Origin: an uncultured Nitrospirota bacterium
GTDB lineage: Bacteria; Nitrospinota; Nitrospinia; CAJXCL01
Length of the DNA stretch: 46,161 nucleotides
Assembly: GCA_913051775.1 (NCBI GenBank)
Contig: CAJXCL010000011.1
Span: 1 to 46,161 of the forward strand
Reading direction: 5' to 3'
Numbering within the stretch: position 1 is the first letter of the stretch; every line of letters starts with the position of its first letter. The translations under genes and the position numbers were made by a program. Under the pieces are notes generated by a model. It worked only from the letters and a program-made list of their open reading frames with translations. It was not told where the DNA came from and searched no databases. Positions 1 through 46,161 of this stretch are shown piece after piece.

Positions 1-476
1 AATGGCTTGATGTAATGGAAACAGCACATAACATGGAAATTCGATCATCTGCTACTATGATGTTCGGACTTGCTGAATCAATTGAAGACAGGGTAGATCA
101 TCTCTTAAAAATAAGAGATCTGCAGGATAAAACGGGAGGGTTTACTGCTTTTATACCGTGGCCTTTTCAACCGAAAAACACTAAATTGAATCGTATACCG
201 GTTTCAGGGTATGAATACCTCAAGACATTAGCTGTTTCCAGAATTGTATTAGACAACTTCAAAAATCTTCAGGCCTCCTGGGTTACCCAAGGAGCAAAAA
301 TCGCGCAAATGGCTCTCCTGTTTGGTGCAAATGACATGGGAAGCACCATGCTTGAGGAAAATGTGGTGAAAGCCGCAGGGGTCTCATACCAGATGTCGGA
401 AGAGGACATTAAAAGATTAATTACTGATCTTAATTTTATCCCACGGCGAAGAAATAATAATTATGAATTGTTGTGA
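1..476 (+). CDS. mqnC: Cyclic dehypoxanthine futalosine synthase, C-terminal part (5' end outside window)
   Basis: The frame is open from base 3 to the TGA at 474-476, and upstream codons already read W-L-D-V-M before the first internal ATG at 15, so the gene starts before the window. The visible ~157 residues carry the family's C-terminal block: a TAH motif, ATMMFG, then QASWVTQG and FGANDMGSTMLEENVVKAAG, which is characteristic of MqnC and its MqnE/CofH relatives. MqnC is a radical SAM enzyme of the futalosine route to menaquinone; the radical SAM cysteines lie outside the window. MqnC is favoured over MqnE by the DMGSTMLEEN wording. It implies a menaquinone-based respiratory chain. Confidence 0.85.
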   Translation, partial: WLDVMETAHNMEIRSSATMMFGLAESIEDRVDHLLKIRDLQDKTGGFTAFIPWPFQPKNTKLNRIPVSGYEYLKTLAVSRIVLDNFKNLQASWVTQGAKIAQMALLFGANDMGSTMLEENVVKAAGVSYQMSEEDIKRLITDLNFIPRRRNNNYELL

Positions 477-487
477 AAAAAGCTTAC

Positions 488-576
488 AGCAGTCAGCGAT
501 AAACAATTAGCTTGAAAAATTTTTTCTTATCACTAATAGCTATTTTTTTCTTACGGACTGCTGATAGCTGACCGCT
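488..576. repeat. Intergenic inverted repeat between mqnC and nth
   Basis: AGCAGTCAGCGAT at 488-500 is matched in inverse orientation by ATAGCTGACCGCT at 564-576 (11 of 13 bases), with an AT-rich loop holding two poly-T tracts. Similar AGCTGATA/CTGCTGA words recur at about 29306-29314 and 30969-30986. This looks like a dispersed intergenic repeat. It could also fold as an RNA hairpin after mqnC, but there is no clean terminator T-run after the second arm. Confidence 0.5.
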
Positions 577-581
577 ATTTC

Positions 582-1238
582 ATGAAAAATGAAGACATAA
601 ACAGAATAATAAAAATCCTAAAAAAAAGCATCAAACAATGGAAGGTTCCTATTGTTACCCAGGTGGCTGAGGATGGAAGGGATCCGTTTAAAGTGTTGAT
701 ATCCTGCATATTGAGTCTTCGCACCAAAGACGATACAACTGCCGCGGCATCCAGCAGGCTTTTTAAAATAACGGATAATCCAGCCAAAATGCTCAAAATA
801 AAAGACAGAATCATGGAAAAAACAATTTATCCTGTTGGATTTTACAGGACAAAAACCAGAAACATTAAATCTATATGTCGAATTTTGGTTGATAAATATA
901 AAAGCAGGGTACCTGATGAAATCGATGAACTTTTGAAGCTTAAAGGCGTGGGACGTAAGACTGCCAACCTGGTAGTGACATTAGGTTACAATAAACTCGG
1001 GATTTGCGTGGATACCCATGTTCACCGCATCAGCAATCGTTTGGGATATATAAGTACTACTACACCTGAAAAAACAGAATTTGCTCTGAGGAAAAGACTA
1101 CCGCAAAAACACTGGATAATATACAATGACCTGCTAGTCACATTCGGACAAAACCTCTGCAAACCCATTTCCCCTGTTTGCAGTATTTGTCCTATTTATA
1201 ATTACTGCGACAGAGTCGGAGTATTAAAGAGTCGCTAA
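582..1238 (+). CDS. nth: Endonuclease III (DNA glycosylase/AP lyase)
   Basis: 218 residues, the usual length of bacterial Nth. It excises oxidised pyrimidines and cleaves the AP site by beta-elimination in base-excision repair. The helix-hairpin-helix reads LKGVGRKTANLV with the catalytic lysine at about residue 126, and the catalytic aspartate is in VDTHVHR at about 144. The C-terminus has the 4Fe-4S ligand pattern C-x6-C-x2-C-x5-C at residues 193, 200, 203 and 209. The ATG at 582 gives a full-length N-terminus but has no strong Shine-Dalgarno sequence. It appears monocistronic, bounded by repeats on both sides. The gene is intact. Confidence 0.96.
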   Translation: MKNEDINRIIKILKKSIKQWKVPIVTQVAEDGRDPFKVLISCILSLRTKDDTTAAASSRLFKITDNPAKMLKIKDRIMEKTIYPVGFYRTKTRNIKSICRILVDKYKSRVPDEIDELLKLKGVGRKTANLVVTLGYNKLGICVDTHVHRISNRLGYISTTTPEKTEFALRKRLPQKHWIIYNDLLVTFGQNLCKPISPVCSICPIYNYCDRVGVLKSR

Positions 1239-1284
1239 GAAAAACAACCACTGAATACACAGCGCGCGGCAAACTGTCTCAACC

Positions 1285-1320
1285 AATTACAACCCCCTGT
1301 ATCCCCCTTTGCGAAGGGGG
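1285..1320 (+). repeat. Dispersed CCCCCTG-ATCCCCC repeat, copy 1
   Basis: A GC-rich island in AT-rich DNA: AATTACAACCCCCTG followed by TATCCCCCTTTGCGAAGGGGG, the latter half being a small hairpin. A nearly identical copy lies inverted at 8739-8774, upstream of argH. The remaining intergenic sequence up to 1538 has a second imperfect pairing (CCAATTACAACCCC with TAATTGGTGGGG near 1338-1346) and no recognisable gene. Confidence 0.7.
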
Positions 1321-1537
1321 AACTATACCTCGCTAATTGGTGGGGTATAAAAAACTTTGTTAAAAAAACGAAATGTTGCCTGTCAGAAATGCTGTACAAC
1401 AAGCCAAACTATGCAATATTTGATCAATTATTTTTTTAAACCTTTTAGAACCAAAAATTCTTCAGATAACACGAAAGTGAGCTAAAGTTTGAAGGCATCT
1501 AAAGTGAACTGGAGAGTTAAATTTTCTTATTTCTATT

Positions 1538-2335
1538 TCAACTCCCTGTGCTCTGGTATCTATTAATACCATAATACCAGAGCAGCAGACTTAGTGTGAA
1601 TATTATAAAGCCGACTACAGGCGTCATAAACTGAAGAACCGGATGAAACATAAATTGTCCGCTCTTTTGAAGAAAATATCCGGCCGGATAAAAATTAACA
1701 AAGGCTAAGGGGAAAATAAAGGTTAAAAACCACTGAACCCAGGGGTTATAAATGGAAACAGGATAAAGAATAAATTCTTTTGAGCTGTAAACAAAGATAT
1801 GCACCAGAGCCCTGTTTCTGATTGTCCAGAAAGCAACTGCTGAAATAATGATCCTGATGCCGCCGAGAATTAAAACTGCCCCCCCTATTGCTATAGCTAA
1901 AAAAATTAATTTTCCAAAACTCCATTCCAGGCCGGCAGATTTAGAGCCGAAGATAATGGCTGTAACTCCGATTATAAAATGGGCAAGAGAGGAAACTTCC
2001 AAACCGGAACATAAAACCTGCATCAAGGGATTTAAGGGGCGGATTAATATCCTGTCAAACTCTCCCTGGATAATAAGCCGTTCAAAATGATTTAAAGCGT
2101 TAAACACCAGAAAGGTAATTCCCTGCGAAAAAACCAGCAATCCGTACAAAAACGCCATTTCCCCTAATGTCCAGCCGTTAATAGCTTTAAATTTGCTCAT
2201 AATCACCAGGATAACGCCTAATTGTCCCATATAAAAAACAAGAATGGCAAAGACAAGAAATCCAAAAGTAAATTTGTATTCCATCTTACTTTTAACGGCT
2301 GCTAAGATTAGTTTAATATAAACATTTGTCATCAT
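1538..2335 (-). CDS. ABC-2 type exporter permease (DUF990-like, second subunit)
   Basis: About 265 residues if started at the tandem ATG-ATG near 2335/2332. The longer in-frame start at 2410 would lie inside the upstream permease gene and is rejected. The stop TGA of the upstream gene overlaps this ATG, with a GGGGGG tract just before it, implying translational coupling. It is a polytopic protein with about six hydrophobic segments; the run GEMAFLYGLLVFSQGI and the conserved LLIRPLNPLMQ-type cytoplasmic segment (here RILIRPLNPLMQVL) match COG3694-type permeases. It should pair with the adjacent permease and the ATPase at 3686-4666. The substrate is unknown. Confidence 0.82.
   Translation of the reverse strand: MMTNVYIKLILAAVKSKMEYKFTFGFLVFAILVFYMGQLGVILVIMSKFKAINGWTLGEMAFLYGLLVFSQGITFLVFNALNHFERLIIQGEFDRILIRPLNPLMQVLCSGLEVSSLAHFIIGVTAIIFGSKSAGLEWSFGKLIFLAIAIGGAVLILGGIRIIISAVAFWTIRNRALVHIFVYSSKEFILYPVSIYNPWVQWFLTFIFPLAFVNFYPAGYFLQKSGQFMFHPVLQFMTPVVGFIIFTLSLLLWYYGINRYQSTGS
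1549..1584 (-). other. 11-bp perfect inverted repeat at 3' end of permease gene
   Basis: TGCTCTGGTAT at 1549-1559 pairs perfectly with ATACCAGAGCA at 1574-1584, separated by 14 nt. It overlaps the last codons of the permease gene, whose stop is at 1538-1540. In the minus-strand RNA it would form a strong stem right before the stop codon. No poly-U follows immediately, so it may be a processing or stability hairpin rather than an intrinsic terminator. Confidence 0.5.
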
Positions 2336-3138
2336 CCCCCCTGTATAACCAGTTTTTTTTCTGCCGCTTTCCACATGATTATGGAGATCAGGTACAATGA
2401 TATAACCCAAACCAATTGCATTAAAATTTGAGAAAATATCAGGTCTCTTGAAAAATGATTAATAAAAATAGAGGTCGGTACATAAAGTGTGTATTTAAAA
2501 GGTAAGAAGCTTATTAACGGCTGCATGGCGTCTGGAAAAAAATCAATTGGAAGCATGCCCCCGGAAAAAAGAACAAACATGCCGTATTTCATTAATTGAA
2601 AAGAAAAAACCTCGATAAACCAGAAAGACAACAAACCAATAATAAAATTGACGATAAAAAATATGGTGTAACCTAATATCGCTGACGGTATAAAAAGAAG
2701 GTAAGTTTCCTTATCCGCAGGAAGATTAATGTTGAAAATTGTAATGCTTAAAACAATAAGGGGAATTCCCCGGACAAAGAAATGAAATAATGACTGGCCA
2801 ATACATTCGGAAAGGTTCATTAGAAAATAATTAAAGGGTTTAATTAAAAACATTGCTATATCCCCGGTTCGCACTCTTTGAATCGTCAACTCGTCATCCA
2901 TTGTGAATGAGATTTTGAGAATCATCGCAAAAACAGCGTAAGAAATGATCGTATGAACGTTGAAAGCTGAACCAAGAGAGGCGGATACAGGACTGCTGTA
3001 AATAGCCTTCCACAAAGAAGTAAATATAAAAATAAAGAGGAGACCGTTCAAAATTCCCATAAAGAATTCAATCCGGTAAGCAAATTCCTTTTGAAAAGAT
3101 TTGGATATAAATTTGAGATAGGTTTTTAAAATGTCCAT
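2332..3138 (-). CDS. ABC-2 type exporter permease (DUF990-like, first subunit)
   Basis: 268 residues with about six membrane segments. The N-terminus (FISKSFQKEFAYRIEFFMGI) and the central RVRTGDIAMFLIKPFNYFL block are typical of COG4587 permeases, the usual partner of a COG3694 permease and a COG4586 ATPase. The three proteins together would form an exporter. It overlaps the following permease by an ATGA-type junction. On the upstream side it is separated from its ATPase by 547 bp of repeat-rich DNA, unusual because the three genes are normally contiguous. It may therefore have its own promoter in the gap. Confidence 0.85.
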   Translation of the reverse strand: MDILKTYLKFISKSFQKEFAYRIEFFMGILNGLLFIFIFTSLWKAIYSSPVSASLGSAFNVHTIISYAVFAMILKISFTMDDELTIQRVRTGDIAMFLIKPFNYFLMNLSECIGQSLFHFFVRGIPLIVLSITIFNINLPADKETYLLFIPSAILGYTIFFIVNFIIGLLSFWFIEVFSFQLMKYGMFVLFSGGMLPIDFFPDAMQPLISFLPFKYTLYVPTSIFINHFSRDLIFSQILMQLVWVISLYLISIIMWKAAEKKLVIQGG

Positions 3139-3517
3139 TTTTTATTGACTTCTTTTCATCAGCAGAATCGCATACCATAAGGTGAGTTGATTTTTTTAGG
3201 AGTGCAATGCCTTGCAGTCTTTTTCTTTTTATAAGCTACATCTATAATGCAGTTAATGAGTAACCTCTTGAAACCGCTAATTTCACAAATTATCACGAAT
3301 CTGAAGTGGATTTTTCCATTTGACTTATGGAAATAGGGAAAAATCAGAATCGGTCGAGCACAATACACATCCATGCTCGATAGCAAGAGCAGCCATGGCA
3401 TCAACGGTTACTTTAAGAAGGCTAGGGAATAACTTGACTCAATTCATTAACTCATTGATATATCGTTATTTATTTAAAATTATTAGATTTTTTTACCCTC
3501 CAATTACTTATCCACGG

Positions 3518-3533
3518 ATAGTGTCGACACTAT
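3518..3533. other. 16-bp perfect palindrome
   Basis: ATAGTGTCGACACTAT is its own reverse complement. It sits alone in AT-rich intergenic DNA upstream of the permease pair. It could be an operator for a dimeric regulator or the relic of a mobile-element end; nothing in the sequence decides between these. Confidence 0.5.
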
Positions 3534-3607
3534 AAATATCAATATTGTCTTATCTAATTTTTTTTAGCGCTAGGCAACATTGCACCAGCCCTGTGAAATT
3601 GCGAATT

Positions 3608-3657
3608 GAAGCTCCCAATAGCAAAGCCGCAAGGAATGGGCTAGCTAAACACTTTCA
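3608..3657 (+). repeat. 50-bp dispersed repeat, copy A (downstream of ABC ATPase)
   Basis: Aligns without gaps to 4798-4847 at 38 of 50 positions, including a perfect GCTAAACACTTTCA at the 3' end and the core AGCAAAG. The two copies are in direct orientation and bracket the ATPase gene. Confidence 0.65.
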
Positions 3658-3685
3658 AAAAACCTTCTTAAAAATATCTTTATTG

Positions 3686-4666
3686 TTATCTATTGTTATA
3701 AATCGACTTTATAATATCTTCTACCGTGGGTTCCTGAATGGAAAGGTCTTTGATTTGATACTTTATCGCAATTTTAGAGATGACATCAGACGCCGACAGG
3801 TCGCTGCCATTGAATCTGATCCATTTTTTGCAACTTTCTTCTCGGAGCAGTTTAATATCCTTAATTCCGCTTAATCCTGAAAATTCGTCCTGAAATTCAA
3901 TTTCCATTACCCGGTGCTGTCCATAATTCTTTTTTAACAGGTCAGTACTGCCATCTGAAATAATCTTCCCTTCATCTAAGATAATAATCCTTTCACACAA
4001 ATGTTCGATATCCATCATATCGTGGGTTGTCAGAATAATGGTAGTGCTCTTTTTTTCGTTGATTTCTTTCAGAAATTGCCGGATCGCGTCTTTGGCGACC
4101 ACATCAAGGCCGATTGTCGGTTCATCCAAAAACAAAACTTCAGGGTCATGGAGCAGCGAAGCAGCCAGGTCGCACCGCATACGCTGACCTAAACTTAATT
4201 TACGAACAGGGATATCAAGATATTTATCTATGGAGAGGATGTCATAAAAATGCTTTATATTTTTTTTAAAACGATCTTCCGGTATTCTATAAATCGATTT
4301 TAACAAGTCAAAAGATTCTCTAACTGCCAGGTCCCACCAGAGTTGTGTTCGCTGTCCAAATACAACGCCGATTTTCATTGCATTTTTCCTGCGGTTTTTA
4401 TATGGAACAAGATTATTTACAAGAGCCTCTCCGGAAGTGGGAACAAGGATACCGGTTAAAATTTTTATAGTGGTAGATTTCCCGGCGCCGTTTTCTCCAA
4501 CATATCCTACGAATTCACCCTTATTAATAGTAAAGTTAATATTGTCAATTGCCTTTGTAAAAGCGGCTTTTCTTGAAATAGCGCCGGCAATAGCACCCAA
4601 GAATCCGTTTTTGACATTATATGTCTTAAATTCTTTTGTCAGGTTGGTTACTTGAATGATGTCCAT
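3686..4666 (-). CDS. ABC exporter ATP-binding protein (COG4586-like)
   Basis: 326 residues. Walker A is GENGAGKST at 57-65, the ABC signature LSLGQR at about 157-162, and Walker B plus catalytic glutamate VLFLDEP at about 176-183, followed by a switch histidine in TTHDM. The N-terminal extension with AGAISRKAAFTKAIDNINF and the GVVFGQRTQLWWDL Q-loop wording are typical of the COG4586 ATPases that work with DUF990 permeases. The C-terminal ~90 residues form the family's regulatory tail. It energises the two permeases encoded at 1538-3138. The sequence appears intact. Confidence 0.9.
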   Translation of the reverse strand: MDIIQVTNLTKEFKTYNVKNGFLGAIAGAISRKAAFTKAIDNINFTINKGEFVGYVGENGAGKSTTIKILTGILVPTSGEALVNNLVPYKNRRKNAMKIGVVFGQRTQLWWDLAVRESFDLLKSIYRIPEDRFKKNIKHFYDILSIDKYLDIPVRKLSLGQRMRCDLAASLLHDPEVLFLDEPTIGLDVVAKDAIRQFLKEINEKKSTTIILTTHDMMDIEHLCERIIILDEGKIISDGSTDLLKKNYGQHRVMEIEFQDEFSGLSGIKDIKLLREESCKKWIRFNGSDLSASDVISKIAIKYQIKDLSIQEPTVEDIIKSIYNNR

Positions 4667-4694
4667 TTATTTTTAAAAGGATGAATAGGAAGAA

Positions 4695-4730
4695 CCTTCG
4701 ACAAGTATTCGACTGAGCTCATGTTGAAGG
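4695..4730. repeat. CCTTCGACA hairpin-type intergenic repeat
   Basis: CCTTCGACA (4695-4703) faces TGTTGAAGG (4722-4730), a 9-bp stem with one G-T wobble. A second GAGCCTGTTGAAGCA follows near 4759-4773. It resembles the dispersed CTTCG(G/A)CAAGCTCA repeat family that recurs at 18626-18672. Confidence 0.5.
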
Positions 4731-4797
4731 CTGAGAGGCACATCAAGCGTGCTATTTTGAGCCTGTTGAAGCATGACTATATAACTAACACATATTT

Positions 4798-4847
4798 GAA
4801 GTTCCCTGCAGCAAAGTTGCGAGGGACGCACTCGCTAAACACTTTCA
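4798..4847 (+). repeat. 50-bp dispersed repeat, copy B (upstream of ABC ATPase)
   Basis: Direct repeat partner of 3608-3657 (38 of 50 identical). The rest of the 4667-5031 interval is AT-rich. It presumably carries the divergent promoters of the ATPase and the deoxyhypusine synthase homologue, but I cannot point to a strong consensus pair. Confidence 0.65.
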
Positions 4848-5031
4848 GGTTGATTAAGCATTCTAGCGCAGCCTAATATCGTGGTCAACTTATTTTAGAA
4901 GAATCTTTATTTGTGTTAAAATGATTTTTTTATTTTTAAACAGGATTATAAGATGAACATGATATGGGCAAGATTTAGATTTATCCAGTTTGTCTTGTTA
5001 TCCTATCTAAAAAATAAAAGAAAGGAAAAAA

Positions 5032-6099
5032 ATGAACTTTAAAGGCAAAGCTATTCCTACTAACCCGGTTAAAAAAGATTTGTCTGTAGTGGGCTTAGTT
5101 GACAACCATTTTAACGCGTACAACGCTGCCCGCTTAAGTGAAATCTGCAGGCTAATGGCTGAAAAAATGATTAAAGATGATGTTACAGTGGGCATGACCC
5201 TTACCGGAGCTTTAACACCGGCAGGACTCGGTTCCATAGCCATGGTTCCATTAATTGAAAACGGGTTTGTGGATTACATTGTCAGCACCGGCGCCAATCT
5301 TTACCATGACATGCATTTCGGGCTTGGATACAAGCTCTATCAAAGCAGTCCTTTTGTGGACGATCAAGAGTTGCAAAAAGAAAAGTTAGTACGAATTTAT
5401 GATATTTTGATGGGTGATGATGTTTTAGAAAATACCAACCAATATATACGCAAACTGGTTTGTCTACCGGAGTTTCAAAAAAAGATGCCCTCTTCCGAGC
5501 TTCATTATTTATTAGGAAAGCATATGGCAAAGACTGAAGAGGCATCAGGGGAAAGCAGTGCAACAATGCTGGCAACAGCTTACAAGCATGGAATTCCTAT
5601 CTATACTCCTTCTCCATGCGACAGCGCCATTGGCCTTGATATAGCGGAGAAAAAATTTAACGGCATTAAAACAGACTATGATGTCATGAGGGATGTCTCC
5701 GAAGTTACCGCCATTGCTTTAATGGCAAAGCGAACCTTCAAAAGCGGTGTGTTTATCATAGGAGGCGGAAGCCCAAAAAACTTTATAATGCAGACCATTC
5801 CGCAGTTGAATGATCTACTGAATGAGCATGTTGAAGGCCATGATTATTTTATTCAAATTACCGACGCTCGGGCAGATACGGGCGGGCTTTCAGGAGCAAC
5901 TCCAAGCGAAGCAGTAAGCTGGGGAAAAGTAAACCCCCGTATGCTTCCTCATTCCATTGTCGCGTATACAGATGCCACCATTGCTCTTCCAATTATTACC
6001 TCTTATCTCCTTTCGAAGTGTGCCCCTCGAAAATCAAAAAGGCTGTATGATCAACGTGACAAATTACTCGACAACCTCAAAAAAAGTCTAAGAAAATAG
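5032..6099 (+). CDS. Deoxyhypusine synthase family protein
   Basis: 355 residues, close to archaeal and eukaryotic deoxyhypusine synthase length. The catalytic lysine is conserved in EAVSWGK (about residue 299), and the NAD/spermidine pocket motifs are recognisable: STGANLYHD near 85, ESSATMLATAYKHGIP near 175 and PSPCDSAIG near 193. In eukaryotes and archaea the enzyme modifies eIF5A/aIF5A, which bacteria lack. Bacterial members are thought to make homospermidine or act on other amine acceptors, so the acceptor here is unresolved. A clear AAAGGA Shine-Dalgarno precedes the ATG. It converges on topA with only 3 bp between the stops. No polyamine gene is adjacent. Confidence 0.9.
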   Translation: MNFKGKAIPTNPVKKDLSVVGLVDNHFNAYNAARLSEICRLMAEKMIKDDVTVGMTLTGALTPAGLGSIAMVPLIENGFVDYIVSTGANLYHDMHFGLGYKLYQSSPFVDDQELQKEKLVRIYDILMGDDVLENTNQYIRKLVCLPEFQKKMPSSELHYLLGKHMAKTEEASGESSATMLATAYKHGIPIYTPSPCDSAIGLDIAEKKFNGIKTDYDVMRDVSEVTAIALMAKRTFKSGVFIIGGGSPKNFIMQTIPQLNDLLNEHVEGHDYFIQITDARADTGGLSGATPSEAVSWGKVNPRMLPHSIVAYTDATIALPIITSYLLSKCAPRKSKRLYDQRDKLLDNLKKSLRK

Positions 6100-6102
6100 A
6101 TA

Positions 6103-8391
6103 TTATGCTTCTGTCTGTGCTTCCTCTTCAACTGTTTGTTTAAAATTACATTCCTTTATAGGACACGCTAGAAAGTTTCCGTCTTTTTTGGTCCATCTCT
6201 CAACAATATAATGATTGCCGCAAGAAGGACATTTCTGCAAAACAGGTTTATACCATGACACAAAATCACAGTTTGGATATTTTGAGCAACCGTAAAAAGC
6301 CTTGCCTCTTTTTGAGCTCCTGCTGATAACATCTCCGTCACACTCTTCTCTTGGGCAGGATATTCCTGTGCTTATAGGTTTGGTAAATTTGCATTCCGGG
6401 TACTTTGAGCAGGCCATAAACTTTCCAAAACGGCCTGTTTTAATAACCATGTTTGATCCGCATTTGTCGCATTTTTCGTCGGTAAGCTCAGGAGCGGTCG
6501 GCTTACTCGCATTTTCATCTCCACCATCAATTTCCTTTGTATGTTTACATTTAGGGTAATTAGAGCAGGCCATGAACTTTCCAAATCTGCCCCATCGGAT
6601 TACCATTTTATGATCGCATTTTTCGCAAACCTCATCTGTTTCTTCTACTTCTGTCTTGAGATTTCGCATATTCTTTTCTGCTTTTTTAAGGACTTTTTGA
6701 AAAGGGCTGTAAAAATTTTTTAAAATTTCAACCCATCCTATAGAGCCCTCTTCAACTTTGTCAAGTTGTTCTTCCATTCTGGCGGTAAACTCCACATTCA
6801 ATATGTCAGGAAAATTGTCTACTAACAGATCTGTTACTATTAAGCCAAGTTCGGTAGGCTTCAAACGCCGGTTTTCTTCGCTGGTATAATCTCTCTCTTT
6901 GATGACAGATAAAATAAACGCATACGTACTGGGGCGCCCTATACCTTTATCCTCCAGTTCCTTAATTAGGGAAGCCTCTGTAAAACGCGGCGGGGGCTGG
7001 GTGAAATGCTGATTCGGTTTCATTTCAAGCAGCTTTAACTCCTCCCCAATTTTTAATGGCGGTAAAATTGTTGTTTTTTCATCACCCTGTTTCGCCTTGT
7101 TTGGTGATTTTAAAATGTTAGAATCTTCTGTGTAGAGTTTCATAAAGCCGGGGAACCTCACAACCATCCCATTAGCTCTGAAAAGATAACGTCCTACAAG
7201 AATGTCAACAGCGGTATGGTCCATAATTGCCGGAACCATTTGCGAAGAAACAAACCTTTTCCAGATCAATTCATACAGGGAATATTCATCTTTACTGAGG
7301 TATTTTTTTACAGCGGAAGGTTCCCGAAGTGATGAAGTAGGCCTGATAGCTTCGTGGGCTTCTTGAGCAGTTTTTTTGCTCTTATAAGAAGTAGGCTGAG
7401 AGGGTAAATATTCTTTGCCGAATTTACTTTTAATGAATCCTCGAACTTCCTCTATAGCCTCAGGCGCTGTTCGGGTGGCGTCTGTCCGCATATAAGTTAT
7501 CAAACCGGTTATTTCTCCTTCCGCAATTTCAAGACCTTCATAAAGTTTTTGCGCAACACTCATTGTCTTTCTGGGATAAAACCTTAGCTTTCTTGACGCC
7601 TCTTGTTGTAATGTGCTTGTAATGAAAGGCGGGAAAGGATTTTTCTTTCTCTCCTTTTTTTGAATGTCCGAAATTTTATAGCAGGCTGCGTCTAAATCGG
7701 ACAGAATTTTCTTTGCCTGCTGCTCATTTTTAATTTCAGCTTTTTTCCCGTCTATTTGAAATAGTTTGGCCTCAAAGGAAGGTGGAGTTTCCCCTTCCAG
7801 GCACGCCACTATCGACCAGTACTCCTGTGGCTTAAAAGCTCGAATTTCTTTCTCTCTTTCACAAACCAGGCGAAGCGCAACAGACTGTACTCTCCCCGCA
7901 CTCAACCCCCATTGAACCCTTTCCCACAAAAGAGGACTGATTTTATATCCGACCAGGCGGTCCAATATCCTGCGAGCCTGCTGTGAATGAACTTTATTCT
8001 CATCTATTGATAATGGATTTTTTATTGCTTCCAGTACCGATCTTTTGGTAATTTCATTAAAGAGGACACGATAAATATTCAGTTCTTTCTTGCCCTCAAT
8101 TACCTGCAAAATATGACTGGCAATCGCCTCTCCTTCACGGTCAGGGTCAGGAGCTAAATAAACATTATCAACTTTGGAAATAGCGGTACGGAGCTCTTTT
8201 ATTACCTTCTCTTTCCCTTTAATGGTTACGAATTCCGGATTAAATTCATTTTCAACATCAACACCTAACTTGCTTTTGGGCAGATTTAAAATGTGGCCCA
8301 CGGATGCTTTTATAGTAAAGTTCTTCCCTAAAAATTTCTTTAAAGTCACGGCTTTGGCCGGTGACTCAACTATAACAAGCGACTTAGACAT
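6103..8391 (-). CDS. topA: DNA topoisomerase I
   Basis: 762 residues, a type IA topoisomerase that relaxes negative supercoils. The TOPRIM domain is at the N-terminus with VESPAK (Glu9) and DPDREGE (about 82-88). The active-site tyrosine is in LITYMRTDA (Tyr300). The C-terminus carries four zinc-ribbon modules at about 589-615, 641-667, 679-708 and 721-748, each with paired cysteines and the repeated GRFGKFMACS or similar. The fourth also has C-x2-C and a final C-x4-C. An ATG at 8391 gives the standard N-terminus (MSKSLVIVESPAK). It has a good upstream promoter. Intact. Confidence 0.97.
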   Translation of the reverse strand: MSKSLVIVESPAKAVTLKKFLGKNFTIKASVGHILNLPKSKLGVDVENEFNPEFVTIKGKEKVIKELRTAISKVDNVYLAPDPDREGEAIASHILQVIEGKKELNIYRVLFNEITKRSVLEAIKNPLSIDENKVHSQQARRILDRLVGYKISPLLWERVQWGLSAGRVQSVALRLVCEREKEIRAFKPQEYWSIVACLEGETPPSFEAKLFQIDGKKAEIKNEQQAKKILSDLDAACYKISDIQKKERKKNPFPPFITSTLQQEASRKLRFYPRKTMSVAQKLYEGLEIAEGEITGLITYMRTDATRTAPEAIEEVRGFIKSKFGKEYLPSQPTSYKSKKTAQEAHEAIRPTSSLREPSAVKKYLSKDEYSLYELIWKRFVSSQMVPAIMDHTAVDILVGRYLFRANGMVVRFPGFMKLYTEDSNILKSPNKAKQGDEKTTILPPLKIGEELKLLEMKPNQHFTQPPPRFTEASLIKELEDKGIGRPSTYAFILSVIKERDYTSEENRRLKPTELGLIVTDLLVDNFPDILNVEFTARMEEQLDKVEEGSIGWVEILKNFYSPFQKVLKKAEKNMRNLKTEVEETDEVCEKCDHKMVIRWGRFGKFMACSNYPKCKHTKEIDGGDENASKPTAPELTDEKCDKCGSNMVIKTGRFGKFMACSKYPECKFTKPISTGISCPREECDGDVISRSSKRGKAFYGCSKYPNCDFVSWYKPVLQKCPSCGNHYIVERWTKKDGNFLACPIKECNFKQTVEEEAQTEA

Positions 8392-8440
8392 TTAAATCCT
8401 TTCAATTCCAGTAGTAGAATAATTATTTAAAAATTGATCA

Positions 8441-8469
8441 CATATACTCAATTAAAAAAAGCTTGTCAA
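8441..8469 (-). promoter_or_regulatory. Sigma-70-type promoter for topA
   Basis: Reading the minus strand, a perfect -35 TTGACA (8469-8464) is followed after exactly 17 nt by TATATG (8446-8441, four of six matches to TATAAT), about 50 nt before the topA ATG. Spacing and position fit a housekeeping promoter. A separate plus-strand TATAAT at 8523-8528 may serve divergent transcription towards argH but lacks a clear -35. Confidence 0.6.
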
Positions 8470-8567
8470 GGAATTAGTTGTTTAATTTAATCGATATCAT
8501 TTTTTTTAAAGGCAAAATCGTTTATAATACGATATGTTTAATTAGACTATCGGAGATTTATGATTTG

Positions 8568-8592
8568 AGTCAGGGGTCAGGAGACAAGGTCA
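8568..8592. repeat. TCAGGGG heptad-type repeat
   Basis: AGTCAGGGGTCAGGAGACAAGG, a short tandem of the CCCCTGA/TCAGGGG word family that recurs across the window near 12505-12586, 15683-15711, 16541-16577, 17836-17844 and 27909-27930. Intergenic, between topA and argH. Confidence 0.6.
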
Positions 8593-8738
8593 AGAAAGGA
8601 GCAGCATGCGAACAGTAACCCATGCCGAATTTCGTACTACAAACTTGCAAAACTGTGCTTTTTTAAGCAAAAAATATTTTCAAACACCCCCTCCCGCCCC
8701 GGAGGGACATGTTAGAGGGGAATTCTCTCCCAAAAATT

Positions 8739-8774
8739 TCCCCTTAGAAAAGGGGGATGCAGGGGGTTGTAATT
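8739..8774 (-). repeat. Dispersed CCCCCTG-ATCCCCC repeat, copy 2 (inverted)
   Basis: On the minus strand it reads ATTACAACCCCCTGCATCCCCCTTTTCTAAGGGG, matching copy 1 at 1285-1320 at nearly every position of the first 28 bases. It sits in a GC-rich patch (8688-8790) that also holds CCCTCCCGCCCCGGAGGG, within the ~450-bp topA-argH gap. The open frame at 8606-8815 simply reads through this repeat, and I do not regard it as a gene. Confidence 0.7.
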
Positions 8775-8841
8775 TTGCTTGCGGCTCTCAGCCACTTTGT
8801 GTGCTTCGAGGTTGACAATTTACTTTTAAAAGGGAAGTATT

Positions 8842-10215
8842 ATGGCAAAAAAACCCTGGGAAGGGAGATTTACCGGAAAAACCGATAAGGCTGTTGAAAT
8901 ATTTACAGCGTCTATCTATTTTGATAAGCGACTCTATAAGTATGACATTATGGGCAGCATTGCCCATTGTAGAATGCTGGAAAAATGTAAAATTATTACT
9001 TCAGCAGAAAGTAAAAAAATTATTAAAGGATTAAAATCTATAGAAAAATCTATAGAGAGCGGTAGTTTTCAATATAACGATGCACTGGAAGACATCCACA
9101 TGAATATTGAGAAAAAACTTATTGATAAAATAGGATCTGTCGGGGGGAAACTCCATACGGCACGGAGCAGAAACGATCAAGTTGCCCTTGATATACGACT
9201 TTATCTGAGAGATGAAGTCGAAGCAATTCAAAAACTTATTTCAGATTTTTGCCGGGTATTAATTAAACTTGCCGCAAGAAATTTAAATGTAATAATGCCC
9301 GGGTATACTCATTTGCAAAGAGCCCAGCCGGTTCTTCTATCTCATCATCTACTGGCTTACGTGGAGATGTTTAAAAGAGACAAAGAACGATTTCAAGAAA
9401 TTCTCAAACGGGTCAATGTGCTCCCGCTCGGTTCATCCGCTCTTGCCGGAACAAGCTTTCCTCTTGACCGGAATTATGTCGCGAAGCTTTTAAACTTTCC
9501 TAAAATCTCTGAGAACAGTTTAGACGCGGTAAGCGATCGGGATTTTTCTGGGGAATTTTGTTTCGCTTCTTCATTACTGATGATGCATCTAAGTCGAATG
9601 AGCGAGGAGTTGATCCTATGGTCGTCCTCTGAATTTTCCTTTATTGAACTGGATGATTCTTTTTGTACCGGAAGCAGCATTATGCCGCAGAAAAAAAATC
9701 CGGATGTTCCTGAACTGGTCAGGGGTAAAACAGGCAGGGTTTATGGAAACCTTGTTTCTTTACTTACAATGCTCAAGTCTCTTCCTCTCGCTTACAATAA
9801 AGATATGCAGGAAGACAAAGAACCTTTGTTCGATACTGTTGATACAGTAAAAAACTCTCTCACTGTTTTCTGCAAAATGATGACAAAAATAAAAATAAAC
9901 AGACAAAAAATGTTGGGAGCTGCCTCAGAAGAATTCAGCACTGCAACAGAAATAGCGGATTACCTTGCTAAAAAAGGCGTTCCTTTTAGAAAAGCCCATG
10001 AGGTTACGGGAAAAATTGTAAAGTATTGCAAAAAGAAAAATAAAACCCTGTTTAAATTGACCATTAAGGAGTGGAAAAGTTTTTCCGACAAGTTTGATTC
10101 AAACGTATTAAAAGCTATTGACATAAAAAAATCAATTGACAATAAAAACATGGTTGGCGGCACCAGCAGCAAACAGGTTGTTAAAAGAATCGAAAAATTA
10201 AAAAAAGTTTTTTGA
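8842..10215 (+). CDS. argH: Argininosuccinate lyase
   Basis: 457 residues, full length. It cleaves argininosuccinate to arginine and fumarate, the last step of arginine synthesis. It belongs to the fumarase/aspartase superfamily: the signature [12 protein letters not shown] with the catalytic serine loop is at about 277-288, the [12 protein letters not shown] block near 106-117 and [10 protein letters not shown] at about 154-163. AAAGGGAA upstream of the ATG is a plausible ribosome-binding site. argC is also in this window (20755) but not linked, so the arginine genes are scattered. Intact. Confidence 0.97.
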
Positions 10216-10296
10216 CAAATTTCACACCGCTTTGACAACGCACTTTTATCCTGTCTCATTAATTAAAAGATTGTTTTATGTTAGGCTGGTTCTATA

Positions 10297-11997
10297 ATGA
10301 TAAAGTCTTGTATCTATTTTTCAGGCATAATTTTGTTTGTTTCTTTCCTGCTCCCCCCGCGAGCTTTTGCCAATAATCAGCCGGATGAAGGGGTTATTCT
10401 CCAGGCTCTTGAAGAGGAGATGAATCGATCCCTGAGCGATTTAAAGCTGGATATTTTCAATCCTCCTTTTTTTTTGAGCTACCAGGTAAAGGACCATCAA
10501 AGAGTTAAAATAAGAGCAACTTTTGGAGCCATACTAAAATCGGACAGCAACCGATTTCGTAATCTTTACGTGGAAACAAGGATTGGAGATGTCCAATCCG
10601 ACAGCGCTGCGACTGACTTGGCATATTTCGAATCGGCAAATTACTTTTCGCTCCCTATTGAAAATGATTTAGACGCTTTAAAAAGAGAAATCTGGCTTGC
10701 ATCCGATAGTATATATAAAGCGGCAGCTTTAAACTATTTGCGAAAGAAAGGAAGAAATATCCGGAAAATCGATTTGGAAAATATTAATGATTTTTCTACT
10801 GGAGAAAAAAATATCTACATGGATAAAATAGAAGCAGAAGATCAGTTTTTAGAAAATATACCTCACTGGGAAGATAGGGTACGAAATGCATCAGCATTAT
10901 TTAAAGAGCATAAAGAAATCACCCACTCGCGAGTAGATTTTTCAGCTCAAAAAACCATCCGCATTTATCTCAACTCCGAAGGAACTAAAATTGTCGATCA
11001 GCAAACTATGTTTGGTGTCACCATTTCAGCACAGGCTAAAAGTGAAGACGGCATGGACCTTTTTGATCGGGATATTATAAATTTCAAGAATCTTAAAAAT
11101 TTTCCACAAGATGATTTACTCCATAAAAAAACTTTAGCTTTGATACAATCGCTCAAAAACCTCAGGGAAAGTAAAGTGATCGAACCATATGTCGGCCCGG
11201 CCATATTGGAGCCGGACGCTGCCGGAGTGCTGTTTCATGAAACAATCGGCCATCGCCTTGAAGGGGAACGACAAAGAAGCGAAGGGGAGGGAAAAACATT
11301 TAAAGAAAAAATTAGCCAACTTATTCTCCCTGATTTTATTAATATCTTTGATGACCCGACTCAGAAAAAATATGATGACACATATTTGTACGGCACTTAT
11401 TTTTACGACGATGAAGGGCAAAAAGCCCAAAAGGTAGAATTAGTACGGAACGGCATTTTGAAAAATTTTTTAATGTCCAGGGTCCCTATTAAAAATTTTA
11501 CAGGGTCAAATGGTCATGGCCGCAGCGACGGAACACGGGATCCTATTGCAAGAATGAGCAACCTGATTATAAAATCAAATAAAGAAGTTTCACATAAAAA
11601 ATTAAAGGAATTACTTTTAGAAGAAAGTAAAAAACAAAACAAACCATATGGTCTTATTATAAAAAAAATCAGAGGGGGAGAAACAAGAACCTCCAAATAT
11701 AATTTTCAGGTCTTCAAGGGCACACCGATTCACATATACAAAGTATATGTTGAAGACGGACGTGAAGAACTGGTACGCGGCGCAGAGTTTGTCGGCACGC
11801 CTTTGACCAGTATTAATAAAATAATTGCGACAGGAAACGATTACAGGGTTTTTAATGGGTTTTGCGGAGCGGAATCAGGATATGTGCCTGTCTCAAGTAT
11901 CGCGCCAAGTGTTTTACTTTCTGAAATTGAGCTGCAAAGAACCGCTTCAAAAAAATCAAAACCACCTATTTTAGACGCGCCTGCCTTACAAAACTGA
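10297..11997 (+). CDS. TldD/PmbA-family metalloprotease homologue with signal peptide
   Basis: 566 residues. An N-terminal hydrophobic stretch ending at PRAFANNQ resembles a Sec signal peptide, unlike canonical cytosolic TldD and TldE. The zinc motif is HETIGH (residues 314-319) in the family's HExxxH form, followed by RLEGERQ. The C-terminal domain keeps the conserved cysteine block FCGAESGYVPVSSIAP. Canonical TldD/E process peptides such as microcin B17 and CcdA. Here a periplasmic peptidase role is inferred only from the leader. It is 80 bp after argH and 11 bp before ruvX, so it is probably cotranscribed with ruvX. Confidence 0.8.
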   Translation: MIKSCIYFSGIILFVSFLLPPRAFANNQPDEGVILQALEEEMNRSLSDLKLDIFNPPFFLSYQVKDHQRVKIRATFGAILKSDSNRFRNLYVETRIGDVQSDSAATDLAYFESANYFSLPIENDLDALKREIWLASDSIYKAAALNYLRKKGRNIRKIDLENINDFSTGEKNIYMDKIEAEDQFLENIPHWEDRVRNASALFKEHKEITHSRVDFSAQKTIRIYLNSEGTKIVDQQTMFGVTISAQAKSEDGMDLFDRDIINFKNLKNFPQDDLLHKKTLALIQSLKNLRESKVIEPYVGPAILEPDAAGVLFHETIGHRLEGERQRSEGEGKTFKEKISQLILPDFINIFDDPTQKKYDDTYLYGTYFYDDEGQKAQKVELVRNGILKNFLMSRVPIKNFTGSNGHGRSDGTRDPIARMSNLIIKSNKEVSHKKLKELLLEESKKQNKPYGLIIKKIRGGETRTSKYNFQVFKGTPIHIYKVYVEDGREELVRGAEFVGTPLTSINKIIATGNDYRVFNGFCGAESGYVPVSSIAPSVLLSEIELQRTASKKSKPPILDAPALQN

Positions 11998-12008
11998 AAG
12001 AAAAAGAG

Positions 12009-12530
12009 ATGGAAAAAGAGAAAAAAGAATTACTAACAGTCATTAAAAAAATTGAGGGCTTGCATTCTTCAGCATCGTTAAAAAATAAAGCCCTCTGCCT
12101 TGATATCGGTGATAAAAGAATAGGAATGGCTGTCAGTGATGACTTAAGATTGACCGCTCAAAGCAAGGGTGTTATTGAACGAAAAAATATTAAAAGCGAT
12201 TTATCTGAAATCTTAAATGTTATTAAAACTTCTCAGGTGGGAGAATTAGTAATTGGAATACCCTATAACATGAACGGAAGTTTAGGGTCTCAGGCCAAAA
12301 AAGTTTTCGATTTCATCGATAAATTAAAGTCTAAAATAGATATACCTGTTTATCAATGGGATGAAAGATTATCCTCTTCCGCTGTAGAAAAAGTTCTCAT
12401 TAAAGCCAAAGTACGGCGTCAAAAAAGAAAAAAAATTATTGATAAAATGGCGGCTCAATACATCCTGCAGGGATACTTGGATTACAAAAAAATCAAGGAT
12501 CGGGACTCGGAGCTCGAGGGGCAGGGGTAA
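12009..12530 (+). CDS. ruvX: Putative pre-16S rRNA nuclease / Holliday-junction resolvase-like YqgF
   Basis: 173 residues with an RNase H-like fold: LDIGDKRIGMAVSD (residues 32-45, first acidic residue), VIGIPYNMNGSLG, WDERLSS, and IDKMAAQYILQGYLD near the C-terminus with the last acidic residue. YqgF/RuvX processes the 5' end of 16S rRNA. About 25 residues precede the canonical start, so a later start is possible, although no internal ATG sits at the usual position. The last ten residues (RDSELEGQG) are encoded by decayed intergenic heptad repeat, which has lengthened the tail. Confidence 0.9.
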   Translation: MEKEKKELLTVIKKIEGLHSSASLKNKALCLDIGDKRIGMAVSDDLRLTAQSKGVIERKNIKSDLSEILNVIKTSQVGELVIGIPYNMNGSLGSQAKKVFDFIDKLKSKIDIPVYQWDERLSSSAVEKVLIKAKVRRQKRKKIIDKMAAQYILQGYLDYKKIKDRDSELEGQG

Positions 12531-12586
12531 AGGAAAAGCAATCTTTAACTCTCGCCACTAGACCCTTGCCTCTGAACCCTGTACCA
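12505..12586. repeat. Decayed heptad repeat overlapping ruvX 3' end
   Basis: GAGGGGCAGGGGTAAAGG at 12516-12533 and, on the opposite sense, GACCCTTGCCTCTGAACCCTG near 12561-12581 belong to the TCAGGGG/CCCCTGA word family. The first part supplies the ruvX stop codon and its preceding codons. Confidence 0.5.
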
Positions 12587-12596
12587 TATATTTATA

Positions 12597-13607
12597 ATGA
12601 ATTTTAAAACTATATTCACTTTCTTCTTAGGAATCGTAATCGTAATCACAGGTCTTTTGTCTTATGACTTTTATAAAACCATTACTAGCCCTCTCTCTTC
12701 AGAACCCTCCCAGGTTGTCATTGAAGTAAAAAAAGGAGGCGGCCTTAATAATATTTCCTCACTTTTGCATCAAAAAGGATTAATTAAAGACCCACAGACA
12801 TTCAAGTTATTGGCGCTAATAAAGGGTGTCGTTTTCAACCTAAAAGCCGGGGAGTACAGATTAAGTCCGGCAATGACTCAAGTTGAAATCCTTAATAAAA
12901 TCACAAGAGGCCTGGTAATCCAGCATTCGATTACCATTCCCGAGGGATACAACATTTACGAAATTGCAGATCTTTTGCAAAAAAATAACATCACAAAAAA
13001 AGATACCTTCATTGCCAGTGTTTTTGACCCCAAAATTATAAATGTACTGGGTTTTAACACTAATTCATTAGAGGGGTACCTCTTTCCTGAAACCTATTTT
13101 TTCGAGAAAAACGTTTCTGATCATCACATTTTAAAAAAAATGGTAGCTACTTTTAAAAAAAAAATAATGACTCATGAAATTATGGCGGCTGTCAAAGAAT
13201 CTAAACTTTCTTTTCACAAAATAGTAACCCTGGCTTCTGTAATTGAAAAAGAAACAGGAAAAGAAGAAGAGCGTCCAATTGTCTCCGCGGTTTTTCATAA
13301 TCGATTAAGGAAAAAAATGCTTTTACAGAGCGACCCTACGGTTATTTATTCCATCAGAAACTTTGACGGCAATCTTCGAAAGAAAGATCTTCAAATAGAT
13401 TCACCTTATAATACTTATCGTTATGCCGGTTTACCACCCGGACCCATTGCTAACCCGGGACTGAGTTCCATTAAAACAGCGCTGCATCCGGCAAAAGTAG
13501 ACTATCTCTACTTTGTTTCCAAAAAAAACGGAGAACACAAATTTTCCTCGACTTTAAAGGAACATAACCGTGCTGTTTTAAAATACCAGAAAAGAAGGAG
13601 GCCATAG
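12597..13607 (+). CDS. mltG: Endolytic murein transglycosylase
   Basis: 336 residues. One N-terminal membrane anchor (residues ~5-27), then the LysM-like/YceG region. The active-site block ASVIEKETGKEEERP contains the catalytic glutamate, followed by VFHNRLRKKMLLQSDPTVIYS and the C-terminal SPYNTYRYAGLPPGPIANPG motif. MltG cuts nascent glycan strands in the inner membrane and sets peptidoglycan chain length. The ruvX-mltG order is frequently seen in bacteria. Intact. Confidence 0.95.
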   Translation: MNFKTIFTFFLGIVIVITGLLSYDFYKTITSPLSSEPSQVVIEVKKGGGLNNISSLLHQKGLIKDPQTFKLLALIKGVVFNLKAGEYRLSPAMTQVEILNKITRGLVIQHSITIPEGYNIYEIADLLQKNNITKKDTFIASVFDPKIINVLGFNTNSLEGYLFPETYFFEKNVSDHHILKKMVATFKKKIMTHEIMAAVKESKLSFHKIVTLASVIEKETGKEEERPIVSAVFHNRLRKKMLLQSDPTVIYSIRNFDGNLRKKDLQIDSPYNTYRYAGLPPGPIANPGLSSIKTALHPAKVDYLYFVSKKNGEHKFSSTLKEHNRAVLKYQKRRRP

Positions 13608-13754
13608 TTTATAAAAAAAAACCGCGATAAAATACCTTGCCTGGAAGAGCGGGGGGGTGAATGGCGCAAATTTTTTATGGGAGTTACAGAGGGTGTGCCC
13701 CCTGCGGTTTTTAAGTGAACTTCCTGGTTAGTAATCTTTTTGAAAAAAATTTTT

Positions 13755-14909
13755 ATGCCAAAGAAAATTGCCATCCTTGGTTCCACCGGATCCATAGGTG
13801 TGAACACTCTCGACATAGTAAGAAACAGTAAAAACCGGTTTAAAGTATCGGGCCTAGCTGCCGGAGGAAATATTGCTCTCCTTGAAAAGCAAATAAGGGA
13901 ATTTAAACCGAAATACGCCGCTCTCTTCGATGAAAAAAAAACATCTCTTTTAAAAAAAAGATTAGGTAGATTAAAAGTCGAGATTTTTTCAGGCATCGAA
14001 GGCCTTATAAAAGTCGCCTCCATTCCAGACACTAAAATGGTTGTATCAGCCATTGTGGGCGCCGCGGGGCTCATTCCTACTTTTGCCGCATTAAAATGCG
14101 GAAAGGATATTGCCCTGGCAAATAAGGAAACCCTTGTTATTGCCGGAGAACTTTTCATGAAACACAGCAGGAAAAAGAGGGTCCGTATTATTCCAGTTGA
14201 CAGCGAACACAGCGCAATTTTTCAGTGCATTAATGGAACGACAAATCGCAAGATAAAAAAAATTATTTTAACGGCTTCAGGAGGTCCTTTTCTAACTTAT
14301 CCTGCCAAACAATTTGAAAAGATCACCACTCGTAAAGCTCTGAATCACCCAAACTGGAATATGGGGCCGAAAATTACGATCGACTCCGCAACTTTAATGA
14401 ACAAAGGATTGGAAGTAATTGAGGCTCATTGGCTTTTTGGGATTGACGAAAACAGGATAGATGTTGTCATTCACCCTGAAAGCATAGTCCATTCAATGGT
14501 GGAGTTTATTGATACCTCGATAATTGCCCAGATGGGATTGCCTGATATGCGTGTTCCAATAAACTATGCTCTTAATTATCCTGAGAGGGTTTCCACTAAC
14601 CTCCCAACTCTCAATTTAACAAAAACAAAAACTCTCACGTTTTCAGAACCGGATTACAAAAAATTCCCGTGTCTTGAATATGCTTTTCATGCCTTAAGAA
14701 TTGGCCGGACTATGCCCGCTGTATTAAATGCGGCTAATGAAGTTGCTGTTCAAGCTTTTTTAAGTGGCTCTATCTCTTTTACCGGGATTCCAAAAATTAT
14801 TAAAAAATTAATGAGAAAGCACCAGCCAAAAAAAGTAATGAAAATTTCTGACATCATGCAGGCGGACCTATGGGCCAGAGTAGAAGCAAAAAAACTTTGC
14901 GAAAGATAA
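13755..14909 (+). CDS. dxr: 1-deoxy-D-xylulose 5-phosphate reductoisomerase
   Basis: 384 residues from the ATG at 13755. A TTG five codons earlier is also open but unneeded, since MPKKIAILGSTGSIG is the canonical N-terminus. It converts DXP to MEP with NADPH in isoprenoid synthesis. Visible are the Rossmann GSTGSIG, ANKETLV, the metal-binding PVDSEHSAIFQ and MNKGLEVIEAHWLF. The 130 bp before it holds a GC-rich patch (13640-13715) with no gene; on the minus strand this reads through in an open frame that I consider a shadow. Intact. Confidence 0.96.
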   Translation: MPKKIAILGSTGSIGVNTLDIVRNSKNRFKVSGLAAGGNIALLEKQIREFKPKYAALFDEKKTSLLKKRLGRLKVEIFSGIEGLIKVASIPDTKMVVSAIVGAAGLIPTFAALKCGKDIALANKETLVIAGELFMKHSRKKRVRIIPVDSEHSAIFQCINGTTNRKIKKIILTASGGPFLTYPAKQFEKITTRKALNHPNWNMGPKITIDSATLMNKGLEVIEAHWLFGIDENRIDVVIHPESIVHSMVEFIDTSIIAQMGLPDMRVPINYALNYPERVSTNLPTLNLTKTKTLTFSEPDYKKFPCLEYAFHALRIGRTMPAVLNAANEVAVQAFLSGSISFTGIPKIIKKLMRKHQPKKVMKISDIMQADLWARVEAKKLCER

Positions 14910-14947
14910 TGAGCTAAACATATTCTTATTAAGTTCCTTGAGAAGCC

Positions 14948-15724
14948 TTAGCTCGCAAAACGCCATTCCACGTGCTGGGAGTGATTATAGCTTTTCCTGA
15001 CCGGTATTCCGAGCTTCTGCCAACCCCATGGTGTTATATCAATCCCTGCTGGATTAATGACAACCCTTCCATCGAATCTCTCTTTTTTATTTTTAAAATA
15101 ACGAACTGCTCTCGGTTGCTTTGATTTTTTCTTCCAGTATGGATCGTTCCTAAACCATGGACCCAGATCTCTGACTTTCATTTTAACCCAGCGGGTCCTT
15201 TCACCATTTACGGCAACACGTCTTACATCAACCCATTTGCCTATTGCGGAAGGATCCGGCAGCGCAGCAGCAACAACACCCCATCGAACTTTTGACCCAT
15301 CTTTAAAATATCTCGATTCCCCTTTATTGCCAGGCTTGCCGAATGAAGTCGCGTAAACGCGTAAAACATGTTTGCCGAATACTGTTCTCCATTTATTTTT
15401 TAAAATTTTGCGGGAAACCTTTTTTTTATTTTCAAAAAGAGATACGCCAAGAGCTTTTTTGAGCAGTTTTTCAAGCTCCTTTAGATCTTTTGGTGTAAGT
15501 ATCTCGAGGTGCTTCTTGCCACCTTTAACAGCTCCATCCTGTTCTTGCTTTGAAAGCGCTTCATCCAAATGTGGCAACGAAGCAGCGCTCACTACTTTTT
15601 GATTCAGATTCGGCACCAACACTGCAAAATTATTAACCATGAAGATCACTAAAGCCACGAAGAAAATAATGGATTTTCCCTTTGACCCCTGACCCCTGAC
15701 CCCTGATATGTTTATCTGTTTCAT
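14948..15724 (-). CDS. Probable RlpA-like double-psi beta-barrel exported protein
   Basis: 258 residues. A signal-type hydrophobic segment spans about 19-35. After a lysine-rich linker, the last ~145 residues carry VRDLGPWFRNDPYW, then RVVINPAGIDITPWGWQKLG, resembling the DPBB domain of RlpA-like and 3D-domain proteins (conserved D-x-GP and the late D-hydrophobic stretch). A cell-wall role is likely, enzymatic activity uncertain. Oddly, residues 6-17 (ISGVRGQGSKGK) are encoded by three tandem TCAGGGG heptads, so the N-terminus was apparently built from an intergenic repeat. No good Shine-Dalgarno precedes the ATG at 15724. Confidence 0.6.
   Translation of the reverse strand: MKQINISGVRGQGSKGKSIIFFVALVIFMVNNFAVLVPNLNQKVVSAASLPHLDEALSKQEQDGAVKGGKKHLEILTPKDLKELEKLLKKALGVSLFENKKKVSRKILKNKWRTVFGKHVLRVYATSFGKPGNKGESRYFKDGSKVRWGVVAAALPDPSAIGKWVDVRRVAVNGERTRWVKMKVRDLGPWFRNDPYWKKKSKQPRAVRYFKNKKERFDGRVVINPAGIDITPWGWQKLGIPVRKSYNHSQHVEWRFAS
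15683..15711. repeat. Three tandem CCCCTGA heptads inside the start of a coding region
   Basis: TGACCCCTGACCCCTGACCCCTGA is the clearest tandem of this word family in the window. It encodes residues 6-14 of the RlpA-like protein on the minus strand. Confidence 0.8.
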
Positions 15725-15937
15725 AAATAGTTTTATAAAAAAACGGCTGGGTGACGCTAAACTGATTATATAACTTAAAAACTCAAATTTTTCAAAAAAA
15801 TATAGGTTCCCCGCAGGTTGAGGAAACTTTTAAACAATACCCTTTTGTATAAATACTTGTCATTGAAATAAAAAAAATGATACGCTCAATTTTTTTAGTA
15901 ATTCTTTCAGTAGTAGTTGAATGTGGTTGACCTAAAT

Positions 15938-16310
15938 ATGAAAACCCTGGTAGTGGATGATTTTGCTACTATGCGAAATATAGTATGCAACCTGCTTCGT
16001 CAGCTTGGTTTTGAAAATATTCAAGAGGCCGATGATGGATTTACCGTATTGGAAAAGTTAAAAAATGAAATTTTTGATTTTGTTATTTCAGGGTGGAATA
16101 TGCCTGAAATGAGCGGATTGGAACTGCAAAAAAGCGTGAAGGGAGAGGCAAAATTGAAGGATCTTCCTTTTATGATAGTCACTGCTTAGGGATTAAATAA
16201 AAAATATTGTTACCGCTGTTCAGGCAGAGGCAAGCGATTATATAGTAAAACCGTTTAATGCAAAAACTCTGAAAGAAAAAATTAATAAGATTTTAAATAA
16301 ACAGAAATAA
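15938..16310 (+). pseudogene. cheY: Broken CheY-like response regulator
   Basis: The reconstructed protein is a complete single receiver domain of about 123 residues: VVDDFATMRN at the N-terminus, VISGWNMPEMSG, MIVTA, and [15 protein letters not shown] at the end. Three separate lesions are visible. The phosphoacceptor position, normally VISDWNMP, reads VISGWNMP, so the aspartate is lost. The codon after MIVTA is TAG (16187-16189), where a CheY normally has GAG. A one-base shift follows in the A-run at about 16197-16206, after which [13 protein letters not shown] resumes in another frame. The ATG at 15938 is preferred over the TTG at 15917. It lies directly before a cheX fragment. Confidence 0.88.
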
Positions 16311-16335
16311 CAACTGCCTATCAAAAAAAGCATTT

Positions 16336-16515
16336 ATGAAAGCGGAATATATTAACCCGTTTCTAAATGGAACAATAAATGTCCTTAAAACGATGACTTC
16401 AGTAACTTCTGTCCCAGGTAAGTCTTATGTGAAAAAAAATAAGCTATCGACAGGGGATATTTCAGAAGTTATAGGTTTAACCGGTGCCAAGCAGGGATCT
16501 GTGGTTGTCAGTTGA
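16336..16515 (+). pseudogene. cheX: Truncated CheX-like chemotaxis phosphatase
   Basis: An open frame of 59 residues starting MKAEYINPFLNGTINVLKTM and containing SVPGKSYVKK and TGDISEVIGLTGAKQGSV, which matches the N-terminal third of CheX (normal length about 150). It stops at TGA 16513-16515, and no later frame resumes the catalytic E-x2-N helix. CheX dephosphorylates CheY-P, so its place 25 bp after a broken cheY suggests a former cheY-cheX operon. After the fragment, up to 16659, there is only heptad-type repeat debris (GACCCTTGCAACTCGGCCCCTAACCC). Confidence 0.75.
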
Positions 16516-16659
16516 CGTCTCCTGTCAAGAAAATCAATGTTTGATCCATGACCCTTGCAACTCGGCCCCTAACCCTTAATTATTGGGGCACGCTAAACTT
16601 TATGTTCTTCGTGTACTAGTAAGTACATTTGCAAGATTGTAAACATTACTCTATTCGTA

Positions 16660-17094
16660 TTGTCTACTTTGAAATCAAATAAAAATTTCAGAATAGTTGG
16701 AACAACTGCTGATATTGCGGTGGTGGCTTATGGGGAATCTTTGCAAAAGCTTTTTGCTCATGCAGCGGAAGGTCTTATCTTTGTTTTTGCCGAACCTGAC
16801 CAGATTGAAAAAATAGAAAAGCGAGTCATTAAACTTCTTGGATCAGACATTGAAAACCTCATGGTAAAATGGCTGAACGAGGTTTTATATTTTTTTGAAG
16901 TTAAGGAATTTCTTGGAAAAGAGTTTAAGATTCTTACCCTAGATGAAAATCATTTACACGCGGAAATTACGGGGGAAACTTATAAGAGAGAAAAACATCT
17001 CATCAAAACAGAAATAAAAGCTGTAACGTACCATCAACTTGCGCTAAAACAACAAAAAGGAAAATGGAAAACAAAGATTATTTTTGACCTTTAA
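16660..17094 (+). CDS. Archease
   Basis: 144 residues. Motifs typical of archease: TADIAVVAYGESLQKLFAHAAEGL near the N-terminus, LMVKWLNEVLYFFEVKEF in the centre, and KTEIKAVTYHQLAL with a final IIFDL. The metal-binding aspartates (TAD and the terminal D) are kept. Archease activates the RNA ligase RtcB in RNA repair or splicing, but no rtcB is in this window. No ATG is available at the expected start; TTG at 16660 or 16669 must be used, and no strong Shine-Dalgarno is seen. Followed after 5 bp by the phosphatidyltransferase gene, so probably cotranscribed. Confidence 0.87.
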   Translation: MSTLKSNKNFRIVGTTADIAVVAYGESLQKLFAHAAEGLIFVFAEPDQIEKIEKRVIKLLGSDIENLMVKWLNEVLYFFEVKEFLGKEFKILTLDENHLHAEITGETYKREKHLIKTEIKAVTYHQLALKQQKGKWKTKIIFDL

Positions 17095-17099
17095 CCATT

Positions 17100-17813
17100 A
17101 TGCGGATTCATCTTCTGTGGTTAATCCACATTTATACCGGATTAGGAATTCCTATTGCCGGCCTAACACTATATTACTGCGCTAAAGGAGAAATAAAAAC
17201 TGCTTTCTTTTACATGTTCCTTGCCGTCTTGATTGACGCGACCGATGGTTCGCTTGCCAGACGATTTAATGTTTCAAAAGTTTTGACATCATTTGACGGG
17301 CGAAAACTTGATGATCTGGTAGATTTTCTTAATTACGTGCTGGTCCCTGTAACAATGGCGTTTTTTTTAAAGATTCTTCCGGGAGATAATCTATTTTTTG
17401 GGATAATACCCATTATGGCAAGCGCTTATGGTTTCAGCCAGGTCTCAGCTAAAACAGAAGATGGCTTTTTTTCAGGATTCCCCTCTTATTGGAATTTGGT
17501 GGTTTTTTACCTTTATCTGTTTAAACTTCCAACTTTCTTAAATATTATGATATTTATCTTATTTTCAGGGGCAGTTTTTATGCCAATCAAATATATTGTG
17601 CCATTTAAAACAAAACCATTTGCCAGGGTAACGAATATTTTTTGTGCTGTATGGTGTCTTAATTTATTCGCAATCTATGTTTTTTTTCAAAACCCTCCAG
17701 CATGGCTTGTTATGCTTTCCACAGCATTCCCTTTTTATTATGCAGGGCTTTCAGTTTATTTACATTTCTCAAAATCAGGGGATCCGCAACCTAAAAGGAG
17801 AAATAACTACTAA
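17100..17813 (+). CDS. pcs: CDP-alcohol phosphatidyltransferase, probably phosphatidylcholine synthase-like
   Basis: 237 residues, about seven to eight membrane segments. The family motif D-G-x2-A-R-x8-G-x3-D-x3-D is present as DGSLARR followed by FDGRKLDDLVDF. The GRKLDDLVDFLNYVLVPV wording and the later GFPSYWNLVVFYLYLF block match phosphatidylcholine synthases, which join CDP-diacylglycerol and choline directly, better than PssA or PgsA. The substrate assignment is inference. The tail overlaps nothing downstream; the neighbour on the other strand converges with it. Confidence 0.75.
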   Translation: MRIHLLWLIHIYTGLGIPIAGLTLYYCAKGEIKTAFFYMFLAVLIDATDGSLARRFNVSKVLTSFDGRKLDDLVDFLNYVLVPVTMAFFLKILPGDNLFFGIIPIMASAYGFSQVSAKTEDGFFSGFPSYWNLVVFYLYLFKLPTFLNIMIFILFSGAVFMPIKYIVPFKTKPFARVTNIFCAVWCLNLFAIYVFFQNPPAWLVMLSTAFPFYYAGLSVYLHFSKSGDPQPKRRNNY

Positions 17814-17853
17814 GAAAATCTTGAATTTGGGTTAAGAGGCAGGGTCAACGAGT

Positions 17854-18462
17854 TTACTGTAAATGAGGACCTCTATTTTTAAATGAAGAAAGATCAGTAA
17901 ATTTGGCATTAATAGGAAGTTTACCCTTTCTGATTGCCTCGCTAAGAAAGTCCGGGAAAAACCGATCACATTCATTAAGATATTTTAAAACAGAAATAGC
18001 CCAGTATTTTTCGTTGGGAGTTTGGATTATGGCAATGTTTTTGTCGGCATAATTTTCTTGAATTAATTTTTCTCCCTTTGATAAAGAAACGGTTTTCTTA
18101 AAATTAATAGACAATGGCCTTAAAGGGTCAACATTCAACACCTCAAGACCCTTTAACTCATCTGGAATATCATCATCAACAAGCTCCTCTATGGGGATAG
18201 GCGCAATATTTCCGTAAGACCGACCAGCATAATCTCCATGTTCAGCAACAGAAACAATATAAGTGGCAGAGTCTAATATCCTCACATGCTGTGCATATCC
18301 CTCTCTGATAATCATATTACATTTATTGGGTCCAAAAACAACAAAGTCCCAATGTCCGCGAGTTAACTCCAACTGGCGTTGCACAATATTAGTCCCTTCT
18401 ACAACCTTGTCTATTTTTTTTAACATTTTACTGTCTTTGGGCTGTAGTTCTACCTTTGGCAT
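17854..18462 (-). CDS. Hypothetical soluble protein
   Basis: 202 residues, not recognised. No signal peptide or membrane segment; it is acidic in the middle (EELVDDDIPDELKG) and contains RGHWDFVVFGPNKCNMIIREGY and SVAEHGDYAGRSYGNIAP, which look like structured beta-rich segments. A strong GGGAGG Shine-Dalgarno lies 9-10 nt before the ATG at 18462, which supports real translation. It is convergent with the phosphatidyltransferase gene and apparently monocistronic. Confidence 0.7.
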   Translation of the reverse strand: MPKVELQPKDSKMLKKIDKVVEGTNIVQRQLELTRGHWDFVVFGPNKCNMIIREGYAQHVRILDSATYIVSVAEHGDYAGRSYGNIAPIPIEELVDDDIPDELKGLEVLNVDPLRPLSINFKKTVSLSKGEKLIQENYADKNIAIIQTPNEKYWAISVLKYLNECDRFFPDFLSEAIRKGKLPINAKFTDLSSFKNRGPHLQ

Positions 18463-18629
18463 AAGCTTATAAACCTCCCATTTAAATCTACCTTAAAATA
18501 TCTATTGTATCACAACAACTTTAAGCCGCAAACAAAAAGAAATATGATATTCCAAATGGCAATCACTAAATAACAAATAAATAACAAATAAATAACAATA
18601 TTCAATTTCAAATTACTCAAACAACCCTT

Positions 18630-18672
18630 CGGCAAGCTCAGGATGACAAAGATTGTCATGGTTAGCTTGCCG
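18630..18672. repeat. Long perfect-arm hairpin of the CTTCGGCAAGCTCA repeat family
   Basis: CGGCAAGCT pairs with AGCTTGCCG (9 bp) and, inside it, ATGACAA pairs with TTGTCAT (7 bp), giving a two-tier 43-nt stem-loop. The flanks (18560-18600) are low-complexity AAATAACAAATAAATAAC. It resembles the element at 4695-4730. It could act as a bidirectional terminator between the divergent genes or be a REP-like element. Confidence 0.65.
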
Positions 18673-18816
18673 AGCCATGGTAATTGAGATTTATTTTTTT
18701 TCGATTTTGTGATTTGTGGTTTCATATTTTATAGTCTTGACAAGGAGTTTAGGCTGCCAGTATGATATTTTTCTCATTTATCTTATTGAGTACAAAAAAC
18801 GAAGAGTTGAAATCAA

Positions 18817-18939
18817 ATGAAAACTAAAGGAATTGATTTAATGATTGGAAGAATTAATATTTGTTCAGCCACGCTGAAATACCCCACATGGTATCTTGTT
18901 TACCCATATCCACTGTCAAATATTTTAGAGGGAAAGTAA
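18817..18939 (+). CDS. Possible 40-residue leader ORF
   Basis: ATG at 18817 to TAA at 18937-18939, starting MKTKGIDLMIGRINICSATL. Its stop overlaps the start of the next gene as TAATG, the classic coupling arrangement. There is no known homologue that I recognise and no good Shine-Dalgarno, so it may be chance. Confidence 0.25.
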   Translation: MKTKGIDLMIGRINICSATLKYPTWYLVYPYPLSNILEGK

Positions 18940-19433
18940 TGTCGTTGATAAAATATGGAATTAAAGAAGGGAAAGAGATAATAGAGGCCGGGTCTGAACA
19001 AGCTTCTTTTCAGATTGGTATTGCAAAAAAAAAGTTGAAAATTTATAGAATTCAAAAAAAGATAGAAATTGAGATGACCAAGCTGGGAGAAATACTCTAT
19101 AATTTTTTTCAACAAAACAGGAAAGACATTAAAAATGACAAACAAGTTACCGGTCTGGTGGAGTCAATAAAAAAGCAAAAAGAAGAGATAAAAAAAACAG
19201 AACAGGAAATTGCGGACATTCAAAGTAATTCTGAGGGTTCAAAAGAAAAACTGTGCGACTCTGGTAAAAACATATTTGAAAAGATTAAAAAGGGGTTGAA
19301 TCTAAGCGGTGAAATAACGGAAAGTGCAGATACCCAATCAAAACCATCCTTACAACAAAAGGCATCCGATGTTGAAAAAGAAAAAAAGGGTAAAAAAGTT
19401 AAAAAAACCTCAAAAGAAAAACCTTTACTATGA
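18939..19433 (+). CDS. Coiled-coil hypothetical protein
   Basis: 164 residues from the ATG at 18939, which has GAGGGAAAG just upstream. A longer reading from 18861 has no such support. It is highly charged and helical: residues ~25-100 (KKKLKIYRIQKKIEIEMTKL, then VESIKKQKEEIKKTEQEIAD) form a predicted coiled coil, and the C-terminus is lysine-rich and disordered. No membrane segment. The stop overlaps the LapA-like gene's ATG (ATGA), so the two are coupled. Function unknown; a cytoplasmic partner of the membrane-bound LapA-like protein is a reasonable guess only. Confidence 0.7.
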   Translation: MSLIKYGIKEGKEIIEAGSEQASFQIGIAKKKLKIYRIQKKIEIEMTKLGEILYNFFQQNRKDIKNDKQVTGLVESIKKQKEEIKKTEQEIADIQSNSEGSKEKLCDSGKNIFEKIKKGLNLSGEITESADTQSKPSLQQKASDVEKEKKGKKVKKTSKEKPLL

Positions 19434-19738
19434 CTCCCTTAAAATTAATTCTTTGGATGATAATCTTGATAGTAATAGGGGCCTTTTCTGTCCAAAACCT
19501 GCAGGCCATAGAGTTAAAATATTATAATTTTAACTTCGAGTTAAAAACAATATTGACTCCTCTCGTAGTAGTGTTATTGAGTTCCTTGTTCTGCGGTTTT
19601 TTTCTGGCATCTCTATTTGGAATAGTTGATAATATACGTCTGAAAAATATTATCCGTAAACAAAACCATACGATTAAAAATTTAGATCAGAAAATTGCAA
19701 AAATCACTTTAAATTCTCCTCAATCTTCCGAGGAATAA
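19430..19738 (+). CDS. LapA (DUF1049)-domain membrane protein
   Basis: 102 residues with two membrane helices (about 4-24 and 41-65) and a short helical cytoplasmic tail (IRKQNHTIKNLDQKIAKI). The VQNLQAIELKYYNFNFEL segment between the helices is typical of LapA/DUF1049, the family of E. coli LapA that, with LapB, tunes LpxC and lipid A synthesis. It starts with ATG overlapping the previous gene's stop. lpxK lies 3.6 kb downstream on the other strand. Intact. Confidence 0.82.
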   Translation: MTPLKLILWMIILIVIGAFSVQNLQAIELKYYNFNFELKTILTPLVVVLLSSLFCGFFLASLFGIVDNIRLKNIIRKQNHTIKNLDQKIAKITLNSPQSSEE

Positions 19739-19745
19739 AAATAAT

Positions 19746-20765
19746 ATGAAAGATTTAAATTATTTAAACAAAATTTGGAAAAGAGGAACAGATTTTTTAG
19801 GAGTTAAGTACTCTATCTTGTGCGGCGCCATGTCCTGGGTCAGTGAATCCAGCCTGGTAGCCGCTGTTTCAAATAGCGGCGGTTTTGGTATCATTGCTGC
19901 CGCTAACATGCCGGGGGATATCCTTGCGGCTGAAATTGACAAAACCTTTAAAAAAACAAAATATAATTTTGGCGTTAATATTATTACAGTAACTCCTTAT
20001 CTAAAAGATCAGTTAGATGTTGCTCTTCAAAAAGAAGTTACACACATTTTTTTTGGAGGAGGTATTCCTAATGGAAAAGACATACAAAGAGTTAAAGAGG
20101 CCGGCTCAAAGGTGATCTGTTTTGCCCCAACAATTTCCCTAGCCAAGCGAATGATTCGGCACGGTGTAGACGCTCTTATTATTGAAGGAAATGAAGCGGG
20201 AGGGCATATAGGACCCATCTCCACGTCATTGCTTGTTCAGGAAATCATATTAAATATTAAAGAAGTTCCTGTTTTTGTTGCCGGAGGAATTGCCACCGGT
20301 GAAATAATAGCTCATTACCTCACACTTGGTGCCGCAGGCTGCCAGCTTGGAACCCGGTTTGTAGCGGCAGAAGAATGTATAGCGCATGACAAGTTTAAAC
20401 AAGTATTTCTTAAAGCAAAATCAAGAGATGCGGTCGTTACAGCCCAGTTTGACCCGATACTTCCTGTTATTCCAGTTCGCGCTATCGTGAACGAAGGCAC
20501 CAGGGATTATAATGAATTACAATTAAAATATCTTCAGGAAGTTAAAGCAAAAAAAATCAAACCAACCGAGGCACAATTAAAACTAGAGGAGTTCTGGCTG
20601 GGGTCTTTGAGAAGAGCTGTTATTGAAGGAGATGTCGAGAAGGGATCCCTTATGGCAGGACAGAGTGTTGGGATGGTAAAATCTGTTCAACCTACCGCTG
20701 AAATCATGGAAGAACTAGTTACCTCAGCAGAAAACAAACTGAAAGCAATGTATAATGGTCAATAG
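19746..20765 (+). CDS. FMN-dependent nitronate monooxygenase / enoyl-ACP reductase (FabK-like)
   Basis: 339 residues, TIM-barrel flavoprotein. GAMSWVSESSLVAAVSNSGG is the N-terminal FMN-barrel motif, IIEGNEAGGHIG the central conserved loop, VFVAGGIATGEII and AAGCQLGTRFVA the phosphate-binding strands. The family includes nitronate monooxygenase and FabK, which share this fold. Sequence alone does not separate them, although the ~340-residue length is near both. Its 3' end overlaps argC by 11 bp, so it is cotranscribed with an arginine gene without obvious metabolic link. Confidence 0.85.
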   Translation: MKDLNYLNKIWKRGTDFLGVKYSILCGAMSWVSESSLVAAVSNSGGFGIIAAANMPGDILAAEIDKTFKKTKYNFGVNIITVTPYLKDQLDVALQKEVTHIFFGGGIPNGKDIQRVKEAGSKVICFAPTISLAKRMIRHGVDALIIEGNEAGGHIGPISTSLLVQEIILNIKEVPVFVAGGIATGEIIAHYLTLGAAGCQLGTRFVAAEECIAHDKFKQVFLKAKSRDAVVTAQFDPILPVIPVRAIVNEGTRDYNELQLKYLQEVKAKKIKPTEAQLKLEEFWLGSLRRAVIEGDVEKGSLMAGQSVGMVKSVQPTAEIMEELVTSAENKLKAMYNGQ

Positions 20766-21795
20766 AGTTGGTATTGCCGGTGGCAGTGGATATACAGGAA
20801 TAGAATTAATCAGAATATTGCTGGGACATCCGGAGGTTGAAATTGCTTTTATTACTTCAGAAAAAAATGCTGGACAAAAGGTGTCCTCGGTTTTGCCGTC
20901 ATTCAGCAAAATATTGAACCTGGATTTTATCTCTGTTGATCAAGGGTTAAAGCAGTCATGCGATCTTGTCTTTGTCGCCCTTCCCCATAAAACCGCAATG
21001 TCTGTGGTCCCCTCTTTTTTAAAAAATTGCGGTAAGGTCATTGACTTCAGCGCGGATTACCGCTTGAAAGATACCTCAGTTTATGAAGAATGGTACTCGA
21101 CAAAGCACACCAGCCCGGAATTATGCAAAACTGCTGTCTATGGCTTACCTGAGTTAAATGAAGAAAAGATAAAATCCGCATCACTTGTAGCAAACCCGGG
21201 ATGCTATTCCACCAGCATTATTTTAGCGATCGCTCCTCTTATTAATGAGAAACTAATTGATCTCAAATCAATTATTGTAGATTCCAAATCAGGAATTTCA
21301 GGAGCCGGGAAAACATCTGATCCGCTTTATTCTTTTCCGGAAAGAAATGACAGCATGGCGGCATATAATGTGGCCTGTCATAGACATATTCCTGAAATTG
21401 AGCAGGAACTTTTATCACTGAGTGGTTCAACTATTCATATTACTTTTACTCCTCAATTAGTGCCCATGATCCGGGGCATACTCAGCAATATTTATGCTGA
21501 TCTGAAGCAATTGCTTCCTGGGAAAGATATTATAAATCTCTACAAATCTTTTTATAATGGAAAACCGTTTATCCGCATAGGGGAAACAGGAAAGGCTGCA
21601 GATACTAAAAATGTAAAAGGGTCTAATTATTGTGATTTATCTGTTCATATTGATAATCGAAATCAAAGAATAATTATTTCCTCTGCAATTGATAATCTTG
21701 TAAAAGGGGCGTCCGGTCAGGCTGTACAAGATATGAACCTCATGCTTGGTTTTGATGAACAAACCGGTTTACAATTTCCATCTTTATTTCCTTAA
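20755..21795 (+). CDS. argC: N-acetyl-gamma-glutamyl-phosphate reductase
   Basis: 346 residues. It reduces N-acetylglutamyl phosphate to the semialdehyde with NADPH in arginine synthesis. The Rossmann motif GIAGGSGYTGIEL is at the N-terminus, the active-site cysteine in NPGCYST at about 148-154, and HRHIPEIEQEL is the conserved histidine segment. The start overlaps the FabK/NMO gene by 11 bp. argH is elsewhere in the window (8842), so arginine genes are dispersed. Intact. Confidence 0.97.
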   Translation: MVNRVGIAGGSGYTGIELIRILLGHPEVEIAFITSEKNAGQKVSSVLPSFSKILNLDFISVDQGLKQSCDLVFVALPHKTAMSVVPSFLKNCGKVIDFSADYRLKDTSVYEEWYSTKHTSPELCKTAVYGLPELNEEKIKSASLVANPGCYSTSIILAIAPLINEKLIDLKSIIVDSKSGISGAGKTSDPLYSFPERNDSMAAYNVACHRHIPEIEQELLSLSGSTIHITFTPQLVPMIRGILSNIYADLKQLLPGKDIINLYKSFYNGKPFIRIGETGKAADTKNVKGSNYCDLSVHIDNRNQRIIISSAIDNLVKGASGQAVQDMNLMLGFDEQTGLQFPSLFP

Positions 21796-21823
21796 AAAAT
21801 TAACTGCATAGAAAATTTTTTTT

Positions 21824-21905
21824 GGACGCAGATGAACGCAGATTTTTAGGATTAATAAAAATTAAAAATAGTATTATCTGCGTGTATCTGCGAAAATCCG
21901 CGCCC
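21824..21905. repeat. GGACGCAGATGAACGCAGAT interspersed repeat
   Basis: GGACGCAGATGAACGCAGATTT on the left and ATCTGCGTGTATCTGCGAAAATCCGCGCCC on the right form an imperfect inverted repeat around a short AT spacer. The CGCAGAT unit occurs twice on each side. It sits between argC and trpS. From memory, such CGCAGAT-type intergenic elements occur in several environmental proteobacterial and related genomes; I cannot verify that here. Confidence 0.75.
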
Positions 21906-21919
21906 TATTTATTAAAAAA

Positions 21920-22906
21920 ATGAGTGAAAAGAAAAGAATTTTATCCGGCATACAACCTTCGGGCAGGCTTCATCTGGGAAATTATTTTGGAATGATGAAG
22001 CGGATGATTGAATACCAGGACAAGGAAGACCTTTTTTGTTTCCTGGTAAATTACCATGCTTTGACTACTATATCGAACGGTAACAAGTTGAGGAAAGAAA
22101 CCCTCAGCGCTGCTATGGACTTTTTGGCCCTGGGCATTGATCCGGAAAAGTCTTACTTCTGGGTTCAGTCTGATATCCCGGAAGTTACGGAACTAACCTG
22201 GATATTATCCAATGTAACCCCACTGGGCTTATTGGAGCGATGCCATTCTTACAAAGATAAAGTTGCGAGGGGTATTTCCCCAAGTCATGGACTCTTTGCT
22301 TACCCGGTATTAATGGCGGCGGATATATTAATATTCCAGTCTAATATCGTTCCTGTCGGAAAAGATCAAAAACAGCATGTAGAGGTTGCGCGAGATATTG
22401 CTATCAAGTTCAACAATACCTACGGTGATACCTTTGTAATTCCTGAGGAAGAAATTCAACAAGATTTGGCAACTGTTCCGGGACTGGACGGGCAGAAAAT
22501 GGCGAAAAGCTATGATAATACAGTAGAAATTTTCGCGGACGAGAAAACGATGAAGCAAAAAGTTATGAGCATTGTTACTGATTCCACCCCGGTAGATCAG
22601 CCTAAAAACCCTGAAACATGCAACCTTTTTGCTATTTATAAGCTTTTTGCGAATGAAGATCAAGTTAAAGAGCTGGATGATAAATACCGCAACAAACCGC
22701 TGAAATATTCCGAGATTAAGAAAGAACTCTTTGGAATGATCTGGGAATATTTTGCTGAAGCCCGTCAGGAAAGAAAAAAATACGAGAATTCTCCCGGAGA
22801 TGTAATTAATATTTTAAAAAAGGGCGCGGGAAAAGCCCGTAAAATTGCCGGTAACACTCTCCAGCAAATCCTTAAAGCGGTGGGACTTAATTATTTCGAT
22901 TTTTAA
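21920..22906 (+). CDS. trpS: Tryptophan--tRNA ligase
   Basis: 328 residues, normal length for a bacterial class I TrpRS. The HIGH motif is GRLHLGNYFG near residue 17 and the KMSKS motif is KMAKSYDN near residue 194. SGIQPSG at the N-terminus and the DIPEVTEL substrate region also fit. It charges tRNA-Trp. The gene is intact and no T-box leader is visible upstream; the preceding 125 bp is the repeat above. Confidence 0.97.
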   Translation: MSEKKRILSGIQPSGRLHLGNYFGMMKRMIEYQDKEDLFCFLVNYHALTTISNGNKLRKETLSAAMDFLALGIDPEKSYFWVQSDIPEVTELTWILSNVTPLGLLERCHSYKDKVARGISPSHGLFAYPVLMAADILIFQSNIVPVGKDQKQHVEVARDIAIKFNNTYGDTFVIPEEEIQQDLATVPGLDGQKMAKSYDNTVEIFADEKTMKQKVMSIVTDSTPVDQPKNPETCNLFAIYKLFANEDQVKELDDKYRNKPLKYSEIKKELFGMIWEYFAEARQERKKYENSPGDVINILKKGAGKARKIAGNTLQQILKAVGLNYFDF

Positions 22907-22935
22907 TGAAGTAGTACTTTTTAAAGAGACTAAAT

Positions 22936-23355
22936 ATGCTAAACAGATTAAAAGATAGATATTTTATATGTTTATTTCGATATATTGTATTAGCCGTAGC
23001 CTTGTCATCTTTATTATTAACAGGGTGTCTTCCCAAAAGAGTTCCAACACAACCTGAAATAGCGAATATTTGTAATGATGAGAGGGAATTAGCAAAAAAA
23101 GCAGCGATTGAAAATATTGAATACATAGTTGTTTTTGATACGAAGCATACTATAAAAAATAATCAGCCCTATAAAGAATTCGAACAAAAACTCAGAATAT
23201 TTAACATGGAAGAGCTTCATAAATTATTAGATAATTTTAGTGCTTTAGTTGATTATATAGATTGTATGCACAGTGCTTATGGGGTTAAAGGAGAAGAAGA
23301 AGAATACGATTTTGATGAAGTTAATAGAAATGCCGATATTCTTAAATTGGAATAG
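22936..23355 (+). CDS. Small predicted lipoprotein
   Basis: 139 residues. The signal peptide ends in the lipobox LLTG-C (Cys31), so it should be lipidated and anchored in the envelope. The mature part is a mixed helical region (IEYIVVFDTKHTIKNN, then ELHKLLDNFSALVDYIDCM) ending in acidic EEEEYDFDEV. Not a family I recognise. It follows trpS closely on the same strand and converges with lpxK. Confidence 0.6.
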   Translation: MLNRLKDRYFICLFRYIVLAVALSSLLLTGCLPKRVPTQPEIANICNDERELAKKAAIENIEYIVVFDTKHTIKNNQPYKEFEQKLRIFNMEELHKLLDNFSALVDYIDCMHSAYGVKGEEEEYDFDEVNRNADILKLE

Positions 23356-23364
23356 GAGTTTTTC

Positions 23365-24471
23365 TTAACTTAACACCTTAATGCAGGAAAAAAGCGCTTT
23401 CCGAAACTTTTCCTCTCCTTTGGTAAATTCGATTTTCATCATAACCGTCCATATTAAAGGAAAAGTCGAAGCTACCTCTTTTATTTTTACGCTATCTTTT
23501 TGTGTGGTAAGAATAAAATCCGCTTTTAGAATTTCAGCGGTTTTGTACAAAGATTGAATATCACCTGCTTTATAAAAATAGTGGTCAGGAAAATACTTGT
23601 AATGCACTATCTCTGCTCCGTACTGTTCAACCCTCTTTCTAAAAGAACCCGGCTCCCCTATCCCGCAGAACAGCACGACTTTTTTTTTGTTTAATTCTTC
23701 CGGAGAAATTTTTTTTTGATCGTTTACACGAACAATCTTATCAAAAGTGTGAATGGTTTTCAGTTTAAGAATATCTTTTCTTACAGGTAAGTTTTCGCAA
23801 CAGTTGTCCGGGGCTTCATCAGAATGGGTGTAAAGAATCATATCAGCACGTTGTAAAGCAGAAACAGGTTCCCGGAACGACCCGGCAGGGAAAATATTGC
23901 TATTTCCCTGAAATTTCACGCAGTTAAGCAATACAATATTTAGATCTCTCGCTAAAGACAAATGCTGAAAGCCGTCGTCTAAAATAATGACATCCGGTTT
24001 ATATTTTTCAATAGCGACTTTACCTGCCTGAAATCGTTTTTTTCCAACGATTACCGGTACAGTCGGGTTATTTTCTGCTAAAAAATATGGCTCATCTCCT
24101 GCTTCTCCCGGCTTCAGCAAAATATTTTCACCATCTGAAACTATGGCAATAGAGGTTTTAGAAGATCTACCGTAACCTCGAGATAAGACGGCCGGTTTGA
24201 ATCCCTTATCAATAAAAAAACGAGCGATATATTCAACAACAGGTGTCTTGCCTGTTCCACCAAGTGTTAAGTTCCCAACACTAATAACAGGATATCCCAA
24301 TTTATTTGTTTTGAAAATACCGGTTTTGAATAAGAAAAGGCGAGCTTGAACTATCAATAAATAAGCAAGAGAAAGAGGATGTAACAAAATGAAAAGAGGA
24401 TGAAAAGGGTGGAGCTTTGTCTTTCCGTTCAATATGTCTGCAAAGTATCGTCTCAAAAATTGACCTTTCAA
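23365..24471 (-). CDS. lpxK: Tetraacyldisaccharide 4'-kinase
   Basis: 368 residues, an inner-membrane P-loop kinase that adds the 4'-phosphate to lipid A precursor. A hydrophobic N-terminal helix ([17 protein letters not shown]) is followed by Walker [13 protein letters not shown] near residue 67, AVLSRGYGR and [10 protein letters not shown]. It implies an LPS-bearing outer membrane. The other lipid A genes are not nearby; the nearest envelope gene is the LapA-like one. Intact. Confidence 0.95.
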
Positions 24472-24977
24472 TATGTTTTTTTATTCAATTATATACAGAA
24501 ACTGAATGTCTGAAAAGGATTATAATTTCTTAAGTCAAGGGACAAAAGAAGGGGTTAAGTTCATTAACTATTTTATCGGGGTTGTGATTACAAAAAATTA
24601 GTTTTTGGAAGTGCCCACAAGTTATTAGATTTAAAATTTATAATTCTAAATCTCTTCTATCTTAGGTAAATATCTTTTCCCCGGCTTCCATCTATGCGTC
24701 CAGTTCCAAATAGAGCACTCACTAACAGCAATAATCTTTGCTACATCTTTTTGCATTAAACCTAAACCTATTCTTCTCTTTCTTATATGCTTACCCATAT
24801 TTTTATGGTTTTTAGGAAAATCTTTTTCTGGAAGGAAATTTAAAAGTGATATAATATATGTTAATCAAGAGAATTTATGGAGATGTAAATTCTAAAAGAA
24901 TTACTTTCGGACCCTATTTGCTTTAAATGTTATAGGAGAAAGTAGATGGGAATCTAATATTAGTTATGGCAGGACGT
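24472..24977. other. 506-bp gap with an HTH remnant
   Basis: Apart from the broken HTH gene (24646-24798, minus), I see no gene. The sequence is strongly AT-rich and would have to hold the promoter of the Kelch gene, for which no clear consensus is visible. Confidence 0.4.
24646..24798 (-). pseudogene. Truncated XRE-type helix-turn-helix protein
   Basis: A 50-residue frame reading MGKHIRKRRIGLGLMQKDVA, then KIIAVSECSIWNWTHRW and YLPKIEEI. This is the core of a common XRE HTH family whose members continue N-terminally with a PKNPKTLGEHIRKRR-type block; upstream codons here read FLPEKDFPKNHKN in the same frame but meet a stop before a start. The C-terminal FLGY-type end is also missing. Helix-turn-helix residues (KDVAKIIAVSECSIWNW) are intact. 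Probably a relic of a regulator gene. Confidence 0.55.
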
Positions 24978-25955
24978 ATGAAACGTACTATCTTGAAAAT
25001 AATCAGCGGTACGATTTTCATTACAATTCCCGTGATATATTCCACCGCATTAGGCCAGAGTTTGGGGAGCTGGTTCATCAGTGCACCGGCACCAACAAAG
25101 CGAACCGAGGTGGCCGTGGCTGCCATAGGAAAAAGAATTTATGTTGCAGGCGGCTTTGGCAGCCTTGGAGTTACCTCACGAGTAGAAGAATACGATATAA
25201 TGACGGATCGCTGGCGAGAGGTATCCCCCATGCCCAGACGTTTACATCATGCCGGCATAGGGGTATTGAACGGAAAACTTTACGTCATTGGGGGTTTTGG
25301 AGGAACTTTCTCATGGACACCTTCCAACGCAATTTATGAGTATGACCCTGTCACCGATCGCTGGAAGACCAGAAGTCCAATGCCTACTGCTCGAGGGGCT
25401 CTTGCGGTCGGGATCCATCAGGGTAACTTGTATGCTATAGGAGGATACGCTAATGGCAGGAACGTTTCCGCTAATGAATGGTATGATCCACAAGAAAATA
25501 GATGGGAATCCAGGGCTCCTCTGCCGACAGCCAGGGATCATCTTGCTGTGGCGGTTGTTGCAGACACCATTTTTGCCATAGGCGGAAGGTTCAAATCCTC
25601 TTATGCCCGGAATCTGGACACCCATGAGACATATGATATCAAAAAGAACCAATGGGTTAAGAAACCTCCACTGCCTACTCCACGCAGTGGCATTGCCGCC
25701 GCGACATTGCGGGGTAAGATATTTATTTTTGGTGGAGAGGCTCCAAATGGGACATTTAACCTAAATGAGGCATATGACCCACGCACGGAACAATGGACAA
25801 CCATGGCGCCAATGCCCACATCACGTCACGGATTAGGGGCGACCGTCATAGGAGATAGTATCTATGTGATTGGTGGAGGTCCAAAGCCAGGTGGGTCTTT
25901 GAGCAATGTCAACGAGGTATTCACTTTACCAGATCAACAACCTCTCGGCCGTTAA
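24978..25955 (+). CDS. Secreted six-bladed Kelch-repeat protein
   Basis: About 325 residues from the ATG at 24978, preferred over 24966 because AGGA sits just before it. A signal peptide (ILKIISGTIFITIPVIYSTALGQ) is followed by six Kelch repeats, each with a GG doublet and a spaced Y/W pair: starting IYVAGGFG, LYVIGGFGG, LYAIGGYANG, IFAIGGRFK, IFIFGGEAPNG and IYVIGGGPKP. It should fold as a six-bladed beta-propeller, exported. Base composition is visibly richer in G+C than its neighbours, and isolated placement among repeats suggests horizontal acquisition. Binding partner unknown. Confidence 0.85.
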   Translation: MKRTILKIISGTIFITIPVIYSTALGQSLGSWFISAPAPTKRTEVAVAAIGKRIYVAGGFGSLGVTSRVEEYDIMTDRWREVSPMPRRLHHAGIGVLNGKLYVIGGFGGTFSWTPSNAIYEYDPVTDRWKTRSPMPTARGALAVGIHQGNLYAIGGYANGRNVSANEWYDPQENRWESRAPLPTARDHLAVAVVADTIFAIGGRFKSSYARNLDTHETYDIKKNQWVKKPPLPTPRSGIAAATLRGKIFIFGGEAPNGTFNLNEAYDPRTEQWTTMAPMPTSRHGLGATVIGDSIYVIGGGPKPGGSLSNVNEVFTLPDQQPLGR

Positions 25956-25975
25956 CCAAAAAAAGAAGAAATAGC

Positions 25976-26065
25976 GGGAGCACCCCACGGGCACTTCCTT
26001 TGGGCGCGCTGAAAGGGTTATATAGGGATGTTTGCCCTTGCCTGCCCCGTGGCGCGAATGCTATT
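25976..26065. repeat. GC-rich imperfect inverted element after the Kelch gene
   Basis: CCCCACGGGCACTTCCTTTGGGCGCGC and, inverted, GCGCCACGGGGCAGGCAAGGGC bracket a short AT-rich centre (GGGTTATATAGGGATG), so the element forms a rough stem of about 20 bp with bulges. It ends near ATTCGGGGACATCCTACT. G+C is far above the window average. It resembles a REP- or MITE-like element; family not identified. Confidence 0.5.
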
Positions 26066-26078
26066 CGGGGACATCCTA

Positions 26079-26819
26079 CTAATGGGTGCCCCTCGTAATA
26101 GCTGCTTTTGATAACATTCTGTCCCAGTACTTGTTGGCACTCTTAATATACTGTTGATCGGACATCAGGGGTTTGTTCAGTTTTTCTATCGTTTCTCCTG
26201 AAAGTTTCATGTTTTCAACAAGTTCTTTACCGGATTTTCTCAGCAGTTTCTTATACCTGCTCACCGCAATTTTCATCATAGTACTGTTCTGACTGAGAAG
26301 TTCTCCCCCGGCCAAGTATATTTCCGCGATAATCTCTGAATGCATGTTCCTGGCGTTTCTTCTGAACAAAAGGCGCAGAACCTGGAAATGAGATTGTTCG
26401 GGGTAACCGCAATTTGCGATTACGACGATTTTGGGATACTTGCCATACCTTTTTCTGTGCAGGCATTCATTGTTTTCGTCCTTGTAAAAATGCGGATCTA
26501 TAAGGGGGACCAGCCGGTCCATGAACGTTTTCAAGATACCAGTTACATTATCCACATACACGGGAGTGGCATACACGATCACATCGGAGGTTATCAGCTT
26601 TCCCCGCAGGATTTCCATGTCATCTTTGATCACGCACTGCCCAGGGTGGCTGGTCCAGCAAAGGAAACACCCCTCGCAATGCTGTATATTTTTCTTAGCG
26701 AGGAATATTGTCTCAGCCACTGCCCGGGCGTCATTAGCTCCCTCTAGGAACGCTTGCACCATTGCGTGAGTATTCCCTTTTTCCGCTCGGGGGCTACCGT
26801 TAAAAACTGTGATCTTCAT
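26079..26819 (-). CDS. Flavodoxin-fold NAD(P)H-dependent FMN reductase-like protein
   Basis: 246 residues from ATG 26819; the TTG three codons upstream is less likely. The N-terminal phosphate-binding loop NGSPRAEKGNT and the YATPVYVDNVTGILKTFMDR block are typical of NADPH-dependent FMN reductases and iron-sulfur flavoproteins. It also has a compact cysteine motif C-x2-C-x2-C at HCEGCFLCW plus GQC, as in iron-sulfur flavoproteins, so a cluster may be present. The C-terminal ~70 residues are basic and helical, beyond the typical fold. It follows the acyl carrier protein on the same strand. Confidence 0.8.
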   Translation of the reverse strand: MKITVFNGSPRAEKGNTHAMVQAFLEGANDARAVAETIFLAKKNIQHCEGCFLCWTSHPGQCVIKDDMEILRGKLITSDVIVYATPVYVDNVTGILKTFMDRLVPLIDPHFYKDENNECLHRKRYGKYPKIVVIANCGYPEQSHFQVLRLLFRRNARNMHSEIIAEIYLAGGELLSQNSTMMKIAVSRYKKLLRKSGKELVENMKLSGETIEKLNKPLMSDQQYIKSANKYWDRMLSKAAITRGTH

Positions 26820-27027
26820 ATCAGGCAATTCTTTTCTTCATAAAGCGGTAAGTTGCCGCAATCAAAAGGAGCTACCACTCCGGTGAGCAAACAGAAAATT
26901 CTTCCGAGCTTTGCATGAGGCGCTGCATAAAACAAAAACTAACAGCGCCTAAAAAAGAATCTTTTACGGTGTAATAGTATAAATGATCGGCATTCCCGTT
27001 TATAAGTATAGGGTGTATATCCTTATA

Positions 27028-27285
27028 TTATTTATCTTTTAATAGTGGCACAAGATATTTAATGCACCCCTTCATTCTTGACAGTTTCATGAAATCCTCT
27101 TCAGGAACAGTGATCCCGTGTCTTTTTCTCAATTCCAAAATGATGTGCAGAAAATCCATGGAGTCAAGGTCAAGCTGGTCACAAATACTGACATCATCTT
27201 GCAATCTGAAAAGATTTGTATCGTCATCCTCTAGCAATCCCTGGATAATATCAATCATAGCTTCCCTGATCTGCTCTCCAGTCAT
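27028..27285 (-). CDS. Acyl carrier protein
   Basis: 85 residues from the ATG at 27285, which has a perfect AGAGGAGG Shine-Dalgarno; a TTG at 27303 is unneeded. The phosphopantetheine site is DLDSMDFLHI (Ser42), the usual DSL variant with Met. It is a standalone acyl or peptidyl carrier, different from a typical AcpP in its longer N-terminal helix and VPEEDFMKLSRMKGCIKYL end. It is probably transcribed with the flavodoxin-like gene after a ~208-bp gap, hinting at a small biosynthetic pair. Its client enzymes are not visible. Confidence 0.85.
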   Translation of the reverse strand: MTGEQIREAMIDIIQGLLEDDDTNLFRLQDDVSICDQLDLDSMDFLHIILELRKRHGITVPEEDFMKLSRMKGCIKYLVPLLKDK

Positions 27286-27373
27286 GCCTCCTCTTTGCTG
27301 CAATTAATAATAATAGGGATATTATACTGCTTGAAACCATTTCCCGACAAACTTTTAATATATTATTATTACA

Positions 27374-27851
27374 ATTAAACACGAAATTAGAATATCGAGA
27401 TACGAAACAATATCTAAATCCAAATATTCAAAATTCAAAACTTTATTCACTTTCACGTAAAATGGAACCAAATATACTCATTAGCTCTGTGGGTCCCTTT
27501 ATTAAACTGTTTCCTCCATTTTCCAGTTTCTGAATATCATGCATATCTACCAGCTTTATCCAGTAACGGCTTTCCTTCGCTTCTTTTCGACATATCTTAA
27601 TTCTCATGATGAAATCTTTTTTGCTCAGTGCCTCATTCGCTTCAATATAGTTCGCACCAACTGAACCTGAGGGTCTGACCAGTTGTTTTCCGTCTTCAAA
27701 GTTACCAGTAGTTTTATGCAATTTTTTTACAAAAGTTCTCACGTTTTTAGCAAAAGTAAGTGTCGGTCTTCCAAGTCATATTGTTTTGTATTATTGTTCA
27801 TTTAGTCATTCGAATTTGTTTCTATTTCGATATTCTAATTTCGAATTTAAT
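27374..27851. mobile_element. 478-bp inverted-repeat cassette around an IVP-like gene
   Basis: The left end 27374-27410 (37 nt) and the right end 27816-27851 (36 nt) are inverted copies with three mismatches and one single-base gap; the core CGAAATTAGAATATCGA is identical in both. They closely bracket one gene: 32 bp separates the left repeat from the stop, 14 bp the right repeat from the ATG. This is the architecture of 23S rRNA intervening sequences, in which terminal inverted repeats form an RNase III stem and the insert encodes an S23/IVP protein. Here it lies in an intergenic position with no rRNA nearby. No target duplication is obvious. Confidence 0.7.
27443..27801 (-). pseudogene. Frameshifted four-helix-bundle (23S rRNA IVP/S23) protein
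   Basis: From ATG at 27801 the frame reads MNNNTKQYDLEDR, then near 27763 a one-base deletion shifts it. The shifted frame gives TLTFAKNVRTFVKKLHKTTG, GKQLVRPSGSVGANYIEANE, ALSKKDFIMRIKICRKEAKE and SRYWIKL to the end at 27443. Together these are a complete ~118-residue IVP/S23 four-helix bundle protein with the characteristic SGSVGANYIEANEA motif. Without the deletion it would be full length; alternatively GTG at 27742 could start a 99-residue version. Homologues occur in rRNA intervening sequences and in intergenic copies, plus as Avd in diversity-generating retroelements. No reverse transcriptase is nearby. Confidence 0.85.
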
Positions 27852-27982
27852 ATTTTGCTTTTTGATCTTTATGTGCTTCGCCCCGCTGAGCGGGGCTTCG
27901 TGGTTCACTTGACCCTTGCCCCATGACCCTATTAATTCTCTATGATAAATTAATTATATTAGCGATATTATTTTACGTCTTG

Positions 27983-28653
27983 CTTACTACCAGACCTTTT
28001 CGCGCCCTCCATCATATTGTATCGGATGCCGGGAAAAGTTTCATTAACTCACAATGGTGTATTGTTTTTTAGACGAACTACCTGAACTCAAAAGAAATGT
28101 ATTGGAAGTTATGCAGCAACCCCTTGAAGATTTAGATGTTACTATCTCCAGCGCAATCTCATCCCTGACCTACCCCGCAAATTTCATGTTAGTGGCAGCT
28201 ATGAATCCCTGTCCATTCGGATGTACGCTGGAACAAATAAAAAAGTATGTTTCCCGCATATCAGGTCCGCTTTTAGACCGTATGGATATCCATGTTGAAG
28301 TTCCAGCCTTGAATTGTCAGGAAATGACTTCTAACTTAAGCGTGGAAAAATCAGAACAAATTAGAGAACGCGTAAAAAACGCAAGAGAGGCTCAATTAAT
28401 CCGATTTACCGGAGATAAAATCTACTGCAGCGCCAATATCACAATAGTATTATTAAAGAGGCATTGTAAAATCGACAGTGGTTCGGAAAAAATCATGGAG
28501 ACGGCAATCAGTAAATTAAGCTTAAGCGCCTTCGCTTACGACCGAATTTTGAAGGTTTCTCATACAATAACTGACCTTGCATATAAAGAAGACATCCAGC
28601 AGGAGCATATCTCTGAAGCTATACAATATCGCACTCTTGATAGGGAGAACTGA
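27983..28653 (+). pseudogene. comM: Broken ComM/YifB-type Mg-chelatase-like ATPase, C-terminal half
   Basis: TTRPFRALHHIVSDAG at 27983-28032 is the ComM block before Walker B, but the sequence then jumps to GKVSLTHNGVLF, omitting the usual LIGGG segment. An extra T in the T-run near 28064 shifts the frame before LDELPELKRNVLEVMQQPLE. The rest is open to the natural end (ILKVSHTITDLAYKEDIQQEHISEAIQYRTLDR). The cysteine-rich insert is also lost: NPCPFGCTLEQI instead of NPCPCGY...CTCTPLQI. The N-terminal half with Walker A is absent. ComM is a branch-migration helicase for natural transformation. Confidence 0.88.
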
Positions 28654-28673
28654 TATTGAAGGAAAAGTTCTTA

Positions 28674-29222
28674 TTACTTTTCGATGGAAACTCTTATCGT
28701 CGTGATTTTTTCAATGGGGTTATCTCTGCGATCTCTTTTAACAGAAACTATTTTATCGGCAACATCCATCCCTTCGATAACTTCACCGAACACGGTGTAC
28801 TGTCCGTCAAGAAAAGTTGAGTCTGCAACGCAAATAAAAAACTGCGAACCAGCGCTGTCCGGGTGCCTGCTGCGAGCCATGGATACAATGCCCCGCTTGT
28901 GAGAGATATTATTAAATTCCGCTTTTATTTGATAGCCCGGACCGCCGGTTCCATCGTTTGAGCGGTCATTGTCCTTCGTGTTGGGATCGCCACCCTGTAT
29001 CATAAACCCTGGAATCACACGGTGAAAGGTTGTGCCATTATAAAAACCAGATATGGCAAGTTTCCTGAAATTCCTCACATGTCCGGAAGCAGCCTTTGGA
29101 AAAAATTTAATTTTTATGGTTCCCAGGCTTGTTTTAATTACACCTACCTCCTCTGCCGCCGCCGCGGATGAAAAAAATAGACCGCACAAAAAAAATGAAA
29201 TAAATGTCATGCGTTTAATCAT
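28674..29222 (-). CDS. Exported peptidyl-prolyl cis-trans isomerase (cyclophilin)
   Basis: 182 residues with a signal peptide (MTFISFFLCGLFFSSAAAAE), so periplasmic. The cyclophilin core is complete: FHRVIPGFMIQGGDP, GIVSMARSRHPDSAGSQFFI and FGEVIEGMDVADKI, with the catalytic arginine in FHRV. It assists folding of exported proteins, like PpiA. Convergent with the broken comM. GGAG upstream of the ATG is a modest Shine-Dalgarno. Intact. Confidence 0.94.
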   Translation of the reverse strand: MIKRMTFISFFLCGLFFSSAAAAEEVGVIKTSLGTIKIKFFPKAASGHVRNFRKLAISGFYNGTTFHRVIPGFMIQGGDPNTKDNDRSNDGTGGPGYQIKAEFNNISHKRGIVSMARSRHPDSAGSQFFICVADSTFLDGQYTVFGEVIEGMDVADKIVSVKRDRRDNPIEKITTIRVSIEK

Positions 29223-29598
29223 CTTATACTCCTTAAAATTTTTTTTAATGCTAACATATCGCGGGCTGATCCATCAAATTTTTTCCTCTCACTCAATCAG
29301 TCATAGCTGATAACCATGAAATTTTTCATCTTAGAGTTTGTTAATCCCAAGGAAGAGCTTAAATACGATATTAATTCATGCTTGAAATAATTTTACGACG
29401 ATTTGGAGATTAAGGATAATTTATTACCCAGAGAATTAAAATAGGATTTCCATATTAACCTTTGTGACAAAAACCAGATATTCTTAATCGAATAGGCAAT
29501 TTGAGCAAATATTTTTTTCTCTTTTACCGGTTTTTTGAAAAAAAATAGTCCACTTGATCTAAAAAGCTCTAACGGGATACCGGTTATTTAAGAATCTG
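29223..29598. other. Mostly non-coding gap with possible small gene remnant
   Basis: AT-rich; it contains a TCAGTCATAGCTGATAACC word at about 29299-29315 (the AGCTGATA repeat family) and a 43-codon frame at 29316-29444 described separately. I see no other gene. Confidence 0.4.
29316..29444 (+). pseudogene. Possible small ORF interrupted by one in-frame TAA
   Basis: MKFFILEFVNPKEELKYDIN, SCLK, then TAA at 29388-29390 and, in the same frame, FYDDLEIKDNLLPRELK to TAG at 29442-29444. Both halves have plausible protein composition, suggesting a single nonsense change in a small gene. No family is recognised and no Shine-Dalgarno is clear, so this is tentative. Confidence 0.25.
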
Positions 29599-29859
29599 CT
29601 AAAAAAATATTGAATCATTTTCTTCATCGTCAAGTCCGTCCATAATAAAGTCAATATCAATCAACGGTTCCTTCTTTTCCTTCAGTATTTTATTTAGGGC
29701 TTTTGCTATCTTGGCAAAAGTCAATGCTTCTATTTCTGAACCTGATTCCAGTAAGATTATTATTTTTGGATCAACCCCCGCAAGTTTGCTCAACTGTTTG
29801 ATACTAAGCCCCGTTTTTATCCTGTAAGCTTTCGCTTCCGGAAAATAAACTCTGTCCAT
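29599..29859 (-). CDS. XRE-family helix-turn-helix regulator
   Basis: 86 residues. An HTH is recognisable at residues ~15-45 (GLSIKQLSKLAGVDPKIIIL), and ALTFAKIAKALNKIL completes the usual five-helix fold; the C-terminus is acidic (DGLDDEEND). A perfect AAAGGAGG Shine-Dalgarno lies 6-7 nt before the ATG. It resembles antitoxin-type HTH proteins, but no toxin gene is adjacent; the neighbouring gene is a broken PHP protein. Self-regulation is possible but not shown. Confidence 0.75.
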   Translation of the reverse strand: MDRVYFPEAKAYRIKTGLSIKQLSKLAGVDPKIIILLESGSEIEALTFAKIAKALNKILKEKKEPLIDIDFIMDGLDDEENDSIFF

Positions 29860-29949
29860 AATAACCTCCTTTTTATGTCAATTAGCAAGGATCATGGGTC
29901 AATAACTGTTAACACCTCTTGCTCAGTATCACCAAGATCATTGTTTCAA

Positions 29950-29982
29950 AATAAAAAAAACGTGAACTTCAAAATAAGTTCA
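29950..29982 (-). terminator. Rho-independent terminator after the PHP pseudogene
   Basis: On the minus strand, TGAACTT-ATTTTG-AAGTTCA forms a 7-bp stem with a 6-nt loop (29982-29963), followed after two bases by eight T residues (29960-29953). It lies 7 bp after the PHP gene's stop codon, as expected for an intrinsic terminator. Confidence 0.65.
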
Positions 29983-29988
29983 TTTGCG

Positions 29989-31255
29989 TTATCGTTTCTT
30001 TTTTTGATCACTCCCGAATACTTTGATTGTACCATATTCGCCATCATATCCGGGATTGATGCTGATATTCCCTTTTCTTACTCTCTCTATTCCATCCCCA
30101 ATCTTTGAAGAACTAACGCTCTTTATTTTTTCGATGTTCTCGTCTTGAAGTATTTTCATTTCATTTCCAAGGGCGCTCACGAGCTTCATGTATTCTCTTT
30201 GTACTGCTTTACTGTTTACTCCTACTTCTATAGCTTCTGAAATAATTTCCGCAAGAGGTATGAGACACTTGAAGGTTGGGAAATTTTTAGGTTTAAAACC
30301 TTCTTCTCTGTCGGCAAGCATATCCACTCTGTGCATAACGCCTGTTGTAACCTTTTTCCGGAAAACAGAACATAAGTTATTATTGTTTTTTGTACCTTTT
30401 GTCGGCATTCTGGCTTTGCATACGCGGTGCCCGTAGAAATGATACTTCCCCTCTTCAGGGAAAAACTCTATGGTGCCTAAAAATTTGCTTATGTTTCCTT
30501 CTATGATTGCATTTTTTATAGCCTTCTATGTCAAATCTGTGTTTGAAGATATTCGCTTCTCGCGCAATTTTAGCGGGAGAATGTGCGTCTGAATTAGAAA
30601 TAAAGGTAATATTTTTAAGAGCGGAAAGTCTCCAATTCATTGCCGGATCTGAGGAAAGTCCGGTTTCAATAGCGTGGATATTCGGAGTAAGTTCATCAAA
30701 GCATTCTTCAAGGGAATCAAAACCTGAACCGGATCCAAACACAGAGAAATGAGGCGTCCAGGCATGAGCAGGTATAAGCATTGTGTCATCTCCTGAATCA
30801 AGCACTATTTTCAGAAGCTCTTTCGCATCGAGATCTAATATAGGCCTGCCGTCTGATCTTAAATTTCCGATTTTATCCAGTTCTGAATTTATCTTTGCCG
30901 CTGTTTTAAAATCAGGTGCATATATAAGGTTATGTATTTTTCTGACTTTATTATTTTTGCTTTATATACTGCTGACCTCTGCTGATAGAAAAAAGCGAAC
31001 ATCTGCTTTACAAGAAACCGAGACTTCATTGATTTTAAAATCTTGAAACTCTTTTTTAAGAGCGAACAAACCTTCTTCTGCCGGTTCCAGCTTTTCCCTT
31101 AGTTCCGCGAACCATAGCGGGCGGGTAAAATCACCGGTAGCTATGACCGTGACCCCTTTTATCTGTGCCCATTTAAAGATATTATCAGGATTCATCTCTT
31201 TGCTTGTGGCGCGGGAATAACAGAAATCAATATGAAGATCCGCTATAAAAGCCAT
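29989..31255 (-). pseudogene. Broken PHP-domain protein (TIGR00375-like)
   Basis: The reconstructed ~420-residue protein starts MAFIADLHIDFCYSRATSKE and runs through GTGDF-type (ATGDFTRPLWF), GNLRSDGRPILDLD, PAHAWTPHFSVFGS, ETGLSSDPAMNWRLSALKNI, SNSDAHSPAKIAREAN and GVMHRVDMLADREEG to PGYDGEYGTIKVF. Lesion 1: TAA at 30962-30964 in frame between SSI and SKNNKVRKIHNL, where tyrosine is normal. Lesion 2: one extra A in the A-run at ~30514-30520, shifting EGYKNAIIEGNISKF. Lesion 3: the zinc-finger CPVC reads CSVF. The family is a putative metal-dependent phosphoesterase, sometimes near UvrD helicases. Confidence 0.9.
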
Positions 31256-31261
31256 ATTTTT

Positions 31262-32020
31262 TTAACTCAATTTCCTGCCGTTCGGATCAAAAATTTTTGA
31301 ACAGATTATTTTTCTTTTGCATAAGAAGAATTGTAAAGATGTAATAAGAACTCCAAAACCATATTTTACGCTTCTAGTAAAGTTAATAGACGATGCTTCT
31401 GGAAAATATTTTGTCGGACATGATATTTCGCCAATTGCAAATTTATTATAGATGCATTGGACAAGCATCTGGTTGTCAAAGAGAAAGTCATCCGCGTTTT
31501 CTTTCAGAGGTAGTAATTCTAATACCTTACGGCTAAATGCGCGATATCCGGTATGATATTCTGATAGTTTATACCCAAACATTAAATTCTGTATTAGAGT
31601 TAAGAAACGGTTGGATATATATTTATATAACGGCATTCCTCCTTTAAGAGCCCCCGTTCCTAAAATCCTTGAGCCGATGACAACATCAAAATGCTTGGAA
31701 GCAACCAGGTGAGCCATTGAAGCGATTAGTTTTGGAGAATACTGATAGTCCGGATGAAGCATAATAACAATATCCGCTCCTGCCTTAAGAGCCTCCCTAT
31801 AACATGTTTTTTGATTCCCACCGTACCCTTTATTGTCCGAATGAACAATGGTTTTTAAATTCAACTTTTTGGCTAATTCTACAGTATGATCACTGCTGGC
31901 ATCATCCACCAAGATAATATCGTCTACAATATCTTTAGGGATTTCTTTATAAGTGTCTTTTAAAGTTATCGCTGCGTTATACGCGGGCAGAACAACAATA
32001 ATTTTATTTTCATTGATCAT
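31262..32020 (-). CDS. Family 2 glycosyltransferase (polyprenol-phosphate sugar transferase-like)
   Basis: 252 residues from the ATG at 32020; the longer frame from 32098 has no homologous N-terminus. GT-A motifs: VVLPAYNAA at the start, DDASSDHT, the DxD-like HPDYQYSP, and YHTGYRAFSRKVLELLP. A short amphipathic C-terminus with one hydrophobic stretch (FGVLITSLQFFL) suggests membrane association. It is related to DPM1/polyisoprenyl-phosphate glycosyltransferases. It opens the glycan locus and is 6 bp beyond the PHP pseudogene, so it was probably once cotranscribed with it. Confidence 0.88.
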   Translation of the reverse strand: MINENKIIVVLPAYNAAITLKDTYKEIPKDIVDDIILVDDASSDHTVELAKKLNLKTIVHSDNKGYGGNQKTCYREALKAGADIVIMLHPDYQYSPKLIASMAHLVASKHFDVVIGSRILGTGALKGGMPLYKYISNRFLTLIQNLMFGYKLSEYHTGYRAFSRKVLELLPLKENADDFLFDNQMLVQCIYNKFAIGEISCPTKYFPEASSINFTRSVKYGFGVLITSLQFFLCKRKIICSKIFDPNGRKLS

Positions 32021-32402
32021 TTTGCAATTATATGAGTTTTTTTGTCTAAAAACCTTTCTAAAGAGAAATATATCCAGCCTCAACGGCAGCATTTGCAATT
32101 CTCTCTGAATACGTACAGAGCAGGCAAAAGAAAGGGTCTCTTCCCATTACAAATGAATCTGCATAACACGGCGAAACGGCAACGAGCAGGGAGTGCTGCG
32201 CATGAAGTAATTTTCTGCCATGCTCTATGCCTTCTGCTCCGTACAGGTTTGTTAAAAAAATTTCTTAAAAAATATCGAATTTCGAGTTTTTGCTTTTCAT
32301 CACTTATCCCTGTTTACATAGAAAGCTTGATCAATAAGGAATTGAACAATATAGAAAAACTAGTGAAAAAAATCAATTATACTTGTTTTACTTAAAACTA
32401 AT
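32021..32402. other. 382-bp gap with GC-rich repeat-like patch
   Basis: No gene seen. A GC-richer patch at 32156-32245 contains CATGCTCTATGCCTTCTGCTC, a word of the kind found in dispersed intergenic repeats. The rest is AT-rich. It separates the glycosyltransferase from the large membrane protein transcribed in the same direction. Confidence 0.35.
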
Positions 32403-34409
32403 CTATTTAACCCTAAAAATAATCCTAAAACCCAGTAAACTGACTGCTAGAAATACAAAAAAAAATACGGTTACAATATTAGCTATATTTTCTATAATAT
32501 TCTCTTCGTATTTGAAAATAATTTCGGATTCCTTTCCCAAAACCTCAACCCCCATAAAGTTAGGGTTTATGGGTATAATTTCTTTGTTTTTTCCGTCGAC
32601 AGTGACATTCCAGTTTGCATCATAGCTCTCCGCTATTACCAAAAAAACTGGAAATAGTCTTGGAGGTAAAGTGATTTTTATGTGTTCGCTTGATTCCTTT
32701 TTCATTTTTAAATTAGATGGAATATACTCGCCTGGTAAAGAGCCGGAGGAAGGGCTGCTAAATATTTTTTTGTGAAGCGTGACGTACGGATGGAAATTAA
32801 TATTTTTATATATCTTTGTTTTGCCAAATGCTTTTTCAAAAATGATTCCATTTTGCGACAGAAGTTCATCACTAAGATTATTTTTTTTGTGAAATAGAAT
32901 GAATTTTATGTTGCTTACTTTCATGTCTTCTATAAGAGATTCCTTTTTATTGGTTGAATTAATTATTCCACTCCTTAGATGAGTTTCAAGGAGATAGGAA
33001 GATTTGGCCACTTCTTCTTGATATGCCCCAAAAACTGTTCTTTTCTTATGAATCAATGGAGACAAAACATACCGAAAATCCTTTGGAAACTCTAATATTC
33101 TAAAGAAACCATTATGTTGTGAGATCCATTTGTAAGCATTCATATTGTCTTCTGAAAAATATGAATCTGTAGCCTTAAAGGCTACAGACCCGAATGGAAT
33201 ATAAAATAATAAAAATAAACAAAAAATACTATAGAAAAAAACCTGTTTGGCTTTTGCCCGATGATGGTTCAAAAAAAGCGCTATTTTACTTTCAGCCCAT
33301 TGATATCCCAGTCCACATAAAATACTCCCGGATAAAATAGTTATATACATATACCTGAACGGAAACCGGACCTTACTAACAAAAGGAATATGATTAATAA
33401 GGAGATAGAGATTTATGGGAGAGTACCTGCCTAAAACCAATAAATAAGAGACCACAAAAATTATAATCCAAACATATTTTGCCTTTTCATTTGATAAAAA
33501 TGAGAGTAAAACCATGAAGTAGAAAAGCGGGCTCAAATAAAATAAATCTTTTAAAAAACCAGGTTGATGTAAAAAAGTCAGCATGGGATGTACAGAAACT
33601 TCATAGATGATACTCCTTCCCCCAAGAGCAATATCAAACGCTGAGGTGTCCTCGATAAGCGTAAAAGGAACCCACACGAAAGAAAATAGAAACAAAAGAA
33701 GAATTGCAATAAAGGAATGAAATTTAATTATTTCCCGAAAAGGTGTAGTTTTTCCAATAATAAAAGTTGATATTCTGTTGAGAGCAAAAATACCAAGAAA
33801 AAAAAATCCGATTACTGAATACTGGATGCTAAAGGCAAGTAAGATGGTAGAAAGCAGGCAAAATTTTATCGCGTTCTTATAATTCATATTAGAAAGAAAT
33901 TGATCATAAACGATAAAAAGCAGGGGTAACAAAGCCCATGATGGAGCCCAAAACCATGCGGTACTCGTATTTCCAGAGTGAAAAGGAACAAGCGCAAAAA
34001 CTGTTGCCGATATCAGTGAGGCTTTCGGATTTGATGTCAGGCGGTAAACTATCATGTAAATAAAACATGCCCCTGTAAATACACATGCGATGATTAAGAT
34101 TTTCCAGGAGGTCAAAATTGAAATATTAAAAGCTATGCTAATTAAAGAGATAAGAAAGAAACTTAAAAATGGAAATTTTTCTAAAAAAGGACGTCCCCAA
34201 AAGGAATAGTCGCTCCAATTCGGTATAGAATGATGATTTAATAAAAATTCTTTGAAGTGCAAAGTAGGGATAATGTTAACCATACTTTCTCCCACGTGAT
34301 ACCCTGTAGGATGTAGTTGGTTTAGCCAACCTCTGGCATAAAATAGAATCAATAAAGCTAAAAAAATTATGTAGCAAATATTGATATTTTGTCTATTAGA
34401 TATTTTCAA
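32403..34409 (-). CDS. Large polytopic membrane protein (YfhO/6-PTPS-related, GT-C-like)
   Basis: 668 residues with about twelve hydrophobic helices in the first ~420 residues, followed by an extracytoplasmic domain of about 200 residues (AESYDANWNVTVDGKNKEI near its end) and a final helix (IVTVFFFVFLAVSLLGFRII). The layout, and the W-x-V-x-VDG-K motif in the C-terminal domain, match YfhO-type proteins, which act with polyprenol-linked sugars in glycosylating cell-surface polymers. Acidic residues in the first loop (GYHVGES, PNWSDYSFWGRPF) are consistent with GT-C active-site loops. Specificity unknown. Confidence 0.75.
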   Translation of the reverse strand: MKISNRQNINICYIIFLALLILFYARGWLNQLHPTGYHVGESMVNIIPTLHFKEFLLNHHSIPNWSDYSFWGRPFLEKFPFLSFFLISLISIAFNISILTSWKILIIACVFTGACFIYMIVYRLTSNPKASLISATVFALVPFHSGNTSTAWFWAPSWALLPLLFIVYDQFLSNMNYKNAIKFCLLSTILLAFSIQYSVIGFFFLGIFALNRISTFIIGKTTPFREIIKFHSFIAILLLFLFSFVWVPFTLIEDTSAFDIALGGRSIIYEVSVHPMLTFLHQPGFLKDLFYLSPLFYFMVLLSFLSNEKAKYVWIIIFVVSYLLVLGRYSPINLYLLINHIPFVSKVRFPFRYMYITILSGSILCGLGYQWAESKIALFLNHHRAKAKQVFFYSIFCLFLLFYIPFGSVAFKATDSYFSEDNMNAYKWISQHNGFFRILEFPKDFRYVLSPLIHKKRTVFGAYQEEVAKSSYLLETHLRSGIINSTNKKESLIEDMKVSNIKFILFHKKNNLSDELLSQNGIIFEKAFGKTKIYKNINFHPYVTLHKKIFSSPSSGSLPGEYIPSNLKMKKESSEHIKITLPPRLFPVFLVIAESYDANWNVTVDGKNKEIIPINPNFMGVEVLGKESEIIFKYEENIIENIANIVTVFFFVFLAVSLLGFRIIFRVK

Positions 34410-34432
34410 TATCTATCTCTCTTGAATACCAG

Positions 34433-34894
34433 GTGGGGAGCATTAATGTTTTCCCTACCATTCTAAGCAAGCTAAGTATTAACCACAATTGCGAAGGCGG
34501 GAATTTGTTTCCGATTAGCAACAAAGAAAAAGCAGAAATCAAATCCCTGCTGGCATTTGGCGAAAATGACTATTCTTTGTTTTCCAACAATCAAAGGAAA
34601 TATATCAAAGGGATAAAAGGAAAATGGAGAATAGCACAGTCAAATCAGTGGAAGTTAATATTTATCCCAGACCCGAAAGAAAATATTTATGAATTTTATG
34701 ATATAAAAAATGACCCATTAGAAACAAAAAATTTAGCAAATAACACCCTGTACGATAAAGAAATTTAATACCTAAAACAAGAATTATTCCAATGGATTAA
34801 GAAAGAAGATATGCAAAACGCTGAAGAATTATCAAGAACTCGAATAAATCCTCATTTAAAAGAACGATTACAATCATTAGGATATTTTCAGTAA
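34433..34894 (+). pseudogene. C-terminal remnant of a sulfatase-family protein
   Basis: The frame starts VGSINVFPTILSKLSI, equivalent to the sulfatase block QV-D-FPT-L-LG. It continues with SLFSNNQRKYIKGIKGKWRI, NQWKLIFIPDP and EFYDIKNDPLETKNLANN, the typical sulfatase end (ELYDLxxDPxExxNLA). An in-frame TAA at 34766-34768 is followed without frame change by YLKQELFQWIKKEDMQNAEE and KERLQSLGYFQ, which ends with the customary LQSLGY. The catalytic N-terminal ~350 residues are missing, so the protein cannot be active. It overlaps the start of the divergent membrane-protein gene. Confidence 0.8.
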
Positions 34895-34944
34895 ACCGGC
34901 CTCTCAAATTATAGCTATTATATTTTACAAAAAGCGCAATTATC

Positions 34945-36042
34945 TCAAATCTTTTTGGCAGAAACCAGATTGCAGCACCCGGCACAAACCGGAAATGTTC
35001 CAACTTTTTTTAATGTTTTCCGCATGTCTTCATAAACAGTGCCCTGCCAGATATCTTTTACGCTTTTTTCGCGAATGTTGCCGGCGCTCTGAAAAGCTTT
35101 ACAGGTGATAACATCCCCATCAGGAGAAATAATCATTTGCATCCACGGGACAGAGCATCGAAAATGTTTAGGATTAAAGTCTCTATCCAGGTAATCAAGC
35201 CATTCTTTCCGAGTTATACCGTTAGGAGTGAATCGTAAATCGGTCTGGCCACTATTTTTTTTTAAGATATTATTAATTTGCTTTTCAAGTTTGTTCTTAT
35301 CTATTGAGTCGATTATTTCATAATTTCCGGAACTGTTACGATAATTTGTGTCAATATCTGTAGTTAACGCGTCCCAATCATAAAAATGAGCTATATTAAA
35401 TATATCTGCGCCAAATTCCTTTGATTGCTCATAAGCTTCCTTAATAAATGGAGCGTTTAAACCAATAAGTGTCATACGATTATCTATTATAGGAAATTTT
35501 TGTTTCATCTCCTTGCGTAATTTAAGAAGCATTTTAGTTCCTTTGGCCGTTTTTTCCCAGGAACCTTTCTTTTGAGTAATCTGGTCATGTATTTTTTCAC
35601 TCCCCTGTATGGAAATTCCTATAGAAATTAATCCTTTTCCAAAGATATTTTTAGGAGCATAAGAGAGAAGTTTTCTGCAAGAATCCTCTGTGAGAAAATT
35701 ACCATTTGTTACGAAGGTAAACCTGACATGAGATTTAACGGCATCAAAAATTTCAAAAAGGTCTTTACGAATCATTGGTTCTCCGCCTGTAAAAGTCATA
35801 ACTGCCGTCGATGGCAGTTGTTGGACCAGACGTCTATATTCATCTGGTGTGATAAGCTCTCTTCGGCTATTCTCAGATTCAAAGTCTATAAAACACATTT
35901 GACACCGCAGGTTGCAGTTATAGTTGAGTAAGCATGCAACGTAAGAGGGAAGTGGTAAAAAACGGATAGGTAAGTAGCGCTTTAAATAGGTAACATATAA
36001 GAGATAACGCCAATATGCCTTAGCAATTATTTGTTTTTTCAT
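34945..36042 (-). CDS. Radical SAM/SPASM-type enzyme
   Basis: 365 residues. The radical SAM cluster is C-x3-C-x2-C at Cys43, 47 and 50 (CNLRCQMC), then TGGEPMIRKDL and the VTNGNFL strand. A SPASM-like C-terminus has PWMQMIISPDGDVITCKAF and CAGCCNL. A basic, aromatic N-terminal helix (KAYWRYLLYVTYLKRYLPIR) precedes the barrel, as in several membrane-associated radical SAM proteins near polysaccharide genes. The substrate could be a peptide or carbohydrate/lipid carrier; undetermined. It is divergent from the sulfatase remnant. Intact. Confidence 0.88.
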   Translation of the reverse strand: MKKQIIAKAYWRYLLYVTYLKRYLPIRFLPLPSYVACLLNYNCNLRCQMCFIDFESENSRRELITPDEYRRLVQQLPSTAVMTFTGGEPMIRKDLFEIFDAVKSHVRFTFVTNGNFLTEDSCRKLLSYAPKNIFGKGLISIGISIQGSEKIHDQITQKKGSWEKTAKGTKMLLKLRKEMKQKFPIIDNRMTLIGLNAPFIKEAYEQSKEFGADIFNIAHFYDWDALTTDIDTNYRNSSGNYEIIDSIDKNKLEKQINNILKKNSGQTDLRFTPNGITRKEWLDYLDRDFNPKHFRCSVPWMQMIISPDGDVITCKAFQSAGNIREKSVKDIWQGTVYEDMRKTLKKVGTFPVCAGCCNLVSAKKI

Positions 36043-36194
36043 TTTTAAAAGCTTTCCAGCTTAACAGTCCCTATTTCCTTTTATTAATAAATCAATTAGA
36101 ATACTGATAAAAATTTAATTCTAAGAGATAATTCTCAGATTAGCAAATTTACAAAACCTCTTTCAATTGGCTAAAAAATATAATTCGGATCTAA

Positions 36195-36371
36195 TCAAAT
36201 ATTGAGAATTATGGTATTTCTCGCCATTTTCGAGCGCCTTTTGTTCCGTTTGCTTATAAAAATGAGGAACAGATCCTAAGTTTAGTTAAAAAAGGCCATA
36301 GAAAATTTTACTTTCGCCCTCAATATATTTTAAAATACTTAAGAAAATTAAAAATTCAGCGATTTACGTAA
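36195..36371 (+). pseudogene. C-terminal remnant of a B12-type radical SAM enzyme
   Basis: A 58-residue frame without a proper start, containing PFVPFAYKNEEQILSLVKKG and HRKFYFRPQYILKYLRKLK before TAA at 36369-36371. This closely resembles the helical C-terminus of B12-binding radical SAM proteins, for example FYLRPGYIFKTL in the intact protein at 39909-41318. It is the tail of a deleted paralogue. Preceding bases 36043-36194 show nothing recognisable. Confidence 0.6.
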
Positions 36372-36419
36372 GTTCAGGAATGAAACGAAAATGATTTTAG
36401 AGGCTAGAGCCGCAGTATT

Positions 36420-37355
36420 ATGAACAATCCCGATACTTTTATTTCAGTAATAATACCTATATATAATGAGGAGGAGAATATTGATGAACTCTGTGTCAGT
36501 CTAACAAAGGTACTTGAGGATTATAAAAAAGAATACGAGATTATTTTTGTGGATGACGGGAGCAGCGATCAAAGTATCGGTCTTCTAAAGAAATATCAAG
36601 ATACTAATAATAAAATAAAGATTATCAAATTGACAAAGAACTATGGACAACACATTGCTCTTATCGCGGGTATTGAGCATATAAAAGGAAACATTATCGT
36701 AACTATGGACGGAGATCTTCAAAATAGCCCGAAAGATATTCCAAAATTTATAAATAAAATTGAGGAGGGATATGACTTTGTGAGTGGATGGCGTGTAAAT
36801 AGATATGATCCTGTCTTAAGGAAAATTCCATCATATGTTTTGAACAAAATTATTTGCAAGATAACAGGCGTCAACTTTCATGACTATAATTGCGGTATGA
36901 ACGCTGTTAGAAAGAGCATTATTGAGAATATGGATAAATATGGTGAGATGAGAAAATTTTTTCCAGCTTTGATGGCAAAACTGGCTAACTCTTGCTGTGA
37001 AGTTCAGGTAGAGCATAATGCAAGGGCAAAAGGTAAATCCAAATATGATTTTTTAAAGCTTGTAGGTTTAGTCGCGGATTTTATAACAAGTTTTACCGTT
37101 AAGCCTTTCAGAGTTTTAGGAGTAACAGGCAGTTTTCTTGTTTCACTGAGTACTTTTTTTGGGATTATATTTATTATCGCCAGACTTTTTGGACTTACCG
37201 GCCCCATACCTCAAGTTCTTTTTATTCTGTTAATATCTTTTTTAAGTGGCATCCAGTTCTTAATATTAGGATTTATGGGAGAATATTTGATAAGAATCTA
37301 TCAATTGCTGCAGAGGGAAACACTTTTCCAGGTAGAGACTATTATTGAAAAATAA
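36420..37355 (+). CDS. Polyprenol-phosphate glycosyltransferase, family 2 (GtrB/ArnC-like)
   Basis: 311 residues. GT-A motifs: VIIPIYNEEENIDEL, FVDDGSSDQS, the catalytic MDGDLQNSPKDIP and YNCGMNAVRKSII. Two C-terminal membrane helices (about 235-255 and 265-290) follow GKSKYDFLKLVGL, the standard layout of GtrB, ArnC and DPM-like enzymes, which load a sugar on undecaprenyl phosphate. It would supply a sugar donor for the GT-C-like membrane proteins in this locus. Its 3' end overlaps the start of the broken epimerase gene, so the two once formed an operon. Confidence 0.92.
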   Translation: MNNPDTFISVIIPIYNEEENIDELCVSLTKVLEDYKKEYEIIFVDDGSSDQSIGLLKKYQDTNNKIKIIKLTKNYGQHIALIAGIEHIKGNIIVTMDGDLQNSPKDIPKFINKIEEGYDFVSGWRVNRYDPVLRKIPSYVLNKIICKITGVNFHDYNCGMNAVRKSIIENMDKYGEMRKFFPALMAKLANSCCEVQVEHNARAKGKSKYDFLKLVGLVADFITSFTVKPFRVLGVTGSFLVSLSTFFGIIFIIARLFGLTGPIPQVLFILLISFLSGIQFLILGFMGEYLIRIYQLLQRETLFQVETIIEK

Positions 37356-37784
37356 GAGCGTTTTGATAACTGGCGCATCAGAATTTATAAGGAGGCATCT
37401 TACAAAAAGTTTGTTGGAGAAAAATTATGAACTTGTTCTTACCTATTGCAATGGTAAAATCGATAGGGAATTTAAAAACTACTCAACCCAGATTAAACTT
37501 GATTTGACAAAAGAGCGGGATTAAAAAAAATCCAAGATTATTATTTATGTGAAAGATGTTGTGGAAGCTAACTATCTCGCGCTTAATTCAAATTAGGACG
37601 TCCCATTTAATATCTCATCTGGTCAAGGAACTAATATTGTTAAACTTGTCCATCTTGTAAAAGACATTTTTTCTGTCGGTAAATCCAGGGTTCTTTTTTA
37701 CAATAAAAAGCAGGGAGATAATACGAATTACTATTTTAATATTTCTAAAGTAAAAAAAGATTAGGTTATCCGGTTTATCCATAG
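37345..37784 (+). pseudogene. Degraded NAD-dependent epimerase/dehydratase
   Basis: A TTG at 37345 opens KNKSVLITGASEFIRRHLTK: the NAD-binding G-x2-G-x2-G has become GASEFIR, both later glycines lost. TAA at 37522-37524 ends the fragment. A large central deletion removes the Y-x3-K region. Sequence resumes with IIIYVKDVVEANYLALNSN, a TAG, then DVPFNISSGQGTNIVKLVHL, VKDIFSVGK and NYYFNISKVKKD. Finally a shift or TAG precedes GYPVYP and the end near 37784. The C-terminal pieces are a typical SDR epimerase end. It followed the GtrB-like gene in an operon. The rest up to 37885 holds no gene. Confidence 0.85.
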
Positions 37785-37885
37785 ATGGGTTAAGATTTTA
37801 TTTCATATTTATCCGTGCTAGATTTATTGTTTAATTGTGGCGAAAAGAGCCTTAATATTCTTCTAAACAAAATGAGCAAATCCTG

Positions 37886-38803
37886 ATGACAACTTATTAT
37901 TTTCCTCAAAGGATTAGTATAGAAATCACAAATAATTGTAATTATTTATGTGCAATGTGTCCCCAGGGTAAACTGGTAAGGAAAAAAGGGTTTATAAGTC
38001 CCGAGTTCTATAAAAAAATAATTGATGAATGCGTAAAATATAACCCCATGGTTTGGAACCATTTTATTGGAGAACCGTTGCTTCATAAGGATTTTTTTGA
38101 ATTGTTGGAGTATGCGGTAAAAAAAGGAATACGGAGTGGTTTTTCTACAAACGGTTCTTTTTTAGATGGTTCAGTCATCATGAAAATACTTAAATCTAGC
38201 GTTGAACGAATAGAGTTGTCTTTGGACGCGTTGAAAAAAGAAACTTATAATGATGTCAGAGGTATGAAAAACTTTAATGAGATTGAAAAAAATGTTAACC
38301 AGTTACTGAAAACCAAATACGATATGGGTCTTGAAAAACCGGTGGTGTCGATCCAGTTTGTCAAGCAGCATAAGAATATCCACGAACTGGAGGAGTTCAC
38401 GCGGAAGTGGAGTAAAATTCTGAAAGGGAAAGATTTTGTTAAAAGCATAGATTTTATTACATGGGCCGGTACTAAAACCAACAATAATAATGCAGAATTA
38501 AAATTGCCTTCACAGCGGGTCCCTTGCGGGAGAATATGGAAAAGCCTGGTTGTTTTGTGGAACGGAGAAGTCACGCCATGCACCAGTGATTACAACGGTG
38601 AATTAGTAATTGGTAATATAAAGGATGATTCGATAAAGAATATTTGGAGAAATGAAAGATTGCGAAAACTGCGAAGCTCACATGATTTTAACAGTTTTGA
38701 AAAATACCCTCTTTGCGCTAACTGCAATGAATGGATTCTTGAAAACGATACGGATAAATATAAAAATATTTCTATAAAAAATTTAGAAGGACACCTTCAA
38801 TGA
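37886..38803 (+). CDS. Radical SAM/SPASM protein
   Basis: 305 residues. The radical SAM cysteines are Cys18, 22 and 25 (CNYLCAMC), followed by HFIGEPLLHKDFF in place of the usual GGEP, and a FSTNGSFLD strand. The SPASM region has PCGRIWKSLVVLWNGEVTPC, the spaced GELVIGNIKD and CANCNEW. Such proteins often sit in glycan or RiPP-like loci; the GEPL variant is common among the environmental SPASM proteins. It overlaps the next gene by ATGA (38800-38803), so it is coupled to a nucleotide-sugar enzyme. Intact. Confidence 0.9.
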   Translation: MTTYYFPQRISIEITNNCNYLCAMCPQGKLVRKKGFISPEFYKKIIDECVKYNPMVWNHFIGEPLLHKDFFELLEYAVKKGIRSGFSTNGSFLDGSVIMKILKSSVERIELSLDALKKETYNDVRGMKNFNEIEKNVNQLLKTKYDMGLEKPVVSIQFVKQHKNIHELEEFTRKWSKILKGKDFVKSIDFITWAGTKTNNNNAELKLPSQRVPCGRIWKSLVVLWNGEVTPCTSDYNGELVIGNIKDDSIKNIWRNERLRKLRSSHDFNSFEKYPLCANCNEWILENDTDKYKNISIKNLEGHLQ

Positions 38804-39828
38804 AAACAATTCTTGTTACAGGCGGTGCAGGCTTTATAGGAAGTAATTTCGTTAAGTTCATTTATAAAAATTACCAGGATTATAAGATCATTGTCCTTGA
38901 TGCGCTTACTTACGCAGGTAATCTTGATAATTTTCCAGAAAAGCTGAAAAACGACGCCCAGTTTACATTTAAATACGGAAATATCCGAAATACGGAGTTA
39001 GTCGATAATCTTGTTTCTCAATCTGATATCGTCTTTCATTTTGCCGCGGAGTCACATGTTGCCAGATCAATTTTTGATAATGTGGTGTTCTTTGAAACAG
39101 ACGTCCTAGGGACTCAGGCGGTTACCAACTCAGTTTTAAAATATAATAAAAATATTGAAAAATTTATTCATATATCTTCCTCGGAAGTGTACGGAACAGC
39201 ATTACAAGAACCTATGACAGAGGAGCATCAACTGAATCCGCTTACTCCCTACGCAAGCGCTAAGGCCGGAGCAGACCGGCTTGTTTATTCCTATTGGACG
39301 ACTTATGAAATTCCGGCAGTGATAATACGTCCTTTTAACAATTACGGACCACACCAGCATCTGGAAAAAGCAATTCCAAGGTTTATCACCAGTGCAATTC
39401 TTGGAGAACCCCTTATTGTTCATGGAAACGGTAAAAGCGAAAGAGACTGGCTATATGTAGAAGATTGTTGCCTTGGATTGAATAGAGTTCTGAATTCCGA
39501 TATGGAACTAATAAAGGGAGAGGTTCTTAATATAGGCACAGGGAAAAGTGTTTCAATCTTGACGGTTGCTGAGGCGATCCTCTCAATGCTTGGAAAACCT
39601 AAATCACTTATCAAATTTAGTGAAGATAGGCCTGGACAGGTAAAAAAACATATATCATCTACAGAAAAATCAGAAAAATTACTACACTGGAAACCGAAAA
39701 CAGATTTTGAGACCGGACTGGAAAAAACTGTTAAGTGGTATAGCAACAATAGATCATGGTGGGAAAAACATTTATGGATGAGATCAATCCCGATTGTCTT
39801 GAAGGATGGTCAGCAGGTAAATTTTTAG
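38800..39828 (+). CDS. Nucleotide-sugar 4,6-dehydratase, SDR family (RmlB/LegB-like)
   Basis: 342 residues, extended SDR. NAD-binding TGGAGFIGS is at residues 7-15, catalytic Y-x3-K at Tyr151 and Lys155 (YASAK), and RPFNNYGPHQ is the substrate segment. In RmlB the dehydratase motif is TDEVYG; here it is SSSEVYG (126-132), which keeps the glutamate but replaces the aspartate with serine. This variant is known in UDP-GlcNAc 4,6-dehydratases of the LegB type, so the substrate may be UDP- rather than dTDP-sugar. It is translated from an ATG overlapping the SPASM gene. Confidence 0.82.
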   Translation: MKTILVTGGAGFIGSNFVKFIYKNYQDYKIIVLDALTYAGNLDNFPEKLKNDAQFTFKYGNIRNTELVDNLVSQSDIVFHFAAESHVARSIFDNVVFFETDVLGTQAVTNSVLKYNKNIEKFIHISSSEVYGTALQEPMTEEHQLNPLTPYASAKAGADRLVYSYWTTYEIPAVIIRPFNNYGPHQHLEKAIPRFITSAILGEPLIVHGNGKSERDWLYVEDCCLGLNRVLNSDMELIKGEVLNIGTGKSVSILTVAEAILSMLGKPKSLIKFSEDRPGQVKKHISSTEKSEKLLHWKPKTDFETGLEKTVKWYSNNRSWWEKHLWMRSIPIVLKDGQQVNF

Positions 39829-39908
39829 AATACTCTTATTCAGCCGCTAAGTTGTAGTTAAATTAGTGGTGCGCTATACAATAAACAATACACAAAGAGG
39901 AAATGTAA

Positions 39909-41318
39909 TTGAAAAAAGCTTTTTTTATAACTCCGCCTACTGGTCTGTGGGTCAGGGAAGATAGATGTCAATCCCCAATTGAGAAGACCATGTTTGCAGT
40001 AATTAGACCTCCTCTGAGATTGGGTCTTGCCGCGGCTATTTTAGAAGAGGCTTCATACAAATGTGCTATAGCTGATTATCCAGCTGAAGACAAAGGATGG
40101 GAAAGTTTCAAAAAAGATTTAAAGGAGTTTGATCCTGATATCCTTTTTGTCAGCACAGTTTTTAAAACAAGAAATGACGATTTTCGAGCATTTCGGATTG
40201 CCAAAAATAATAATAAAAATATTTTCACAATTATGAAAGGGTCTCCTTTAGGAGATGATGCAGGCGCTTTGGAAGAATGTGCTGAACTGGACATTTTTTT
40301 AACAAAAGAAATCGATAGATCTTTGATTTCCATTATTTCGAGAGAAAACCTTCATCAAACGACAGGAATTACTTTCAGGGAAAATGGTAATATAATTAAA
40401 ACCCCTCCGGCTCCTTTTATAAAAAACCTAGATGCTTTGCCTTTCGTAGCAAGACATTTGTTAAAAAATAATCTTTACCGCAGACCGGATACCTTGGAAC
40501 CGTTTACTGTTATTCAGGCTTCGAGAGGGTGTCCATTCAAATGTATTTTCTGTTCCGCTATAGTAGGAAGCGGTCAAGTATTGCGAAATCGATCACCTCA
40601 AAATATCGTTGATGAGATTGAAGAGTGCGTCAACAAATACGATGTAAACAATTTTCTTATGGGAGCTGAAACCTTTACCTGTGATAAAAAATGGGTTTTT
40701 AATATCTGTGATGAAATTTTTAAAAGAGACTTGAAAATAAATTGGTATTGTAATAGCCGGGTCGATACTATTGATAGGGAATTAGCGTCTATGATTAAAA
40801 AATCAGGTTGTTACGCTGTAAGCCTTGGAATTGAGTCTGGAAATCAAGAGACTCTCGATAAAATGAAGAAGGGGACGACTCTTACCCAGGCGGTGGAAGC
40901 CGTCCAGGTGTTAAAAGACGCTAAAATCAGGACTTACCTCTATTACATAATCGGTTTCCCATGGGAAACCAGGGAGATGATTCATGAGACGATAAACCTT
41001 GCATTAAAGCTCGATGGAGACATATCTGATTTTTATTTCGCGCACCCTCTTCATGGAACTGAATTATATAAGATGGCGAAAGAACAAAATCTCTTAATCG
41101 AAGACAACAACTTTGTATGTGATTTCCGGATTGATTCCTCTCATGTTTCTTTTAAAGAACAGAGTAAATTATGCCGCTCTGCGCTACTGAGATTTTATTT
41201 AAGGCCAGGTTATATCTTTAAAACTCTTGCTGTCATTCGTTCCCCTAAAGTTGCCTACCGGATTGCAAGGATGGGACTTTCAACTCTTTTTAAGTTGGTT
41301 AAAGCAACGCGTTTCTGA
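39909..41318 (+). CDS. B12-binding-type radical SAM enzyme
   Basis: 469 residues from TTG 39909, preceded by AGAGG. An N-terminal Rossmann-like cobalamin-type domain (PPLRLGLAAAILEE, DILFVSTVF) covers about residues 1-170. It lacks a clear D-x-H-x2-G motif, so cobalamin binding is uncertain. The radical SAM motif is SRGCPFKCIFC at Cys208, 212 and 215. The C-terminal helical part has FYLRPGYIFKTL. Members modify lipids, tetrapyrroles or sugars, often by methylation or C-C bond formation. It sits between the dehydratase and a large membrane protein, suggesting a role in glycan or lipid-linked precursor maturation. Confidence 0.88.
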   Translation: MKKAFFITPPTGLWVREDRCQSPIEKTMFAVIRPPLRLGLAAAILEEASYKCAIADYPAEDKGWESFKKDLKEFDPDILFVSTVFKTRNDDFRAFRIAKNNNKNIFTIMKGSPLGDDAGALEECAELDIFLTKEIDRSLISIISRENLHQTTGITFRENGNIIKTPPAPFIKNLDALPFVARHLLKNNLYRRPDTLEPFTVIQASRGCPFKCIFCSAIVGSGQVLRNRSPQNIVDEIEECVNKYDVNNFLMGAETFTCDKKWVFNICDEIFKRDLKINWYCNSRVDTIDRELASMIKKSGCYAVSLGIESGNQETLDKMKKGTTLTQAVEAVQVLKDAKIRTYLYYIIGFPWETREMIHETINLALKLDGDISDFYFAHPLHGTELYKMAKEQNLLIEDNNFVCDFRIDSSHVSFKEQSKLCRSALLRFYLRPGYIFKTLAVIRSPKVAYRIARMGLSTLFKLVKATRF

Positions 41319-41505
41319 AATTATGTTTGAAAAAATTTCGGTATGTTTAACCTCAGCAATGAAATGAAATAATTTTTCGGACCATCATCACCTATTTACG
41401 CTTTAGTAGGGATTCTTGACGGTTATCTGATTATTGCGCCTGGTTTTATTACTTCATCACTAGATATAAAACCTTGGTCTATTCGCCGGAAACAGGAAAA
41501 ATTTA
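41319..41505. other. 187-bp gap
   Basis: No gene is recognised. One frame reads GPSSPIYALVGILDGYLIIA (41380-41439), which looks protein-like, but it merges into a shadow frame of the following gene and has no start. It may be the relic of a deleted gene. Confidence 0.25.
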
Positions 41506-43728
41506 ATGTTTTTTTTAAAACTTACAGTCTTATACATTTTAATTTACGGAATTATGTTTTTGTCCGGCTGGGGGATTTGTGAAAATGTTTGTAAAGGGAA
41601 AAATGCTGAGTATAAATTGCTTTTAGCCCCTATTATTGGGATTATACCTTTAGCAACGATACCGATGTATTTCAGCTTTTTAGGTTTCAAAGCTGCAATA
41701 TCCGGTTGGATTACATTTATTGTTTTTGCTTCTATATCTCTGTATTATTTAATAAAATATCCTGCTTCTTTTAAAAAGGCAAACTATCATTCTCCCTACC
41801 TGCTTTTATTTTTAATCTTAGCGGTTAGCCCGTCTTTTGTAATTATCTTGAAGGCAGGCTACCTGACAACTACTCTTCAAAGCTATTCCTCCCCTATTAT
41901 TTATCTTTCTGAATATTTTTCACAAAATTCAGCTATTGATAAAGTTAATCTCAACTTTTACAAACCACTTACAAATATGTTTGTAGAAGTATCTAAAGTT
42001 ACACCCTTTGTCGGTCATCTGTTTTTCATTGCGACAATCTCTTCTATTCTCAATATCCTTCCTTACAAACTGTATCTTATTCTGTCTGGAATAGGGGGAT
42101 CAATCATCCCAATAAGCGTTTTCATTGCCTGTAAGGAAGGTTTTAAGTTAGAAAAAAAAATTACCTTACTCATTTCTTTCTTGATCTCTATAAATATTTC
42201 TTATTTTTTCTGGCCAATGATTGGACATTTTCCATTTATAACAGGGATTGTTTATTTAATTTTAGGATTTGGATTCATCCCAGGCATGCTTGAATGTAAG
42301 GAACGAAGGGATTACATTTTCTATTCTTTAATTTTTGCGGGCCTAATGTCCATTTATTTTCAACTGATGCCTTATATCTTTGGAGTGGTTATATTGTACA
42401 TTTTTTTACGAAAAAAAATTTCATTTCAAAATCTTTTAATGACGCTGAAAAATATCGGAATAATATCTCTTATAACTTTTACAATAACTCCATTTGTATT
42501 TATTTTTTTAGTGAGACGCAGTCTTGAATTTACCGCCATCACTTCAAAAATTCCAAAAAATGTCCCAAGGTTTCCATACATGGAAGAATTATTCGGGTTT
42601 GGACAACATTTTTCCATGCGTCACGATGGGTCATTAAAATATTATCTACTCCTGCTTTTTACCATAATTCTTATATGGTTTATCTGCGCAGGTCTATATA
42701 ACTGCTTAAAAAATAGAAATATTATTTTTTTGTCTGTATGCGGGTTCATTTTTATTTTAGGAGCCTACTTTTCTTTAATTGATTTCACTTATCATTTTTA
42801 TAAACATTCTATTATTGGCGTTTTCATGATGACCTCCACTCTTGTTATTGGAGGAGATTTTTTATACAAAAAAATAAATCATAAGATTATTAAAATATCT
42901 ATTGTGTCAGTATTGCTTGTTTTTATTGTGCTAAATGTTAGAACCTATATAAAGGTTGCTCTTAAAAGTTCTCATTCTATAGTTACCAAGTCGTATATTG
43001 ATTTAGAGAATATCTCCAAGATTGTACCTGGTAACAAGCGTATACTGGTTAATTCACAAAACCCTACTGAAGAGGTGTGGATTTCATATTTCCTTAAAGG
43101 TAGTAAAATAAAACTGAGGGGAGCAATCGAGCCATGGGGATTCTGGATTTTCTCTCATTATTCCGGAAAACCTAATTTTAATTTCTTTTATGATTTTAAA
43201 AAAGATAAAATAGATTACACCTTGTCCAATAAGAGCAGACATAAAGCTGACATTGTCAACGTGGATTTTGGTGAAATTGCATATGAAAATGAGGATTATA
43301 TTCTCTCAAAAAATATTCCAAATCCATACCTGCTTAAAGGGTGGCATAATCCTGAGAAAAATAATAGCAGTGTATTCAGATGGACACAGAAAGAAAGTTT
43401 TGTTTTATTTAGAAGGCCGTATAAAAACTCGGTTCTTCATATAAAAGGGACTGTCCCTTCTGTTCACAAAAAACCAATTGAAATCATAATAAAAATTAAT
43501 GATAAGTTAATTGACAAATTTTCCTCAGATGAATCTTTAGATATTGATAAACAGTATCCATTAGACCAATATCCGCTAAAAAATAACAATAACGAACTAT
43601 CCATTATTCTAAGCGATACTTTTGTCCCAAATGAGCTCTGGGGTTACAATGATTTGAGAAGGCTGGGAATGAGGATCTATGGTATAAATATATTTCCTTT
43701 AAAAAATATAGCTAAAAACAACATATAA
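41506..43728 (+). CDS. Large polytopic membrane protein, putative GT-C-like transferase
   Basis: 740 residues. About ten to twelve membrane helices occupy residues ~1-480, then a soluble C-terminal domain of about 260 residues with ISKIVPGNKRILVNSQNPTE, YFLKGSKIKLRG and FVPNELWGYNDLRRLGMRIY. The layout resembles GT-C or YfhO-type enzymes and the protein at 32403-34409, although I cannot name the family. An early acidic/hydrophobic motif (SYSSPIIYLSEYFSQNSAID) lies in the first extracytoplasmic loop. It probably glycosylates a surface polymer using a polyprenyl-linked donor. Confidence 0.65.
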   Translation: MFFLKLTVLYILIYGIMFLSGWGICENVCKGKNAEYKLLLAPIIGIIPLATIPMYFSFLGFKAAISGWITFIVFASISLYYLIKYPASFKKANYHSPYLLLFLILAVSPSFVIILKAGYLTTTLQSYSSPIIYLSEYFSQNSAIDKVNLNFYKPLTNMFVEVSKVTPFVGHLFFIATISSILNILPYKLYLILSGIGGSIIPISVFIACKEGFKLEKKITLLISFLISINISYFFWPMIGHFPFITGIVYLILGFGFIPGMLECKERRDYIFYSLIFAGLMSIYFQLMPYIFGVVILYIFLRKKISFQNLLMTLKNIGIISLITFTITPFVFIFLVRRSLEFTAITSKIPKNVPRFPYMEELFGFGQHFSMRHDGSLKYYLLLLFTIILIWFICAGLYNCLKNRNIIFLSVCGFIFILGAYFSLIDFTYHFYKHSIIGVFMMTSTLVIGGDFLYKKINHKIIKISIVSVLLVFIVLNVRTYIKVALKSSHSIVTKSYIDLENISKIVPGNKRILVNSQNPTEEVWISYFLKGSKIKLRGAIEPWGFWIFSHYSGKPNFNFFYDFKKDKIDYTLSNKSRHKADIVNVDFGEIAYENEDYILSKNIPNPYLLKGWHNPEKNNSSVFRWTQKESFVLFRRPYKNSVLHIKGTVPSVHKKPIEIIIKINDKLIDKFSSDESLDIDKQYPLDQYPLKNNNNELSIILSDTFVPNELWGYNDLRRLGMRIYGINIFPLKNIAKNNI

Positions 43729-43796
43729 AAATCTATTGCCCTTTATCTTTTAAAGGATGTAGAAAAACCGGAATTATTTTATGCAGGGATGCCTAA

Positions 43797-45020
43797 ATGG
43801 ATACAGAGACAAACAGTGAAGAGATTGATGTAGAAAAAATAATGGGAAAAATACAAGACAGTATCAAAAAGAAGGAGGAACAGGGAATTTACAGCAATGA
43901 AGATACTGAAATGGTTAATACAGGACCATTTATGAAAAATAATGACCCCTGGGACGACATGAACAAATTCCTGAACGATTTAAATTTATGTTGGGACCCG
44001 AGGAAAGACAGTCCAATAACTACCCATAGAATATATACCGGTCCACTTGTCGTTTTTATAAAGAAGGTGATGAGAAAAATTTTAAAATTCTTTCGAATTC
44101 CTAATTTACTACTATCGAGGCAGGCAGCATTTAACTTCCAGGTATTAAAAGCCATTAATTACTTAACTGCTGATATGCCTGTTGAAGGCAGCTCTCTCTC
44201 AAAAAAAATCTATGAATTGAAGCGAGAAAATACACTGCTGAGACAGCGACTGGACCTTATATTGGCGGAGATTGAGAAAAAATATGATTTGCCGGAACAA
44301 GCAGCGGTTAGCATTGTTCGTGAAAAGAATCGCACGGAAAACCATAACTATCTCCTGTTTGAAAATAAGTTCAGAGGTGATAGAGAAGAAATAAAAAAAA
44401 GACTTGAATTTTACCTGCCGTTATTTAAAAAAGCAGACAATGTGCTTGATATCGGCTGTGGAAGAGGCGAGTTCCTTGAGATGCTGAATGACCAAGGCAT
44501 TAATGCGACAGGTATCGATACTAACGAGGCGATGGTTTCTTTTTGTAATGAAATAAAACTGAAAGTCCAGCAGGCAGAAGCTATAACTTATTTGTCCTCT
44601 GTTAGCGATGCTTCATTGGGAGGACTTATTGCTTCCCATGTCATAGAACACTTTAGTAATGATTTGCTTGATCAGTTTACAAAACTTTGCTTCCTGAAAC
44701 TGAAAAATGGAGCTTCTATAGTTTTTGAAACGCCAAACCCATTGTCAATAGTTGTGTCAGCAACAAATTTTCACCTCGATTTATCACATGTTAAGCCCTT
44801 GCACCCGGAAACTGTTAAATTTCTACTGGAGTCTAATGGCTTTACAGATGTTCATATTCACTATTTTTCGCCTTTTCCTGACGACATGAAATTTGAATTT
44901 ATTAAAGATTCTTTTTTTTCTTCAAAGAAAAAAACTGTTGATCAGTTAAATAAGAATTTTCAAAAATTAAATGACCTTCTTTACGGTTATCAGGACTATG
45001 CGGTTATAGGTAAGAAATAA
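43797..45020 (+). CDS. SAM-dependent methyltransferase with coiled-coil N-terminus (WbdD-like)
   Basis: 407 residues. The first ~180 residues are charged and helical with a coiled-coil segment (LSKKIYELKRENTLLRQRLD). The methyltransferase domain starts with VLDIGCGRGEFLEML at 216-230 and continues with GIDTNEAMV, HVIEHFSND, FETPNPLSIVVSATNFHLD and THVRPLHPE-like SHVKPLHPET. This combination is common in O-antigen clusters, where WbdD-type enzymes cap and measure polysaccharide chains. It is immediately followed by a glycosyltransferase of the type usually paired with such methyltransferases. Intact. Confidence 0.88.
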   Translation: MDTETNSEEIDVEKIMGKIQDSIKKKEEQGIYSNEDTEMVNTGPFMKNNDPWDDMNKFLNDLNLCWDPRKDSPITTHRIYTGPLVVFIKKVMRKILKFFRIPNLLLSRQAAFNFQVLKAINYLTADMPVEGSSLSKKIYELKRENTLLRQRLDLILAEIEKKYDLPEQAAVSIVREKNRTENHNYLLFENKFRGDREEIKKRLEFYLPLFKKADNVLDIGCGRGEFLEMLNDQGINATGIDTNEAMVSFCNEIKLKVQQAEAITYLSSVSDASLGGLIASHVIEHFSNDLLDQFTKLCFLKLKNGASIVFETPNPLSIVVSATNFHLDLSHVKPLHPETVKFLLESNGFTDVHIHYFSPFPDDMKFEFIKDSFFSSKKKTVDQLNKNFQKLNDLLYGYQDYAVIGKK

Positions 45021-45041
45021 AGAGTGAGGAATTTTTGATCT

Positions 45042-46161
45042 ATGATTAAAGTAGCGTTTGTTGTTCAGCGATATGGTTTGGAAGTAAACGGCGGCGCTGA
45101 ACTAGAATGCCGATGGACTGCCGAACATATGTCTAAATATTGGGATATTGACATTCTTACCACCTGCGCTATTGATTACGATACCTGGAAGGATGAATAT
45201 AAGCCCGGTAAAGATGTCATTAACGGGATTTCTATAAGGCGTTTTTCAGTGGATGGAGAAAGAGATAAAAAGTTTAATCAATTTTCCGATATCGTACTTA
45301 ATAATAAAAACAGCAGGAATATTGAGTTAGAATGGATGAGGTTACAGGGACCATATTCCACCACGCTTTTTAATTATTTGGAAGAGAAGAAGGAGTATTA
45401 TGACTATTTCATATTTTTTACGTATCTTTATGCCACTACATTTTTTGGTCTTCCTATCGTTAAGAATAAAGCGCTGATGGTTCCCACAGCCCATGATGAA
45501 CCGGCTATTTATTTAAAAATATTTGATGAATTATTCGATCAGCCCGTGCGCATCATATTTAATTCACAGCAGGAAATGAATTTCCTCCGTCGAAGATTTA
45601 AAAACCTTCGAGAGGGGGACATTATTGGAGTCGGAATTAATTGCCCAGATCATTTTGACGGCAATAGGTTTTGCAGAAAATACAACATAAAAAATGACTT
45701 TTTGTTATATATTGGGAGAATCGATACCGGTAAAGGTTGTAAAGAACTGTTTGATTTTTTTTTAAAATTTAAGAAAGAAAATAAAATAAGAACTAAGTTA
45801 GTCTTGTTAGGCAAGCCTCAAATGGGCATACCTAAATCAAGCGAAATCATACATTTAGGATTTGTTTCCGAACAGGATAAGTTTGACGCGCTTGACGCAT
45901 CCCGCTTTCTCATAATGCCCTCCTTTTATGAAAGTCTGTCTATGGTTACCCTTGAAGCGTTCTTTACAAAAACCCCTGTTTTGGCCAATGGAAGGTGTTT
46001 GGTTTTAAAAGACCTGTGCAGAAAAAGTAATGGTGGATTGTATTACACCAATTATGCCGAGTTCTCAGAATGTCTTAACTTTATGTTAGAAAATAATGAA
46101 ATTTCAAGAAAACTTGGGAGCCAAGGAGCAGTTTTTGCTAAAATGAATTACAATTGGGATA
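45042..46161 (+). CDS. Glycosyltransferase, GT4/GT-B type (3' end outside window)
   Basis: ATG at 45042, preceded by GTGAGGA; open for 373 residues to the window end. The N-terminus MIKVAFVVQRYGLEVNGGAE is typical of GT-B glycosyltransferases adjacent to O-antigen methyltransferases. The C-terminal Rossmann half has LLYIGRIDTGKGCKELF and the nucleotide-binding E-x7-E: PSFYESLSMVTLEAFFTKTP followed by VLANGRCLVL. It transfers sugars from nucleotide donors, inverting or retaining not determined. It continues the polysaccharide operon with the preceding methyltransferase. Confidence 0.9.
   Translation, partial: MIKVAFVVQRYGLEVNGGAELECRWTAEHMSKYWDIDILTTCAIDYDTWKDEYKPGKDVINGISIRRFSVDGERDKKFNQFSDIVLNNKNSRNIELEWMRLQGPYSTTLFNYLEEKKEYYDYFIFFTYLYATTFFGLPIVKNKALMVPTAHDEPAIYLKIFDELFDQPVRIIFNSQQEMNFLRRRFKNLREGDIIGVGINCPDHFDGNRFCRKYNIKNDFLLYIGRIDTGKGCKELFDFFLKFKKENKIRTKLVLLGKPQMGIPKSSEIIHLGFVSEQDKFDALDASRFLIMPSFYESLSMVTLEAFFTKTPVLANGRCLVLKDLCRKSNGGLYYTNYAEFSECLNFMLENNEISRKLGSQGAVFAKMNYNWD

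Follow-up and report, generated by a model that had tools for sequence, protein, structure and literature searches.

Inverted heptamer arrays enclose an IVP/S23 gene in a probable family of small mobile elements

Introduction

A great many bacteria have annotated IVP/S23 proteins, for which we know of no function. To our knowledge, the origin of the intervening sequences of rRNA genes has likewise been open since 1990. These intervening sequences are among the closest described systems to the cassette reported here. In the 23S rRNA genes of Coxiella and Leptospira, inverted ends surround one small and often decaying gene (S23p, or IVP), and the same protein family, PF05635, is found in both systems. 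In the Coxiella intervening sequence, heptamers (GACAGAT) precede the S23p gene (PMC4990558); the heptamer trait described below is thus also present in the rRNA form. The IVP element differs from the rRNA form in that it is not located in rRNA, is dispersed, and has gene-less derivatives. Its ends are conserved left and right heptamer arrays, and no stem is maintained between them.

Three further systems resemble it in part. In bacterial MITEs and their parent IS, too, the gene-bearing parent is outnumbered by short copies that have inverted ends and no gene, but the parent here has no known transposase, the ends are tandem heptamers, and there is no clear target-site duplication. REPIN/RAYT systems have one gene between inverted short repeats and many gene-less pairs elsewhere in the genome. 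In the IVP element, however, the gene between the repeats is a PF05635 four-helix bundle and not a Y1 (HUH) transposase, Y1 genes lie elsewhere in the genomes, and tandem heptamers take the place of REP palindromes. The Avd protein of diversity-generating retroelements (DGRs) belongs to the same structural superfamily as IVP (PMC10053308), whereas the IVP element has no reverse transcriptase (RT), template, or variable repeat, and the proteins of the window clade gave no bAvd match.

Intergenic arrays of 7-nt tandem units, like the arms of the IVP element, are known as GGGAATC arrays in Xanthomonas and Nostoc (70–75 inward pairs in Xanthomonas; PMC4692102), as TAACTGA arrays in Beggiatoaceae (PMC4679880), and as cyanobacterial STRR. 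The GGGAATC and TAACTGA papers do not mention IVP genes; a link of all three kinds of array to IVP elements is proposed here. In the open-licence papers that were searched, we found neither heptamer ends nor gene-less derivatives described for IVP elements.

Results

The cassette lies in the window, by which we mean the whole stretch of DNA that was analyzed (46,161 nucleotides). Its inverted arms at 27374–27411 and 27814–27851 are 82% complementary over 38 nt without gaps, and 89% complementary over 36–37 nt if one gap is allowed. The arms of the original prediction are thus present, though short of the nearly perfect repeats of 36–37 nt that it described. The pair scores 37, compared with a 99th percentile of 16 for random placements in the same locus. 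The bounds were set with the arm model R1, a sequence-only profile of 49 arms of other organisms with none from the window's genome. R1 has exactly two matches in the 46-kb window, one at each end of the cassette (Table 1), and these define a bounded unit somewhat shorter than the predicted 478 bp.

Table 1. Features of the IVP element in the window.
Feature	Position	Strand	Basis
Whole element, 472 bp	27377..27848	- (gene sense)	Both ends by R1; agrees with the ends of other copies
Left end, 5' of gene, AAATTCGAAATTAGAATATCGAAATAGAAACAAATTCGAATGACTAAA	27801..27848	-	R1 35 bits, E 5e-10
Right end, 3' of gene, inverted orientation	27377..27425	+	R1 31 bits, E 9.3e-9
IVP / four-helix bundle gene, frameshifted	27443..27801	-	TIGR02436 E 2.5e-16; PF05635 E 4.4e-11; both above cut-off

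A single S23/IVP-type gene lies between the arms, as had been predicted, and the window gives no rRNA match, in keeping with the predicted location outside rRNA. The start codon sits at the inner edge of the left end, as it does in relatives. The four-helix bundle protein, for which the nearest solved structure is 2rld, is the only product of the element; no recognizable transposase is encoded. Membership of a defence system was considered and rejected, as PADLOC gave no match. Three-frame translation against the relatives L135, L137, and L140 located a 1-nt deletion after YDLEDR, near 27765–27772. The gene is therefore read in two frames, MNNNTKQYDLEDR (start 27801) and TLTFAKNVRTF..., where intact relatives read MTKIQNSKQYDLENRTLEFAKNVRAF... 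It is likely a pseudogene and, because of this frameshift, the window copy, which is decayed, is probably dead. The second TIGR02436 gene of the window's genome has a stop within the match, and in the third the frame appears, from reading the sequence, to be broken near the N-terminus. Intact IVP genes are present in relatives (L135, L137, and L140); none was found among the three TIGR02436 genes of the window's own genome.

A protein scan of 84,980 species genomes returned at least 563 relatives of the window IVP protein. The best 80 of these come from Nitrospirota, Planctomycetota, Thermodesulfobacteriota, Myxococcota, Omnitrophota, Elusimicrobiota, many Patescibacteria, and others, and for the majority of the 80 the IVP gene lies between inverted arms of the same kind. 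The arm scores were compared with a null of random placements of a 318-bp "gene" within the same loci. The 99th percentile of this null is exceeded by 83% of 76 IVP loci, and by 71% of 24 loci that were taken from the window's genome and relatives and belong mostly to other IVP clades; for around one fifth of IVP genes, no convincing arms are seen. Of the 15 loci of the window clade that were scanned, none lies in rRNA, and 20 IVP loci and 14 further loci gave no rRNA match. The element has spread horizontally across phyla. Carriage by phages was considered and rejected, as viral_contigs held no relative and only two distant matches were seen in phage records.

The ends themselves are conserved. 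An alignment of 34 right and 35 left ends (69 arms from many phyla) is base-exact in nearly all cases, with a common outer edge at one fixed base, where around 10 unrelated bases are followed by AAATNCGAANNNCGAANNNCGAANNNCGAAACAA. This outer edge consists of four heptamers. Left and right ends are distinct from each other, each is conserved across phyla, and the left end includes the IVP start codon (AATGACC).

The repeat unit of the arms is 7 nt. At a lag of 7, autocorrelation reaches z = 18.6 in the window clade, 11.3 in other IVP clades (with a period of 8, that is, octamers, at some loci), and 8.6 in cyanobacterial plasmids. Window-type ends have four CGAANNN units closed by CGAAACAA. The unit varies between elements (CGAANNN, CTAANNN, TAGGGTC, GATTAGC, CGTAAAT, and others), and other IVP clades have different heptamers, again inverted on either side of the gene. 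Within an element, the unit type of the two arms agrees: we counted 48 CGAA/CGAA pairs, 9 CTAA/CTAA pairs, and no mixed pairs. Because the unit type matches between the arms, gene and ends belong together; the agreement of the arms and the excess of arm scores over the null thus bear out the view that the gene and its repeats form a single unit. The CTAA types are scattered over the protein tree and require at least four changes by parsimony, although the tree is weakly resolved and compatible with a single origin. Common descent thus accounts for part of the in-step change of the units. The presence of tandem heptamers in both arms, changing in step, suggests, at the level of sequence, an oligomer that reads repeated sites.

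In two Planktothrix plasmids (L222 and L223), the element is located between the DISARM gene drmD and a methyltransferase gene. Heptamer copy number and the mix of units (AATCGTA and AATCCCC) differ between the two plasmids in both arms. The IVP gene is nearly unchanged, which points to fast turnover of the arrays within one species.

Arms without an IVP gene are common. A search of the window's genome with the arm model gave 36 matches (E up to 0.05), which form 15 inward pairs, no outward pairs, and 6 singles. No IVP gene is present in 14 of the 15 inward pairs, 13 of which span 109–192 bp and one 250 bp, so that gene-less copies outnumber the gene copy 14:1. The same search in 12 other genomes found from 7 to at least 150 arms, compared with 2–17 IVP genes of all clades. 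The extreme is G053, with at least 150 arms and one clade gene flanked by arms. The gene-less copies of about 137 bp in G043 and in the window's genome each have one right and one left end, and the left end retains the start-codon remnant AATGACC. Since one end of each kind and this remnant are kept, the gene-less pairs are internal-deletion derivatives of the gene-bearing form. The retention of both ends is as expected if movement in trans needs both. The original prediction held that repeats found in many places without an IVP gene would count against a defined element; they are indeed found in many places, but as inward pairs that keep both ends they do not have this meaning.

Some features of individual gene-less copies were also recorded. 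In G043 (L249–L268), the outermost spacer differs between left and right in 15 of 15 well-aligned copies, mostly as T versus C at position 5 or the reverse. Three copies of the window's genome (L245, L246, and L243; G000 contigs C2, C7, and C55) share extra internal and flanking sequence and look nested in another dispersed repeat of that genome. A 135-bp repeat pair in L195 was tried as a further case of gene-less copies and rejected, as it proved unrelated.

These copies could also be read the other way round, with the arrays as host repeats (tandem heptamers multiplied by slippage, or REP-like repeats that a resident Y1 transposase moves) between which IVP genes were captured. Array copy number does vary within a species (Planktothrix No.66 vs NIES-204), Y1-type transposases were found in 12 of the 13 carriers, and the heptamer arrays of Xanthomonas, Nostoc, and Beggiatoaceae have no reported IVP link (PMC4692102, PMC4679880). 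We nevertheless regard this origin as improbable. Host repeats would not be expected to have left and right ends that differ from each other, are conserved among phyla, and hold the IVP start codon in the left one, to retain one of each end and the start-codon remnant in gene-less pairs, or to face inward in all 15 pairs of the window's genome. Moreover, Y1 copies do not track arms: G053 has three weak Y1 matches and at least 150 arms, G051 has 17 Y1 matches and 64 arms, and G047 has arms and no Y1 match. For the same reason, Y1 transposases were rejected as the driver of movement, a part that they may still play.

Movement is seen directly in the comparison of occupied and empty sites. In G021, of a genus in the window's class, an IVP element begins directly 3' of a stop codon; G040 has a damaged copy orthologous to it, and G034 and G041 are empty at that site. 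In Scalindua, the L143 element lies between two genes, and G054, G055, G058, and G064 have no element there. An 11-bp near-repeat is present around this insert, some 20 bp outside the arms, and the listed junctions have no consistent target-site duplication. On cyanobacterial plasmids, cas1 directly adjoins cas2 in Nostoc UHCC 0870 and N. edaphicum, and an IVP element lies between them in Anabaena cylindrica 7122 and Nostoc TCL26-01. This insert reaches the cas2 start codon and replaces the last codons of cas1. In all three cases (G034/G041 vs G021, Scalindua, and cas1–cas2), the empty sites end at or near the arms. The position of the element is in general in or beside gene junctions. As a detail of the cyanobacterial plasmids L224 and L227, the C-terminus of Cas1 is now encoded by the repeat arm of the element.

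Copies at unrelated places point in the same direction. Elements of two Scalindua genomes (L169 vs L201) are 94% identical over 470 bp with unrelated flanks, and L137/L154 and L143/L169 show the same pattern within one genome each, at 76% identity. Taken with the empty and occupied sites and the gene-less copies, this makes the unit very probably a defined mobile element family, and the predicted free-standing mobile form is supported. An immobile, domesticated host gene with attenuator or terminator repeats on its flanks would fit the long hairpin fold and the frequent intergenic position. It is contradicted by presence and absence at orthologous sites, by near-identical copies at unrelated sites together with wide horizontal spread, and by the frameshifts and stops in the copies of the window's genome, and we consider it highly implausible.

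The original prediction compared the arms with the stem of rRNA intervening sequences, which is processed by RNase III, and proposed folding of the unit. The sense RNA of the element indeed folds far better than shuffled sequences (z -5.6) with its outer arms paired, and gene-less copies fold well on both strands (9 of 10 strands, z -3 to -8.5). This would suit an element at the RNA level, with ends that form an RNase III-processed stem in the transcript and with movement via RNA, by reverse splicing or by retrocopying with a host RT. Such an element would also agree with the resemblance of some PF05635 proteins to the Avd of DGRs, which works with the RT of the retroelement (PMC10053308), with a sub-threshold bAvd match of the L113 protein, and with the Coxiella intervening sequence, which has heptamer repeats on its 5' side and is cut by RNase III (PMC4990558). 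The arms, however, are not matched to their own partners. An arm scores 24.3 with its own partner and 24.9 with a stranger (p = 0.69), whereas left ends score 34.6 with one another and right ends 31.2. RNA duplex energies, calculated for both strands, are no better for own pairs than for cross pairs. There is no asymmetry of G-U wobbles, with 172 sense-compatible and 200 antisense-compatible mismatches (p 0.16). In the gene-less copies of G043, own arms match even less well than mixed pairs, an excess mismatch that may be due to subfamily descent and is not taken as a sign that pairing is avoided.

Covariation of an RNA stem was rejected on these tests of own-partner matching, duplex energy, and wobble, and the analogy to an RNase III-type stem is not upheld. 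As the own partner is matched no better than a stranger, pairing is not the selected trait; what is conserved is the sequence of the ends. The hairpin folding is real, and single-stranded structure may therefore play a part in movement. In 7 of 13 carrier genomes, G000 and G043 among them, the reverse transcriptase profile RVT_1 has no match; G043 has at least 150 arms. Movement based on RT was rejected for this reason, and an RNA-level element as a whole appears unlikely.

Discussion

We propose that the IVP element is a small DNA mobile element with a four-helix bundle protein as its only gene. An oligomer of IVP would bind the heptamer arrays, and thereby provide both the sequence-specific recognition of the ends and their pairing. 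It would act in cis on its own element and in trans where a copy has no gene, and cutting and joining would be performed by a borrowed enzyme that is not encoded in the element. A DNA route is preferred over retrotransposition because no consistent target duplication is seen and RT is missing in 7 of 13 carriers. On this view, those IVP elements that landed in rRNA would be the 23S rRNA intervening sequences, with RNase III trimming the transcript.

The assignment of IVP as the reader of the arrays is made because its gene encodes the sole product of the element and because the units change in step in both arms. Solved relatives of IVP are oligomers, and a Xanthomonas relative is a homopentameric ring (PMC4990558). 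Judged from sequence patterns, it is rather probable that IVP recognizes the heptamer-array ends of a transposon that borrows its strand-exchange enzyme. A bolder form of this proposal, in which the IVP protein is itself the mobility determinant of a new class of transposase-less elements and acts in trans to mobilize the gene-less copies, dozens in each genome, is put forward only tentatively.

The element of the IVP/S23 proteins is now defined by exact ends, left/right asymmetry, units that change in step, non-autonomous offspring, and occupied and empty sites. The function of IVP thus becomes directly testable, as array binding and as mobilization in trans. IVP genes have been reported in association with CRISPR adaptation modules (PMC10910872), for which insertion of the element between cas1 and cas2 offers a plain explanation. 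If the proposal is correct, a new element class would unify the 23S rRNA intervening sequences, the orphan genes annotated as "four helix bundle protein", and some heptamer arrays. Some of the arrays that have been without an origin for decades (STRR, GGGAATC, and TAACTGA) would then gain one.

Two features beside the window copy may be added. A dispersed repeat at 26837–26983 adjoins the element and has 77–90% matches at C3, C39, C52, C2, C18, and C81 of the window's genome; it bears no relation to the IVP arms. On the other side, at 28054–28653, a YifB/ComM-type Mg-chelatase-like ATPase is represented by its C-terminal half (profile positions 300–499 of 499), and its truncation just beside the element is possibly the scar of a deletion or rearrangement.

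Follow-up and report, generated by a model that had tools for sequence, protein, structure and literature searches.

The window, the 46,161-nucleotide stretch of DNA analysed here, belongs to a Nitrospinota (class Nitrospinia) MAG of 2.05 Mb and 96% completeness that encodes 50 radical SAM proteins. At the contig end it carries a block in which three radical SAM genes (A, B and C) lie among genes for an ArnC-like GT2, an RmlB-like dehydratase, membrane proteins, a methyltransferase and a GT4. With a probability of about 0.6, we read this block as a mosaic surface-glycan locus drawn from at least three sources, whose RmlB, B, C and GT2 products would share in the chemistry of a sugar. The first source would be a decayed B12-type radical SAM–GT2–epimerase module of which only GT2 is intact and whose matching radical SAM and epimerase genes are on another contig (C1), the second an operon conserved in Nitrospinota that contributed RmlB and whose other members are scattered in this genome, and the third a local recruitment of A, B and C. 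The observations of a first-pass annotation of this DNA are partly confirmed and its interpretation is partly supported, the specific chemistry being a matter of inference.

Two probable sources: a decayed module and a conserved operon

The GT2 (36420-37355, + strand), assigned by Pfam and NCBIfam to the polyprenyl-phosphate sugar transferase type, consists of a GT2 domain and two C-terminal membrane segments, scores 253.7 bits against the ArnC equivalog NF007986 (cut-off 529) and is the sole protein of its subtype in the genome, where the next best reaches 41%. It is flanked by two remnants. The first (36198-36353, +), already noticed in the first-pass annotation, comes from a B12-type radical SAM protein of 471 residues, of which it keeps the C-terminal stretch 402-453 (52 residues); it shares 73% identity with the intact gene L082:3435-4850 on contig C1 and 58% with L111:2052-3437. 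The second (37345-37761, +) retains residues 1-59 and approximately 186-280 of an NAD-dependent sugar epimerase, with stops and a deleted middle, and is 60-66% identical to L082:2486-3418 on the same contig of the same genome (G000:C1), where the two intact genes form an adjacent pair (L082:4850-2486). G041:C51 (L111) has the order B12-type radical SAM–GT2–epimerase in intact form, and the window GT2 groups with the GT2 encoded there (SH-aLRT 93; 46% identity). The GT2 and its two flanking remnants are a decayed copy of this module whose partners survive on C1, that is, a case of reciprocal loss. Reciprocal gene loss of this kind breaks up pathways and spreads them over several loci, and makes it risky to read a pathway from a single neighborhood.

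The two internal remnants, together with a sulfatase-like fragment and split upstream genes, might also mean that the entire block is decaying and mostly functionless. We consider this highly improbable: the three radical SAM genes, GT2, RmlB and the genes downstream of C all have their full length, the radical SAM and cluster cysteines are intact, and RmlB is well conserved (72% identity to its counterpart in G015).

The RmlB-like NDP-sugar 4,6-dehydratase (38800-39828, +), the start of which overlaps the stop of B by 4 bp, narrowly misses the cut-off of TIGR01181 (340 bits against 365.1) and finds its best PDB match in 6bi4 (E 7e-80). It is the only protein of its type in the genome and falls in a clade of support 100 with orphan copies and the RmlB proteins of a conserved Nitrospinota operon, of which it is an ortholog. 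The naming and placing of a polyprenol-sugar transferase and a nucleotide-sugar dehydratase in the first-pass annotation were accurate.

This operon, with the order RmlB–WbqC–radical SAM–[B12-type radical SAM]–GT2–radical SAM–methyltransferase, was found in four families at 31 Nitrospinota loci, ten of these loci including the B12-type gene. Its genes have stayed linked in a large part of the phylum, as a set that is apparently undescribed, no account of it or of the window locus having been found in a literature search that had subscription journals outside its reach. The window holds the same gene families, but whereas its RmlB is orthologous, its A, B, C and GT2 are only about 30% identical to their operon counterparts and are not orthologous to them; nor do these four genes have an adjoining WbqC gene, and gene order and strand differ. 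In phylogenetic trees, A and B lie outside the operon clades and the A2 and B2 proteins of the same genome inside them, although these trees were rooted at the midpoint and have long branches, which leaves the deep positions of both proteins uncertain. The operon orthologs of this genome are scattered over contigs C33, C1 and C24, those of radical SAM genes A and B being on C33 and C1. Both the trees and the location of the true orthologs led us to reject the window block as the operon ortholog as far as A and B are concerned.

A bolder proposal, which we advance tentatively, is that the operon makes a Nitrospinota-specific polyprenol-linked 6-deoxysugar remodelled by its two or three radical SAM enzymes, and that the window holds a rebuilt second version of it in which B would carry out an oxidation and C a deoxygenation. 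If so, Nitrospinota, to which some marine nitrite oxidisers belong, would have radical chemistry on lipid-linked sugars as a regular feature of their cell envelope, beyond its known places in antibiotics and hopanoids.

Radical SAM proteins A, B and C

A (34945-36042, - strand) matches Pfam Radical_SAM (E 3.6e-17) and has a SPASM-model C-terminus, with cluster cysteines at 296/314/353/356 and a CxxCC tail; the C-x17-C...CxxCC arrangement is common to A and the first radical SAM protein of the conserved operon. B (37886-38803, +) matches the Pfam Radical_SAM and SPASM models, has the radical SAM CxxxCxxC motif (C18, C22 and C25, invariant in distant homologs) and carries auxiliary-cluster cysteines C214/C232/C277/C280 in BtrN-like spacing. 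The last three of these align ungapped to BtrN, matching three of its four cluster cysteines. The full SPASM signature (two auxiliary clusters, seven to eight C-terminal cysteines) is absent from A and B, which have four or five only; with four C-terminal cluster cysteines each, they are therefore twitch-type proteins with one auxiliary cluster, so that the first-pass description of two SPASM-type radical SAM enzymes stands for the radical SAM part and falls for the full SPASM fold.

BtrN, the 2-deoxy-scyllo-inosamine dehydrogenase of butirosin synthesis (PDB 4m7s/4m7t), is closest to B by both sequence and fold and likewise has a single auxiliary cluster. It is the top sequence match (E 1e-16) and ranks first in Foldseek (5.8e-14) and in VIA-align (Z 23.0, 2.4 A over 228), with a small margin over other twitch/SPASM folds (Z 23.0 against 21.3). 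Identity is only about 20-25%, and B resides in an LPS-type locus whereas BtrN belongs to aminoglycoside synthesis. By analogy with BtrN, B would oxidise a secondary alcohol of a sugar.

C (39909-41318, +; Pfam Radical_SAM, E 1.5e-24) has the architecture of AprD4 and HpnJ, in keeping with the B12-type assignment made for it earlier, but its B12-binding domain (PF02310) scores 22 bits, below the Pfam cut-off of 32.1, compared with 62.8 for its conserved-operon counterpart. AprD4, the 1,2-diol dehydratase of apramycin synthesis (PDB 6fd2), is nearest to C by sequence (E 1.2e-22; 20% identity) and by whole-length structure (Z 36.8, 2.6 A over 419 residues; next entry 29.8), although C gives 99 bits against the AprD4 model NF033070, whose cut-off is 500. 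The top NCBIfam model is HpnJ (TIGR03471; 194.4 bits, cut-off 577.6). C also resembles the B12-type radical SAM proteins of TIGR04295 (B12_rSAM_oligo, an NCBIfam hypothetical equivalog; 66.6 bits, cut-off 400), the name of which suggests an oligosaccharide context. By analogy with AprD4 and HpnJ, C would remove a hydroxyl or rearrange a sugar ring. As all NCBIfam equivalog scores of the radical SAM proteins are far below cut-off, B may be something other than a dehydrogenase, and C something other than a dehydratase.

HpnJ is a radical SAM enzyme that follows a glycosyltransferase in the HpnI-HpnK-HpnJ route to bacteriohopanetetrol cyclitol ether (PMC12583986) and has a lipid-linked amino sugar as its substrate. 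C has the radical SAM architecture in common with it, but the window GT2 is ArnC-like and not HpnI, and no match to squalene-hopene cyclase (PF13243) was found in the 96% complete genome; C is consequently not part of hopanoid synthesis, and an HpnH/I/J pathway was rejected on this absence and on the low HpnJ score.

The sub-cut-off NCBIfam matches allow a reading outside glycan metabolism, in which A and B would be peptide or metalloenzyme maturases, or C would act on lipids, all placed here by the scatter of a genome rich in radical SAM genes. The nearest named models for A are haem-d1 and haem-b radical SAM proteins, with sactipeptide enzymes also among its near-matches; those for B are tungsten-enzyme and metalloenzyme maturases, and those for C include, besides HpnJ, BchE and a ladderane-lipid model. 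We regard this reading, to which the count of 50 radical SAM proteins also lends itself, as unlikely: the enzymes whose solved structures lie closest to B and C have aminocyclitols or sugars as substrates, all three genes are flanked by glycan genes, squalene-hopene cyclase is missing, and an incidental reading of the ORF lists brought no RiPP precursor to notice.

Genomic association of A, B and C

A comparison with 77 genomes from the phylum placed the nearest relatives of A in G013 (contig C123, 36% identity) and G015 (contig C235, 33%), those of B in G044, G041 and G013, and those of C in G005 and in three f4-family genomes; they belong to different families and neighborhoods. Only G013:C123 joins A-like, B-like and GT2-like genes, the last 44% identical and approximately 4 kb from A. 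On 80 contigs from many phyla, the neighbors of the C family are mostly unrelated, and a common neighborhood was sought and not found. An ArnC-like GT2 recurs weakly beside the C family (5 contigs above 100 bits), the pairing of B12-type radical SAM with ArnC-like GT2 being seen in Nitrospinota, Omnitrophota and a PVC bacterium, and two loci (L129 and L075) have UbiA-like and heptosyltransferase-like genes nearby, as recognised from sequence starts only. In simulations that placed 50 radical SAM genes at random on 2.05 Mb, 40% of runs produced a group of three inside 6.4 kb, and the trio by itself is therefore not beyond chance. Overall, radical SAM genes do cluster in this genome (14 neighboring pairs lie less than 3 kb apart, where 3.4 would be expected). 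Grouped as they are here, A, B and C do not represent a conserved pathway.

That A, B and C nonetheless form one co-inherited pathway, which would act on a lipid-linked glycan in several radical steps, appears quite unlikely to us. The G013 contig, the 31 loci with an operon of the same families and the close packing of B, RmlB and C on one strand speak for it; the separate families and contigs of the closest relatives, the many C-family contigs without an A or B neighborhood, the remnants that mark the block as rebuilt, the opposite strand of A and the simulations speak against it. The proposal of unusual radical chemistry on a glycan gains from the conservation of the operon, whereas the treatment of the three genes as a unit does not, their relatives being mostly in different neighborhoods.

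Proposed sugar chemistry and flanking genes

Returning to the mosaic locus, its most likely function is to make an oxidised or deoxygenated 6-deoxysugar and load it onto a polyprenol carrier. RmlB would supply an NDP-4-keto-6-deoxyhexose, B would oxidise a secondary alcohol of the sugar, C would take off a hydroxyl or rearrange the ring, GT2 would put the modified sugar on undecaprenyl phosphate, and a membrane-embedded transferase would then decorate LPS or another surface glycan. We infer these substrates, reactions and their order, as well as the joint action of B, RmlB and C; involvement in glycan chemistry is supported by the fact that, among characterised proteins, those most closely related to B and to C are sugar enzymes.

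Several genes that the first-pass annotation had counted in the interval 34945-41318 lie outside it. A second polyprenol-type GT2 indeed exists at 31262-32098 (-; dolichyl/polyprenyl-phosphate hexose transferase type by Pfam and NCBIfam, queried with 31262-32020). Of the two supposed GT-C membrane proteins, the one at 32403-34409 (-) is multi-spanning with a sub-threshold YfhO-like C-terminus (PF09586, E 0.0013, 17.6 bits, cut-off 28.5), and the one at 41506-43728 (+), with approximately 14 hydrophobic segments, is GT-C-like in appearance only. Neither matches a Pfam GT-C family or has a DxD/ExD/DD-type motif in its N-terminal 250-300 residues, and the GT-C assignment was dropped. The SAM-dependent methyltransferase at 43797-45020 (+), with its domain at 184-407 and 3dli as nearest solved relative, was likewise withdrawn as a WbdD protein, which requires both a kinase and a methyltransferase; Pfam finds methyltransferase families only. 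The contig stops within the GT4 gene (45042-46161, +), placing the remainder of the locus beyond view. A scan of promoters and terminators gave results near chance level. A sulfatase-like fragment is found at 34433-34768, and genes further upstream are split. The window also contains a gene for LpxK, which indicates lipid A synthesis.

Gene content and enzyme classes of the locus

The core of the gene finding in the first-pass annotation is accurate: open reading frames and profile matches place radical SAM A (34945-36042, -), an ArnC-like transferase (GT2; 36420-37355, +), radical SAM B (37886-38803, +), an RmlB-like dehydratase (38800-39828, +) and radical SAM C (39909-41318, +) where they had been reported, although the multi-spanning membrane proteins, a methyltransferase, a GT4 and another GT2 of the polyprenol type fall slightly outside the proposed 34945-41318 locus. 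Since B and RmlB overlap by 4 bases and the genes from B through GT4 are closely spaced on one strand, their sequence arrangement points to a probable shared transcript.

Several domain labels needed correction. A and B, described as SPASM-type, do hit SPASM in Pfam, yet only four cysteines stand at the expected cluster sites in either protein (296/314/353/356 in A, plus 357; 214/232/277/280 in B), which by sequence is a twitch arrangement holding a single auxiliary cluster. The architecture of C is B12-type, although its B12-binding domain scores under the Pfam cut-off; AprD4, the solved structure nearest to it, does not, to our knowledge, bind cobalamin. Neither of the membrane proteins called GT-C-like has a Pfam GT-C match, one of them showing a sub-threshold YfhO tail, and the 'WbdD-like' identity of the methyltransferase is unsupported because Pfam finds no kinase domain in it.

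The best solved structure for B is BtrN by sequence (E 1e-16), Foldseek (5.8e-14) and VIA-align (Z 23.0, 2.4 A over 228 residues), with the sugar enzymes BlsE and DesII, and peptide maturases too, close behind. For C, AprD4 ranks first by sequence (1.2e-22) and structure (Z 36.8 over 419 residues, the next entry scoring 29.8; model mean pLDDT 90). Equivalog cut-offs were missed widely throughout, narrowly by RmlB, and the matches of B and C are therefore resemblance rather than family membership. HpnJ is the top NCBIfam model for C; a hopanoid role is ruled against by the absence of a squalene-hopene cyclase from the genome bin (2.05 Mb, 107 contigs, 96% complete), in which the window makes up the entire contig C11.

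In the most probable scheme, RmlB would supply a 4-keto-6-deoxy sugar nucleotide, B may oxidize an alcohol, and C may remove a hydroxyl or rearrange a ring. The ArnC-like GT2 would load a sugar onto undecaprenyl phosphate, possibly jointly with a radical SAM/epimerase pair on contig C1, and a membrane transferase would deliver it to a surface glycan.

A decayed module within the locus

The 'remnant of another' radical SAM enzyme was borne out: 36198-36353 encodes the C-terminal end of a radical SAM protein of the B12 type, 73% identical to an intact gene on contig C1 (L082:3435-4850, -), and epimerase fragments at 37345-37761 are 60-66% identical to the adjacent C1 gene (L082:2486-3418, -). 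Because these remnants match the C1 pair, and G041:C51 (L111) holds B12-type radical SAM, GT2 and epimerase in intact order, the window is read from sequence as carrying a decayed copy of this module in which GT2 alone survives. The L111 GT2 is 46% identical to that of the window, and the tree makes it the closest neighbour (SH-aLRT 93). On C1 the radical SAM and epimerase genes persist with no GT2 between them, and the window GT2 is single-copy for its type in the genome (next best 41%). The simplest reading would be duplication followed by reciprocal loss between the window and C1.

An ArnC-like GT2 with a B12-type radical SAM gene beside it or close by, and at some loci an epimerase as well, recurs in Nitrospinota, Omnitrophota and a PVC bacterium (L111:15-3437, L082:1610-4850, L199:9785-14406, L159:5368-7834, L202:6863-9285).

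Elsewhere in the window, a broken gene beside A (34433-34860) encodes a sulfatase-like C-terminal fragment, recognized by eye from the motif EFYDIKNDPLETKNLAN, with its N-terminus missing and no Pfam match. Upstream (28054-28653 and 30455-31255) are what look by eye like gene fragments, one resembling ComM/Mg-chelatase and one a PHP-like ORF interrupted by a stop; they suggest more gene decay on that side. A deoxyhypusine synthase homolog, here in a bacterium, lies at 5032-6099 (PF01916, E 1e-71).

Clustering, relatives and a conserved operon

The genome has 50 radical SAM domains; when these are placed at random, 40% of simulations contain at least one set of three within 6.4 kb. Neighbouring pairs less than 3 kb apart number 14 against 3.4 expected, indicating clustering genome-wide. 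The dense spot, eight genes in ~15 kb of contig C35 (L078, G000:C35:1-20000), is much denser than the window's cluster and also includes GT2s and RmlB-like genes, together with an SDR and a PMT_2 membrane protein.

The interpretation of the locus as a single unusual pathway is only partly supported. The window's genome is assigned to Nitrospinota: its nearest relative with a named record, contig C410 of G005 (JAJDAS010000410), is from a Nitrospinia bacterium, and the 77 genomes of the phylum that were compared all come from a single class. Among these, the closest relatives of A (G013, G015), B (G044, G041, G013) and C (G005, family f4) mostly occur in different genomes; the sole partial conservation found is G013:C123, with A-, B- and GT2-like genes in ~10 kb. 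For the most part this is the outcome that the first-pass annotation had named as evidence of an accidental grouping. Yet the phylum does retain a related operon built from these gene families, at 31 loci in four Nitrospinota families (L067, L068, L069, L070, L086, L088-L110, L112, L113, L117). Its order is RmlB or a different epimerase first, then WbqC, a radical SAM gene, in 10 of the 31 a B12-type radical SAM gene, ArnC-like GT2, radical SAM and methyltransferase. The count takes in loci ended by contig ends, and the G043 operon is divided over two contigs.

Operon members share roughly 50-75% identity across families, whereas they are ~30% identical to A, B, C and GT2 of the window, and in trees the window's A and B fall outside the operon clades. 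The window RmlB, the sole copy of its kind in the genome, groups in a fully supported clade with operon RmlBs and orphan copies from other families. Operon orthologs are dispersed in the window's genome (A2 on contig C33; B2 together with GT2 and methyltransferase on C1; WbqC, likewise on C1; a homolog of the operon's B12-type enzyme on C24). No description of the operon was found in the open-access papers searched, and it is apparently an undescribed relative of the window set. The arrangement in the window deserves less attention than this operon and the cross-phylum B12-type radical SAM/GT2/epimerase module.

A Nanoarchaeota contig (L137:3439-13365) groups three B12-type radical SAM genes with a BtrN-like one, 36% identical to the operon's B counterpart.
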